64,000 nt of DNA, taken from NCBI RefSeq assembly GCF_902167145.1, contig NC_050097.1, forward strand, positions 113,059,982 to 113,123,981, written 5' to 3'. The notes under the pieces were generated by a model. It did no database searches, was not told the DNA's origin, and saw nothing but the letters and a program-made list of their open reading frames with translations. Origin of the DNA: Zea mays (taxonomy: Eukaryota > Streptophyta > Magnoliopsida > Poales > Poaceae). Of this stretch, positions 1-64,000 are shown piece by piece. The translations under genes and the position numbers were made by a program. How positions within the stretch are numbered: position 1 is the stretch's first letter; each line of letters begins with the position of its first letter.

Positions 1-519
1 GCGAGGCGGAGCTTCCTATGGCGCCTGAGGCTGGACTCTGCTGCTGTCAGCCTCACCCTGGCGGGTGGCACAACAGTCGGAGCAGGGCAGGCGGTGCTGT
101 TTTCCTGTCAGGTCAGTCAGTGGAGGGGCAAAATGACTGCGGTCACTTCGGCCCTGTCGACTGAGGAACGCGCGTCAGGATAAGGTGTCAGGCAATCCTT
201 GCATTGAATGCTCCTGCGATACGGTCGGTTGGCGAGGCGATCTGGCCAAGGTTGCTTCTCCGCGAAGCCTGCCCGAGCTGGGCCTCGGGCGAGTTGAAGG
301 TGCGCCCGTTGCTTGAGGAGGCCTTCGGGCGAGGCGTGAATCCACCTGGGTCTTATTGTTCCTGCCCGAGGCTGGGTTCGGGCGAGGCGAGATCGTGTCC
401 CTTGAGTGGACGGAGCCTTGACCTGTATTGCACCCATCAGGCCTTTGCAGCTTGTGCTGATGGTGGTTACCAGACGAGTTTAGGAGTCTTGGGGGTACCC
501 CTAATTATGGTCCCCGACA
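1..519 (-). repeat. 3' LTR of the Tat-lineage element (partial)
   Basis: This matches 21048-21566 almost base for base. On the minus strand it starts TGTCGGGGACC at 519 and runs off the window, so only the first 519 bases of a roughly 1.37-kb LTR are present. A polypurine tract abuts it at 520. Confidence 0.93.
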
Positions 520-543
520 GTAGCCCCCGAGCCTCAAAGGGAG
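520..543 (-). other. Polypurine tract of the Tat-lineage element
   Basis: Read on the minus strand, a purine-rich stretch containing GGCTCGGGGGCTAC directly precedes the TGTCGGGG start of the 3' LTR. This is the expected position for priming plus-strand DNA synthesis. Confidence 0.75.
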
Positions 544-1249
544 TGTTGGTACTCGCTTGGAGGCTTTATCGCATTTTTTTGCAAGGGGACCGGCCTTTCT
601 CGGTTACATTCTGTTCCGGTGGGTGCACGCGAGCGCACCCGCCGGGTGTAGCCCCCGAGGCCTCGGAGGAGTGGTTTGACTCCTCCAAGGTCTTAGTGCC
701 TTTCGTGATGCCTCGGCCGGTCTGGTTGTTCCCTCATGCGATCTGATCATAGTCCGGGTGCATGGTCAGGTTCCGAGTTCTCGGGCTGGTATGTTGACGC
801 TGTCAACGGTTTGGCCGGAGCCGGGTTTACGAGAGCAGCCCTCGAGCCTCCGCACAGAGCGAGAGGACGGTCAGGGACTGACTCTGCTTTTATCATACGC
901 CCCTTCGTCGCCTTTCCTCAAGGAGGGAAAGCGCCATGTTGCCCTTGGAGGGCGCCGAACATGGTGTCTCCAGTGAGTTGCTGACGGGTGATCTGAGTGG
1001 ACGCCCGTGCCCCATTCGATAAGGGTCGGCTAGTGGCCCAGAGGCGCGCTCCAAAGGTACCTGCAGGTGATTTGCCGGACCCGGTCCCGTTTGATAGGGT
1101 CCGAGGGCTCGATGCCTCCCTCTGATGGGATTCCGTTACAGAATCGCTCCTGCTGGTCTCGGAAATGTCCTAGGGTACCTCGGGAGCGTAGCCCAAGCCT
1201 CGGCGATGTATTAGACGTACCCAGAGTCATCCCTCGCTCTGCGTGTTCT

Positions 1250-1471
1250 GAGGCGGCTGTCGAACCCTTCGGGGGGCCAGCCTTCGAACCCCTGATCAGT
1301 AGTGGGCGCGGAGCCCGAGTGGCCTGAGGCGGCTATCGAACCCTTCCGAGGGGCCAGCCTTCGAACCTCAGACCAGTAGTGGGCGCAGAGCCCGAGTGCT
1401 CGGAGGCGGCTGTCAAACCCTTCTGAGGGGCTAGCCTTCGAACCTCTGATCAGTAGGAGGGCTCAGGGCCC
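1250..1471. repeat. Three tandem ~77-bp repeats in the 3' region of the Tat element
   Basis: Units start near 1250, 1326 and 1403. Each begins GAGGCGGCT and contains the shared blocks CCAGCCTTCGAAC and CAGTAGTGGGCGC with scattered changes. No coding role is apparent. Confidence 0.8.
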
Positions 1472-2341
1472 GCTTCCTTCGCAGAGAAGGATCCCTTTCA
1501 GAGTATCCCCTTTCCCGGTCCCTGTAGCAAGAGAGAGAAAGGGGAAGAGGAAAAGGATATGAAATTGAACGATGTGGCGCACCTTTTTTGACGTGGTCAT
1601 TATGGTGGAGGTGAAGCATCGTTCGCTTTGCCTGCCAAAGGTGTCGCCTGCCCTGCCGCGGAGTTAATGCGACGGGACGAGTGGTTCGCGGGGCAGCCGT
1701 TGCGCGAGCCGTTCGAGGGACGGAACATGGGCGCATCGTCTCCGCGCCGTGGGAGAGGGATCCCCTGCTGCTCTAGGAGGGGACGTGAACCTGCAGACGA
1801 TTTGACTGCTGCTTTCGCCCGCCTGCCGCCGTCATTACTGCCGGCCCACTTTTGGCCATATCGACCGTCGCGCCTTCTCCCGTGGCTGGCTGACCTGTGA
1901 CCGATGTGCTTGGTTGGCACTGTTGGGCCATGCGCAGGGTTGCCTCGAGTCGCGGCACCAGTTCCGCAGTCAAGAAGGCGCGGCATTGGCGTAAGTGGTG
2001 GTGCAGTTTTTCGCACGTAGTAACCGGCGCCGGTTACATGACGTGTGGGCCTAGGCTGCCACGCTGGATGCGTCGAAGTCGAAAGGGTGCATCCCCGTGG
2101 TGCAATTGCATGCCGCCTGCATGGCAGTCCGCCCTTTCACCCGTTGGTTTAGGCGAAGATGGAGGAGCGCTTGCAACCGCTGGGCGGTTACACGCTCCGC
2201 GCGTGGCGGTTTGGCTTCTTCTGTCCTGGGCCAGCTCGCATGACGCGTGGGACTCAGCCCCCATATTGTAGGGGGAGGACCTTGGAGCGCGTTGGTGAAG
2301 ACTTAGTCCGTGACGCCTGAGGACGCAAGAGAGGAGAGTCG

Positions 2342-4130
2342 CCTTTAAAAAGGGATCGACCCCCCGGGTGGTAGCCACGCCTTCGCACTCTCCTCATGCA
2401 TCGTGCCCTTCCGCCTTCCGAGCCCCCGGATGGGGAGCGCCCACGTTGCTTTCATCTTGCTGCTGTTGGAGGAGCGCAACTTCGCAGAAGTTGGCACCTT
2501 TCAGCCATCGCTCGGCTTCAAGGATTTTCATCAGGCAGCCCGGCTGCATCCCCTCACCAATGGTCACCCAAGACGGTGACCACCAGTTCTATGGTGGGGA
2601 GAAGCAAGCCGGGATGCGGCCTCTGCCCCGCCCTCAGCTTCAAGGATCTTCATCATCCTTGCTGGGGCGGAGGGCGAGCTGAGCCGGAGCTCTACCTCCT
2701 GTACGGACCGGCGGGCCACCTCTTCCTTCAGCATCCAGAGGAGAGGGCTCTCACCGGCCTAGCGGAGGGGGAAGACTTCGACAACGCGGGGTCGGTCGGC
2801 CGCAAGCGTCGTCAGCTCCAGCGTGTTTGGCTCGCCGGCTCAGCTGGCTCTGGCTCAGCTTCCGGTGCCCCCTCCCACCACCGAGCGGAGTGTGGCCATC
2901 TGCCCACCGTACGGGCGGCTGTTGCGCCGCGCGTACCGGGGAACCGTCCAAGACGTCGCATGCCGCTAGGGCGGCATTCGTGTTCTTGGGTTGTCCTGCC
3001 CTTGCTCCGGCACGACGCCTCCGCGCGGAGGTCGGTGCTCGCCCGTCCGGGAGGACTTGAGTGGGGATCTGCCGGTGGGCAGGTGGCTGCCGTCGTCGGT
3101 GCTGAGGTGGTGTCAGCTGGAGAAGGCTTTTCCGCCAACTAGACCATCGGCGCCCCCCCCCCCCCCCCGCGAACTGACCTCCGGCTCTTTGGCTTTGATA
3201 GCTTGTCCTCGCCCCTCGAGTGGGGACGCGGGCGAGGGCCTTGTCGCAGCAGCGTCTGCCCTGAGGTCATCGCTGCTGCTGTTTGGCCGCCCGGAGCGGA
3301 GGTCGTTGTCGCTGCTGCCGGAGTGGGCGACGGCGAGCCACCTGGAATTTTGTCGTCCCGCAAGCCCTCCAATGTGGGGGGTTGTTCGTACCTGCGGGAG
3401 TGGAACTGGAGTTCCGTTTGTAATGGCATTTTGAGTGCCGGCGTCTGTTCATTGTGGCTGTCGGGGCCTGAACATCTAGGTATTTTGGGTGTAATACCGT
3501 GTTTCTTCCTTATTTCGAGCACCAGGACTCGCATGTCGGCTAGCTGGACCGCTTAACCAAGTGTGAGTTTCCCCGTGCGGAAGGTGACGAGTGAGGTATC
3601 CGTATCCCAGAGGCGTAGGAGTCCCTCGGCTCGATCGGCCTTGCCGCCCGAGGCTTCTCTTGCTCAGTTAAAGAAAACCCTCGGTCGCTCTGCGATGAGC
3701 CGGAGTCGGAGGCAGCGGTGTAAGCGTGGACAGAGGCAGAGTCGGCTGGAGAAGAAACTTCGTCGGCCCAGGAGCAGGGGACTTCCCAGGCCGATGAGGC
3801 GTAGCAGCGGCGGCTGGAACCTGGCTAGGTCGTCCACTAGCGGGACCAACCCTGGAGTCGGGCTGCCGAGACCATGAGCCGGGCCGATGTCCTCGGGGGT
3901 CAGCTGGCTGAGGCTACGGAGCGGCTGGTCGAGCCGTCTGCTCGGGCCGGGTTCCTGGAGGAGACCCTGGCGGCGGTGGCCCAGGCGCGGTGCTGACATC
4001 TTCCTTCGAGGTGGAGATCCTCCGACCGTGTCGCTTGTCCGAGGCCGGGTCGGATTCCGCCGAAGGTGGAGTTGACGCCGAGGGTGCTGCTGCTCCCCCT
4101 ACTGATGTCTGATCCTGCAGGAATAGTTTA
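2342..4130 (+). pseudogene. Possible antisense transcription unit in the 3' region of the Tat element (decayed)
   Basis: The stretch between pol and the 3' LTR holds open frames on the plus strand, opposite to the element. A TATA-like TTTAAAAAGG lies near 2344. An open frame of 248 codons starts at 2396, about 50 bases downstream. Further fragments occur in other frames to about 4110, one with the coiled-coil-like stretch QLAEATERLVEPSARAGFLE near 3900. Antisense open frames between pol and the 3' LTR are known in Tat-lineage plant elements. The reading here is broken and the region is GC-rich, so chance frames are a real alternative. Exons were not resolved. Confidence 0.35.
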
Positions 4131-4573
4131 TCTGTAGTGTGTGTATGTTTTTTGCGGCCGCCGAGGCCCAAACATATCGTTGTCGTGTTATAAAGCTGCG
4201 TTTCTTTTCCTCCTGTTTCGAGTATCAGGACTTGTTCTTCGGTAGCAGAATCGTTTATCCGAGCGAGAGTTACTTTTCACGAAAGGTGATGAGTGAGGTA
4301 TCCGTATCCCGGAGGTGTAGGAGTCCCTCTACTCGGTCGGCCTTGCCGCTTATGTGTGCTCTTACTCGTCCGCAGGATTCTGTCATCAATATAGTCGAGA
4401 AGGCACGAAAAATCGTTTCGACATAACGGCTTTCGAGCGTTTAAGACTTGTTCGGTCAGCAGAATCGCTTATCCGAGCGTGAGTTACTTATCGCAGAAGG
4501 TGATGAGTGAGGTATCCGTATCCCAGAGGCGTAGGAGTCCCTCGGCTAGGTCGGCCTTGCTGCTTACGTGTAC
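3573..4573. repeat. Three dispersed ~80-130-bp repeats in the 3' region
   Basis: Copies lie at about 3573-3651, 4275-4358 and 4488-4573. All share GAGTGAGGTATCCGTATCCC followed by GTAGGAGTCCCTC and CGGCCTTGC. The two right-hand copies are also preceded by related GCAGAATCG-TTATCCGAGCG sequence. They may be duplicated exon ends of the antisense unit or plain 3'-UTR repeats. Confidence 0.7.
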
Positions 4574-4796
4574 TCCATCGTTTTCAGGATCCCCCTGTCG
4601 AAGTAGTCGAAAAGCGTGAAAGATGTTCCGGCAGAAAGACTTTTTCCGAGGAAAATTTTGACGCAGAGGGGGTTCCCCCCTTCTAGCCCCTGAGGGAGGG
4701 TCGGGCTTTGCCGAGGCAAGGCTGACCCTTCCTTGACGGTTAGACTCTTTTTGCGTATGTAAAGAGAACAAGGTATGTGAACGACTTGAAAACATC

Positions 4797-6256
4797 TTAA
4801 GGGTAAAAGCGACGTAGCTGTCGGATGTTCCAAGCGTTGCTGTAGACCTCGCCTTGACTGTTGGCCAGCTTGTATGTTCTGGGCTTCAAAATCTTGGCGA
4901 TGATGAACGGCCCTTCCCAGGGAGGTGTGAGCTTATGACGCCCTCGGGCGTCTTATCGTAGCCGAAGTACCAAGTCCCCCACCTGGAGGTCTCGGGACCG
5001 AACCCCTCGGGCGTGGTAGCGTCGCAGAGACTGCTGATACCGTGTCGAGTGTAGTAAGGTCATGTCCCGAGCCTCTTCCAGCTGGTCCAGTGAGTCTTCT
5101 CGGCTGGCCTGGTTGTTTCGGTCGTCGTACGCCCTTGTCCTCGGGGAGCCGTATTCTAAGTCTGTGGGCAAGATAGCCTCGGCCCCATAGACTAGAAAGA
5201 ACGGCGTGAAGCCCATGGCTCGGCTTGGCGTCATCCTTAGACTCCAGACTACCGAGGGGAGTTCCTTCATCCATCGCCTGCCGAACTTGTTGAGGTCATT
5301 GTAGATCCTCGGCTTGAGTCCCTACAGAATCATGCCGTTGGCACGCTCTACCTGGCCATTCGTCATGGGGTGAGCTACGGCGGCCCAGTCCACCTGGATG
5401 TGGTGGTCCTCGCAGAAGTCCAAGAACTTTCTGCCAGTGAACTAGGTTCCGTTGTCGATGATGATGGAGTTCGGGACCCCAAAGCGATGGATGACATTGG
5501 TGAAGAACGCCACCGCCTGTTCGGACCTGATGCTGTTTAGGGGTCGGACCTCAATCCACTTGGAGAATTTGTCGATAGCGACCAGCAGGTGCGTGAAGCC
5601 CCCAGGTGCCTTCTGCAAGGGACCGACGAGGTCCAGACCCCACACAGCAAAAGTCCAGGTGATGGGTATTGTTTGCAGGGTCTGAGCGGGCAGGTGTGTC
5701 TACCTTGCGTAGAATTGACACCCTTGGCAGGTGCGTACAATCCTAGTGGCGTCGGCCTCCACGGTTGGCTAGTAGAAACCTTGTCGGAAGGCATTTCCAA
5801 CGAGGGCTCGAGGTGCTGCGTGATGACCGCAAGCCCCCGAGTGTATTTCTTGCAATAGCTCCTGACCTTCGGCAATGGATATGCATTGCTGGAGGATGCC
5901 TGAGGGGCTGCGGTGGTAGAGCTCCTTCTCGTCACCCAGCAAGACGAACGACCTGCCGCGCCGCGCCAGTCGCCGAGCTTCGGCTCTGTCGAGGGGTAGC
6001 TCTCCTCGGTGGAGATATTGCAGGTACGGGGTCTGCCAGTTTTGATTAGGCGTGACCCCATTCCGCTCTTCCTCGACGCGCAGTGCCTCACCCTCGGCGG
6101 CCGAGGGTGCCTCGGGCTGGGCCGAGGCCTCCTCAGGCTTGGGCGTGTCGTCGGTCTTGACGGAGGGTTGATGTAGGTCTCGGAGAAGACGTCCGGGGGA
6201 ACTGTTGTTCGCCTCGAGGCTATCTTAGCCAGCTCGTCCGCAGTCTCGTTGTATCG
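4797..6256 (-). pseudogene. Integrase and C-terminal end of Tat-lineage pol (broken)
   Basis: This is the end of pol, read right to left. It includes a zinc-binding region (EGCQF-like, near 5700), the integrase core with WGLDLVGPL near 5640 and IIDNGT at 5445, then the C-terminal part with GFTPFFLVYGAEAILP near 5200. The normal stop is TAA at 4797. Integrase would insert the element cDNA into the host genome. The frame is broken by a TAG at 5442, another near 5321 and a further stop at 4953. Additional frame changes occur between 5900 and 6250. The stops look like CAG-to-TAG type changes. Confidence 0.85.
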
Positions 6257-6631
6257 TCAAGCGACGTGGTTGAGCTCGAGCCCGTAGAACTTGTCTTCCA
6301 GGCGCCGAACCTCGTCGCAGTAGGCTTCCATCTTCGGGTCGCGGCAATGGGAGTTCTTCATGACTTGGTCGATGACAAGCTGCGAGTCGCCACGAGCATC
6401 AAGGCGCCGAACCCCTAGCTCGATGGCGATGCGCAACCCGTTAACGAGAGCCTCGTACTCGGCCACGTTGTTTGACGCCGGGAAATGGAGGCGCAGTACG
6501 TAGCGGAGGTGCTTCCCGAGGGGTGAGATGAAGAGCAGGCCCGTGCCCGCTCCTGTTTTCATCAGTGACCCGTCGAAAAACATGGTCCAGAGTTCCGGTT
6601 GGATCGGAGCTGCTGGAAGCTGGGTGTCGAC
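6257..6631 (-). pseudogene. Second (archaeal-type) RNase H domain of Tat-lineage pol, cut by the Copia insertion
   Basis: The open frame shows WTMFFDGSLMKTGAGTGLL, NNVAEYEALVNGL and DARGDSQLVIDQV. These are the D, E and D positions of an archaeal-type RNase H fold. Such a domain between RT/RNase H and integrase is characteristic of Tat-lineage elements and is separate from the ordinary RNase H near 15600. The upstream end is severed at 6631 by the Copia LTR, and the frame stops with TGA at 6257. The pol sequence resumes at 15544 beyond the Copia element. Confidence 0.85.
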
Positions 6632-7867
6632 TGAGAGCACCTAGAGGGGGGGGTGAATAGGTGATCCTGTAAAACTTAAACTTATAGCCACAAAAACTTG
6701 GTTAATCGTTAGCACAATAGTTGCCAAGTGGCTAGATAGGAGTCAAAACACAATAACCACAAAAATTCAATCACAGAGATGACACGGTGGTTATCCCGTG
6801 GTTCGGCCAAGTACAAAACTTGCCTACTCCACGTTGTGGCGTCCCAACGGACGAGGGTTGCAATCAACCCCTCTCAAGCGGTCCAAAGACCCACTTGAAT
6901 ACCACGGTGTTTTGCTTACTTTTTTCAATCCCGTTTGCAAGGAATCTCCACAACTTGGAGCCTCTCGCCCTTACAATTGAAGTTCACAAAGAAACACAGA
7001 GCAAGGGTGGGAATGAGCAACGCACACAAGACTTCAAAAGATCAGAGCAACAACACGCACACAAGCAGCAACAAGAGCTCGCAACACAACTCAACGAGTT
7101 CACAACTCCACAAGAGCTCTATATGCTATCACAATGAAACGAACGCGTGAGATCGATGTCTTGGTGCTTAGGAATGTTGTAGGAATGCTTGGTGTCCTCC
7201 TCCATGCGCCTAGGGGTCCCTTTTATAGCCCCAAGGCAGCTAGGAGCCGTTGAGAACAAATCTGGAAGGCCATCCTTGCCTTCTGTCGTCGGGCGCACCG
7301 GACAGTCCGGTGCCCACCGGACACTGTCCGGTGCCCGATTTCTTTCCTTAACAGGCGCAGCCGACCGTTGCAGATCTGGCGCACCGGACAGTCCGGTGCA
7401 CACCGGACAGTCCGGTGCCTCCTTCCGACCGTTGGCCAGACCACGTGTCGCGCGTAGATTCCGCGGTCGACTGTTGGCTCGGCCGACCGTTGGCTCACCG
7501 GACAGTCCGGTGCACACCGGACAGTCCGGTGAATTTTAGCCGTACGCCATCGGCAAATTCCCGAGAGCGGCGTCTTCAGGTCGAGGCAGCCTGGCGCACC
7601 GGACACTGTCCGGTGCACCACCGGACAGTCCGGTGCCCCAGACCGAAACAGCCTGTTGGCTGTACACAGCCAACAATCTCCTTTTCTTCTTCTCTTTGTT
7701 TCTAACACTTAGACAAATATATTAGTACACAAAACCAATGTACTAAGGCTTAGAAACATACCTTTACTTGTGATTTGCACTTTGTTCATTCATGGGCATG
7801 GATTCACATTTAAGCACTTGTGTTTGCACTCAATCACCAAAATACTTAGAAATGGCCCAAAGGCACA
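6632..7867 (-). repeat. 3' LTR of the Opie/Ji-like element
   Basis: A 1236-bp direct copy of 14314-15543. It carries a TATA motif on the minus strand (CTATAAAA at 7221-7228). Between 7300 and 7640 it holds eight copies of a palindrome of the type CACCGGACAGTCCGGTGC, two of them with the longer core GGACACTGTCC. Confidence 0.93.
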
Positions 7868-7893
7868 TTTCCCTTTCAATCTCCCCCTTTTTG
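7868..7893 (-). other. Polypurine tract of the Opie/Ji-like element
   Basis: On the minus strand AAAAAGGGGGAGATTG followed by AAAGGGAAA directly precedes the TGTGCC start of the 3' LTR. This matches the usual Opie/Ji arrangement. Confidence 0.85.
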
Positions 7894-8664
7894 GTGATTT
7901 ATGCCAACACAACATAAAGCAACTAGAACAAGTGCAAAATCACTTCAAATAGAATAAATTTGAGTTTTATTCAATTTTGGCATATATGGATCATCCTTTG
8001 CCACCACTTGGTTTGTTTTTGAAATCAAACTCAAATCTCTATCTCTAAGTCAAACACACATGTTGAAGCATAAAGAGAGTCATTTCAAAAGAGATTGATC
8101 AAAGATTTCAAAAACTCCCCCTATTTCCCATAGTCAAAACTTCTCCCCACAAGAAGCCAACTTTTGACGAAAGAGACAATGCAAGAGTTTTGAATAAACC
8201 AAAAGCTCTATTCTACTATTTTCAAAATCTCTCAAGTGGTAGCTGATCCATTTATTGCTTTGGCCTTTATTTTCTCCCCCTTTGGCATCAAGCACCAAAA
8301 CGGGATCAATCTTGGCCCTTTTAACCCCATTGCCTCACCAAAATCTTCAATTAAGAGCAAATGGCAATAAGAGTTCATGAGATGGACTTGGAATAAGTTA
8401 CCCTCTCATCGGAGTGCAGTGGAAGTCTTTCATGGTTCAAGTCCACCTTTTCCCTTTCAATTTTCCTTCGAGACTAAATCAAGCAAACTCAAGCATATGG
8501 TTAGTCTCAAAGGGTCAAGTTGTAACACAACTCCCCTAAACATGTGCATCACGTTGCAACGGACTTGTGAGGTCCAGGGAGTGTTTGTACAACTTGAGCA
8601 CCATAATAAGCAACAAAATGCAGAATGAACATGATCAAAGACATAAACACATGTATGCTACAAT
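7894..8664 (-). other. Non-coding 3' region of the Opie/Ji-like element
   Basis: About 770 bases between the pol stop and the polypurine tract hold no credible protein. The sequence is pyrimidine/A-rich on the plus strand, with repeated CTCCCCC-type tracts. SIRE-lineage elements commonly have such a stretch, sometimes with an env-like frame. None is seen here. Confidence 0.7.
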
Positions 8665-11600
8665 TCAATCCAAGTTCCGCGAATCTAAGACATTTAGCTC
8701 ACTACGCAGCCTGCAAAAGGTCTTCTCATCTAGAGGCTTGGTAAAGATATCAGCTAGCTGGTTCTCGGTGCTAACATGAAACACTTCGATATCTCCCTTT
8801 TGCTGGTGGTCTCTCAGAAAGTGATGCCGGATGTCTATGTGCTTTGTGCGGCTGTGCTCAACAGGATTTTCTGCCATGCGGATAGCACTCTCATTGTCAC
8901 ATAGGAGTGGGACTTTGCTCATATTGTAGCCAAAGTCCCGGAGGGTTTGCCTCATCCAAAGTAGTTGCGCGCAACACTGTCCTGCGGCAACGTACTCGGC
9001 CTCAGCGGTGGATAGGGCAATGGAAGTTTGTTTCTTAGAGTTCCACGATACCAGGGACCTTCCTAAGAATTGGCACGTCCCCGATGTACTCTTCCTATCG
9101 ACCTTACATCCAGCATAGTCGGAGTCTGAGTATCCAATCAAGTCAAAGGTAGACCCCTTTGGATACCAGAGCCCGAAGCAAGGCGTAGCAACTAAATATC
9201 TAAGGATTCGCTTCACCGCCACTAAGTGACATTCCTTAGGATCGGATTGAAATCTAGCACACATGCATACGCTAAGCATAATATCAGGTCTACTAGCACA
9301 TAAATAAAGTAAAGACCCTATCATTGACCGGTATGCTTTTTGATCAACGGACTTACCTCCTTTGTTGAGGTCGGTGTGTCCGTCGGTTCCCATCGGAGTC
9401 TTTGCGGGCTTGGCTTCCTTCATCCCAAACCGCTTTAGCAGATCTTGCGTGTACTTCGTTTGGGAGATGAAGGTGCCGTCCTTGAGTTGCTTCACTTGGA
9501 ACCCAAGGAAGTAGTTCAACTCGCCCATCATTGACATCTCGAATTTCTACGTCATTACCCTGCTAAACTCTTCACAAGACTTTTTATTAGTAGAACCAAA
9601 TATTATGTCATCGACAAAAATTTGGCACACAAACAAATCACCATCACAAGTCTTAGTGAAAAGAGTTGGATCGGCTTTCCCAACCTTGAAAGCATTAGTA
9701 ATTAAGAAATCTCTAAGGCATTCATACCATGCTCTTGGGGCTTGCTTAAGTCCATAGAGCACCTTAGAGAGCTTACACACATGGTCGGGGTACCGTTCGT
9801 CCTCGAAGCCAGGGGGTTGCTCTACGTACACCTCCTCCTTTATTGGCCCGTTGAGGAAAGCGCTCTTCACATCCATTTGGTACAACCTAAAAGAATGATG
9901 AGCGGCATATGCTAGCAAGATACGAATTGATTCTAGCCTGGCCACAGGAGCAAAAGTCTCCTCGAAATCCAAACCTGCGACTTGGGCATAACCTTTTGCC
10001 ACAAGTCGAGCCTTGTTTCTCGTCACTACCCCGTGCTCGTCCTGTTTGTTGCGGAACACCCACTTGGTTCCCACAACATTTTGCTTCGGACGAGGCACCA
10101 GCGTCCAAACTTCATTTCTTTTGAAGTTGTTGAGCTCCTCCTGCATGGCCAACACCCAGTCCGGATCTAGCAAGGCCTCCTCTACCCTGAAAGGCTCAAT
10201 AGAAGAGACAAAGGAGTAATGTTCACAAAAATTAACTAATCGAGACCGAGTAGTTACTCCCTTGCTAATGTCACCCAGAATTTGGTCGACGGGATGATCC
10301 CTTTGAATCATCGCTCGAACTTGGGTAGGAGGTGCCGGTTCCGCTTCTTCCTCCATCACATGATCATCTTGTGCTCCCTCTTGATCACACTCCTCCTGTT
10401 GATGAACCTGTTCATCGTCTTGAGTTGGGGGAAGCATCGTTGTTGAGGAAGAAGGTTGATCTCGTTCATCTCGTTCCTGTGGCCGAACTTCTCCAATCGC
10501 CATGGTTCGTATAGCGGCTGTCGGAACATCTTCTTCATCTACATCATCACAATTAACAACTTGCTCTCTTGGAGAGCCATTAGTCTCATCAAATACAACG
10601 TCGCTAGAGACTTCAACCAAACCCAATGATTTGTTGAAGACTCTATACGCCTTTGTATTTGAGTCATAACCTAACAAAAACCCTTCTACAGCTTTGGGAG
10701 CAAACTTAGAATTTTTACCCTTCTTCACTAGAATGTAGCACTTGCTCCCAAATACACGAAAGTAAGATACATTGGGTTTGTTACCGGTTAGTAGCTCATA
10801 CGACGTCTTCTTGAGGAGGCGATGAAGGTAGACCCTGTTGATGGCGTGGCAAGCCGTGTTCACGGCTTCCGTCCAAAAGCACTCGGGGGTCTTGAACTCT
10901 CCTAGCATCGTCCTCGCCATATCGATGAGCGTCCTGTTCTTCCTCTCTACCACACCATTTTGTTGTGGTGTGTAGGGAGCGGAGAACTCGTGCTTGATCC
11001 CTTCTTCTTCAAGGAACTCTTCCACTTGAAGGTTCTTGAACTCGGACCCGTTGTCGCTCCTTATCTTCTTTACCTTGAGCTCAAACTCATTTTGAGCTCT
11101 CCTGAGGAAGCGCTTGAGGGTCCCTTGGGTTTCAGACTTATCCTGCAAAAAGAACACCCAAGTGAAGCGGGAAAAGTCATCAACAATAACTAGACCATAC
11201 TTACTCCCTCCTATGCTCAGATAGGCGACGGGTCCGAAGAGGTCCATATGCAGCAGCTCCAGCGGTCTTGAAGTGGTCATCACATTCTTGCTGTGATGAG
11301 CTCCTCCCACCTGTTTACCTGCTTGACAAGCTGCACAAGGTCTATCTTTTTCGAATTGAACGTTAGTCAAACCTATCACGTGTTCTCCCTTTAGAAGCTT
11401 GTGAAGGTTCTTCATCCCCACATGAGCTAAGCGGCGATGCCACAGCCAACCCATGCTAGTCTTAGCTATTAAGCATGCATCTAGACCAGCTTCTTCTTTT
11501 GCAAAATCAACTAAGTAAAGTTTGCCGTCTAATACACCTTTAAAAGCTAGTGAACCATCACTTCTTCTAAAGACAGACACATCTACATTTGTAAATAGAC

Positions 11601-11871
11601 AGTTATATCCCATATTGCATAATTGACTAACTGATAGTAAATTATATCCTAGAGACTCTACTAAAAACACATTAGAGATAGAGTGCTCATTTGAAATTGC
11701 AATTTTACCTAACCCTTTTACCTTGCCTTGATTCCCATCACCGAATATAATTGAATCTTGGGAATCCTTATTTTTGACGTAGGAGGTGAACATTTTCTTC
11801 TCCCCCGTCATATGGTTTGTGCATCCGCTGTCGATAATCCAGCTTGAACCCCCGGATGCATAAACCTGCAA
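8665..11871 (-). pseudogene. Opie/Ji-like pol: protease, integrase, RT, RNase H (one in-frame stop)
   Basis: Domains run in Copia order. The protease site is [13 protein letters not shown] near residue 12. Next are the GAG-pre-integrase HRRLAH and CAAC, then integrase with [17 protein letters not shown] and [12 protein letters not shown] has [21 protein letters not shown] and the catalytic [10 protein letters not shown]. RNase H has STAEAEYVA, DIRHHFLRD and ADIFTKPLD. The two open stretches (9547-11871 and 8665-9537) are in the same frame and are separated only by a TAG at 9547-9549, just after the RT catalytic box. The stop is consistent with a C-to-T change in a CAG codon. Everything downstream looks intact, so this is a recent inactivation. 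Pol is in a different frame from gag. Confidence 0.93.
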
Positions 11872-11878
11872 GGCAAAT

Positions 11879-14263
11879 TTAGGCTTGGGTCTTAGGTACC
11901 CAACTCATGTTGGGTCCTACAAGGTTAGTGCAAATATCCTTAGGGACCCAAATGCAAGTTTTGTCTCCCTTGCATTTTGCCCCTAACTTCCTAGCAACGA
12001 TTTTCTTATCCTTTCTACAAATAGCAAAGGAAGCATTTAAAGCACAATAAATTGTAGAAGGTTCATTCACTACTTTCCTAAGAGCATGAGTAATATTCTT
12101 TCTAGGCACATGATGAATAGCATTTCTCCTAGACATATTTCTACCATGCATATAGGAAGAACTAGAAGCAAACATGGCATGAGAGTTAAAATCATCATAT
12201 GCATTATAACTCCTAATAGCATTTCTAGTTTGTTTCCTATCATGATACATAAAAGCATGGTTCCTTTTAGTACTACTAGCCATAGGAGCCTTCCCTTTCT
12301 CCTTGGCGGAGATAGGAGCCTTATGGCTTGTCAAGTCCTTAGCTTCCCTCTTGAAGCCAAGTCCATCCTTAATTGAGGGGTGTCTACCAATAGTGTAGGC
12401 ATCCCTTGCAAATTTTAGTTTTTCAAATTCACTTTTGCTAGTCTTAAGTTGGGCATTAAGACTAGCTAATTCATCATTCAATTTTGAAATAGAAACTAAG
12501 TGTTCACTACAAGCCTTAATATCTACATCTTTACACCTAGTGCAAATTTCAACATGTTGAACACAAGAGTTGGATTTATTTGCTTCTACTAGTTTAGCAT
12601 TTAAATCATTGTTAACACCTTTTAAAGTAGAAATGGTTTCATGACAAGTGGATAGTTCAACAGAAAGCATTTCATTTCTTTTAACTTCTAAAGCATAGGA
12701 TTTTTGAGCTTCTACAAATTTATCATGCTCTTCATACAATAAATCCTCTTGTTTCTCTAAGAGTTTATCTTTCTCATTCAATGAATCAATGAGTTCATTT
12801 ATCTTATCTATTTTAGATCTATCTAAGCCCTTGAATAAGCATGAATAGTCTATGTCATCATCATCACTAGACTCATTATCACTAGAGGAAGCATAAGTGG
12901 AGTCTCGAGTACTCACCTTCTTCTCTCTTGCCATCAGGCATGTGTGACGCTCGTTGGGGAAGAGAGATGACTTGTTGAAGGCAGTGGCGGCGAGTCCTTC
13001 ATTGTCGGAGTCGGAGGAGGAGCAATCCGAATCCCACTCCTTTCCGATATGTGCCTCGCCCTTGGCCTTCTTGTAATGCTTCTTCTTTTCCCTCTTGTCC
13101 TCCTTTTCCTGGTCACTTTCATTATCGGGACAGTTAGCAATGAAATGACCAATCTTACCACATTTGAAGCATGAGCGCTTCTCCTTTGTCTTGGTCTTGT
13201 TTGGCTGTCCCTTGCGACCTTTAAGCACCGTCTTGAAGCGCTTAATGATGAGGGCCATCTCCTCATTATTTAGCCCGGCCGCCTCAACTTGCGCCACCTT
13301 GCTTGGTAGCGCCTCCTTGCTCCTTGTTGCCTTGAGAGCAATGGGTTGAGGCTCATGAATAGGACCGTTCAACGCGTCGTCCACGTATCTTGCCTCCTTA
13401 ATCATCATTCGCCCGCTTACGAACTTCCCAAGAACTTCTTCGGGCGACATTTTGGTGTACCTGGGATTCTCACGAATATTATTCACCAAATGAGGATCAA
13501 GAACGGTAAAGGACCTTAGCATTAGGCGGACGACGTCGTGGTCCGTCCATCGCGTGCTTCCATAGCTCCTTATCTTGTTGACAAGGGTTTTGAGCCGGTT
13601 GTATGTTTGGGTTGGCTCCTCCCCCCTTATCATAGCAAATCTTCCAAGTTCGCCCTCCACCAACTCCATCTTGGTGAGCATGGTGACGTCGTTGCCCTCG
13701 TGAGAGATCTTGAGGGTGTCCCATATCTGCTTGGCATTGTCCAAGCCGCTCACCTTATTGTATTCTTCCCTGCACAAAGATGCTAAAAGAACAGTAGTAG
13801 CTTGTGCATTTCTATGGATTTGTTCATTTATAAGCATAGGACTATCCGAGCTATCAAATTTCATTCCATTCTCTACAATCTCCCATATGCTTGGATGAAG
13901 AGAGAATAAGTGACTACGCATTTTGTGACTCCAAAATCCGTAGTCCTCCCCATCGAAGTGTGGAGGTTTGCCAAGAGGAATGGAAAGCAAATGCGAATTC
14001 GAATTATTTGGAATACGAGAATAATCAAATGAAAAGTTCGAATTGACCGTCTTCCTGTAGTCGTTGTCGTCGTCCTTTTGGGAAGAGGAAGATTCGTCGC
14101 TGTCGTAGTAGACAATCTCCTTGATGCGCCTTGTCTTCTTCTTCTTCCCATCTTTTCGTCTATGACCCGAGCCCGAGTCGTTGGACTTGTCATCCTTTGG
14201 CTCGTTGACGAAGGACTCCTTCTCCTTATCGTTGATCATGATTCCCTTCCCCTTAGGATCCAT
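11879..14263 (-). CDS. gag: Opie/Ji-like Gag polyprotein (intact)
   Basis: A continuous 794-codon frame starting 36 bases after the PBS. It has a lysine-rich N-terminus, a Gag (UBN2-type) core around residues 90-290 and a CCHC zinc knuckle, [14 protein letters not shown], near residue 375. A long acidic, coiled-coil-prone C-terminal half contains [20 protein letters not shown]. Gag forms the virus-like particle that packages element RNA. The frame ends with TAA at 11879. Pol is open on the other side in another frame, with an overlap of roughly 24 bases, so pol expression needs a frameshift or splicing. A CAG preceded by a short pyrimidine run lies near the junction. No lesion was found in the frame. 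Confidence 0.92.
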
Positions 14264-14298
14264 CTCTTCGGGCGGTTAGTCCCTTTCTTGAAGAGAAC

Positions 14299-14311
14299 GG
14301 CTCTGATACCA
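14299..14311 (-). other. Primer-binding site of the Opie/Ji-like element
   Basis: On the minus strand TGGTATCAGAGCC lies two bases after the end of the 5' LTR. It is complementary to the 3' end of plant initiator tRNA-Met. Confidence 0.92.
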
Positions 14312-14313
14312 AT

Positions 14314-15543
14314 TGAGAGCACCTAGAGGGGGGGGGTGAATAGGTGATCCTGTAAAACTTAAACTTATAGCCACAAAAACTTGGTTAATCGTTAGCATAA
14401 TAGTTGCCAAGTGGCTAGATAGGAGTCAAAACACAATAACCACAAAAATTCAATCACAGAGATGACACGGTGGTTATCCCGTGGTTCGGCCAAGTACAAA
14501 ACTTGCCTACTCCACGTTGTGGCGTCCCAACGGACGAGGGTTGCAATCAACCCCTCTCAAGCGGTCCAAAGACCCACTTGAATACCACGGTGTTTTGCTT
14601 ACTTTTTTTTCAATCCCGTTTGCGAGGAATCTCCACAACTTGGAGCCTCTCGCCCTTACAATTGAAGTTCACAAAGAAACACAGAGCAAGGGTGGGAATG
14701 AGCAACGCACACAAGACTTCAAAAGATCAGAGCAACAACACGCACACAAGCAGCAACAAGAGCTCGCAACACAACTCAACGAGTTCACAACTCCACAAGA
14801 GCTCTATATGCTATCACAATGAAACGAACGCGTGAGATCGATGTCTTGGTGCTTAGGAATGTTGTAGGAATGCTTGGTGTCCTCCTCCATGCGCCTAGGG
14901 GTCCCTTTTATAGCCCCAAGGCAGCTAGGAGCCGTTGAGAACAAATCTGGAAGGCCATCCTTGCCTTCTGTCGTCGGGCGCACCGGACAGTCCGGTGCAC
15001 ACCGGACACTGTCCGGTGCCCGATTTCTTTCCTTAACAGGCGCAGCCGACCGTTGCCGACTGTTGCAGATCTGGCGCACCGGACAGTCCGGTGCACACCG
15101 GACAGTCCGGTGCCTCCTTCCGATCGTTGGCCAGACCACGTGTCGCGCGCAGATTCCGCGGTCGACCGTTGGCTCGGCCGACCGTTGGCTCACCGGACAG
15201 TCCGGTGAATTTTAGCCGTACGCCGTCGGCAAATTCCCGAGAGCGGCGTCTTCAGGTCGAGGCAGCCTGGCGCACCGGACACTGTCCGGTGCACCACCGG
15301 ACAGTCCGGTGCCCCAGACCGAAACAGCCTGTTGGCTGTACACAGCCAACAATCTCCTTTTCTTCTTCTCTCTGTTTCTAACACTTAGACAAATATATTA
15401 GTACACAAAACAAATGTACTAAGGCTTAGAAACATACCTTTACTTGTGATTTGCACTTTGTTCATTCATGGGCATGGATTCACATTTAAGCACTTGTGTT
15501 TGCACTCAATCACCAAAATACTTAGAAATGGCCCAAAGGCACA
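14314..15543 (-). repeat. 5' LTR of the Opie/Ji-like element
   Basis: A 1230-bp copy of the 3' LTR with a promoter TATA motif on the minus strand (CTATAAAA at 14906-14913). It holds seven of the CACCGGAC-type palindromes where the partner LTR has eight. A palindrome unit is missing near 15195 and about ten bases are added near 15050. Confidence 0.93.
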
Positions 15544-16919
15544 GCCACAAAGTCTGCCAAGACTTGGGACTTGATGGCCTTCCGAGGAGCGAACGAGATT
15601 GTCTCGCCCATGATCTCCACCGCCCACTTTGCAATCCTACCCGAGGCCTCTTGGAACTGGATGATCTCCCCCAGGGGGAAGGATGACACCACAGTCACCG
15701 GATGAGACTCGAATGTCACAACTTTCGCCACGTCAGAATTACCGCGCACAGTAGCTTCTGAATTTGCGGGTAGCGGATTTTGGTCTCAGACAGTACCTCA
15801 CTGATGAAGTAGACCGACCTCTGGACGGGCAATGCATGCCCTTCTTCTCGTCTCTCGACTACGATCGCGGCGCTGACCACCTGAGTGGTTGCGGCTACGT
15901 AGATCAAGAGGGCTTCTCCGATAGCGGGGGGGCACCAAGATGGGCGCGCTTGTAAGGAGCGCCTTTAGGTTCCCGAGGGCTTCCTCGGCCTTGGGGGTCC
16001 AAGTGAAGCGCTCGGTCTTCCTTAAGAGGCGGTACAGGGGTAGGCCTCTTTCGCCGAGGCGCGAGATGAAGCGGCTCAGAGCCGCAAGGCATCCCATGAC
16101 CCTCTGTACTCCTTTCAAGTCCTTGATGGGCCCCATGTTGGTGATGGCCACAATTTTCTTCGGGTTCGCCTCGATGCCCCGCTCGGAGACGATGAACCCC
16201 AGGAGCATGCCTCGGGGGACTCCGAAGACACACTTCTCGGGATTGAGTTTTACACCTTTCGCCTTGAGACACTTGAATGTCGTTTCAAGGTCAGTGAGGA
16301 GGTCGGAGGCTTTCCTCGTCTTTACTACGATGTCATCGACGTAAGCTTCGACCGTTCGGCCAATGTGCTCTCCGAACACGTGGTCCATGCACCTTTGGTA
16401 TGTCGCACCTGCGTTCCTCAAACCGAATGTCATAGTAATATAGAAGTACATGCCAAAAGGTGTGATGAAAGAAGTCGCGAGCTGGTCGGACTCTTTCATC
16501 CTGATTTGGTGATACCCTGAGTAGGCATCGAGGAACGACAGGGTTTCGCACCCAGCAGTGGAATCCACGATTTGATCGATGCGAAGCAGAGGGTAGGGAA
16601 CTTTCGAACATGCCTTGTTTAGACCAGTGTAGTCTACACACATCCTCCATTTCCCACCTTTCTTTTTCACAAGCACATGGTTGGCTAGCCATTCGGGATA
16701 GAATACCTCTTTGATGAACCCTGCAGCCATCAGCTTGTGGATCTCCTCGTCTATGGCTCTGCGCTTTTCTTCGTCGAATCGGCGCAGAGGCTGCTTCACG
16801 GGTCGGGCTCCAGCTCGGATATCCAGCGAGTGCTCGGCGACATCCCTCGGTATGCCAGGCATGTCCGAGGGAATCCATGCAAAAACCTCGGCGTTCGCGC
16901 GGAGAAAGTCAACGAGCAC
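15544..16919 (-). pseudogene. Reverse transcriptase and RNase H of Tat-lineage pol (broken)
   Basis: Continues the Tat-element pol upstream of the Copia insertion. The longest open frame (15798-16919, 373 codons) contains the RT motifs KKGGKWRMCVDYTGLNKAC, LDAYSGYHQIRM and the catalytic EAYVDDIVVKT. The RNase H part follows in other frames, with APVYFISEVL-like and KAIKSQVLADFVA near 15550. The frame is shifted in a C-run near 15945 and is further damaged near 15716-15735 by a TGA and a short deletion. RT would copy the element RNA into cDNA. The domain order and the adjoining protease fit the Tat lineage. Confidence 0.88.
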
Positions 16920-16925
16920 TGCTTC

Positions 16926-17852
16926 CTATTTGGGGTCGAGCTCAGAGCCGATCCGGACCTGCTTGGAGGCGTCGTTGCTAGGGTCAAGAGGGACAGACTT
17001 AACCGCCTCAGCTAGCTCGAAGTTGCCGGCGTGGCGCTTCGCATCTGTCGCCTCCCTGGAGAGGCTCTCCAGGTCGGCGATGAGGGCCTCAGATTCGGCG
17101 AGGGCCTCAGCGTACTCCACGCACTCCACGTCGCATTCGTTGGGGCCCGGCATCTTGAGCTTGAGGTAGGTGTAGTTGGGGACGACCATGAACTTGGCAT
17201 AGCATGGTCTCCCCAGCACTGCGTGGTAGGTTCCTCGGAACCCGACCACCTCAAACGTGAGGGTTTCCTTTCGGAAGTTGGAGGGAGTCCCGAAGCAGAC
17301 GGGCAGATCGAGTTGCCCAAGGGGTTGGACGCGCTTCCCGGGGATGATCCCGTGAAAGGGCGCCGCACCGGCCCGGATTGCGGACAGATCGCTCTGCAAG
17401 AGCCCGAGGGTCTCGACGTAGATGATGTTGAGGCTGCCGCCTCCGTCCATGAGGACCTTGGTAAGCCTGACGTTGCCGATGACGAGATCGACAACGAGCG
17501 GGTACTTCCCCAGGCTCGGCACGCGGTCGGGGTGGTCGCCTTGGTCGAAGGTGATGGGCTTGTCAGACCAGTCTAGGTAGACTGGCACCGCCACCTTCAC
17601 CGAGCAGACCTCCCGACGCTCTTGCTTGCGGTGCCGAGCCGAGGCGTTCGCCACTTGCCCACCGTAGATCATGAAGCAGTAGTGGACCTCGGGGAACTCC
17701 TCTGCTTTGTGGCCATCCTTCTTGTCGTTGTCATGGCCTCTGCCACCTTCCGCCGGGGGCCCGGCCTTGTGGAAGTAGCGCCGAAGCATGACGCACTCCT
17801 CAAGGGTGTGCTTGACGGGACCCTGATGATAGGGGCACGACTCCTTGAGCAT
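16926..17852 (-). pseudogene. End of Gag and aspartic protease of the Tat-lineage element
   Basis: A 308-codon open stretch. It starts in a CPYHQGPVKHTLEEC region that resembles a zinc-knuckle-like Gag end. It continues into a retropepsin-type protease with the active-site box VLMDGGGSLNIIY near residue 136 and the flap/C-terminal part GFRGTYHAVLGRPCYAKFM. The usual DTG/DSG triad is DGG here, which is common in Tat-lineage elements and need not be a lesion. It ends in a TAG at 16926, directly before the RT frame. Confidence 0.82.
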
Positions 17853-20193
17853 CTTATCGAACAGGTTGGCGCCTCCGGGAGGCTTCCGCGGGTTCCTGTG
17901 CTCGGCGGCAGCGACAAGGTCTGCGTCGGCGGCGTCGAGTTTCGCTTGCGACTTCTACTTGCCCTTCTTCTTGGTGCCGCACTGAGCGGACGCCTCGGGG
18001 ACGTCTTCCTGCTGGCACCCCTGAGGCTGCTTGTCCTTTCGGAAGATGGCCTCGACCGCCTCCTGACCAGAGGCGAACTTGGTGGCGATGTCCATCAGCT
18101 CGTTCGCCCTGGTGGGAGTCTTGTGACCCAGCTTGCTCACCAGGTCGCGACAAGTGGTGCCGGCGAGGAACGCGCCGATGACATCTGAGTCGGTGATGTT
18201 GGGCAGCTCGGTGCGCTGCTTCGAAAATCGCCAGATGTAGTCCCGCAGGGATTCTCCCGGCTGCTGGCGGCAGCTTCGGAGATCCCAGGAGTTCCCAGGG
18301 CGCACGTATGTGCCCTGGAAGTTGCCGACGAAGGCTTTGACCAGGTCGTCCTAGCTGGAGATCTGCGCAAGAGGCAGATGCTCCAGCCAGGCTCGGGCGG
18401 CATCGGAGAGAAACATGGGGAGGTTGCGGATGATGAGGTTGTCATCGTCCGTTCCACCCAGCTGGCAGGCCAGCCGGTAGTCCGCGAGCCACAGTTCTGG
18501 CCTTGTTTCCCCGAGTACTTGGTGATGGTAGTCGGGGTTCGGAACTGGGTCGGGAACGGCGCCCGTCATATGGCCCGGCTGAAAGCTTGCGGACCGGGTG
18601 GTTCGGGCGAGGGGCTCCGATCCTCCCCGCTGTCGTAGCATCCCCCACGCCTGGGGTGGTAGCCTCGGCGCACCTTCTCGTCGAGGTGGGCTCAACGGTC
18701 GCAGCGGTGGTGCTCGTTGCCGAGGAGACCCGGGGCTGCAGGCGTTGCGTCCCGCGTGCGCTCGGTGTGGACCGAGGCTTCCCTCATGAATCGGGAAGTC
18801 GCGGCACGAGGCTCCGGGGGGTACCCCTGCCTTCGGGAGGCAGAGCTTTCGACCCGTCGGACCGCGGCATCCTCCAGGAGATTCTTGAGCTCTCCCTCGA
18901 TACGCTGCCCCTCGGTGGTGGATGGCTCCGGCATTGCTCGGAGTAGTATTGCTGCTGCAGCCAGGTTCTGGCCGACCCCACTGGAAGCCGGGGGCAGCCT
19001 TGCCCTGGCATCGTCGGCAATGCGATGCTGGACGTCCTGGGCCAGATGACGCGCTTCTCCGGCTGGTGCTCGGCCTGCCCACTCCTGCCCGAGGTTCTGC
19101 CAGAGCTGCACAAGTTGTCCTGCTTCCTCGTCGAGCCTGGCCTGCATCTCGCGGATTTGCTCGAGCTGTGCGTCCTGACCCCCCGCAGGGACTGGGACCA
19201 CAACTAGCTCCCGAAGGATGTCAACGCGAGGCGCAGGCCTAGGGGGATCACCGTCCTCCGGCATACCAAGATGGTTGCCTTCGTCGAGACCCCCTAGATC
19301 GACGTGGAAACATTCGCGACTTGGGCCACAGTCCTCGTCGTCAAGGCTATGGCCACCATCGGAGCAATTGGAGAGGCAGTAGTCACATGCGATCATGAAG
19401 TCCTGCATGGCACTGGGGTTACCGAGCCCGGAGAAATCCCAACCAGAGTCGGGCTCGTCATCTTCCTCGGAACCCGGGGGCCCGTAGGTCGAGACGGCCG
19501 TCAGTCAGTCCCAGGTTGACCACATATGGTACCCCGGAAGGTTAGGATATGCCTTTAAGAAAGCGTCCACCGAAGCGGGATCGCTTGGTGGGTCGAAGCT
19601 GAATCTAAAAGGCACAGGATGGAAAACGGACGGTACCTCTTGATCGACGGATGGTGACGAAGTCGCGTCGGGGACAGACTGCACCGTTATCTCAGGTACG
19701 AGGCTAACGCCCAGCAAGTCCTTCGCGAGCGTGCTGGCGTCATCCGTCCGCTTGGGGTTGGCGTGTTGCGGGGAAACGACGCTCGTCTTCGTCTCAGACG
19801 CGAGGTCAACGCCCGACGTGTCCCCCGCTGGGGCGCCGGCGTCGTCGACTCGCTCGATAGCCGACGTGGTGCCGCCTCCTTCTTGGCCATGGTTGCTCCG
19901 CCTCCTTCTCCGTCGGCGAGGAAGGTGACGGGACAGACCCGAATGCTGCTCTTCCGCCACACGGGGAAGATGTCATCGATTCCACCGCCTGCGGGCGGGC
20001 TGACAGCCGCCATTGTCGTTGTCGTGCGGTGGAGGAAGGAGTACCATGTCGTAGCTGCCGTCGAGGGACATGAACGCGAGACTCCCAAAACGGAGCAGCG
20101 TCCTGGGTTGGAGAGGTTGCTAGAGACTACCCATCTGGAGCTTGAAGGGAAGCTGTTCGTCAACACGCAGCAGGCCCCTACCTGGCGTGCCAA
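17853..20193 (-). pseudogene. Gag of the Tat-lineage element (heavily broken)
   Basis: Read from the PBS leftwards, Gag fragments occur in several frames. An N-terminal part at 19690-20193 contains GGGIDDIFPVWRKSSIRVC. A middle part at 18692-19505 holds the coiled-coil-like EQIREMQARLDEEAGQLVQL. The capsid-like core at 17955-18640 has ELWLADYRLACQLGGTDDDN and SWDLRSCRQQPGESL. Breaks include stops at 19505, near 18678, near 18567, at 18351 and at 17955. There are frame changes near 19880 and in a G-run near 18525. Most stops fit C-to-T changes in CGA, CAG or TGG codons. No functional Gag could be made. Confidence 0.85.
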
Positions 20194-20194
20194 C
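20181..20194 (-). other. Primer-binding site of the Tat-lineage element
   Basis: On the minus strand GTTGGCACGCCAGG directly follows the CTGACA end of the 5' LTR. It is the position where a tRNA primes first-strand synthesis. The tRNA species was not determined. Confidence 0.75.
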
Positions 20195-21566
20195 TGTCAG
20201 CGTTTCGACCCTGGGGGGTCCCTGGACTGACGAGTAAATTGTCGCTGCGTGTCCCAGCCCAAATGGGTCGGCGCGAGATGGAACACAAAGGGGGAAAAGT
20301 CGCGGCTCGTGTTATCCTGCGCCTAGGGCAGATGCGCTTGCAGTAGGGGGTTACAAGCGTTCGCGAGGGGGAGAGAGAGAGAGCCTGTTCGTCAGCCCGT
20401 CCTCCCGCGCGGGCACCTTCTCGTACGAGGGCCCTGGACCTTACCTTTATAGATGTAAGGAGAGGGTCCAGGTGTACAATGGGGAGTGTAGCAATGTGCT
20501 AACGTGTCTAGCAGAGAGGAGCCAGAGCCCTATGTACATGCCATCGTGGCAGTCGGAGAGGTGCTAGAGCCCTGTTCATGTGATGTCGTGGTCGTCTGAG
20601 GAGCACTTGAGCCCTGTAGGAGCACAGCTGTCGAGGCTGTCGGGTCCTTGCTGACGTCTCCTTGCTTCCGTAAGGGGCTGAGAGCCGCCGTCGTCATAGG
20701 AGCACGCGGTGTGCCATCATTACCTGTTTACCGGGGCGAGCCAGATGGGACGCCGGTCTTGTTCCCCGTAGCCTGAGCTAGCTAGGGGTATGGTAATGAT
20801 GGGCCCCCTTGTAATGTGGTCGGTCCGAGCCCAAGGTCGGGCGAGGCGGAGACTCCTCCGAGGTCGAGGCTGAGTCCGAGCCCTGGGGTCGGGCGAGGCG
20901 GAGTCCGAGGTCGAGGCTGAGTCCGAGCCCTGGGGTCGGGCGAGGCGGAGACCGTCTTCCGAGGTCGAGGTTGAGTCCGAGCCCTGGGGTCGGGCGAGGC
21001 GGAGACCGTATTCCGAGGTCGAGGTTGAGTCCGAGCCCTAGGGTTGGGCGAGACGGAGCTTCCTATGGCGCCTGAGGCTGGACTCGGCTGCTGTCAGCCT
21101 CACCCTGGCGGGTGGCACAGCAGTCGGAGCAGGGCAGGCGGCGCTGTTTTCCTGTCAGGTCAGTCAGTGCAGGGGCGAAATGACTGCGGTCACTTCGGCC
21201 CTGTCGACTGAGGAACGCACGTTAGGATAAGGTGTCAGGCGATCCTTGCATTGAATGCTCCTGCGATACGGTCGGTTGGCGAGGCAATCTGGCCAAGGTT
21301 GCTTCTCCGCGAAGCCTGCCCGAGCTGGGCCTCGGGCGAGTTGAAAGTGCGCCCGTTGCTTGAGGAGGCCTTCGGGCGAGGCGTGAATCCACCTGGGTCT
21401 TATTGTTCCTGCCCGAGGCTGGGTTCGGGCGAGGCGAGATCGTGTCCCTTGAGTGGACAGAGCCTTGACCTGTATTGCGCCCATCAGGCCTTTACAGCTT
21501 GTGCTGATGGTGGTTACCAGCCGAGTTTAGGAGTCTTGGGGGTACCCCTAATTATGGTCCCCGACA
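20195..21566 (-). repeat. 5' LTR of the Tat-lineage element
   Basis: A 1372-bp LTR with TGTCGGGGACC at 21566 (minus strand) and CTGACA at 20195. A TATA motif (CTATAAAG on the minus strand) lies near 20446-20452. The stretch 20822-21050 contains tandem repeats. The right flank after 21566 is ATACC. Confidence 0.92.
20822..21050. repeat. Tandem ~50-62-bp repeats inside the Tat LTR
   Basis: About four units share GAGGTCGAGG-TGAGTCCGAGC followed by GGGTCGGGCGAGGCGGAG. Unit lengths differ because of short gaps. The left LTR enters the window just at the end of the equivalent array. Confidence 0.85.
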
Positions 21567-21600
21567 ATACCAATGATGTTCTTTTTTGGGTCAATTAGAA

Positions 21601-22850
21601 ACATGCCACTCATTTTTATGAAGCAAAATTAGATGTCAGACATCCAAACGAACTAGCTATCTAATTTTACAAAAGTTGAGTGACGTATATACAATTAATC
21701 CTTTTTTAAATAGCTTTAATTTAAGAGTGCTTTCCTAATTTCTTTTAGAATGGAGAATGGTGAAGCAAAAAATATTAGCTCAACACGCTTTGTTTGCGTA
21801 TATTTTACAAAGAGTATCTCCCATCAATGCATTTGTTTTGTATATGAATTTTGTTTCGAGTTCTACACCATATAAGACCACATCACCAACCTCCCCTGAA
21901 AGCTCCTAGCCCTCGTCTTCAATCTGCTTGACAACAGGACGGGCTGTCCACGACCTCATTATTGTCGCGACCGACACTATCGGAATCGTGTTCATTGTCG
22001 AGTGTCTAAGACACTTGGCAGAGGTCATTTTACACTCGGCAAAACCTTTGCAAAGAATACTCGACAAACATTTTATCGGCAAAGGGTTCTTTGCCGAATA
22101 CTTTTTTTCGGACACTCGGCAAAGACTTTGCTGAGTATCAAAAAGCACTCGGCAAAGAAAAGCCCTCGGCAAATTAAGAATCAAAAAAACCCAAAAAACA
22201 GCAAAACTTTTTTTAAATTATAGGAACATGCCACTCATTTTTATGAAGCAAAATTAGATGTCAGGCATCCAAATGAACTAGCTATCTAATTTTGCAAAAG
22301 TTGAGTGATGTGTATACAATTAATCCTTTTTAAAATAACTTTACTTTAAGAGTGCTTTCCTAATTTCTTTTAGAATGGAGAATGGTGAAGCAAAAAATAT
22401 TAGCTCAACAAGCTTTGTTTACGTATATTTTACAAAGAGTATCCCCCATCAATGCATTTGTTCTGTATATGAATTTTGTTTTGAGTTCTACACCATATAA
22501 GACCACATCACCGACCTCCCCTGGAAGCTCCTAGCCATCGTCTTCAATCTGCTTGACACCAGGACGCGCTGTCCACGACCTTATTATCGCGACCGACACT
22601 ACCGAAATCGCGTTCTTTGCCGAGTGTCTAAAACACTCGGCAAAACCTTTGTAAAGAATATTCGGCAAACATTTTATCGGCAAAGAGTTCTTTGCCGAGT
22701 ATTTGTTTTCGGACACTCATCAAAGACTTTGCCGAGTGTCGAAAAGCACTAGGCAAAGAAAAAGAACTCAAAAAATTAAGAATCGAAAAAACCCAAAAAA
22801 AACAGCAGAACGTTTTTTAAAATTATAGGAACAACTCTCCAACCACTACC
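21601..22850. repeat. ~625-bp direct tandem duplication carrying a CACTA left end
   Basis: 21601-22225 and 22226-22850 are near-identical head-to-tail copies. Both start ACATGCCACTCATTTTTATG and end at ATTATAGGAACA. Each includes a CACTA-element left end (from 21975 and from 22597). Only the second copy continues into the complete CACTA element, so the duplication followed the transposon insertion. Confidence 0.88.
21975..22225 (+). mobile_element. Truncated left end of a CACTA element
   Basis: Starts CACTATCGGAATC and carries subterminal CTCGGCAAA and TTTGCCGA motifs. It corresponds to the first 250 bases of the complete element at 22597 and is cut where the tandem duplication restarts. It has no right terminus. 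Confidence 0.82.
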
Positions 22851-24102
22851 TATTAACATACCCATTGACCTATCATTTTTCAATATTATTTTGAATCAAA
22901 TTTACATGTTTTGTGAATAGTGAGATTCAAACTCGTAACCTTTCTCGTGCATACCCTCCTCTACCACTACACTACTACATCAATTATGTCTATATTACGT
23001 TTTTATTCCTCATGTACTATAACAAACCGAGAGTAATTTGATTATTTAAGGCACTAAATGAATTCATTTGAAAATGTTACCAACTATAAAGTTGCATAAC
23101 TTTTCGAGATCTACAAGTTCTATTTTGATAGTTTCTACATCTGAGGCCGTTTACAAAATTTGAATTTCAAATTTGAAAACTTCACACGAATTTTTCAATG
23201 ATAAGATGATTTCAAATCAAAAAATGTCAATTACAAAGTTTCATTACTTTTCAAGACCTTCATCTTTTATTTTGGTGGTTTTTCCATCCAAGGTAGTTTG
23301 AGAAAATGAAATTTTAAAATTCAAACATAGTTTTGCATGACAAGATGATTTCAAACCAAAATATTGTCACTACAAAGTTTTATAACTCTTCAATATCTAC
23401 ATTGTAGTTTCATAACTCTTCAATATCTACAACTTTCATGTTGGTGGTTTTTTCATACGAGGTCATTTTAAAAATTCAAAATTTTAATTTTTTAAATTCA
23501 GACGTAATTTTCGTTGACAAGATGACTTCAAATGAAAAGGTTGGCAACTACAAAATTCTATAACTTTTCAAGATCTACAAAGTTTATTTTGGTTTTTGGT
23601 CATTTGTTCATTTCATATGATGATTCTAACAATATGCACAAATTTTATACATCTCTCTCGTAGTTTCATAAACTACGAGAGAGATATAAGTTTTATAAAC
23701 AAATTTATTTTTATTTTGTCATATGAAGAAATGTTCAAAATATAAATTGTACATCATGATGAGTTATACAAATTTGTAGTTGAAAACTTTTTAATTTAAA
23801 TTAATTTACTACTTTAAAATGTGATTTTTAAATTGTTTTTGCCTAGTGTTGAAAAAAAGCACTCGGCAAAGAGCTCTTTGCCGAGTGTTATATTTTTGAC
23901 ACTCGACAAAGAAGCTCTTTGCCGAGTGTTTTATTTTTGACAAGTGTTTTTTGACACTCGGCAAAGAGCTTTTTTGCCGAGTGTTTTCTTTTACCGAGGG
24001 TTTTTTGCGTGGCACTCGGCAAAGAGCTTCTTTGCCGAGTGTCCGAAAAAAACACTCGGCAAAAATATTTGGTACTCGGCAAAGAGCCAAATTCCGGTAG
24101 TG
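22597..24102 (+). mobile_element. Non-autonomous CACTA (En/Spm-type) DNA transposon
   Basis: Termini are CACTACCGAAAT at the left and, reverse-complemented, CACTACCGGAAT at the right. Both ends carry many subterminal copies of TTTGCCGAGTG and CACTCGGCAAAG, the usual transposase-binding layout. The 3-bp flanks are CGA on both sides. An unoccupied relative of the target (GACCGACCACA) is present near 30272 in this window. The 1506-bp element has no credible transposase gene. The middle is AT-rich and contains diverged tandem repeats. The orientation given is arbitrary. Confidence 0.9.
23065..23600. repeat. Diverged ~140-180-bp internal repeats of the CACTA element
   Basis: Units begin near 23071, 23217, 23356 and 23535. 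Each resembles CAACTACAAAGTT-TATAACTTTTCAAGATCTAC. They are low-complexity, AT-rich and non-coding. Confidence 0.6.
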
Positions 24103-24430
24103 CGACCACAGAGACACGACGGTCGGCGAAGGTCCATAGATTTGACATGATTTTTTTTAAATGGTCTAAAAACTATTTTACCAAATGACTTTACTTCTTA
24201 AAAAATGTTTTTAACGAATATAGTACTGGTGCGTTTTGTCCAATATAAAAAAGATTAGATATTACTTACTTAATGTCATTCAATTTGTGGCCTAATAAGA
24301 GAAAAATTAATACGTAAGCAACATCTAATCTAGTTTTTTAGGAACAAATCATGTCTCATCCATGTCATTCTCTTTTCTTACTTTTCTCTCACTTTTTTTG
24401 TCCACCGAGTCTACAACCATAACCAAAATG
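24103..24430. repeat. Direct repeat copy, left of the MULE
   Basis: From ACCACAGAGACACGACGGTCGGCG to CATAACCAAAATG this is about 90% identical to 30262-30604 and is in the same orientation. The two copies are members of a small tandem array whose units were later split by the CACTA element and the MULE. Confidence 0.85.
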
Positions 24431-24479
24431 CATTTGTTTTGTACATGAATTTTGTTTCGAGTTCTACACCATATAGGGC

Positions 24480-24625
24480 CACATCACTGACCTCCCCTCG
24501 AAGCTCCTAGCCCTCGTCTTCAATCTGCTCCTAGCCCTCGTCTTCAATCTGCTCAGCTCCGGTGACCGCAAACATTATTCCCTCTGTGTCATTGATGGTA
24601 TTCATAAAAGCCGCCTCCCACCTCC
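24480..24625 (+). pseudogene. F-box-like gene fragment with an internal 24-bp duplication
   Basis: The plus-strand frame reads ITDLPSKLLALVFNLL, then an exact second pass of LLALVFNL, then SSGDRKHYSLCVIDGIHKSR, before the MULE begins. DLP-LLALVF-LL-SGDRK-SL resembles the F-box start of plant SKIP2-like proteins. The second pass comes from a tandem duplication of CTCCTAGCCCTCGTCTTC plus AATCTG. Related but shorter pieces lie at about 21890 and 22515. Only the N-terminal 40 residues or so are recognisable. The F-box assignment is an inference. Confidence 0.45.
24617..24625. other. Left 9-bp target site duplication of the MULE
   Basis: CCCACCTCC here is repeated exactly at 30213-30221, directly outside the other end of the element. 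Confidence 0.92.
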
Positions 24626-24715
24626 GAGTTTATTGGAGCTGAGGTATCCCGAACGGCGGGCTTCGGAAGTTAGGTACCCCCAACCTTGCAATTGGAACCT
24701 TAGTATTATAATACA
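24626..24715 (+). repeat. Left terminal inverted repeat of the MULE
   Basis: Aligns at roughly 70% with the reverse complement of 30125-30212. Shared blocks include TATCCCGAAC, GGCTTC and, further in, TTAGTATT/TATAGTATT. Confidence 0.85.
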
Positions 24716-24958
24716 CTTCTGTTTGGAAATTTGTCATCGTGGGCAATTTTATCCGTCACCGGCTGCTGTTACGTTGAAGGTTTGGATTTCCCGTTCGTCA
24801 AAACGGATCAGCCTTCCTCTATTATTCAGAACGGATCGCGAGCTCGCTCGCTCCTTTCTTCCTCTTCGTCTCTGTCCGGCTCCCCAACTGATTCCGGCGC
24901 TCCCCTCGCCGGACTGATTCCTCTCCGTCTCTCCGTCTCCGTCTCTTTCTTCGTCCCA

Positions 24959-27834
24959 ATGGAAACTCCGACAGTCCCCTCGCCGGACGAACTCTCGCTG
25001 GACCTCGCAGTCCACGCAGCCGGCGAGGTAGCCTCGTCGTTGCCTCCAGGCGATGTCGTAGGCAGCGACACAGGGCTGAGCCTCAATCCGTCGCCGTTCG
25101 TCGATGCTGCTCTGACGATCGCCGACGTTGACAACTTTTGGTTGGAGGCACCACTAGATTGTCGTGAAGATCCTATTGAAACGGTAACTGATTTGGCACC
25201 ATTCTGTTTGTGCGCAGTGGTCAACAATTTCTGTTTGTGAATGACATGAAAATGTAGTCAACATTTTCTGTTTGTGCCCAGCTGTCAACAATTTCTGCCA
25301 ACTGCTGTTTCTGTTTGTGCCCATGCGATGTCAACTTGACTGGGCCAAAATTATTCAGTTAACAGTTAACTTGACTGCTCCTCATAATTTTTGTAGGGCA
25401 CTGTCAATTTTCAGTTAACAGTGTTTGACCCATCGCAAGTATTTGATTTTGAGGGTATTGGACCTGATCTTCGATGGGATGAAGAAGGGCCTCAACATGT
25501 ACCCAGTGAGTTAGCTATGTATTCGAAACTTGGATTGGCGGCTGAAGATGAACGAGAAAACAAAGAGAGAGAGGAGGCTTCTAATCATTGTGGTCATTCA
25601 AATAATCCAAATGAGTTTGGAGTTGATTCTTCATCCTCCATGCCCTGTGTTGATTTTTTGCCAAACGAGAGTAGAGTTTTGTATGATTCTAACCATCCAG
25701 TCATGGCGGTTGGCTGCATGTATCCATCTATGGCTGAATTCAGACTTGCTATGAGACAGTATGCCATAGAAAAAGAGTTTGAGTTAGGCATTGAGGCTAG
25801 TACCCCGAAGAAATACAGAGGATTTTGTCGAGGTGGTGATTGTCCTTGGAGCATACATGCAAGAATTGAGAGGGCTGGGTCACCTACCATAATTGTACGG
25901 TTTTGTCAAAGTTTTAATTTTGTTGAAGTTTTTTTATGCCTTAGTAGTAATGTGCATTTCATTTATACTTCTGTAGGTGACTGTGATGAATGATCATCAC
26001 ACTTGCACTTCTAGTGGCCGGAGGAGGACAAGCACACCAACCAGTGCTTGGGTTGCTGCTAAAGCTTTACCTATCCTTGCGAAGAAACCACACACAGGTG
26101 CAAAGGATTTACAGACTTTCCTTCAAGATACATACAAGTGCACCATTTCTTATGATACAGTTTGGTATGGAAAAGAGAAAGCCTTGAAGGAGTTGTTTGG
26201 GACTTGGGAAGAGAGTTTCCAACTTCTATTCTCTTGGAAGGAGGTTGTATTGCAGAGGTCACCTGATAGTGTCATTGAAATTGATGCACGTGTTGAGGAT
26301 GGCAGAGTTTATTTTAGTAGGTTCTTCTGTGCACTTGGCCCTTGTATTAGTGGTTCCTTACATGGATGCAGACCTTACTTGAGTGTTGATTCGACAACTT
26401 TGAATGGTAGGTGGAATGGTCACCTACCATCTGCAACAGCCGTCGACGGCCACAACTGGATGTTCCCTGTTGCATATGGATTCTTTGAGTCCGAAACAGA
26501 GGACAACTGGCATTGGTTCCTTCTACAGTTACGCAAGGCCATCAGGGATTTACCTAACCTAGCATTGTGTTCTGATGCTTGCAAAGGGCTAACAAATGCA
26601 ATGAAGGATGTTTTTCCAGAAGCTGAGAAAAGAGAGTGTTTTCGGCACCTAATGAACAATTATGTCAAGCAATATGCTGGATCAGAATACATGTACCCTG
26701 CTGCCAGGGCGTACAAGGCAGAAGTATATGACATGTACATTGCAAATGTCAGAAGCAATCCTGATATTGCTGCTTGGTTAGATAGGTTCCATTCCTTGTT
26801 GTGGTACCGAAGTGCATTCAACCCTACTATCAAATGCGACTATGTAACAAATAACATTGCTGAGGTGTTCAATAACTGGATAAAGGACTACAAGGACCTC
26901 CCTGTTTGTGACCTGGCTGACAAAATTAGGATAATGATCATGTAACTATTCTACAAGAGGAGGCGGATAGGAAGGAGGTTGGAGGGAAAGATTTTACCTT
27001 CTATCATAGCACAACTCAATGCAAGAACTAGAGGACTTGGACACTTGGAGGTCATAAAAGGCGATGACTATGTTGCAGAGGTGAGAGACAATGGTGATTG
27101 TTTTTCTAGATATGTGGTGAAGGCTCATCTTAGAGAATGTTCATGTAAGGAATGGCAACATACAGGGAAGCCCTGCCACCATGCATTATGTCTAATTACC
27201 GCACAGCAATATAGAAATGTAATGATGGAGGAGTTTGTCGACGATTACTACTCAGTTGACATGTTTAGGAAAGCTTATGAGAGATTGGTGGAGCCAATTG
27301 AAAGCAAATTATTTTGGCCAAAAGTGGATTTTGCAAAGGAGGTTGGTGCTCCACTAGGCAAGAGAGGCGTGGGACGTCAAAGGAAAAATAGGTTCAAGAG
27401 TTGTCTAGAAGGTGGGAGTAGTAAGAAAAAGCCTGCCAACGAAAGGGAGAAAGCTAAGAAGATTATTCGAGGCAAATTCAAGTGCCCTAATTGTGGGGAG
27501 TTAGGGCATAGGAAGACTAGCTACAAATGCCTCCTAAATGGAACGAAGAAAAGGTACTCTTATAATCTCATATTTGTTTTTATAAATTAATTTTGGTTGT
27601 TTATCTAATAATCATCTGCACAGGAAAAGGAAACCAAGAAAGAACTCAACAAAGAAATGGTTTCCTAAGGAGCCAGCTGAAGCTTCTTCATCACAGCCAG
27701 AACTAGGGCATTCTGGTCAACACCAACTTGTCTCCACTGATGTTCCAGAAGAAATAGTTGGTACTACCCCACAGAGGAGAGTGAGGTGTGCTGTCAAAAA
27801 GAAGATTACTCCGAAGAAGAAGATCTGCTTCTGA
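24959..27834 (+). pseudogene. MURA-like MULE transposase, four exons, one premature stop
   Basis: Cuts and joins the element ends. Inferred exons are 24959-25183, 25397-25894, 25977-27553 and 27624-27834. All junctions are GT/AG and in phase, giving 836 codons plus a stop, close to the length of maize MURA. The N-terminal MuDR-type DNA-binding domain (about residues 165-250) has C-C-H-C positions in CRGGDCPWSIH and HHTC. The MULE catalytic region shows SVDSTTLNGRW, CSDACKGL and ECFRHL. A SWIM zinc finger follows (CSCKEWQHTGKPCHH), then a CCHC-like knuckle (CPNCGELGHRK) and a basic tail. A TAA at 26943-26945 interrupts exon 3 between the catalytic core and the SWIM finger. The start was chosen because exon 1 runs in phase into exon 2. 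Confidence 0.9.
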
Positions 27835-28844
27835 GTAGCTGCTTAAGTATGGCAGTTGTGTCTGTATTTTAAGTATGAATTATGGCAGTTGTGTTTGTAT
27901 TTTAAGTATGAATTATGGCAGTAGTTTCTGGCAGCTCTTACAGGCAACAACTCCTTCAGTTTGTGCCCAGGTGTACTGCTGTTTGTGCCCAGGTGTACTG
28001 CTGTTTCTGGCAGCTCTTACAGGCAACAACTCCTTCAGTTGCTTACTCTCCCTTACAGTAGAATGAAAAGACAGTAGATCTCTGTTTGTGGTAGTGAACA
28101 ATTTATGCTTGTATTCTCTGAACAAATCTTATGTGCTGTGAACAATTTCTGTGCAATATAGTGTTGTCCAAAAAGCTCATTTCTGTTTGTGCTCATTTCT
28201 GTACAAAATACTGCTCATTTCTGTTTGTGCTCAATTGTGTTCGTGCTCCAGTTTAGTTAGCTTATTGGCTGCCAGATTTGGTATGGCTGCCATATTTGTG
28301 CTCATTTCTGTTTGTGCTCATTTCTGTACAAAATGCACATAAATGACCAATTTCACTTAACTGCCAGAAATGAGCATTTTCAGTTCAGCCATACTAAAAA
28401 CGCCTGAACACAAGGCAGTAGAGATATTTGGGCTGCTTACCGACGCCTGAAAACAGATGACTGAAAACAGATGACTGAACACAAGCTGAACACAGGCGTC
28501 GGTTCAGTTCACTCATACTGCCAGATTTTCTAGATCGTTTCAGTCACAAGCTGCCAGTCACAAGCTGTTCTAATTTAACTGTTGTCCTTTTCAGTCACAA
28601 GCTGCCAGTCAAATACAATGTGTACATCACAAGTTGTTCTAATTTCAACCATCACATGCTAGATCGTTTCACACATAGTACAAGTTCAAGATACATTATG
28701 GCCGAAACCAAGTTGAACTAAAAATACATCATGAACTACAAGTCTCACAAAATACATTGCCAATAGAATACTACATCAAATTAAAACATGGCTATTGTCC
28801 AAGAGGCAACTCTATCACAGACAAATAGCTCAGATAGGCTCACT
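27835..28844. other. Intergenic stretch between the convergent MULE genes, with short reiterated motifs
   Basis: No protein is evident. The motif TTTCTGTTTGTGC and variants (GTTTGTGCCCAGGTGTACTG, GTGCTCATTTCTGTAC) recur many times between 27950 and 28380. The same motif occurs in intron 1 of the transposase gene (25200-25330). Both genes probably terminate here. Confidence 0.6.
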
Positions 28845-29491
28845 TCATATAGGGCCCTTCATACGGCGGTCAGGGATCTCATCGGAGTCAAAAGAAGAGT
28901 TGTCCTCATCCGAACCACACTGCTTAGTACAATCACAATGAACATCAGCTTTGAAATCATCGTACATTCCAAGGGCTTCATAATCCTCAAGTAGAGGTCG
29001 CGGACCAATAAGAACTTCCTCCAAATCCCTGCTCATAGTGTCTAGACCTTTTGCAATTTCAGTAACATCACTCATGGCATTAATCAAGCAATTCTTGTGC
29101 AACATATCCAAATACTCAGGCACATGATTGCGGCGGCTCAACTTCCTCAACTCATCGGCAGATAATTGCATCTGTCTAATGGCGTCTAAAAGACCATCCC
29201 AAACTCGATTATATCTCTGCGCCTACAACCAAATGAATAATGAGATTCAATATCAAATTAGTATTGACTGTTACTACAATAACACATTATGTTATTTACA
29301 GTAAATCATACCGGATCATGTGTCCTACATAATCGATGGCGTGGACGTAATCTACTAGTGCCATAATCAATCTTGCTCATGTCGACGATGCCTGTGTGCC
29401 TACTCCCTTCTGCACCTTCTGCGACAACTTTGCGTGTGTCGGCCCTAGCAGCTCCAGATCCGATAGGAATGGATCTTGGAGATTTCTCCAT
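28845..29491 (-). CDS. Second MULE gene, unknown function, two exons
   Basis: Exon 1 (29312-29491) starts MEKSPRSIPIGSGAARAD. It ends at a CCG|GTATGA donor. Exon 2 (28845-29222) begins after a TTGTAG acceptor with AQRYNRVWDGLLDAIRQMQL and ends ...DRRMKGPI with TGA. Splicing is in phase and gives 185 residues. The protein has a basic N-terminus, a helical middle (ADELRKLSRRN, DVTEIAKGLDTM) and an acidic C-terminus with CDC and C residues. It lies tail-to-tail with the transposase gene, the position held by mudrB in MuDR. No sequence likeness to MURB is claimed. Both exons are free of stops. It could be a MULE accessory gene or a captured host gene. Confidence 0.65.
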
Positions 29492-30124
29492 GGCCGCGGG
29501 GAAGGACCTACGACGACCTGCTCAAGATTGAGTCCAATTCAGTTAGCTTCAGTCAGTCAAATTTCTGAAAACCGAACTCTGAAAATGATACTGAGTTATG
29601 GTTCAGTTAGCTTCAGTTTCTGAAAACCGAGTTCAGTTTTCAGAGCATGCCAGTTTTCTGTAAAAGCTTCTGCTAATCTGTGGGGTATATTTTGCACAGG
29701 ATTTTTAGCCTTTTTTGCTGTTCAATAAATTGTAGTCTTTGGGATTAATCTGCGTTAAATAAATAATTATTTGAGCTAGTTCCTTGAGATTCTGTGAGCT
29801 GGATGCAGTCCAAAATGTTCAGTTATCTTCAGTTTTTACAGAACAGAAACTGCATTTTTTAGATTTTACTACACCAAAATGTTCTGCCGAGCACCATGGA
29901 GAGGAGCAGGAGTGAGAGGGGCGCCACGGAAGAGAAATGGGCACTCCAGAGGATACCTTGGAGAGGAGCGCCGTCGAGGAGGAGCGGTCGTCGAGGAGGA
30001 GCGCTCGTCGGGGAGAACTGGATCGCCTAAGGAGAGCAGCGCTCGGGGAAGAAGAGCGCCCGTAGATCCGTTGTAAGAAACGGAATGTCGTAGAAACGAG
30101 GATTACTGGGCTAAATCTGACGCA
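29492..30124. other. Right subterminal region of the MULE
   Basis: Contains no clear gene. It probably holds the promoter of the minus-strand gene. A short purine/GC-rich patch with repeated GAGGAGGAGCG-type units lies at 29880-30060, next to the right inverted repeat. Confidence 0.5.
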
Positions 30125-30212
30125 GTTACAATACTATAATTCGGATTGCGCTGTTGGAGATACTGATTTTCAGAAGCCAAGTGTTCGGGATATCACGGTT
30201 CCAAAAAAACTC
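30125..30212 (-). repeat. Right terminal inverted repeat of the MULE
   Basis: The reverse complement starts GAGTTTTTTTGGAACC and matches the left end. It is followed immediately by the target duplication CCCACCTCC at 30213-30221. Confidence 0.85.
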
Positions 30213-30221
30213 CCCACCTCC
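30213..30221. other. Right 9-bp target site duplication of the MULE
   Basis: CCCACCTCC is identical to 24617-24625. Confidence 0.92.
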
Positions 30222-30261
30222 ACCTTGCGCTTGACACCAGGGCTGTCCACGGCCTCATTAT

Positions 30262-30604
30262 TTATTGTCGCGACCGACCACAAAGACACGACGGTCGGCG
30301 AAGGGCCATAGATTTGACAGGGTTTTTAAAAAAAATAGTCTAAAAGCTATTTTACCAAATGACTTTACTTCTTAAAAAAGATGTTTTAACGAATATAGTA
30401 CTGGTGCGGTTTGTCCCATATAAAAAAATTTGATATTACTTACTTAATGCCTTTCAATTTGTGGCCTAATAAGAGAAAATTTAATACGTAAGCAACATCT
30501 AATCTAGTTTTTTTAGGAACAAATCATGTCTCATCCATCTCATTCTCTTTTCTTACTTTTCTCTCACCTTTATTTGTCCCCCGACTGTACAACCATAACC
30601 AAAA
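30262..30604. repeat. Direct repeat copy, right of the MULE, with the empty CACTA target
   Basis: A homologue of 24103-24430 in the same orientation. It also preserves the site GCGACCGACCACAAAG without a CACTA insertion. It ends about 115 bp before the stop codon of the reductase gene. Confidence 0.85.
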
Positions 30605-30721
30605 TTTTCACCTTCGATCTATTGACAGTAAAAAACAAATCAAGTATTATACGAGACATTTTAAACGATGCGAAGTTACAAACAGAGCCAATAATCCGCT
30701 GGCTTCAATCACGTTGGCAGC

Positions 30722-31735
30722 CTACTTGACCGGTGAGTAGGGAGGCACCGGCGTAAGCAACGGCTGACCGGAGAAGAATGCTTCGAGGTTGGCGATGGCG
30801 TGGTCTCGCAGGTCCGACATGGACTCCGCCGTGAAAACCGCCACATGAGGCGTCATGACCACGTTGTCCATGGAGAAGAACTCGCGGCGCGCTCCGGGCT
30901 CGCTCTCGAAGACATCGAGGCCGGCGCCGGCGATCCTGCCCTCCTTGAGCGCCCTGACCAGCTCGGCCTCGTCGACGTTGGCGCCCCTGCTGATGTTCAC
31001 GACGACCCCGTCCGTCCCTAGCGCCTCCAGGACGTCCCTGCCGACGATGTGCCGCGTCGCCTCGTTCAGCGCGCACGCCACGACGAGCACGTCGGAATCC
31101 GCCGCGAGGTCGCGGACGTTGGCGAAGTATCTGTAAGGGACCGAGTCCCTGGGCGTTCTAGAGTGGTAGCAGACGGTGCAGCCGAGAGCCTGGAGCCTCT
31201 TTGCGATCTGCGAGCCGATGTTCCCCAAGCCAACGACGCCCACACGCCTGCCACCGACCTTGGAGCCGAGTGGGTGGTCACCCTGCACCGGCCAGAGGCC
31301 GCGGCGGACGAACCGCTCGGCGGCCGACACGCGGCGGAGCACGTCGATGAGCAGGCCGACGGCGTGGTCGGCGACGTCGGCCGAGAACACGCTGCCGGAG
31401 TTGGCGACGGCCACGCCGCGGCGCGCGCACTCGCCGAGGTCGATGAAGTCCACGCCCGCCGCCAGGGACAAGACGCAGCGGAGCGACGGCACGGCGTCGA
31501 GGAACGCGGCGTCCACGCGGGCCGGGCCCGCGCCCACCACGACGGCGGCGCGAGGGGGCTCCGGAGCGGCCGCCGCCGCGGCGAGGAAGGCTGGCAGCGG
31601 CTCACCTGAGGAGGGGGAGGCGAAGAAGTCGAGGACGCGGAAGCGCGACCGCAGAGCGGCGTGGAAGGACTCGTCCACGTGGGGGACGAGGAGGAGGACG
31701 ACCTTCGGAGCCGCGGGCTCGCCGCCTGACGCCAT
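30722..31735 (-). CDS. HPR3: Glyoxylate/hydroxypyruvate reductase (HPR3-like)
   Basis: A 337-residue D-2-hydroxyacid dehydrogenase in one uninterrupted frame. It would reduce hydroxypyruvate and glyoxylate with NAD(P)H, a side route of photorespiration. The nucleotide-binding loop GLGNIG is at 169-174. YHSR follows at 190-193, with no acidic residue at the end of the second strand, which suggests NADPH preference. Catalytic positions are Arg250 (NISRGANVDE), Glu279 (LDVFESEP) and His297 (TPHVAVFT). The start at 31735 was chosen because MASGGEPAAPKVVLLLVP fits the family N-terminus. The frame stays open for 45 further codons to an ATG at 31870, which could give a longer, possibly targeted form. 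The gene is GC-rich, unlike the flanking AT-rich sequence, and looks intact. HPR2-type enzymes are the alternative. Confidence 0.9.
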   Translation of the reverse strand: MASGGEPAAPKVVLLLVPHVDESFHAALRSRFRVLDFFASPSSGEPLPAFLAAAAAAPEPPRAAVVVGAGPARVDAAFLDAVPSLRCVLSLAAGVDFIDLGECARRGVAVANSGSVFSADVADHAVGLLIDVLRRVSAAERFVRRGLWPVQGDHPLGSKVGGRRVGVVGLGNIGSQIAKRLQALGCTVCYHSRTPRDSVPYRYFANVRDLAADSDVLVVACALNEATRHIVGRDVLEALGTDGVVVNISRGANVDEAELVRALKEGRIAGAGLDVFESEPGARREFFSMDNVVMTPHVAVFTAESMSDLRDHAIANLEAFFSGQPLLTPVPPYSPVK

Positions 31736-31930
31736 CGTGCCGGCCGGCGGAGGGAGAGGAGGCCGTGCGTAGTTGTTGAGACTTTGCGAGTGATTAGGAC
31801 CTCTAACCTCTTTCAGGTGGAAGGTAGTTTTCTTGTGCAGGGGCCGACTTCCATCCACTTGCAGTGTCACTGTTCAGAAGCAGCGAGATGAGCCCTCAGC
31901 ATCCTTTGACTTCGCGACGCCGGTGATGCA

Positions 31931-31942
31931 TGTGTTTTATAT
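31931..31942 (-). promoter_or_regulatory. Candidate TATA element for the reductase gene
   Basis: On the minus strand AATATAAAACAC lies about 200 bp upstream of the preferred start codon and 60 bp upstream of the more distal ATG. Spacing is plausible for a plant promoter, but the site is supported only by its sequence. Confidence 0.35.
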
Positions 31943-33229
31943 TCGTCCATCTGAATATAGACATAAAACGACTACCACTCTTTAAATATGTCACTGTGGT
32001 TTCTTCTTGAATTATAGCTTCTCTAGCTGATATGCACAACCAAAAGAGTGGATAGAGATGCCACTTTGCTCCTCCGGCAATTTCAAATTCAGCTTCAGCA
32101 AGTCATTCAGGTTCAGCTTTTGCAAGTGGATTTGGCTCCTACTAGTGTGCCTGAGACATGGTACTAGTTGTTCAGGTTCAGCTTCAGCAAGTTGTTCAGG
32201 TTCATCTTCAGCATGTTGCTAGTGTGTCTGCGTGTGTTTTTTAAATCATGTATGTATCTGGCTCCTGCTGCAGTCTGCCTGAGACCTGGCACAGGTTACT
32301 TGTTTTTTTTAAACTTCCCAGTTTCAACTTTGGCTTAAATATTTACTTTCTTGCAGGCTACATCCTGCCTGATACAAGATGCTGAAAGAATGTTATGTGC
32401 CCTAGACATTCTGCTTTCCAGGCAGGAAGTTCTAGCTACCTGCCGTAACTCGTTAGCATATAGATGTCAAGGTCAAGGCAAGGCAAGTAAATTAGTTGAA
32501 CGGTGACAAGATGCTAATAAATTAGTTGCAACATGATCAGATGTTGTTGGATGTACATGCAATGGAAGGAAAGCGAGTAGTAATGCCGACGAGGAAAAAT
32601 GGTGACGATGCGAATGACGTTGTTTAGGTTTGCCGTGAAACACGTAGGCTGTTTCAAATTTTTGGGAATCGGATATCAGCATTCTAATGCGGGTTAAGAT
32701 TTTTTTGGACGAAATTATTCTAGCAACAACCCCAATAAGAGGTTTTTTGAAGAATATTTTAGTTTCATTTTAGAGTTGCGACGATTCTTTGAGCATCACA
32801 ACATCCAAATATCCGGTGTGACAAGGACTCAAATTTTTGCTTGTGGATCCAAACAGCCCATGAAAGTAACGGGGCATCACATGTGTCCAACGATGTCCCT
32901 GTCGGTTCCTGTGCGTAGGAGGAAAAGGGATCTCTCTATGTAAGGGAACCACTATGTTCTCCTTATTTTTAATTGCTCTGGTATTAATCACATTTAAGAT
33001 TCGCAACTTGATAAAAATATGTATTAAAATTTCAAAAATGATAAATACATGATAATTAGTAGAGTTATAGTTGTAGTGTATAGAGAGAATGATCGAAGAA
33101 AGACCGACTATATGGAGAGAATCTTTTAAAGAGTGATTGTCAAATATATTAGAAAGTACAAATAAGGAAAGATGCATCGTGTTTCGAGTGAGCATCGACA
33201 AGTAAAATTATGATGCACGTTTTAGGCCC
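31943..33229. other. Intergenic sequence upstream of the reductase gene
   Basis: No gene was recognised. Between 32100 and 32215 there are imperfect repeats of CAGGTTCAGCTTCAGCAAGT. The rest is AT-rich and unremarkable, with only short chance frames. Confidence 0.6.
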
Positions 33230-34181
33230 AAATGGTGTGCGAGGTGGACACAAGAGTTATACTGGTCCAAACAGAATGTACCTACTCCAGTCTTTGGTGG
33301 CTTGTGCTACCGACACCAAATTTCTCATAGCAAGGGGTTACAAGCAGGCGAGAGATGGAAGAGTTCTCAAGTCTCTATTTGAGTACGTGAGTTGGTCATG
33401 GTTGTGTGTCCTTAGATGGAGTTTTATGAGATCATCTTCTCCCTCGTCTGTCGTCTTTCTCTCTGGCTGAAGCTGACCCTTCCTTTTAAAGTTTAAGAAA
33501 GGAGCCTCTTACAAGGGTCTCCCCCGCGAGCGAGTACATAAGAAGGTAAAAAAGAGGTCTGTTATCGGTAAAAATGTGTTGCGCTCTAGTACTCCGTCTC
33601 GTACTTGCTGACTTACTTCAGGCTGAGGCACCACCCCTTTGCTTACATGAGTATAATATTTTGTACCCTAAAAGTACCCGCTCTTGACTAGGGTGTACCT
33701 CGTAGTGGTGGCATAGCACCGCTTGTAACGACGACGTAAGCCACTAGGATGGGTTGACTTTAGGGTGGTTTTATTCGTACCCTCAGCTTTTGTTGACCGT
33801 CATACATCCTAGTCTGCCTAGCAGGTTTTCCTCCTCTCTCCATGCAAGAGTCGTAAGCTCTATAGTGGACCTAGATTCAAAGGAGCATGGGGCCTGGCTG
33901 GAGGAAGGATGGCACCCATCCTTGCGATATCGTGTGGGATGGGGCAACCGTGGAATAGATACGGGGCGATAGTATGATCAATTGACTCGACTTTGTGGGT
34001 CCTTGTCTATCTCGACTGACTCCATCTGTTTGTATCCATATCACCCAACACTGGGGGTCGTCCCGAGGTTCGCCCCTCTAGTGAGGTGGAGGTTGTTGGA
34101 TGGGCCAGCCATGGCTTGTCTAGATCGTTTCCACCCCTTCCGACTAGTGGGCACGAAAGCCTAGGGTTTTTTACCCTAATA
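33230..34181 (-). repeat. Probable eroded LTR of an old Gypsy element
   Basis: On the minus strand a purine-rich tract ending CAGGGGCTAC lies just right of 34181. It resembles the polypurine tract-LTR junction of the Tat element at 519. Inside, GGGGTTACAAGCAGGCGAGAG (plus strand, 33335) resembles the GGGGTTACAAGCGTTCGCGAG block of the Tat LTR at 20345. The far boundary is uncertain and no coding sequence remains. Confidence 0.4.
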
Positions 34182-34203
34182 GTAGCCCCTGATCCCCTAG
34201 GGA

Positions 34204-35134
34204 ATGTCCAAGGCTGGCCAAACTATTTATGTCCAGTTCATTATGACTTCCAAATTTGTGTATTTGGCTATGGCCCTGGACCTCTCTACTTGGGTGATCA
34301 AGGCAATTGACAGGTTATGGAGAGCTTTCCTTTGGAAAGGTGGGAAAGAAATCAAGGAGGGTACTGTTCTTTTGGCTTGGAGAAAAGTCACTCATCCTAA
34401 AGAATTGGATGGTCTTGGTCTTTTCGATTTAAAAATGTCTGGTTGGGCTCTTAGAGTCAGGTGGCTTTGGTTACAGAAACCAGATCCTAGGAGGTCGTGG
34501 GCTGTTTTCTGCTTCATTTCCCAAAGGAAGTGGTTTGCCTCTTTAGATCTATTGTGTATACTGAGATTGGAAATGGTTTTAAACACACTCTTTTGGACTG
34601 ATAGATGGTTGCATGAGCACTGCATCCAAGAGCTTGCCCTTGCAGTTTTTACCTCTATTCCTAGGAAGGTTACCAAAAGTAGATTGGTTAAAGATGCCTT
34701 GCCTAATTTGAGTTGGGTTCAAGATGTTCATGGAGCTATTTCCTATGCTTTTGGGTGCAGTTTTTGGATTTTGCTGAGATCCTGGAAGGTATTTTGTTGC
34801 AGCCTAATGTGAAAGATTGTCATGTTTGGAGGTTTTCTAGTTCAGTAACTATTCTTCAAAATCCTCTTACACTGCTATGTTTCATGGCTCGATGTTTTTC
34901 AAGCAGGTTGGTCGAATTTGGAAGACATGGGCCTCTAGGAAATGTCGACTTTTTCTATGGCTTGTGGCTCACAACAAATGTTGGACATCAGATAGATTAG
35001 CTAAAAGAGGATTGACTCAATCGCTTCTTTGCCCGCTCTGTGATCAACATGATGAGACTATCAATCATCTGCTGGTGGGTTTCTCCTTTGCGCGTCATTT
35101 CTGGTTTGGGTTGCTCAGACCATTTGGTTTATAG
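34204..35134 (+). pseudogene. LINE ORF2 C-terminal remnant with zf-RVT domain
   Basis: Two open stretches (34204-34812 and 34877-35134) encode the end of an L1-type ORF2 protein. In the zinc-binding region the CxxC pair and the His are present, but the later position usually filled by Cys reads VGFSF, with Phe. The endonuclease and most of the RT are absent because of 5' truncation. Confidence 0.82.
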
Positions 35135-35498
35135 CACTTCCTTCCAGGACAGGATATAGATGATTTTGATCACTAGTCGTGTTTCAATAGTGCTGGGCTA
35201 GGTGGGCTGAGTAAGAAGGCTTTGCCTCCTTGTCGCTTTGGGTGCTTGGATGTTGTGGAAACATAGAAATGGTGTTGTTTCATTGGTTCTCCCCAAACTT
35301 GGTGGTGACCGTTGGGCTGGCTAGGGAGGAAGCTTTGTTTTGCTCTTTGGCTGGGGCTAAGGGTATTTCTTACCTCCAAGCTCAAAGTCGTGTGATTTAC
35401 ATTTTTGTTTTAGTGTTGGGGTGTCTGCCAACTAACAGACGCTCTGTCCCTGCCCCTGCTCCAGATGTGGATCTTGCTAGGTGGGGTTCTCTTTGGGT

Positions 35499-35515
35499 GT
35501 GTGTGTGTGTGTGTG
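35499..35515. repeat. (GT)n microsatellite
   Basis: An uninterrupted run of GT dinucleotides lies inside the LINE 3' region. Confidence 0.85.
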
Positions 35516-35620
35516 AAGCTGTTTTGTTCTTTGTAATGTCTGTTCGGGGTCTTTTCCCCTTTTCTTCATAATACAATGATTCACAGCTCTCCTGCATGTT
35601 CGCAAAAAAATATCCCCTAG

Positions 35621-35934
35621 AGGCTTTTCCCGAGCTAGGTCGGCGAGGCGTATGCCCTTCTCTCTTTCGGGTGGCTTTTGTTTTCCCAAGGGAGCGCACC
35701 CATCGGGTGTAGCCCCTGAGCCTCTCATGGAAATAGGGTGTTCCATCAGTGACTTTTTCTGTTCGCGCCGAGTTGGTGGTAGGGGAGAATGAACTCCGAG
35801 CCCGTGGGGTCAGAACAAACTTGTGTTTGACCCATCATGGGTCGTTTTCAGGTTTGTTGGGCCTCAGCGATCTGTAGTGTAGGTGGCGAGCTTGGAAGGA
35901 CGACTGTTATCATGGGGAACCTCTTAAAGGCAGG
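35621..35934. other. Remnant of the old Gypsy element between the LINE and the Zeon-like element
   Basis: GCGCACCCATCGGGTGTAGC at 35694 resembles GCGCACCCGCCGGGTGTAGC at 634 in the Tat 3' region. This is probably internal 3' sequence of a related, older element. No gene was recognised. Confidence 0.4.
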
Positions 35935-36261
35935 TGTTGGGGGCCTTCGACTTCTAAAGGTCCTCAAAAACATGATTTAACAATGTTTCTGGAGTATAAT
36001 ACATGGGCAGGTACCTTCTGACTCGGATTAGAACCACGGTGTGAAGAAGCACAAGGAAAACGAAGGTTGGCGCAGAGCCGAAGCTATGTGCAGGAAAGCT
36101 TCTGCACGATGGCAGAAAATGAAACCGACTTAAAAAGGAAAAGGCTATTCAGACCTCGATGGGTTACTATAGAATCATTAGCAAATGTAAAGGGCATGAG
36201 TGTAATTTTACATGGGCTGCGTCCCGTGCCTATAAATAGATGAACAATGCTTCTGTACTGT
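35935..36261 (+). repeat. 5' LTR of the Zeon-like element, first part
   Basis: A U3 region of 327 bp with TATA motif TATAAATAG at 36231. It stops 30 bases after the TATA start, where the Tekay-like element inserted. The last five bases (ACTGT, 36257-36261) are the target duplication. Confidence 0.87.
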
Positions 36262-39218
36262 TGTAACGCCCTGAATTTGGGGGTAGAATTTTTTTCTTCT
36301 TTTCTCTCACCAAATTCGGGCGTTACTCTCTTTTCTCTTTCTTGTTTCGCTTCTTTTTCCCAATTTCAAACCAGTATAGAGGCAGGTGTCCGTGTCATGT
36401 ATAAACCAAAACCTAAGTGTCATGGGTGTTGCATCATGCCGAAGCACATTTCTTTGTCTGATGTTGAGTGTTCGTCTCGTTCCGTTCCGGATTTCGATTC
36501 GCGATTTAATTCCGTTTAGTGGTCCGCGCTCGTCGTGGGTTTTCGATCCGCGAAGTGGCCCGGCCCAGCCTAGACCAGCCCAGCCCAGCCCTGCCCGGCC
36601 CTGCGCGCCCCTGGCGCCCAAAACCCCCCCATGCGCCCCCTTCTCTCTCTCTCTCATTTGGATCTCCCGCGCAACAACCTCTCCTCTCCCTCTTCCACCT
36701 CTCTCTCCCCGTGGTGCCCTAGGATTTGGAGACGGTGATCACCGGATTTTGGACCCCGAGGTGAGCTCCCCTCCCCTCCCCTTCTCCTCTCTCTCTCCCT
36801 CTCCCTCCTCTTCTCTCCCCCGCGCGCGCCCTCTCTCTCCCCCTGCTCGCGCGCGGCCCCGCCCGCCCCCTGCTCGCGCGACGGCGCCCCCCGCCCTTCC
36901 CCAGCCCCGGCGCGGCGACGCCCCCGCCCGCCCCGGCCCCGCTCCCTGCTTCCCCGGCGCGGCGCGGCCCCCCGACCCGGCCCTGCGCGCGGCGGCGCGG
37001 CCCCGCCCGGCCTCCCCTCGCGGCGGCGCCCGCGGCCCCGCCCTGCTCCCCCCCGCGGCGCGCGACCCCGCCCCGGCCTCCCCGCGGCGGCGCTCGCCCC
37101 CGTCCCAGCCCCGTGCGCGGCGGCGCGGCCCCTGCTCGCCTGGTGCGGCCCCAGTGGCTCCCTGCTCGCCCGGCGCGGCCCCCGGAGCGACGGCGCGGCC
37201 CCTGGCCGGTTCAACCGCCCCCCGGTTCAACAGCCCCGGCCCGGTCGCCCCGCCCCCGTCCCGGCCTCGCCCGACCGTATCCTCGCTCGCCCGCGCTCGC
37301 GATGATTATTTGTTAGTCGATAGTTAAGGTCAAACTCCGTTAGTTAGCGTGCTGCGTCGCGCGCTTCGCCGCGCGACGGATTGTCTAAATTCAGATTCTA
37401 TCTATGTGCTGCGTCGTGCGCTTCGTCGCGCGACGATCCATTTTAATTTCAGGTTGTTTAAGGTGTAACGCCGCGTGTGTATTCACGCGACGTTCCACTT
37501 TGGACTCAGTTTAGTCGACGTATGCTGTCGCGCGTCTCGCCGCGCGACCATCCTCTTTATTTATCTCCACCTGCTTATAATGATTAGATATGAAACATGA
37601 CTTTACTTTACGCTAAACATAGTGTCTACATTAAATTTCCTTCCATTAAGCGAGTGGTTAATTTATAATCATGCAACGTGATCGTTTCTCGACTGTCTTT
37701 TCCTCTTTCTCTCTTAACCGTACTCGCGAACCCGCGTGGAACGTCTGTTTACTTATTGCATTCTATTGTATGGTGTACTGTTCTTTTGTATTAAATATGT
37801 GGATGTATGTATGTTTGCAATCGCATAGAGATCGATCCGGTCGAAGAGCCCGAGGAACCCGCAGGAGAAGCCCCTGAGCAGCAGTCGGTTGGTGGAGGCA
37901 AGTGTCCCTTGACCTATCTCTGTCCTATTCATTATTTAATTCACCTCCCGCTTTACACATTTATGCCTAAGGATTGACTAGCTTTTGTTATCCATGTCCT
38001 TGTTCACCTATTTGGGTTGGATTATTATTATTTAGCTTTATGCTATTGCTCAAACTCTAATCAATGAACATGATGAGATTATCTATGATACGCTGTTTTC
38101 CCCTCTCTTATTATGATGTTGTACTTGTGGTCTTCAAGGGGGCTCGAGCGGTTTCTCGAGTGCCTCTCCGTAAGGACCTGTTCTATGGATGACCGCCCGG
38201 GAAAACAGTGCAACCATGAGGGTGGAATGGGGTGCCCTTAGCTGAATAATTAGAGGATCCGGGGTGTAGTTCGCTTCGCCGTCGAGCCGTCAATGGGGCT
38301 CGGTGTATGCGGCTCGCTCTGCCAAGGTTGATTTGTCCCTTGGGGAGGAGTGCGGTACATTTAGGAAACCTAACGGGCGACTACAGCCCCGGGGAATCTT
38401 TGTAAAGGCTACGTAGTGAAACCCTGCCTATTCACCTTGGCAGTGTTTAAGGGTTTGATCGGCCCGAGGCAAGAGGGAATCACGGCTTATGGGTAAAGTG
38501 CACAACCTCTGCAGAGTGTTTGAAAACTGATATATCAGCCGTGCTCGCGGTTATGAGCGGCAAAGGGAGCTCCAGTGATTAGTGGTACTTGATCAGAGAT
38601 ACTTTGGTACATGTGGCTATGAGATCGACGGTTTTGGTTATGACTATGGTGCTGGTAAGTGGTATTCTTTCCGTTTGGAAAGGGTACATCGGGTTAAGAA
38701 CTTGGGTTAATGCTAAAACTTGGTTTTCTATTAGTAAATAATAATCTGACCAACTAAAAGCAGCTGCTTGACTTATCCCCACATAAAGCTAGTCCACTAC
38801 AGCCAAACAGGATACTTGCTGAGTATGTTGATGTGTACTCACCTTTGCTCTACACACCAAACCCCCCCATCCCCAGGTTGTCAGCATTGCAACCACTGCT
38901 CAGGCGAAGATGAAGCTGTGGAAGGAGACTTCCAGGAGTTCTAAGACTACGACGAGTTCTAGGCGTGGGTTAGCGGCAACCCCCAGTCGGCTGCCTGTGA
39001 AGGCCGCGGTTATCTACGTTTCTTTTCCGCACTTTGATTTATTGTAAGGACTATATGGACGTCTCAGACGTATGATGTAATCGACTATTTCCCTTCTTAA
39101 TACTATTTTGAGCACTGTGTGACGATGTCCATGTTATGTAACTGCTGTGTACGTGAATAACTGATCCTGGCACGTACATGGTTCGCATTCGGTTTGCCTT
39201 CTAAAACTGGGTGTGACA
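36262..39218 (+). repeat. 5' LTR of the Tekay-like element
   Basis: 2957 bp. A TATA motif TATAAA is at 36400. The stretch 36540-37300 is extremely GC-rich with CGGCG-type runs. A consensus-like splice donor GAG|GTGAGC is at 36760/36761. Compared with the 3' LTR it shows about 27 substitutions by hand count, plus indels in the GC-rich part. Confidence 0.92.
36400..36405 (+). promoter_or_regulatory. TATA motif in the Tekay 5' LTR
   Basis: TATAAA in the context CATGTATAAACC, with no competing match nearby. It is the likely start of element transcription, about 360 bp upstream of the candidate splice donor. Confidence 0.5.
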
Positions 39219-39222
39219 TAAG

Positions 39223-39235
39223 TGGTATCAAAGCC
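39223..39235 (+). other. Primer-binding site of the Tekay-like element
   Basis: TGGTATCAAAGCC lies four bases after the LTR end. It is complementary to initiator tRNA-Met except for one base (A where G is usual). Confidence 0.88.
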
Positions 39236-39478
39236 GTGCTGACTGTAGGACCGCTAACCTAGAATAGAATGGTCGTTCTAAGGACTATAGACCTCTGTCC
39301 CTGCCTTGACTTTGATATCCCTTCAAAAGTTGGTCATACCGACCAAACCTATGTTCTACTATATATTATACCTTGCTGAAAATCATGTTTTATTCTAATC
39401 CTTCATTTATTTATGGTTCATTACTTGCTGGTCATATTAATTCTGTTCTCACCCTTTTGCTTGCGATGTCTTTTGTAG

Positions 39479-40492
39479 ATGGCTCGACTTAGACACACTG
39501 CACGAAAGTCTGTCATCCCCTTCTTACCCTCCCGCCTTGCTGAGCGTCCGCTTCGCCGTCCCATGGCCGGACAGTCCAGCCACTTGGAGAGATTGCACCA
39601 CCGCCTGCATGAGGAGCAGGAACGTCGACGACAGGAGCAGCAAGGCTCTTCCTTCTCGGTCCAGCAGGAGATAGAGTCCGTGAGGAGCTGCTCCCCTGTG
39701 CTTCCTCTGGAGGTGCCCCCTGCACCATCACTGGGTGCCCCAGCTTCTGGAGTAGCTCCTGGAGGAGACCCAGACGACGGAGGTGGCGACGACAACTCGA
39801 GCCACGACATCGACTTCTCTGCTAACCAAGAGCCGGAAGGATGGGTTGCTCGACCCATCACTCGCGACGCTGCTCGCGGGTGTCACTTCCACGATGCGCT
39901 CGACACCCTGCTACGTCGGGCACTTAACCGGCATACTTGGTCCATCGAGTATCGTTGTGTGGTCTACCAGCACAGTCGCGGGGTCTACCCGGACCGCTGG
40001 GAGGCGACCTTCTTGGTGCGCCGCCCGGAGAACAGTCTCCAGGGTGCGGAGGCCTGCTCAGAGCACTATTCTATCTCTGAGCGGGACTCAGCTGAGGTAG
40101 CCATGCAAGATGCTGCACGGCGTGCGCTTTCGCACTACTGCTCGGTTTTCGGTGGGGTAGCTGACGGCCTTGACCTGAAGTATTACCCCCGCCGTCCATC
40201 TGGCAGCACAGGAGGCGTGATTGTCTCACCTGTCGGTGAGGGAAATCCTAGGTTGAGCAGCACAGTCAACCTAGCCGCCGTGCTAAACACGGAGCTGGAC
40301 CATGCATTAGACGAGCTGAGTAGGGCTCGTGCTGAGATCGCCCTGCTGTGGGCTGAGCGCGCGGAACGTCGTCACCTGGACGGTGGTTCCCCCGCTCCCG
40401 TCGGGACTCAGCACCCGTACTGCTCACCTCGGCGTGGACACCAGTCTTATGGCAACCCCGACTGCAAGACCAAGATAACTCTAGAACCATAG
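39479..40492 (+). CDS. Extra ORF upstream of gag in the Tekay-like element
   Basis: A continuous 337-codon frame between the PBS and gag, in sense orientation. Residues 1-60 are basic and contain a charged helix (HLERLHHRLHEEQERRRQEQ). Residues 78-112 are Pro/Gly/Asp-rich. Residues about 155-222 run WSIEYRCVVYQ, WEATFLVRRPE and ERDSAEVAMQDAARRAL, a strand-strand-strand-helix pattern resembling a double-stranded-RNA-binding domain. Residues 262-300 form a probable coiled coil. It shows no Gag, protease or RT motif. Its ATG directly follows CTTTTGTAG, a splice-acceptor-like sequence. Function is unknown; RNA binding is an inference from the pattern only. Confidence 0.75.
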   Translation: MARLRHTARKSVIPFLPSRLAERPLRRPMAGQSSHLERLHHRLHEEQERRRQEQQGSSFSVQQEIESVRSCSPVLPLEVPPAPSLGAPASGVAPGGDPDDGGGDDNSSHDIDFSANQEPEGWVARPITRDAARGCHFHDALDTLLRRALNRHTWSIEYRCVVYQHSRGVYPDRWEATFLVRRPENSLQGAEACSEHYSISERDSAEVAMQDAARRALSHYCSVFGGVADGLDLKYYPRRPSGSTGGVIVSPVGEGNPRLSSTVNLAAVLNTELDHALDELSRARAEIALLWAERAERRHLDGGSPAPVGTQHPYCSPRRGHQSYGNPDCKTKITLEP

Positions 40493-40897
40493 ATCGTTAG
40501 AGTTGGATCTTGTAATTAATACGAAATACATACGTAGAAGCTACAGTCTTAGCGTTAGTCTCGGTCTTAGTTAGTCTTAGTTAGACAGGGTAGTTTGCTA
40601 TATCCTGTGCATTTATGGTTGTCATGATGAACTATGTTTGGTTTGGATCTTTGTAATGACTGTCACCAGAGTGTGGGTATCCCCTGCATTTTGGTTTACC
40701 TGTTATATGTTAATGGAGTTAGTTATATAGTTGGGAAACCTTTTATTCCACTTTCCTCTTTATCTAAGAAGCTGTGTGGTCTGTGTTGGAGATCAGTGAA
40801 GATGTTCATCTGTTCAGTGCTGTTGAAGAATTCTATACTCTTTTCTTATGCTGCAAGATTTGCCAGATCAGTTCTGATGTGTGGTTGCATTCTGCAG

Positions 40898-42628
40898 ATG
40901 TCAGAGAACAGGCGCAGAGGAGGAAGGCGTGCTCAGCAGGAGCGAGCCGCTCAACAGGAGGAGGTGCCCCAGCAGCAGCACCTGCCGCCCCCGCCCCCGA
41001 TGTCCATCGAGCAGATGTTTCTGATGCAGACTCAGGCAGTTCAAGCCATCGGTCAGACTTTGGCCGCCATTCAGCAGCAGCAGCAGCAACAGCAGCAGGC
41101 CCCACCTCAGCCTCAGATGCCCAGAGACAAGCGTGCTGAATTCATGAGAGGTCATCCACCAACGTTTGCTCATTCTTCTGACCCCATGGATGCTGAAGAC
41201 TGGCTGCGCACTGTGGAGCGGGAGTTGCATACCGCTCAGTGCGATGACAGGGAGAAAGTCCTGTATGGTCCCCGTCAATTGAGAGGAGCAGCCCAATCAT
41301 GGTGGGAGTCTTACCTCGCCACCCATGCCCACCCTGACGCCATCACCTGGGAAGAGTTTAGAGGAAGCTTTCGTCAGTACCATGTTCCTGCAGGTCTGAT
41401 GACAGTGAAGAAGGAGGAGTTCCTGACCCTCAAGAAAGGGTCATCGTCTGTCAGTGAGTACCGAGACAGGTTTCTGCAATTGTCTCGCTATGCTCCTGAA
41501 GATGTCAACACCGACGCCAAGCGGCAGTACCGTTTCCTGAGAGGCTTGGTTGACCCTCTTCAGTACCAACTGATGAATCACACCTTCCCGACATTTCAGC
41601 ACCTGATTGACAGAGCAATCATGACAGAGAGGAAGCGTAAGGAGATGGAGGATCGTAAGCGCAAAATCAGTGGACCCCAGCCTGGAAGCAGCAGTCGTCC
41701 TCGTTTCTCAGGCAATCAACCTCAGCAGTTCAGGCAGAACCAGCGTCCACCTCAGCAGCATCAGTAGTTCCAAAGGCAGTATCCTCAGCACCAGTACCAG
41801 AACCGTCAGAGCAATCAGTCAGGAGGTCAGTTTCAGAGGCAGAATCAGCAGGCACCTCATCTTCCTGCCCCAGCAAGCCAGCAGAACAATCAGGCAGCAC
41901 CAGCTCAGGTTGGAAACAGGGCATGTTTCCACTGTGGAGAGCAAGGCCACTGGGTGATGCAATGTCCGAAGAAGGCAGCCCAGCAGCAGTCAGGCCCCAA
42001 CGCCCCAGCAAAGCAGAATGTGCCTCAATCTGGAGCAGGCAATCGCTCTCAGCCGCGCTATAATCATGGAAGGCTGAACCACTTGGAGGCTGAAGCAGTT
42101 CAAGAGACCCCCGGCATGATAGTAGGTATGTTCCCAGTCGACTCCCATACTGCAGAAGTGTTATTTGATACTGGAGCAACGCATTCTTTCATTACTGCAT
42201 CATGGGTAGAAGCACATAATCTTCCAATTACTACCATGTCAACCCCCATTCAAATTGACTCAGCCGGTGGTAGAATTCGAGCCGATAGCATTTGTTTGAA
42301 TATAAGTGTGGAAATAAGGGGGATAGTGTTTCCCGCCAACCTTATAGTAATGGGTACTCAGGGAATATATGTCATCCTAGGGATGAATTGGCTAGATAAG
42401 TACCAGGCAGTTATCAGTTGTGATAAAAGGACAATCAAGTTGGTGTCCCCACTAGGAGAGGAAGTGGTGACCGAGTTAGTCCCGCCTGAGCCAAAGAAAG
42501 GAAGTTGTTATCAGATAGCTATTGATAGCAGTGAAGCAGACCCAATTGAGAGTATCAGGGTTGTGTCCGAGTTCCCAGATGTGTTTCCAAAGGACTTACC
42601 GGGTATGCCACCAGAGCGGAAAAGTTGA
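40898..42628 (+). pseudogene. Gag and protease of the Tekay-like element (one amber codon)
   Basis: The start MSENRRRGGRRAQQE at 40898 directly follows CATTCTGCAG, an acceptor-like sequence. The N-terminus is Gln/Pro-rich with a CAG-repeat polyQ run. The capsid core has DAEDWLRTVERELH, LRGAAQSWWES and TWEEFRGSFRQYHVP. Next are the zinc knuckle CFHCGEQGHWVMQC near 41930 and the protease box VLFDTGATHSFI near 42165 with VILGMNWLDKY. A TAG at 41765-41767 splits an otherwise single frame in the Gln-rich linker before the zinc knuckle. The frame is then lost near 42620, where an extra base lies in an A-run. Confidence 0.9.
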
Positions 42629-45451
42629 GTTTGCCATAGAGCTTCTTCCTGGAACCGCCCCTATCTTCAAGAGAGCTTACAGAATATCTGGACCAGAGTT
42701 GGTTGAGCTTAAGAAGCAGATTGATGAGCTATCAAAGAAAGGTTACATCCGGCCAAGCACCTCGCCTTGGGCCGCTCCTGTCTTGTTCGTGGAAAAGAAA
42801 GATGGCACCAAAAGGATGTGCATCGATTACCGAGCTTTGAATGAAGTCACGATCAAGAACAAGTATCCCTTGCCAGAATAGAAGATCTGTTCGACCAGTT
42901 GAGAGGAGCCAGTGTGTTCTCCAAGATTGATCTGAGGTCAGGTTATCATCAGCTCAGGATCCGACCTTCGGACATTCCGAAGACGGCATTCATTACCAAG
43001 TATGGTTTGTATGAGTTCACAGTGATGTCTTTTGGTTTGACCAATGCGCCAGCGTTCTTCATGAACTTGATGAACAGTGTATTCATGGATTACCTTGATA
43101 ATTTTGTGGTGGTATTCATTGATGACATTCTGATTTATTCTCAAAGCGAAGAAGAGCACACAGATCATTTGAGGATGGTATTGCAGAGATTGCGAGAGCA
43201 CCAGTTATATGCAAAGTTGAGCAAGTGTGAATTCTGGATCAATGAAGTCCTGTTCTTGGGTCACATAATCAACAAAGAAGGATTGGTTGTGGATCCGAAG
43301 AAAGTGGCAGACATTTTGAACTGGAAAGCGCCAACAGATGCTAGAGGAATCAAGAGTTTCATTGGAATGGCCGGATATTATCGGCGATTCATTGAAGGGT
43401 TTTCAAAGATTGCGAAACCAATGACAGCGTTGCTAGGCAACAAAGTTGAGTTCAAGTGGACCCAGAAATGCCAAGAGGCCTTTGAAGCGCTGAAAGAGAA
43501 GTTGACTACAGCGCCTGTCCTAGTCTTGCCTGATGTGCACAAGCCCCTCTCGGTGTATTGCGATGCTTGTTACACAGGTCTGGGATGCGTGTTGATGCAA
43601 GAGGGAAGAGTTGTGGCTTACTCGTCCCGACAGCTGAAGGTTCATGAGAAGAACTACCCAATCCATGATCTAGAGTTGGCAGCAGTGGTTCACGCACTGA
43701 AGACATGGAGGCACTATTTGTATGGACAGAAATGCGATGTTTACACAGACCACAAGAGTCTGAAGTACATATTCACTCAGTCCGAGTTGAATATGAGGCA
43801 GCGAAGATGGTTAGAGTTGATCAAAGATTATGAGTTGGAGATTCATTACCATCCAGGCAAAGCAAACGTAGTGGCAGATGCTTTGAGCAGAAAGAGTCAA
43901 GTCAATCTGATGGTCGCTCGTCCGATGCCTTATGAGTTGGCCAAAGAGTTCGACAGGTTGAGTCTCGGATTTCTGAACAATTCGCGAGGAGTCACAGTTG
44001 AGTTGGAACCTACCTTAGAGCGCGAAATCAAAGAAGCGCAGAAGAATGATGAGAAAATCAGTGAGATCCGGCGACTGATTCTAGATAGCAGAGGCAAAGA
44101 TTTTCGAGAAGATGCAGAAGGCGTGGTATGGTTCAAAGACCGCTTGTGTGTTCCCAATGTCCAGCCCATTCGGGAGTTGATTCTTAAGGAAGCTCATGAG
44201 ACGGCCTATTCGATTCACCCTGGCAGTGAGAAGATGTATCAAGATCTGAAGAAGAAATTCTGGTGGTACGGAATGAAGAGGGAAATCGCAGAGCATGTGG
44301 CTATGTGTGATAGTTGTCGAAGAATTAAGGCAGAGCACCAGAGACCTGCTGGATTGTTGCAACCGTTGCAGATCCCTCAGTGGAAATGGGATGAAATTGG
44401 TATGGATTTCATAGTCGGATTGCCTCGCACTCGAGCCGGCTACGATTCCATCTGGGTAGTCGTGGACCGTTTGACCAAGTCAGCCCACTTCGTACCTGTC
44501 AAGACCAACTATAGTAGTGCAGTATTGGCAGAATTGTATATGTATCGGATCGTTTGTCTTCATGGTGTGCCAAAGAAGATAGTGTCAGACAGAGGAACAC
44601 AGTTCACCTCTCATTTCTGGCAGCAGTTGCATGAAGCTTTGGGCACGCATCTGAATTTCAGTTCAGCTTATCACCCGCAGACAGATGGCCAGACCGAAAG
44701 GACCAATCAAATTCTTGAAGACATGTTGAGAGCCTGTACGTTGCAAGATCAGTCCGGATGGGATAAGAGATTGCCTTATGCAGAGTTTTCCTATAACAAC
44801 AGTTACCAGGCCAGTTTGAAGATGTCACCATTTCATGCGCTCTATGGAAGGAGTTGCAGAACTTCGTTGCAATGGGATCAGCCTGGAGAGAAGCAAGTGT
44901 TTGGGCCAGACATTTTGCTTGAAGCCGAAGAGAACATCAAGATGGTCCGAGAGAATCTGAAGATAGCGCAATCGAGGCAGCGAAGCTATGCAGACACAAG
45001 AAGAAGAGAGCTGAGTTTCGAAGTCGGAGACTTTGTCTATCTGAAAGTGTCGCCGATCAGAGGAGTCAGAAGGTTCGGAGTCAAAGGCAAGCTAGCACCC
45101 CGCTACATTGGTCCGTATCAGATCCTTGCAAGACGTGGAGAAGTGGCCTATCAGCTCAGTTTGCCCGAGAATTTGTCTGCTGTGCATGATGTTTTTCATG
45201 TGTCTCAGTTGAAGAAGTGCTTGCGTGTACCAGAGGAGCAGTTGCCAGTGGAAGGTCTTGAAGTCCAGGAGGACTTGACCTACGTTGAGAAGCCAGTCCA
45301 GATCCTTGAGGTTGCAGACCGAGTCACCCGAAGGAAGACCATCAGAATGTGCAAAGTCAGATGGAATCATCACTCTGAAGAAGAAGCAACCTGGGAGCGT
45401 GAAGATGATCTGATGGCTAAATACCCTGAGCTTTTTGCTAGCCAACCCTAA
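42622..45451 (+). pseudogene. RT, RNase H, integrase and chromodomain of the Tekay-like element
   Basis: RT motifs are [29 protein letters not shown] and the catalytic [11 protein letters not shown] at residues 74-76 of the 850-codon frame that starts at 42899. RNase H shows [19 protein letters not shown] and [11 protein letters not shown]. Integrase has an HH-CC zinc site ([15 protein letters not shown]), then [18 protein letters not shown] and DGQTERTNQ for the D-D-E triad. The C-terminus is a chromodomain ([28 protein letters not shown]), which in this lineage steers insertion to modified chromatin. An extra base near 42620 and a missing base near 42877 shift the frame over about 85 codons, and the frame is then restored. 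Confidence 0.92.
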
Positions 45452-45465
45452 ATCTCGAGGGCGAG

Positions 45466-45487
45466 ATTCTTTTAAGGGGGATAGGTT
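45466..45487 (+). other. Polypurine tract of the Tekay-like element
   Basis: AAGGGGGATAGG, preceded by TTTT, lies directly before the TGTAACGCCC start of the 3' LTR. Confidence 0.8.
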
Positions 45488-47752
45488 TGTAACGCCCTGA
45501 ATTTGGGGGTAGAATTTTTTTCTTCTTTTCTCTCACCAAATTCGGGCGTTACTCTCTTTTCTCTTTCTTGTTTCGCTTCTTTTTCCCAATTTCAAACCAG
45601 TATAGCGGCAGGTGTCCGTGTCATGTATAAACCAAAACCTAAGTGTCATGGGTGTTGCATCATGCAGAAGCACATTTCTTTGTCTGATGTTGAGTGTTCG
45701 TCTCGTTCCGTTCCGGATTTCGATTCGCGATTTAATTCCGTTTAGTGGTCCGCGCTCGTCGTGGGTTTTCGATCCGCGAAGTGGCCCGGCCCAGCCTAGC
45801 CCAGCCCAGCCCTGCCCTGCCCGGCCCTGCGCGCCCCTGGCGCCCAAAACCCCCCCATGCGCCCCCCTTCTCTCTCTCTCTCATTTGGATCTCCCGCGCA
45901 ACAACCTCTCCTCTCCCTCTTCCACCTCTCTCTCCCCGTGGTGCCCTAGGATTTGGAGACGGCGATCACCGGATTTTGGACCCCGAGGTGAGCTCCCCTC
46001 CCCTCCCCTTCTCCTCTCTCTCCCTCTCCCTCCTCTTCTCTCCCCCGCGCGCGCCCTCTCTCTCCCCCTGCTCGCGCGCGACCCCGCCCGCCCCCTGCTC
46101 GCGCGACGGCGCCCCCCGCCCTTCCCCAGCCCCGGCGCGGCGACGCCCCCGCCCGCCCCGGCCCCGCTCCCTGCTTCCCCGGCGCGGCGTGGCCCCCCGA
46201 CCCGGCCCTGCGCGCGGCGGCGCGGCCCCGCCCGGCCTTCGCGTCGGCGCCCGCGGCCCCGCCCTGCTCCCCCCCCGCGGCGCGCGACCCCGCCCCGGCC
46301 TCCCCGCGGCGGCGCTCGCCCCCGTCCCAGCCCCGTGCGCGGCGGCGCGGCCCCGACGGCCCCTACTCGCCCGGTGCGGCCCCGGCGGCTCCCTGCTCGC
46401 CCGGCGCGGCCCCAGCGTGGCCCCGGCGCGGTCCGGCCCCCGGCGCGGCCCCTGGCCGGTTCAACCGCCCCCCCCCCCCCCCCCGGTTCAACAGCCCCGG
46501 CCCGGTCGCCCCGCCCCCGTCCCGGCCTCGCCCGACCGTATCCTCGCTCGCCCGCGCTCGCGATGATTATTTGTTAGTCGATAGTTAAGGTCAAACTCCG
46601 TTAGTTAGCGTGCTGCGTCGCGCGCTTCGCTGCGCGACGGATTGTCTAAATTCAGATTCTATCTATGTGCTGCGTCGTGCGCTTCGTCGCGCGACGATCC
46701 ATTTTAATTTCAGGTTGTTTAAGGTGTAACGCCGCGTGTGTATTCACGCGACGTTCCACTTTGGACTCAGTTTAGTCGACGTATGCTGTCGCGCGTCTCG
46801 CCGCGCGACCATCCTCTTTATTTATCTCCACCTGCTTATAATGATTAGATATGAAACATGACTTTACTTTACGCTAAACATAGTGTCTACATTAAATTTC
46901 CTTCCATTAAGCGAGTGGTTAATTTATAATCATGCAACGTGATCGTTTCTCGACTGTCTTTTCCTCTTTCTCTCTTAACCGTACTCGCGAACCCGCGTGG
47001 AACGTCTGTTTACTTATTGCATTCTATTGTATGGTGTACTGTTCTTTTGTAATAAATATGTGGATGTATGTATGTTTGCAATCACATAGAGATCGATCCG
47101 GTCAAAGAGCCCGAGGAACCCGCAGGAGAAGCCCCTGAGCAGCAGTCGGTTGGTGGAGGCAAGTGTCCCTTGACCTATCTCTGTCCTATTCATTATTTAA
47201 TTCACCTCCCGCTTTACACATTTATGCCTAAGGATTGACTAGCTTTTGTTATCCATGTCCTTGTTCACCTATTTGGGTTGGATTATTATTATTTAGCTTT
47301 ATGCTATTGCTCAAACTCTAATCAATGAACATGATGAGATTATCTATGATACGCTGTTTTCCCCTCTCTTATTATGATGTTGTACTTGTGGTCTTCAAGG
47401 GGGCTCGAGCGGTTTCTCGAGTGCCTCTCCGTAAGGACCTGTTCTATGGATGACCGCCCGGGAAAACAATGCAACCATGAGGGTGGAATGGGGTGCCCTT
47501 AGCTGAATAATTAGAGGATCCGGGGTGTAGTTCGCTTCGTCGTCGTGCCGTCAATGGGGCTCGGTGTATGCGGCTCGCTCTGCCAAGGTTGATTTGTCCC
47601 TTGGGGAGGAGTGCGGTACATTTAGGAAACCTAACGGGCGACTACAGCCCCGGGGAATCTTTGTAAAGGCTACGTAGTGAAACCCTGCCTATTCACCTTG
47701 GCAGTGTTTAAGGGTTTGATCGGCCCGAGGCAAGAGGGAATCACGGCTTGTG
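45488..47752 (+). repeat. 3' LTR of the Tekay-like element, first part
   Basis: Collinear with 36262 onwards, including the GC-rich block. It is broken at 47752 by the coding-free element. Its last bases, TTGTG (47748-47752), are the target duplication of that element. Confidence 0.92.
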
Positions 47753-50700
47753 TGTCACACCCGGGTTTTAGGGGGTCCAAAGCCCGGGCGCGAACATAAA
47801 CACCAGGTGTGCTGGGACCAAGTCTCACACATATGATGCATAGTGGTACAGGATCGAATGTCACATCTTTACTATATAACAGGAGTTATATACAAAATAA
47901 TTAAATAATTACATCATATGAGGAAACGATCCAGCAACCCAAAGTTGACTGGGAGACGACGGCCTAGATCTCTCACGAACCCATCGCAGCATCCTCCTTG
48001 CGCCTCATCCTGCGGTACCTGTTCTTGACCTGTGGGGGGGGGGGGGGGTGTGAGACAGCAAGAGTGAGCTCACATACGTTCATCGCTCAACAAGTTGTGG
48101 GGAATAATGTGCAAGAGCTCACCAAAGGTGGGAGCTCACGTGAAGTGTAAGGCTTACCAAAGAGGATGGTTAGAGCTGAGCATTGCTTTTAAAGTTGGTC
48201 AAAATTTTATTAGCAATTACTAAGTATAAGTAAATACCAACCCAATTAAGTAGTAGAACAAAAGTAACATCATCACCTGCGATGCAATGCATATGACAAA
48301 TTGAATTTAGTTCCATAAATTAATCATCAGAGAGTCCTGAGCTGCTCATGACCGTGAGCTCGGCTAGTATACCAGTTTTACACTCTGCAGAGGTGGTACC
48401 CTTTACCCACAAGTCATGTTACCCATCTGCCAAGAGATCGCGACTTCCCATACACCTCTACCGAGGAGGCGAGGCAGGGTAACACTACGAGGCCTTTACA
48501 AAGTTCCACTAGCTTCAGAAAACCCGCTACAGTTTATGGGAAGCTCCAATGCAGGAATCCCTTGCAGGACCACCATCGCAGCAAAATCCTCCCGAGGGCC
48601 TCCCTACACTGACCACTCCCCTACTGCCCTTGCCCCTTTCGGGTAAGGTAGTCCTCCACTAGCTTTCCTAATTAGTCAGCCAAGGGCGTCCATAAACCCT
48701 TGTGGTGGCACGTGTTTCTCAAGTTAAGCTCTATGTTCCAATTAACATTTAATGATCTTGTCATGAACATAAATGAAATAACAACATAACTGGAACATAG
48801 ATATAATGAAATATTAACCCAAAACCATATAAAGCAGTAGCAGAACTACCCAAGTGATTCAGGGGTAAACAAGGTATTCAGGATAAACAAACTAGGGTGA
48901 CCTATTGGGTCCCATCAAAATTAACCTATGCGGATCATTATGATTAATTAGAACATGAGTGGGTAAAAGAAGTGATCAAGGGCACAACTTGCCTGGCACT
49001 TGAGATTCCAGGTACCAACTTGCTTTTCAGATGACACGTGTCCTTGCGCTAGTCGTAGCAATACAAGCAAACATGGTATAGATAAAATTAACATCACACC
49101 AAACATAAGAAAAAACTGAGTAATAATTATCTACGCGCTGCTACGAGCTCGTGGGAACGAGAACCACTAAGATCGGAGTTACGATTATTAAGTTACGATT
49201 TTCTGAAGTTATTTAATGACTAGAATAGAGTTATTCATGTGGATAATTTTAAATCAAGTTTCATTGTAAGACAAAGATACAGGATGATAAACAATATTTA
49301 AACAAAATAAATTCCACTGGAATGAATCGATTTGGGGTTATATATTTTAAGTTATGAATTTCTGAAGGTTTTATGCAATTAAACAAGATTAAGTACTAGA
49401 TAAATTTTAATGAGTCTTTCATGTCAGAAAAGTGGCACAAATGGATAGACAATAATATTATGAAAATTTAGGAACTGGAATGGAGGAATTTGAAGTTCAT
49501 TTGAATTTTCTATGAATTTTACAATCCCTAGCATTTATTTCCATACTAAAAATCTATTTTCCAATTTATTTATTCAATTTCAGACTGTACTGGATTGGGG
49601 CTCATTTACAGAAAACTGCAGGGGGTTCTGGGTAAAACGCCTACGACTCAGGGAACAGTGTATAGGATGGCGGGTTGATTCTGCGAAATCTTGGGGTCTC
49701 TTTAGTAAAAAGACACGGCCGAAGGGGTATCCGATGATCTTAGCCGTCAGATTAGGAACGGACGCCCCAGATTAAATCTGACCAACCCGAACCGGTATGC
49801 GTCACGAGCGCTCAGATCTATATCCAACGGCTCGAATTTAATGAAGCCGAGATCTCGCCGTAGCCCTCAGATCTAGATCAACGGCTACCGCTACCCGAGT
49901 CCGAATCGTTACCCTGGATCAAATCGCGGTCGTATATCGTGAGATCCACGGTCCATACACTAACTGACCCTGAGCTGTTCATCCTGAGATCAACGGCACT
50001 GGTGTTTTCTCCTTTCTTCCGCTCATCCGGTGAGCCGAGCACCCAGGCAGAGAACGCCCATGGCCGCGCCATATGGCCGACGAGGTCCGCAGCCCCAAAC
50101 CCAAATCAAACTAGTCTAGTCCCAAATGGAACCCAAGGCGAACACAGGGGAATGGGTTCATACCGAAACTGGCCTGGAGTCGAGCACAGATTGCGGAGGA
50201 ATGTGGTCCACGGTGGATCTTCACCGACGGTGAGAAGTCCCGAGGCGCTGAAGCTCTACTGCAACACTTCCGTCAGATTAGGACCTACCCGCGCGACGGT
50301 ATGGAGTCCACGACGGCGACGACGGAGCACTAGTATCCCGGCACAGCGAGCCCAGGGATGAGTTCGACTTTCTCTCTCTTTCCGCGCTCTGACGTCCTCT
50401 GCGCTCCATGGATGATGGGGCAAGGTAGGGCCGACGGAAGTGTTTTTATACCCCAAGAACGGATAGAGTCCGAGCGCGATTCAAGGAATCGGATCTGCAG
50501 CCCCGCGGTGAATTCGTTAATTTAGTTACGGAGCGCGTGTGGGAGATAACGCGCAATCTGTTGGAGCTTGCGGCCGGGGAAAATGACAAGTAGGGCCCAC
50601 CCGCCATACTCAGCGAATTCCCACGGAGCGAACGAGCAATGGCCTGCCAGCAGGGCCAGTCTGTCAGCGCAAGGAGCATCAGCGCGCGGTGGGACTTGGT

Positions 50701-51198
50701 GGGCCGCGTGGATGGGAAGCTGACTGGGCCGAGAAGTGTGGCGGCCGGCCCAATTTGGTTTGGTCCCTTTTATTCTTTTCTTTTTATCCTCTATTCTCTT
50801 TTCTATATTTCCAAGTTCAATTTGAATTCGAATTTGAATTCAAACTTGTGCCTATTTTATTCTCAATTCATGTTGTGGAATTTAGAATAACAACTTTGGA
50901 GATATAATTATATCATATATTTTTTTTATATATCATTTCTTCTCTTCTCTTTTCATTTTTAAAATCCCCATTTTCAAGCTAGGGTTTACTCCAACTTTAG
51001 AATTATTATCTTATTATTATTATTCTTATTTTTATTTTAATGCACAAACATAACTCCAATATGATGCATGTTCTTTTTTTATCATTAGTTTTAATTCATC
51101 TCTCTTAATTATAGGTATGCTCTTTTCATGATGCAACTAAGGCACATAGAATAAGGAAATCACTATATATTCCTTGCATACAATTTTGGGGTATTACA
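47753..51198 (-). repeat. 3' LTR of the coding-free element
   Basis: About 3446 bp and nearly identical to 52458-55902. It contains a poly-G run near 48035. At 50819-50850 there is an AT palindrome-like stretch built from TTTGAATTCGAATTTGAATT. A polypurine tract (AAGGGGGTAGGATT, minus strand) follows at 51199-51212. Confidence 0.92.
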
Positions 51199-52457
51199 AA
51201 TCCTACCCCCTTAAAAATAATCTCGTCCTCGAGATTAATAAGAAAGGGGATCCAACAAGTTTGGTTTGTAGTCTTTGCTTTAGTTTCTAGTTGGTTTTAA
51301 TACCAAAAGATTTGTTTTTTTTAATATCACAAATTATCATGTGATTAGGAAAGCATGGGTATATATATAGCTACTTTATTATGTAGGATGAAAGATGTAT
51401 CCAAAGCATGGATAGGTTTGGGTAGGGTAAGGAAGGACTCCATCCTAGATTGTGGATCTTGACTCATCTTGGTGATCCCGCTTGATCCTTGAAGACTTGA
51501 GTTGGTGCTTATCCTTTCTTGATGAGGTGGATCATCTTCGGTCTCCAATCTTGGTATCTCCATCTGAGCTAGGGAGTTGTAGTTAAGATAGCTAGGGTCT
51601 GTGGATAGGACTTTTTTTAATAGGTTTACATAGACGGATTATGTAACTTATTGGGAGTGTATGGCTGAGTTGATCTATGGCACTAACTTAGGCTTAAGTG
51701 AATTAAGAGTATGGTTTTATCCTTTGTACCAGCATTAAGAATCACCCACAAGGTTAAATCATAATAGATTAGATAGGGCCTAATTTTTGTTGCCAACATT
51801 ATCTAACTTATTTAAGTAACTCAAATTTGGATTAGATCATGGTTGTTATTCTAGAGTGGGATCAATATGATAATTAGGGCAAGATAAATCCATAAGGATA
51901 AGGTGGAATCTTTTGAGGTCAGTTAGATCTATTAAGATGGGATAAGTAAAGTGGTTAGGATAAGATGAGTCTATTAAGATAAGAAAGAATCTTTCAAGAC
52001 AAGATGGAGCTATTAGGCTAGATATACTTTTAATGGGGGGTAATCTAGGTTGACTGGTTATCTTATGAATATATTTTGTTATGCCTATATGTATATGTAG
52101 ATGCAATTGTGGACATTACTCCACAACTCATCACACTCAACCAAAGATCCAAATCAGACAAGTATCATAAGAACAAACATTCAAGTATGTAGACAACTAT
52201 AAAAATAGTTTTGATTTTGTTCCTTAAGAGTAGGTCTCCTATCCCTAAAAGTCACTTTAGGTACGGAATTTCAAAGTGTGAAATCCACATTTGTCTTTTA
52301 GAAATAAAAGGTAAGAATAATCAGAGTGAAGCGGAAATAGATGAGAAAGATTAAGAGAAGTTTAGAAAAGAATCAGAGTAGCAAAGGTAAGCAGATAATG
52401 GTTGTCCAGTTCTATCTAGGTTTCGTCCTACAGTCAACATTCCTCTGATACCACTTC
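51199..52457 (-). other. Internal region of the coding-free element
   Basis: 1259 bp, AT-rich, with only short chance frames. The left end carries the polypurine tract and the right end the PBS. Repeated GATAAG/AAGATAAG-type motifs occur between 51880 and 52020. No Gag or pol remnant was recognised. Confidence 0.8.
52443..52453 (-). other. Primer-binding site of the coding-free element
   Basis: On the minus strand TGGTATCAGAG, a few bases after the LTR end, is complementary to initiator tRNA-Met. Confidence 0.88.
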
Positions 52458-55400
52458 TGTCACACCCGGGTTTTAGGGGGTCCAAAGCCCGGGCGCGAAC
52501 ATAAACACCAGGTGTGCTGGGACCAAGTCTCACACATATGATGCATAGTGGTACAGGATCGAATGTCACATCTTTACTATATAACAGGAGTTATATACAA
52601 AATAATTAAATAATTACATCATATGAGGAAACGATCCAGCAACCCAAAGTTGACTGGGAGACGACGGCCTAGATCTCTCACGAACCCATCGCAGCATCCT
52701 CCTTGCGCCTCATCCTGCGGTACCTGTTCTTGACCTGTGGGGGGGGGGGGGGTGTGAGACAGCAAGAGTGAGCTCACATACGTTCATCGCTCAACAAGTT
52801 GTGGGGAATAATGTGCAAGAGCTCACCAAAGGTGGGAGCTCACGTGAAGTGTAAGGCTTACCAAAGAGGATGGTTAGAGCTGAGCATTGCTTTTAAAGTT
52901 GGTCAAAATTTTATTAGCAATTACTAAGTATAAGTAAATACCAACCCAATTAAGTAGTAGAACAAAAGTAACATCATCACCTGCGATGCAATGCATATGA
53001 CAAATTGAATTTAGTTCCATAAATTAATCATCAGAGAGTCCTGAGCTGCTCATGACCGTGAGCTCGGCTAGTATACCAGTTTTACACTCTGCAGAGGTGG
53101 TACCCTTTACCCACAAGTCATGTTACCCATCTGCCAAGAGATCGCGACTTCCCATACACCTCTACCGAGGAGGCGAGGCAGGGTAACACTACGAGGCCTT
53201 TACAAAGTTCCACTAGCTTCAGAAAACCCGCTACAGTTTATGGGAAGCTCCAATGCAGGAATCCCTTGCAGGACCACCATCGCAGCAAAATCCTCCCGAG
53301 GGCCTCCCTACACTGACCACTCCCCTACTGCCCTTGCCCCTTTCGGGTAAGGTAGTCCTCCACTAGCTTTCCTAATTAGTCAGCCAAGGGCGTCCATAAA
53401 CCCTTGTGGTGGCACGTGTTTCTCAAGTTAAGCTCTATGTTCCAATTAACATTTAATGATCTTGTCATGAACATAAATGAAATAACAACATAACTGGAAC
53501 ATAGATATAATGAAATATTAACCCAAAACCATATAAAGCAGTAGCAGAACTACCCAAGTGATTCAGGGGTAAACAAGGTATTCAGGATAAACAAACTAGG
53601 GTGACCTATTGGGTCCCATCAAAATTAACCTATGCGGATCATTATGATTAATTAGAACATGAGTGGGTAAAAGAAGTGATCAAGGGCACAACTTGCCTGG
53701 CACTTGAGATTCCAGGTACCAACTTGCTTTTCAGATGACACGTGTCCTTGCGCTAGTCGTAGCAATACAAGCAAACATGGTATAGATAAAATTAACATCA
53801 CACCAAACATAAGAAAAAACTGAGTAATAATTATCTACGCGCTGCTACGAGCTCGTGGGAACGAGAACCACTAAGATCGGAGTTACGATTATTAAGTTAC
53901 GATTTTCTGAAGTTATTTAATGACTAGAATAGAGTTATTCATGTGGATAATTTTAAATCAAGTTTCATTGTAAGACAAAGATACAGGATGATGAACAATA
54001 TTTAAACAAAATAAATTCCACTGGAATGAATCGATTTGGGGTTATATATTTTAAGTTATGAATTTCTGAAGGTTTTATGCAATTAAACAGGATTAAGTAC
54101 TAGATAAATTTTAATGAGTCTTTCATGTCAGAAAAGTGGCACAAATGGATAGACAATAATATTATGAAAATTTAGGAACTGGAATGGAGGAATTTGAAGT
54201 TCATTTGAATTTTCTATGAATTTTACAATCCCTAGCATTTATTTCCATACTAAAAATCTATTTTCCAATTTATTTATTCAATTTCAGACTGTACTGGATT
54301 GGGGCTCATTTACAGAAAACTGCAGGGGGTTCTGGGTAAAACGCCTACGACTCAGGGAACAGTGTATAGGATGGCGGGTTGATTCTGCGAAATCTTGGGG
54401 TCTCTTTAGTAAAAAGACACGGCCGATGGGGTATCCGATGATCTTAGCCGTCAGATTAGGAACGGACGCCCCAGATTAAATCTGACCAACCCGAACCGGT
54501 ATGCGTCACGAGCGCTCAGATCTATATCCAACGGCTCGAATTTAATGAAGCCGAGATCTCGCCGCAGCCCTCGGATCTAGATCAACGGCTACCGCTACCC
54601 GAGTCCGAATCGTTACCCTGGATCAAATCGCGGCCGTATATCATGAGATCCACGGTCCATACACTAACTGACCCTGAGCTGTTCATCCTGAGATCAACGA
54701 CACTGGTGTTTTCTCCTTTCTTCCGCTCATCCGGTGAGCCGAGCACCCAGGCAGAGAACGCCCACGACCGCGCCATATGGCCGACGAGGTCCGCAGCCCC
54801 AAACCCAAATCAAACTAGTCTAGTCCCAAATGGAACCCAAGGCGAACACAGGGGAATGGGTTCATACCGAAACTGGCCTGGAGTCGAGCACAGATTGCGG
54901 AGGAATGTGGTCCACGGTGGATCTTCACCGACGGTGAGAAGTCCCGAGGCGCTGAAGCTCTACTGCAACACTTCCGTCAGATTAGGACCTACCCGCGCGA
55001 CGGTATGGAGTCCACGACGGCGACGACGGAGCACTAGTATCCCGGCACAGCGAGCCCAGGGATGAGTTCGACTTTCTCTCTCTTTCCGCGCTCTGACGTC
55101 CTCTGCGCTCCATGGATGATGGGGCAAGGTAGGGCCGACGGAAGTGTTTTTATACCCCAAGAACGGATAGAGTCCGAGCGCGATTCAAGGAATCGGATCT
55201 GCAGCCCCGCGGTGAATTCGTTAATTTAGTTACGGAGCGCGTGTGGGAGATAACGCACAATCTGTTGGAGCTTGCGGCCGGGGAAAATGACAAGTAGGGC
55301 CCACCCGCCATACTCAGCGAATTCCCACGGAGCGAACGAGCAATGGCCTGCCAGCAGGGCCAGTCTGTCAGCGCAAGGAGCATCAGCGCGCGGTGGGACT

Positions 55401-55902
55401 TGGTGGGCCGCGTGGATGGGAAGCTGACTGGGCCGAGAAGTGTGGCGGCCGGCCCAATTTGGTTTGGTCCCTTTTATTCTTTTCTTTTTATCCTCTATTC
55501 TCTTTTCTATATTTCCAAGTTCAATTTGAATTCGAATTTGAATTCAAACTTGTGCCTATTTTATTCTCAATTCATGTTGTGGAATTTAGAATAACAACTT
55601 TGGAGATATAATTATATCATATATTTTTTTATATATCATTTCTTCTCTTCTCTTTTCATTTTTAAAATCCCCATTTTCAAGCTAGGGTTTACTCCAACTT
55701 TAGAATTATTATCTTATTATTATTATTCTTATTTTTATTTTAATGCACAAACATAACTCCAATATGATGCATGTTCTTTTTTTTATCATTAGTTTTAATT
55801 CATCTCTCTTAATTATAGGTATGCTCTTTTCATGATGCAACTAAGGCACATAGAATAAGGAAATCACTATATATTCCTTGCATACAATTTTGGGGTATTA
55901 CA
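52458..55902 (-). repeat. 5' LTR of the coding-free element
   Basis: 3445 bp. On the minus strand it starts TGTAATACCCC at 55902 and ends TGTGACA at 52458. It matches the left LTR except for about ten substitutions, mostly transitions, and length changes in G and T runs. Confidence 0.92.
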
Positions 55903-56636
55903 TTGTGGGTAAAGTGCACAACCTCTGCAGAGTGTTTGAAAACTGATATATCAGTCGTGCTCGCGGTTATGAGCGGCCAAGGGAGCTCCAGTGATTAGTG
56001 GTACTTGATCAGAGATACTTTGGTACAGGTGGCTATGAGATCGATGGTTTTGGTTATGACTATGGTGCTGGTAAGTGGTATTCTTTCCGTTTGGAAAGGG
56101 TACATCGGGTTAAGAACTTGGGTTAATGCTAAAACTTGGCTTTCTATTAGTAAATAATAATCTGACCAACTAAAAGCAACTGCTTGACTTATCCCCACAT
56201 AAAGCTAGTCCACTACAGCCAAACAGGATACTTGCTGAGTATGTTGATGTGTACTCACCCTTGCTCTACACACCAAACCCCCCCCCATCCCCAGGTTGTC
56301 AGCATTGCAACCACTGCTCAGGCGAAGATGAAGCTGTGGAAGGAGACTTCCAGGAGTTCCAAGACTATGACGAGTTCTAGGCGTGGGTTAGTGGCAACCC
56401 CCAGTCGGCTGCCTGTGAAGGCCACGGTTATCTACGTTTCTTTTCCGCACTTTGATTTATTGTAAGGACTATATGGACGTCTCAGACGTATGATGTAATC
56501 GACTATTTCCCTTCTTAATACTATTTTGAGCACTGTGTGACGATGTCCATGTTATGTAACTACTGTGTACGTGAATAACTGATCCTGGCACGTACATGGT
56601 TCGCATTCGGTTTGCCTTCTAAAACCGGGTGTGACA
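55903..56636 (+). repeat. 3' LTR of the Tekay-like element, second part
   Basis: Resumes after the inserted element with the duplicated TTGTG. It is collinear with 38494-39218 and ends GGTGTGACA at 56636. Confidence 0.92.
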
Positions 56637-56984
56637 ACTGTTCACGCTGACTTGGCATTTGCTTTTGCGTCACGCTTGTACTCTTACCTTCTTTCAAGCC
56701 GAAGGTACATTTGTAACTTGATATCATTTCTATTTTTCCATAATAATTAAATAGAAATGAATTGATAATAATACATAATTGTTTATGTTATCTCTTATAC
56801 TTCATATGATTCCTTCTTCATTATTGTATGTTGTGCTGATGAAGGTATGCCCTTCATTACCTTCGTCTGAAAATCATTATATCCCAAGGGAAATAATGCT
56901 TCGAAGGACGAAGGACTTTAATGTTTAACATTTCTTGTGTTGCCTTGTTCTTAACTCATAGCATTTGAGAACAAGTCCCCAACA
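56637..56984 (+). repeat. 5' LTR of the Zeon-like element, second part
   Basis: Starts with the duplicated ACTGT, continues TCACGCTGAC and ends CCCCAACA. With 35935-36261 it makes an LTR of about 670 bp. Confidence 0.88.
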
Positions 56985-56998
56985 TTGGCGCCCACCTC
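56985..56998 (+). other. Primer-binding site of the Zeon-like element
   Basis: TTGGCGCCCACCTC directly follows the LTR end. The same sequence follows the LTR at 62896. Confidence 0.82.
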
Positions 56999-57043
56999 TG
57001 GTGAACTCTTTTTGACCACCTTCGGCAAGCATTGACCTTCGTC

Positions 57044-58570
57044 ATGCCACTGAAGAAAGCTTCAGCAACAGGCGTTACCGCTCTGCAGCCGCTTGACCCG
57101 AACCAGGAAACCCTTTCTCTTCGAGAGGCCTGAAGCCAGAAGAGGAAGGCCACTAGTCCAACACCCCAGGAGGACGAGTTGGACCATGAAATCAGGAACA
57201 TGGAAATGCTTCATCAACAGGTACAAAGAAAGAAGGAGAAGATGGCTTGACTAGCCGACCTTCAGAGGCAGATTGACGAAGCTACTGAAGAAGTACGCCA
57301 TCTCGCTCAAAATGAGCAAGAGCGAAGGCCCCAACATAGGGAGCTTCATCAAGAAGGCTTCTTCAACGAGGATGAATGGTATGAGGATTTCCATCATGGA
57401 AATTTTGCTTTTGATGACGCTTCTCCTCTGTCAGCAGAACTACAGGCTACACCTTGGCCCCCATCTTATAAGTCACCCCAGCTCCCTATGTATGACGGGC
57501 ACTCAGATCCAAAGCAGTTTCGGATGAGCTACGAAGCAACCATATCTTCATATGGAGGCAATACCGCAGTTATGGAGAAATCTTTCATCATGGCAGTCAA
57601 GAATGTTGCGCAAACCTGGTACTCCTCTCTTCGGCCAGGAACAATAACATCATGGCAGAAGCTGAAGGACATGTTGATCACCAGTTTCCAAGGGTTTCAG
57701 ATGAAGCCGGTTACTGCTCAAGCTTTGTTCCAATGCACGCAAGATCATGAAGAATACCTCCAGGCATATGTCCGAAGGTTCTTGCGTCTGAGGGCACAAG
57801 CGCCAACGGTGCCCAATGAAATTGTCATTGAGGCCATGATCAAGGGGCTTCGGCCAGGACCTACGGGCCAATACTTCGCCAGGAAACCCCCTCAGTCCCT
57901 GGAGAAATTGCTTCAAAAGATGGATGAATACATCCGCGCTGATAATGACTTTCGTCAAAGAAGGGAGGAAGCCTAGAGGTTCTCTGAGATGACCAGGGGC
58001 TTCGGAGGGAGAATCCACCCAAGGCACGTCAGATCAATCCACTCCTCCCAGAATGACGACAGAGGAAGTCAGCAACAGAGGCCACAGTATTCCTCGCAAA
58101 CTTCGGGGCAGCAACAAAGCTATCTTCGGCCGCTAGCTCCAAGGGGCAGAGACGCTAGGGGCTTCGGAGGAAGGTTTGGCGATCAGCCCAGGAAAATTTA
58201 TTGCTTATTCTGTGGTAAGAACAAGGGCCATACTACAAGGATGTGCCATGTCACCATTCAGACACAGAAGGAAATAGCAGAAGCTGCAGCTCAGCAGAAC
58301 GAGCCGAAGCAGGTCATGCATACTGCTTCATATCACTCGCCCTACATACCAGAGTATGTGGGTAACCATCCTGCAGCATCTGTTGCTTCGGCCAGTCAGC
58401 CACATGCATCTAGGCCACAGCCTCCACCTCCGCTACCACTACAACCTGCATATTCGCGCGGCCAACAGCCAGAAGGGAATCAACAGATCCATCAGCAGAG
58501 AGACTTCAGGGAGGAGTCCGAAGCTCGCACAGTCAACAGTACTGTGCCAGAGTCGAAGCATATCTACTAA
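57044..58570 (+). pseudogene. Gag of the Zeon-like element (three in-frame stops)
   Basis: The frame opens MPLKKASATGVTALQPLD and keeps one phase to the TAA at 58568-58570. It is interrupted by TGA at 57131-57133, TGA at 57248-57250 and TAG at 57974-57976. The core shows LPMYDGHSDPKQFRMSYEA, AQTWYSSLRPGTITSWQKL and EYLQAYVRRFLRLRAQAP, the retrotransposon Gag domain. The zinc knuckle CLFCGKNKGHTTRMC is near 58205, and a Pro/Gln-rich tail follows. No frameshift was seen. No protease or RT follows, so the element would depend on proteins supplied from elsewhere. Confidence 0.9.
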
Positions 58571-59663
58571 GAGATATCCTACCCTTGAATCAGTTTTTAC
58601 ATTTATTGTCATTCTCTTTCTTACTAAAGAACAGTTGTTGAAAACTTAGTTTTCTTGACGTTTTTAATTCCTTGTAATAGCTTCGTTCTTGCCATAATGA
58701 AAATATATCTTCTCCACAGACTTACGGAGTCCAAAAAGTCGCCGAGGCACAAAAAGCCGTTTCTAAGGCACAAATATCTTCGAAGCTACAAAAAGTCGTT
58801 CTACGGAACGCAGCGTAAGTTTGCCGAAGCTACAAAAAGTCGTTCCTAAGGGAGTGCAGTGTAAGTTTTCTGCTCAAAAGTCGTTCCAAAGGGAATGCAG
58901 AGCCAAATACCGCCGAAATATAAGGCGGAGCGCGAAAAGTCAACGCGAATACCGTCGAAATAGAAGGCGAAGAAGTTCAAAATATGTTCCTAAGGGAATG
59001 CAGAACTTACAGGGAAAAGTCAACGCTGATACACCGAAAAATAAGTGGTAAAGCCGAAAAATAAACGACAAAGAGATTGTGTATTCCATTGTGGGGATGT
59101 GTGTGTGTCTTCGGCACAAAGTATCATTTCGCATAGCATAACATCATCACATCATTTTGCATAACATAACATCATTCATCATATTGCATCAATGGCACAA
59201 GAAGGGGACATAATGTTGACCTTCGGAGAATGCTTCGAAAAAGTGAAATCGTGTTAAGGCACGAAATAAGTTTTGAAGAGATACGGCTTTATCAGCTCTG
59301 AAGTGGAGGAGAAAATCTTTTATTGACGAAGTATCAGTGTTATGGCGACGCTTGGAGCATTTTTATAAAATACTTTGATATCAAAGAAGAAAGTCTACTA
59401 CTAACGAAGCATTAATATTTCTGCGACGATTGGAGGATTTCTCTCGAAGCATAAAAACTCTTCTTTACGAAGCATGAAAAGAAGGGAAGGTGTTTTTTCG
59501 CCGAAGGCTCAAAAACGGTATGTACAATAAAAATTTTCATGCATCGCAAAGAAATATATTACAAAGTCATTTACACATTACATTACGAACTCATGAGTAC
59601 CAAATATTACAAGTGTAGTCCAACAAATATTACATTAATATTTTGGCAATATTTTTACAATAT
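58571..59663 (+). other. Non-coding internal region of the Zeon-like element
   Basis: No credible protein. Between 58730 and 59000 there are degenerate repeats of AAAAGTCGTTCCTAAGGGAATGCAG-like units (core GTCGTTCC-AAGGGA). Further on, CTTCG/CGAAG-rich sequence continues to the 3' end of the antisense gene. Confidence 0.65.
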
Positions 59664-62283
59664 CTATTCTTCTTCTCTCAAAACCTTGTCTGCAGCTTCG
59701 GTCAGAAGTTGTGTAACAACTTCGTCCATAATGGTTTCAGCCATGCTAATAATCTCTGATGATTCTTTTGCCTCTGCTTCGGCCAGTGGCTCGAAGGGCT
59801 CCGGGGGAGGAGATAATTCGGCTGTGGTAGAAAGCATAAATAAGTTCGAAGTTACAAAAATAAAAAATAAAGTTAAAAGCTATTAAGCAATACCTATCCG
59901 CCTTTCGAGTTCTGCAGCTTTTCAGCTGCCTTCGTTGCTTCCCTAGCATCGTGAGTGTCTTTTTCGCTTTTCTTTATTATTTCATGAGCTGTCCCTCGGC
60001 CCCATTTTCCCATATGTCAGTAAAGAATTTTCCACCAACTAAGCTTGCTTCGGCCGAGGGATCCTTCGTGTCATCAATAGAGAAAGCAGCTTCGGCTTGG
60101 GCCAGAATTTTCACATGTTCGCACCCCGCTTTCTCCAAAATAGCTGCGACTCCTCTTGCACCAGAAAAGGCACAGACGTCCCCGCGACCATTCAAAATCT
60201 CCTCAAAGGCGTCAGCCTCGCCGCTGATCCATTCAATTGGACCTTTGGGATCACCCAGTACGAAATTGTCTTCACTTGAATATGCGCCAACATTGGCGAA
60301 GCTAGTTTTTATCTTTTTTACACATGCTACAGATTTTTCATAACATCTTTCTTTTGAAGAGCGAAGCTCTACAACTGTTTTTCCCAGTAATTTTTCCAGT
60401 AGTCACTGGCGTCTCGGTTAGCTTCAGCAATAGCGCATTTCAATTTTGCTTCGGCCAGCTGTTTCCGAAGATCTTCAATTTTGCATTTTTGAGCTTCAGC
60501 TTGGGTTTTGAAAGTAACTTTGTCTTCTTTTATTTTGTTCACTAATGAATTTAGGATTTTATCTTTTTCAAGACCTTCGTTCCTTAGTTCGATTACTTCG
60601 GAACGAAGGTTGTTCAGAGCTATAGTACATCCTTCGTCTTCAGCATTTTTCTGAGCCCTGAGGGCATTACTAAGAATCAGGCCCTGCAGAAAGAAGTGTG
60701 ATATTAAGTATAAGCATATAAAACAAAATTTTGTTTTTAAATACGAAAAATTCATTCTCACACCTTCAAACTATTATATGCTAAGTTGTCCGCCAGTTCA
60801 TCTTTCGATAACACCGAAAGCCCATCTTCTAGTGTCTGGAATCCGAAGCTTTTGCCCATCTCCCGGCAGACAGAAATCTCCTTGCTGTCTGGGAGACAAT
60901 ACAAGAAATCTTCTTCTCCGCTGCCGTTGAATATCAATGCCCCCTTTGGATATTTTAATTTCTGGGCGTAATATTGAGCTTCTCGCTTTTCTTCTTCAGA
61001 TAACCTTTTTCCCAAAGCATGTCGTACAATATAATCAGCTACTTCGGAAGATGCTTCGGGAGTTGAAGTGACAGTTCTTTCAGGCAGAATTTGTTTTGCA
61101 GCTTCTTTTTCCGTTTCTTTTTCTCCGATTTCCAAGGATTTGTCTTTGGCAGGCTTTGAAGGTCCAGCTTCAGTCCCGGCCTGACTCTTTGTAGCATCGG
61201 CTTCAGTTAGCTTTGTCTCAGCCTGCGTTTTTGAAGCTTCAGCAGTTTTCCCTGGAGTAGAGCTTGAACTCTTTATCGTCTCCAGTACATCTAGTACATT
61301 AACCATCCTTTTCCTCTTGGGGGTCGCTATAAGATCTTTTTGTGCCTTCGGCACTGTCACTTCTGCTGAAGGGCTCAGAACTTCTGATATTTTTGTTTCT
61401 TCGATTCAGGTTCTTCAATTTTGTTAATCTTCGACATTGTAGTCGGTTCTTCAATCTTCTGCGTGAGGGCAGATTTGTCGGCTTTAGTAGCCGAAGATAT
61501 TTCACCGCTAAATTCAGGCACTGTGGCCGGTTCAATGTAGCGCGGTCGGTGAGTAAGTACCTTTACTTTTCTCCTCTTCGGTGCGGGCTCACCCGGAGCA
61601 GCTGAAGCAACATCCTTCCCAGAAGTTGCACTTTTTCTCTTTTGCCCCTTCGGCGGGTAGCGGTAGTTAGGATACATAAATCCGATGGCATCAAAAACTC
61701 TATTTAGCCTCTTCTTTTTCCGGCTCCCGAAGGCCGCAGATAACGCATTATCTTCCGCTTTGGAGTACGGCCCAAGCAGTTCATCACTTGTAGCTTTGAT
61801 ACATTTCAGCCAGTCATCATTTAGCTCATCAAATTTATCTCCATATTTGAAGTTGTATTTCAGTCGAACCAGCTCTCCTTCGCCAGTTTTAGTGATAGTC
61901 TCTTTTGGCATTTCCCACTTCTCTAAAAGTGGCCATATTCTGAAGGCTATGTGCTCCTGGATTAGGTCCCTTGTCCCGATGAAAGAGCAAACCGTGCCGA
62001 AGGCCCTTCGGCATCCTTCGGCTGCCTCATCAATCTCTACCTTCGGTTTTCGAAGGCCAAAGCGCTGCCAGATAGGACACATCATGATATCTTTAATGTC
62101 TTTTCGTACCTTTAAATCGTTTTTCACGTAGAACCATCCCTTCATCCAGTCTCTAGGCCACCTCTTCTGAAAGGTTGGCACTGGGCAGCTTAAGCCTGAA
62201 CGAGCGACGAAGCTATAGCAGCCAAAATTGTTATGATACTGTTCTTTACCCCAGGGCTTCGTCTCGTATAAAAGTTCGTGCAT
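59664..62283 (-). pseudogene. Antisense multi-exon gene of the Zeon-like element (frameshifted)
   Basis: A long coding region lies opposite to the element. A 302-codon frame (61375-62283) begins MHELLYETKPWGKEQYHNNF and contains RWPRDWMKGWFYVKNDL and FGSRKKKRLNRVFDAIGF. It resembles the 'putative gypsy type transposon' (Transposase_28-like) proteins of grasses. One lost base near 61385 shifts to the next frame (60758-61360), which is Lys/Glu-rich with EEDFLYCLPDSKEIS. An 80-bp intron (60684-60763, GT/AG) leads into a coiled-coil part with NNLRSEVIELRNEGLEKDK. Further pieces (EKAGCEHVKILAQAEAAF near 60090) lead to a stop at 59664. The N-terminal end may be cut by the element that starts near 62312. 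Confidence 0.7.
60684..60763 (-). other. Intron of the antisense gene
   Basis: On the minus strand the donor is AAG|GTGTGAG and the acceptor is CTTTCTGCAG|GGC. The flanking coding frames join in phase across it. Confidence 0.65.
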
Positions 62284-62311
62284 GCTGTAGAAACTTTTTG
62301 CACTTGGCTCC

Positions 62312-62896
62312 TGTTGGGTCTATGCTTCGTCGCCGAAGGTCTTCTAGGAAGAAGTGGCTCTCGGCTGAAGCTGTTTGTATGAGATGGCCGAAGGTTCCTC
62401 TTCATGAAGCTTCGGTATTACAAACCGACTTAAAGATAGAATGACCTTTTAGTCCATAAAGGTCTGAGTCAATGTTGTAAACTTTTATGAGGGGTATAAT
62501 TGTAATTCCTCACAGGCTGTGTCCTGTGCCTATAAATAGTGAACAGTATTCCTTTACTGTTCACGCATTCTGGTAATTGCAATCGCATCTTTCGGAATCC
62601 AACCTTTGCCAAGGCAGAGGTATTATTGTATTCAATGATTTAATATATTAAGTAAATATAATATAATTCGTCTATGATTTATTTACCCCTTTTATACCCT
62701 TTATTTTATGTTGTCTTACAATATCCATTGAAATTTTATTACGAAGACTTAAGCTTCGTAATTATACTCTCATCAACCTTCGTCCAAGGGCCATTATCCT
62801 CAAGGGAATAATGTTTCATGGACGAAGGACGTTAACATTTAACACTTTATGTTGCCTTGTTCTTAATTCATAGCATTTGAGAACAAGTCCCCAACA
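62312..62896 (+). repeat. 5' LTR of the Cinful-like element
   Basis: Terminal TGTTGGG and CCCAACA form a short inverted repeat. The TATA motif TATAAATAG at 62531 sits in a context (GTGCC before, GTGAACA after) very like 36231 in the Zeon LTR. The final 60 bases closely match those before 56984. The start position is tentative. Confidence 0.7.
62531..62539 (+). promoter_or_regulatory. TATA motif of the Cinful-like LTR
   Basis: TATAAATAG lies in the same relative position as in the Zeon LTR, and is the probable promoter for the pol transcript. Confidence 0.6.
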
Positions 62897-62910
62897 TTGG
62901 CGCCCACCTC
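62897..62910 (+). other. Primer-binding site of the Cinful-like element
   Basis: TTGGCGCCCACCTC directly after the LTR end is identical to the site at 56985. Confidence 0.8.
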
Positions 62911-62939
62911 CGGTGAACTCACTTCCACTTTTTGAGCTG

Positions 62940-64000
62940 ATGGCTTCGTTCAACGACCAAGCTGGAGCTGCTTCGAACCTGAAGCTGGTGCTCCCGATCA
63001 CAGGTGGTTCGTCCTCAGAGCCAGCTAACAAGAAACAAAAGAAGGAAGCACAGAGAAGGGTACAACATGTTGGGGTGCAAGGACCCTTCATCAAGTCAAG
63101 ATGGTCTCACATTCCTATTACCTTCTCCCAAGAGGACCTTCAGCTCAAGGATTACCCACACAACGATGCCATGGTTATCTCTTGTGTTATCAAAGGATTT
63201 CTGGTCCACAATGTCTTGGTTGACACAGGCAGTGCAGCTGATATCATATTTGCTAAGGCCTTCAGACAAATGCAAGAGCCAGAAGATAAGATTCATGATG
63301 CTACACATCCTCTCTGTGGCTTCGGAGGAAGACAGATTGTAGCACTGGGCAAGATCACCATGTCAGTGACCTTCGGGTTCATCAACAACACTAGAACTGA
63401 GCAAGTTGTGTTTGACATTGTTGACATGGAATACCCTTACAATGCAATTATTGTTCGTGGCACCCTCAATGCTTTTGAAGCAATTCTTCACCCTGCCTAT
63501 CTTTGCATGAAGATACCTTCGGATCAAGGACCCATCGCTATTCATGGAAGTCAGGAAGCTGCCAGAAGGGCCGAAGGAAACTGGACTGACTCAAAAGCAA
63601 TCCATAACATAGATGGAGCTGAAGCTTGTGAACAATACAAATTCAGAAGGGAGAAAGCAGCTTCAGCAGATCAGCCGAAGCCCAGGCTCTTATGTGAGGA
63701 TATAGCAGAGCAGAAGGTGCTGTTGGGCTCTCAGTTATCCGAAGAACAAGAGAAAACCTTGATAAGGTTTTTGTTCAACAACAAAGATGTTTTTGCATGG
63801 TCAGCCAATGATCTCTGCGGAGTTAATAGGGATGTTATTGAGCACTCGCTCAATGTCGATCCATCCTTCAGACCCAGAAAGCAGAAGCTTCAGAAAATGT
63901 CAGATGATAAGGCAGAAGGTGCTCGTAACGAAGTCAAAAGACTCCTCAGTGCAGGAGTTATCAGAGAAGTAAAGTACCCAGAATGGCTAGCTAACACTGT
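62940..64000 (+). CDS. pol: Cinful-like pol: protease and start of reverse transcriptase (open to window end)
   Basis: The ATG at 62940 gives MASFNDQAGAASNLKLVLPI and a frame of 353 codons with no stop, continuing beyond the window. The protease has VLVDTGSAADIIFAKAF near residue 98 and YPYNAIIVRGTLNAFEA near residue 168. After a linker (FLFNNKDVFAWSANDLCG) comes the start of RT (AGVIREVKYPEWLANT). No Gag or zinc knuckle precedes it; the ATG lies 43 bases after the LTR. The first 50 residues are Lys/Gln-rich with no Gag motif. The frame looks intact, unlike every other pol in this window. RNase H and integrase would be expected downstream. Confidence 0.88.
   Translation, partial: MASFNDQAGAASNLKLVLPITGGSSSEPANKKQKKEAQRRVQHVGVQGPFIKSRWSHIPITFSQEDLQLKDYPHNDAMVISCVIKGFLVHNVLVDTGSAADIIFAKAFRQMQEPEDKIHDATHPLCGFGGRQIVALGKITMSVTFGFINNTRTEQVVFDIVDMEYPYNAIIVRGTLNAFEAILHPAYLCMKIPSDQGPIAIHGSQEAARRAEGNWTDSKAIHNIDGAEACEQYKFRREKAASADQPKPRLLCEDIAEQKVLLGSQLSEEQEKTLIRFLFNNKDVFAWSANDLCGVNRDVIEHSLNVDPSFRPRKQKLQKMSDDKAEGARNEVKRLLSAGVIREVKYPEWLANT

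What the first reader, a model, noticed from the sequence alone, without database searches (positions are those of the whole stretch)
39479..40492. Extra intact ORF before gag in a Tekay-like chromovirus, with a dsRBD-like region
An undamaged 337-codon frame in a copy whose gag and pol both carry lesions suggests coding constraint. The pattern of three strands and an Ala-rich helix (residues 155-222) recalls double-stranded-RNA binding, and a coiled coil follows. Extra ORFs before gag are described for some Tat/Ogre elements. I know of none as standard for Tekay.
Basis: partly seen in the sequence, partly recalled or inferred. Interest (0 to 1): 0.75.

Follow-up and report, generated by a model that had tools for sequence, protein, structure and literature searches.

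The report
Known extra gene in grass retrotransposon
A retrotransposon in a grass genome carries an additional gene in front of its usual ones; it is a known type of gene that natural selection has preserved while the element was copying itself, and it starts with a short stretch that looks like the tail of histone H3.

Summary
The ORF is real and is ORF0 (5'aORF), the extra pre-gag gene already described for grass Tekay/Retrosat2-type chromoviruses (PMC3485330). A weak dsRBD resemblance of maize and sorghum versions was published in 2024 (PMC11728184). "None standard for Tekay" is therefore wrong; coding constraint is right, though not for the reason given. In 37 genome copies chosen by the flanking spacer, private changes fit neutral decay (N/S 0.95 of expected), while variants shared by 3 or more copies show constraint (0.35, p 2e-5). 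Against a diverged subfamily dN/dS is 0.19. AlphaFold2 gives alpha-beta-beta-beta-alpha at residues 136-224 at low confidence; no Pfam dsRBD hit; the helix-2 lysines expected for RNA binding are absent. Added here: residues 2-11 match the histone H3 tail in register (7 of 10); residues 12-27 beside them are the most constrained stretch (pN/pS 0.03); and the ATGs of ORF0 and gag directly follow kept splice-acceptor-like AGs. These suggest alternative splicing and contact with the H3K9 silencing system; both are inferences.

The parts
36262..39218 (+). 5' LTR (2957 bp), TG...CA, preceded by ACTGT
   Evidence: blastn self-comparison and boundaries
39223..39234 (+). primer binding site TGGTATCAAAGC (initiator-Met-tRNA type; type recalled)
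   Evidence: sequence
39219..39478 (+). leader, 38% GC, 5 ATGs, ends in acceptor-like TTTTGTAG directly before the ORF0 ATG
39479..40492 (+). ORF0 (5'aORF), 337 codons
   Evidence: constraint
39482..39511 (+). residues 2-11, ARLRHTARKS, in register with histone H3 1-10
39512..39559 (+). residues 12-27, most constrained stretch (pN/pS 0.03 between subfamilies)
39647..39838 (+). residues 57-120, variable acidic linker
39884..40150 (+). residues 136-224, predicted alpha-beta-beta-beta-alpha (dsRBD/HPF-like) domain
   Evidence: low confidence
40253..40378 (+). residues 259-300, predicted long helix (coiled-coil-like)
40493..40897 (+). ORF0-gag spacer, 38% GC, 10 ATGs, ends in acceptor-like TTCTGCAG directly before the gag ATG
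40898..41767 (+). gag up to its in-frame stop (Retrotrans_gag E 1.6e-18)
41954..42628 (+). protease piece of gag-pol (RVP_2)
42899..45451 (+). pol piece: RT, RNase H, integrase, weak chromodomain
45488..47752 (+). 3' LTR, first part
47753..55902 (-). nested non-autonomous LTR element inside the 3' LTR (TSD TTGTG)
55908..56636 (+). 3' LTR, second part, followed by ACTGT

Best explanation
This is ORF0, the accessory gene of grass Tekay (Retrosat2-type) elements. SHOWN: it is a protein-coding gene under purifying selection while the element transposes, and copies decay at about the neutral rate after insertion; the constraint sits in the N-terminal 56 residues (peak at 12-27), the 121-258 region and the first half of the C-terminal helix, with a nearly free linker between. 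INFERRED: because leader and ORF0-gag spacer are AT-rich, full of ATGs, and end in kept acceptor-like AGs touching the ORF0 and gag start codons, the two genes are probably expressed from alternatively spliced RNAs, each ORF becoming the first on its own mRNA. INFERRED: the protein oligomerises by its C-terminal helix, folds a dsRBD/HPF-like middle domain that lacks the classical lysine contacts and so more likely binds protein than generic dsRNA, and presents an exposed H3-like N-terminus (A1 R2 T6 A7 R8 K9 S10 of H3) to host H3K9 methyltransferases or readers, acting as a decoy against the silencing of the element.
For: 846 homologues at E <= 1e-3 of 7997 scored, 120 listed. In 37 copies, singletons have N/S 168/79 (0.95 of neutral, p 0.68) and 13 stops; variants in 2 copies 26/31 (0.37, p 2.5e-4); in 3 or more 31/39 (0.35, p 2.2e-5); Fisher singletons against shared p 2e-5. 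The spacer read as a frame (few sites) and the two other ORF0 frames show no significant deficit of replacements; one of them shows an excess (2.14, p 0.011). Window versus 20 P0107-like copies (top protein hits to P0107; 17 of the 20 contain stops): dN/dS 0.19 overall, 0.056 for 1-56, 0.145 for 121-224, 0.68 for the linker; the 3 without stops agree. K10 is kept in 37 of 37 A copies and, by reading the 20 starts, in 20 of 20 C copies (one shifted by a codon), with synonymous changes at codons 9 and 11. H3 register match P 1.4e-7 at the N-terminus under ORF0 composition (H3 chosen after the fact); 2 of 20,000 shuffles reach 7/10 anywhere. AG|ATG: 37/37 for both genes in A; 19/20 (ORF0) and 17/18 (gag; start found in 18 of 20) in C, while leader and spacer are 73% identical.
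Against: The strongest constraint (12-27) lies next to the H3-like residues, not in them (2-11: pN/pS 0.34). phmmer of the first 31 residues finds no PDB sequence, so no histone, at E <= 10; similarity ends at residue 10. Tekay chromodomains are not among those with the aromatic cage (PMC6317226), so a link to the element's own chromodomain is not expected. No RNA data; the donor-like GTAAGT near -825 is in 8 of 8 A loci but in none of 20 C loci at that place; a weaker GTAAGG near -1315 is in 8 of 8 A and 11 of 20 C (counted). Before the gag AG, the last 12 bases match only 3-9 of 12 between A and C. The structure is low-confidence. Only 53 of 106 long proteins keep A2 R3 and T7ARKS exactly; many departures look like C>T decay. 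One stop variant occurs in each shared class.
Confidence: 0.4

Rival explanations
1. ORF0 is a dsRNA-binding suppressor of RNA silencing: the middle domain is a true dsRBD that sequesters double-stranded RNA, and the helix dimerises it.
For: Predicted alpha-beta-beta-beta-alpha order; dsRBDs 1whq and HYL1 (3adj) among the 50 listed Foldseek matches, at E 0.53 and 1.6; proposed in PMC11728184 from TM 0.35-0.37.
Against: No Pfam dsRBD hit in 37 members; helix-2 lysines replaced by conserved DSAEA/DTAEA; domain net charge near zero (14 K+R, 13 D+E); HPF/pY chains head the VIA-align list.
Confidence: 0.2
2. ORF0 is a structural or packaging partner of Gag/genomic RNA: the basic N-terminus contacts RNA or Gag and the helix assembles it into particles.
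For: Basic first 30 residues (8 K+R, 1 D+E), very strong constraint at 12-27, C-terminal long helix.
Against: [quoted passage not shown] nothing here ties it to Gag.
Confidence: 0.25
3. The H3-like start is a targeting tether: methylated on the K9 position, it docks the pre-integration complex on H3K9me readers in heterochromatin.
For: TARKS at H3 register, K10 kept.
Against: Retrosat2 and its homologues are dispersed rather than concentrated in specific regions (PMC3485330 abstract); no insertion-site analysis was made here.
Confidence: 0.1
4. A chance open frame with no function.
For: Intactness in one young copy is expected often (LTR K2P 0.012-0.018).
Against: Shared-variant N/S 0.35 of neutral and between-subfamily dN/dS 0.19; hundreds of homologues.
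Confidence: 0.02

Closest known systems
ORF0 of Retrosat2, RIRE3, RIRE8, ZMsat2, Sorsat2, Brasat2 (Gao et al. 2012, PMC3485330; abstract, four sections and passages seen)
   Same: Extra ORF upstream of the main gag-pol ORF in a grass Tekay/Del element with ~3 kb LTRs; mean Ka below Ks among four Oryza elements (0.2574 and 1.6471); said to evolve faster than ORF1.
   Different: Assigned hydrolase-like, acyltransferase and transporter functions by homology modelling; 'histone', 'intron', 'double-stranded' and 'dsRNA' occur 0 times, 'splic' once. Its sequences could not be compared here.
Tekay 5'aORF proteins (PMC11728184, 2024; section 2.5 and Discussion read, passages elsewhere)
   Same: Maize Tekay and sorghum Sb7 5'aORFs: alpha/beta fold plus long C-terminal helix; Foldseek resemblance to a DRBM protein; silencing-suppressor idea.
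   Different: Low TM (0.35-0.37); no selection test in the sections read; 'histone', 'mimic' and 'splic' do not occur in the main text.
Extra ORFs of chromoviruses in Poaceae (Steinbauerova et al. 2011; not held; abstract recalled)
   Same: 5' extra ORFs in Poaceae chromoviruses; the recalled abstract mentions partial histone H3 similarity in part of them, perhaps this very start.
   Different: Not readable here, so whether it is the same residues is unknown.

Membership tests
Tekay/Retrosat2-type chromovirus | Ty3/gypsy order RT-RNase H-integrase | tested here: met
   RVT_1, RT_RNaseH, Integrase_H2C2, rve, in this order
Tekay/Retrosat2-type chromovirus | C-terminal chromodomain | tested here: inconclusive
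   Chromo E 6.9e-4, 19.9 bits, below the 25.1 cut-off, at 808-846
Tekay/Retrosat2-type chromovirus | LTRs ~3 kb and ORF0 before gag | tested here: met
   2957 bp LTR; ORF0 39479-40492
Tekay/Retrosat2-type chromovirus | RT phylogeny in the Tekay clade | not tested
   no reference RT set was used
dsRBD (PF00035) | alpha-beta-beta-beta-alpha fold | tested here: inconclusive
   Predicted order fits but pLDDT ~50; second model shows only short strands
dsRBD (PF00035) | profile match | tested here: inconclusive
   Not among the families matched by the 37 members up to E 10; HMMER's filters drop weak hits
dsRBD (PF00035) | KKxAK basic motif at helix 2 (recalled) | tested here: not met
   Of 107 rows, 203 is D in 104, 204 S/T in 103, 205 A in 95, 206 E in 101, 207 A in 101
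Histone H3 tail mimic | exposed N-terminus matching ARTKQTARKS with K9 in register | tested here: met
   7 of 10 identical in register; P 1.4e-7, H3 chosen after the fact; exposure is inferred
Histone H3 tail mimic | modified or bound by H3K9 enzymes/readers | not testable with these tools
   needs biochemistry

The most novel reading that the evidence does not exclude
A plant retrotransposon gene present in thousands of copies (5275 exact DNA-pattern matches of its start in the genome, reversed-pattern control 0) encodes a histone H3 tail mimic joined to a dsRBD/HPF-like domain and an oligomerising helix, made from its own spliced RNA, and used to blunt H3K9-methylation silencing.
Probability: 0.17. 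Interest if true: 0.8.

Novelty: already known. Interest (0 to 1): 0.42.

Why it matters
ORF0 genes exist in thousands of copies and have no established role. The test here separates selection during transposition from decay after insertion, and puts the peak of constraint at the N-terminus rather than in the dsRBD-like part. If the H3-like start is used, these elements would be a natural system for studying how retrotransposons face H3K9 silencing.

Full report
What is there. The frame at 39479-40492 (+) is open for 337 codons. It lies inside an LTR element whose 5' LTR is 36262-39218 and whose 3' LTR starts at 45488 and ends at 56636, split by a nested minus-strand element at 47753-55902; ACTGT flanks both ends. 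The order is LTR, PBS, ORF0, gag, protease, RT, RNase H, integrase, weak chromodomain. Gag carries an in-frame stop and pol two frame changes. The LTR parts differ by K2P 0.012 and 0.018, a young insertion (about half a million years at 1.3e-8 per site per year, a recalled rate).

Is it a gene? The protein database gave 846 relatives at E <= 1e-3 among 7997 scored, 120 listed. I took copies by the ORF0-gag spacer, to avoid choosing on the protein: 40 scored of 2497 candidates, the window plus 39 fetched, 37 kept. Pairwise pN/pS over the 37 is 0.40 for ORF0, 0.28 for residues 121-224 and 0.31 for gag. Singletons behave as neutral given a context-dependent mutation spectrum from leader, spacer and LTR: 168 replacement, 79 silent, 13 stops; ratio 0.95 of expected, p 0.68. 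Variants shared by two copies: 26 to 31, 0.37, p 2.5e-4. By three or more: 31 to 39, 0.35, p 2.2e-5. One stop occurs in each shared class. Gag in 35 copies behaves likewise and more strongly (0.30 and 0.08 for shared variants), though its singletons also fall below neutral (0.70, p 0.016). The spacer read as a frame (few sites) and the other two ORF0 frames show no significant deficit, one an excess. So ORF0 is selected while the element transposes and decays afterwards. Against 20 P0107-like copies, chosen as top protein hits to P0107 and 17 of them with stops, dN/dS is 0.19. This agrees with Ka 0.2574 and Ks 1.6471 in Oryza ORF0 (PMC3485330).

Where is the constraint? Linker 57-120: dN/dS 0.68. 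Domain 121-224: 0.145. N-terminal 1-56: 0.056. Finer, as pN/pS: 12-27 0.03, 2-11 0.34, 28-56 0.16, 136-149 0.08, 150-200 0.29, 201-224 0.19, 259-280 0.13, 281-300 0.41. The first 11 residues read M-A-R-L/I-R-H/C-T-A-R-K-S in most copies. Without Met they match histone H3 1-10 at A1, R2, T6, A7, R8, K9, S10; positions 3 and 5, which vary, are among those that differ from H3. Chance at this register 1.4e-7, with H3 chosen after the fact; 2 of 20,000 shuffles reach 7 matches anywhere. Against it: the peak of constraint is just beyond this stretch, and phmmer finds no histone. I recall that the 2011 survey abstract mentions partial histone H3 similarity in some Poaceae chromovirus ORFs, so the resemblance itself may be known; that paper is not held.

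Expression. Leader and spacer are 38% GC against 61% for ORF0 and 56% for gag, hold 5 and 10 ATGs, and end in TTTTGTAG and TTCTGCAG directly before the two start codons. AG|ATG is kept in 37 of 37 A copies at both genes, and in 19 of 20 (ORF0) and 17 of 18 (gag) C copies, although leader and spacer are 73% identical; the last 20 bases before ORF0 average 18.15 identical, but the last 12 before gag only 3-9. I infer alternative splicing, with each ORF first on its mRNA. No donor is established and no RNA was seen.

Known or new. The ORF is the known ORF0/5'aORF (PMC3485330; PMC11728184; classification in PMC6317226, whose Tekay lineage contains Retrosat-2). The dsRBD idea is in print. What I add is the selection-versus-decay test, the map of constraint, the H3-register match and the paired acceptor-like sites.

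Noticed in passing
47753-55902: Nested minus-strand LTR element with ~3.45 kb LTRs (99.7% identical) and only ~1.26 kb internal DNA, TSD TTGTG, PBS TGGTATCAGAGG; part of its LTR is 72.5% identical to the outer LTR in inverted orientation, so probably a non-autonomous relative.
   Followed up: partly
39466-39492: A short upstream ATG frame overlaps the ORF0 start out of frame; in locus L007 that ATG reads GTG.
   Followed up: partly
G000 copies with P0107-like ORF0: A second subfamily in the same genome carries many ORF0 copies with stops; one lies about 36 kb beyond the window's right end (C2:113159464).
   Followed up: partly
30722-31870 (-): Open frame of 382 aa matching D-2-hydroxyacid dehydrogenase (PF02826 E 7e-52), likely a host gene among the repeats.
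   Followed up: no
6632-15543: Minus-strand Ty1/copia element with long open frames (RVT_2, rve) and 96.7% identical LTRs, lying within gypsy-type sequence.
   Followed up: no
25977-26945: MULE/Mutator transposase frame.
   Followed up: no
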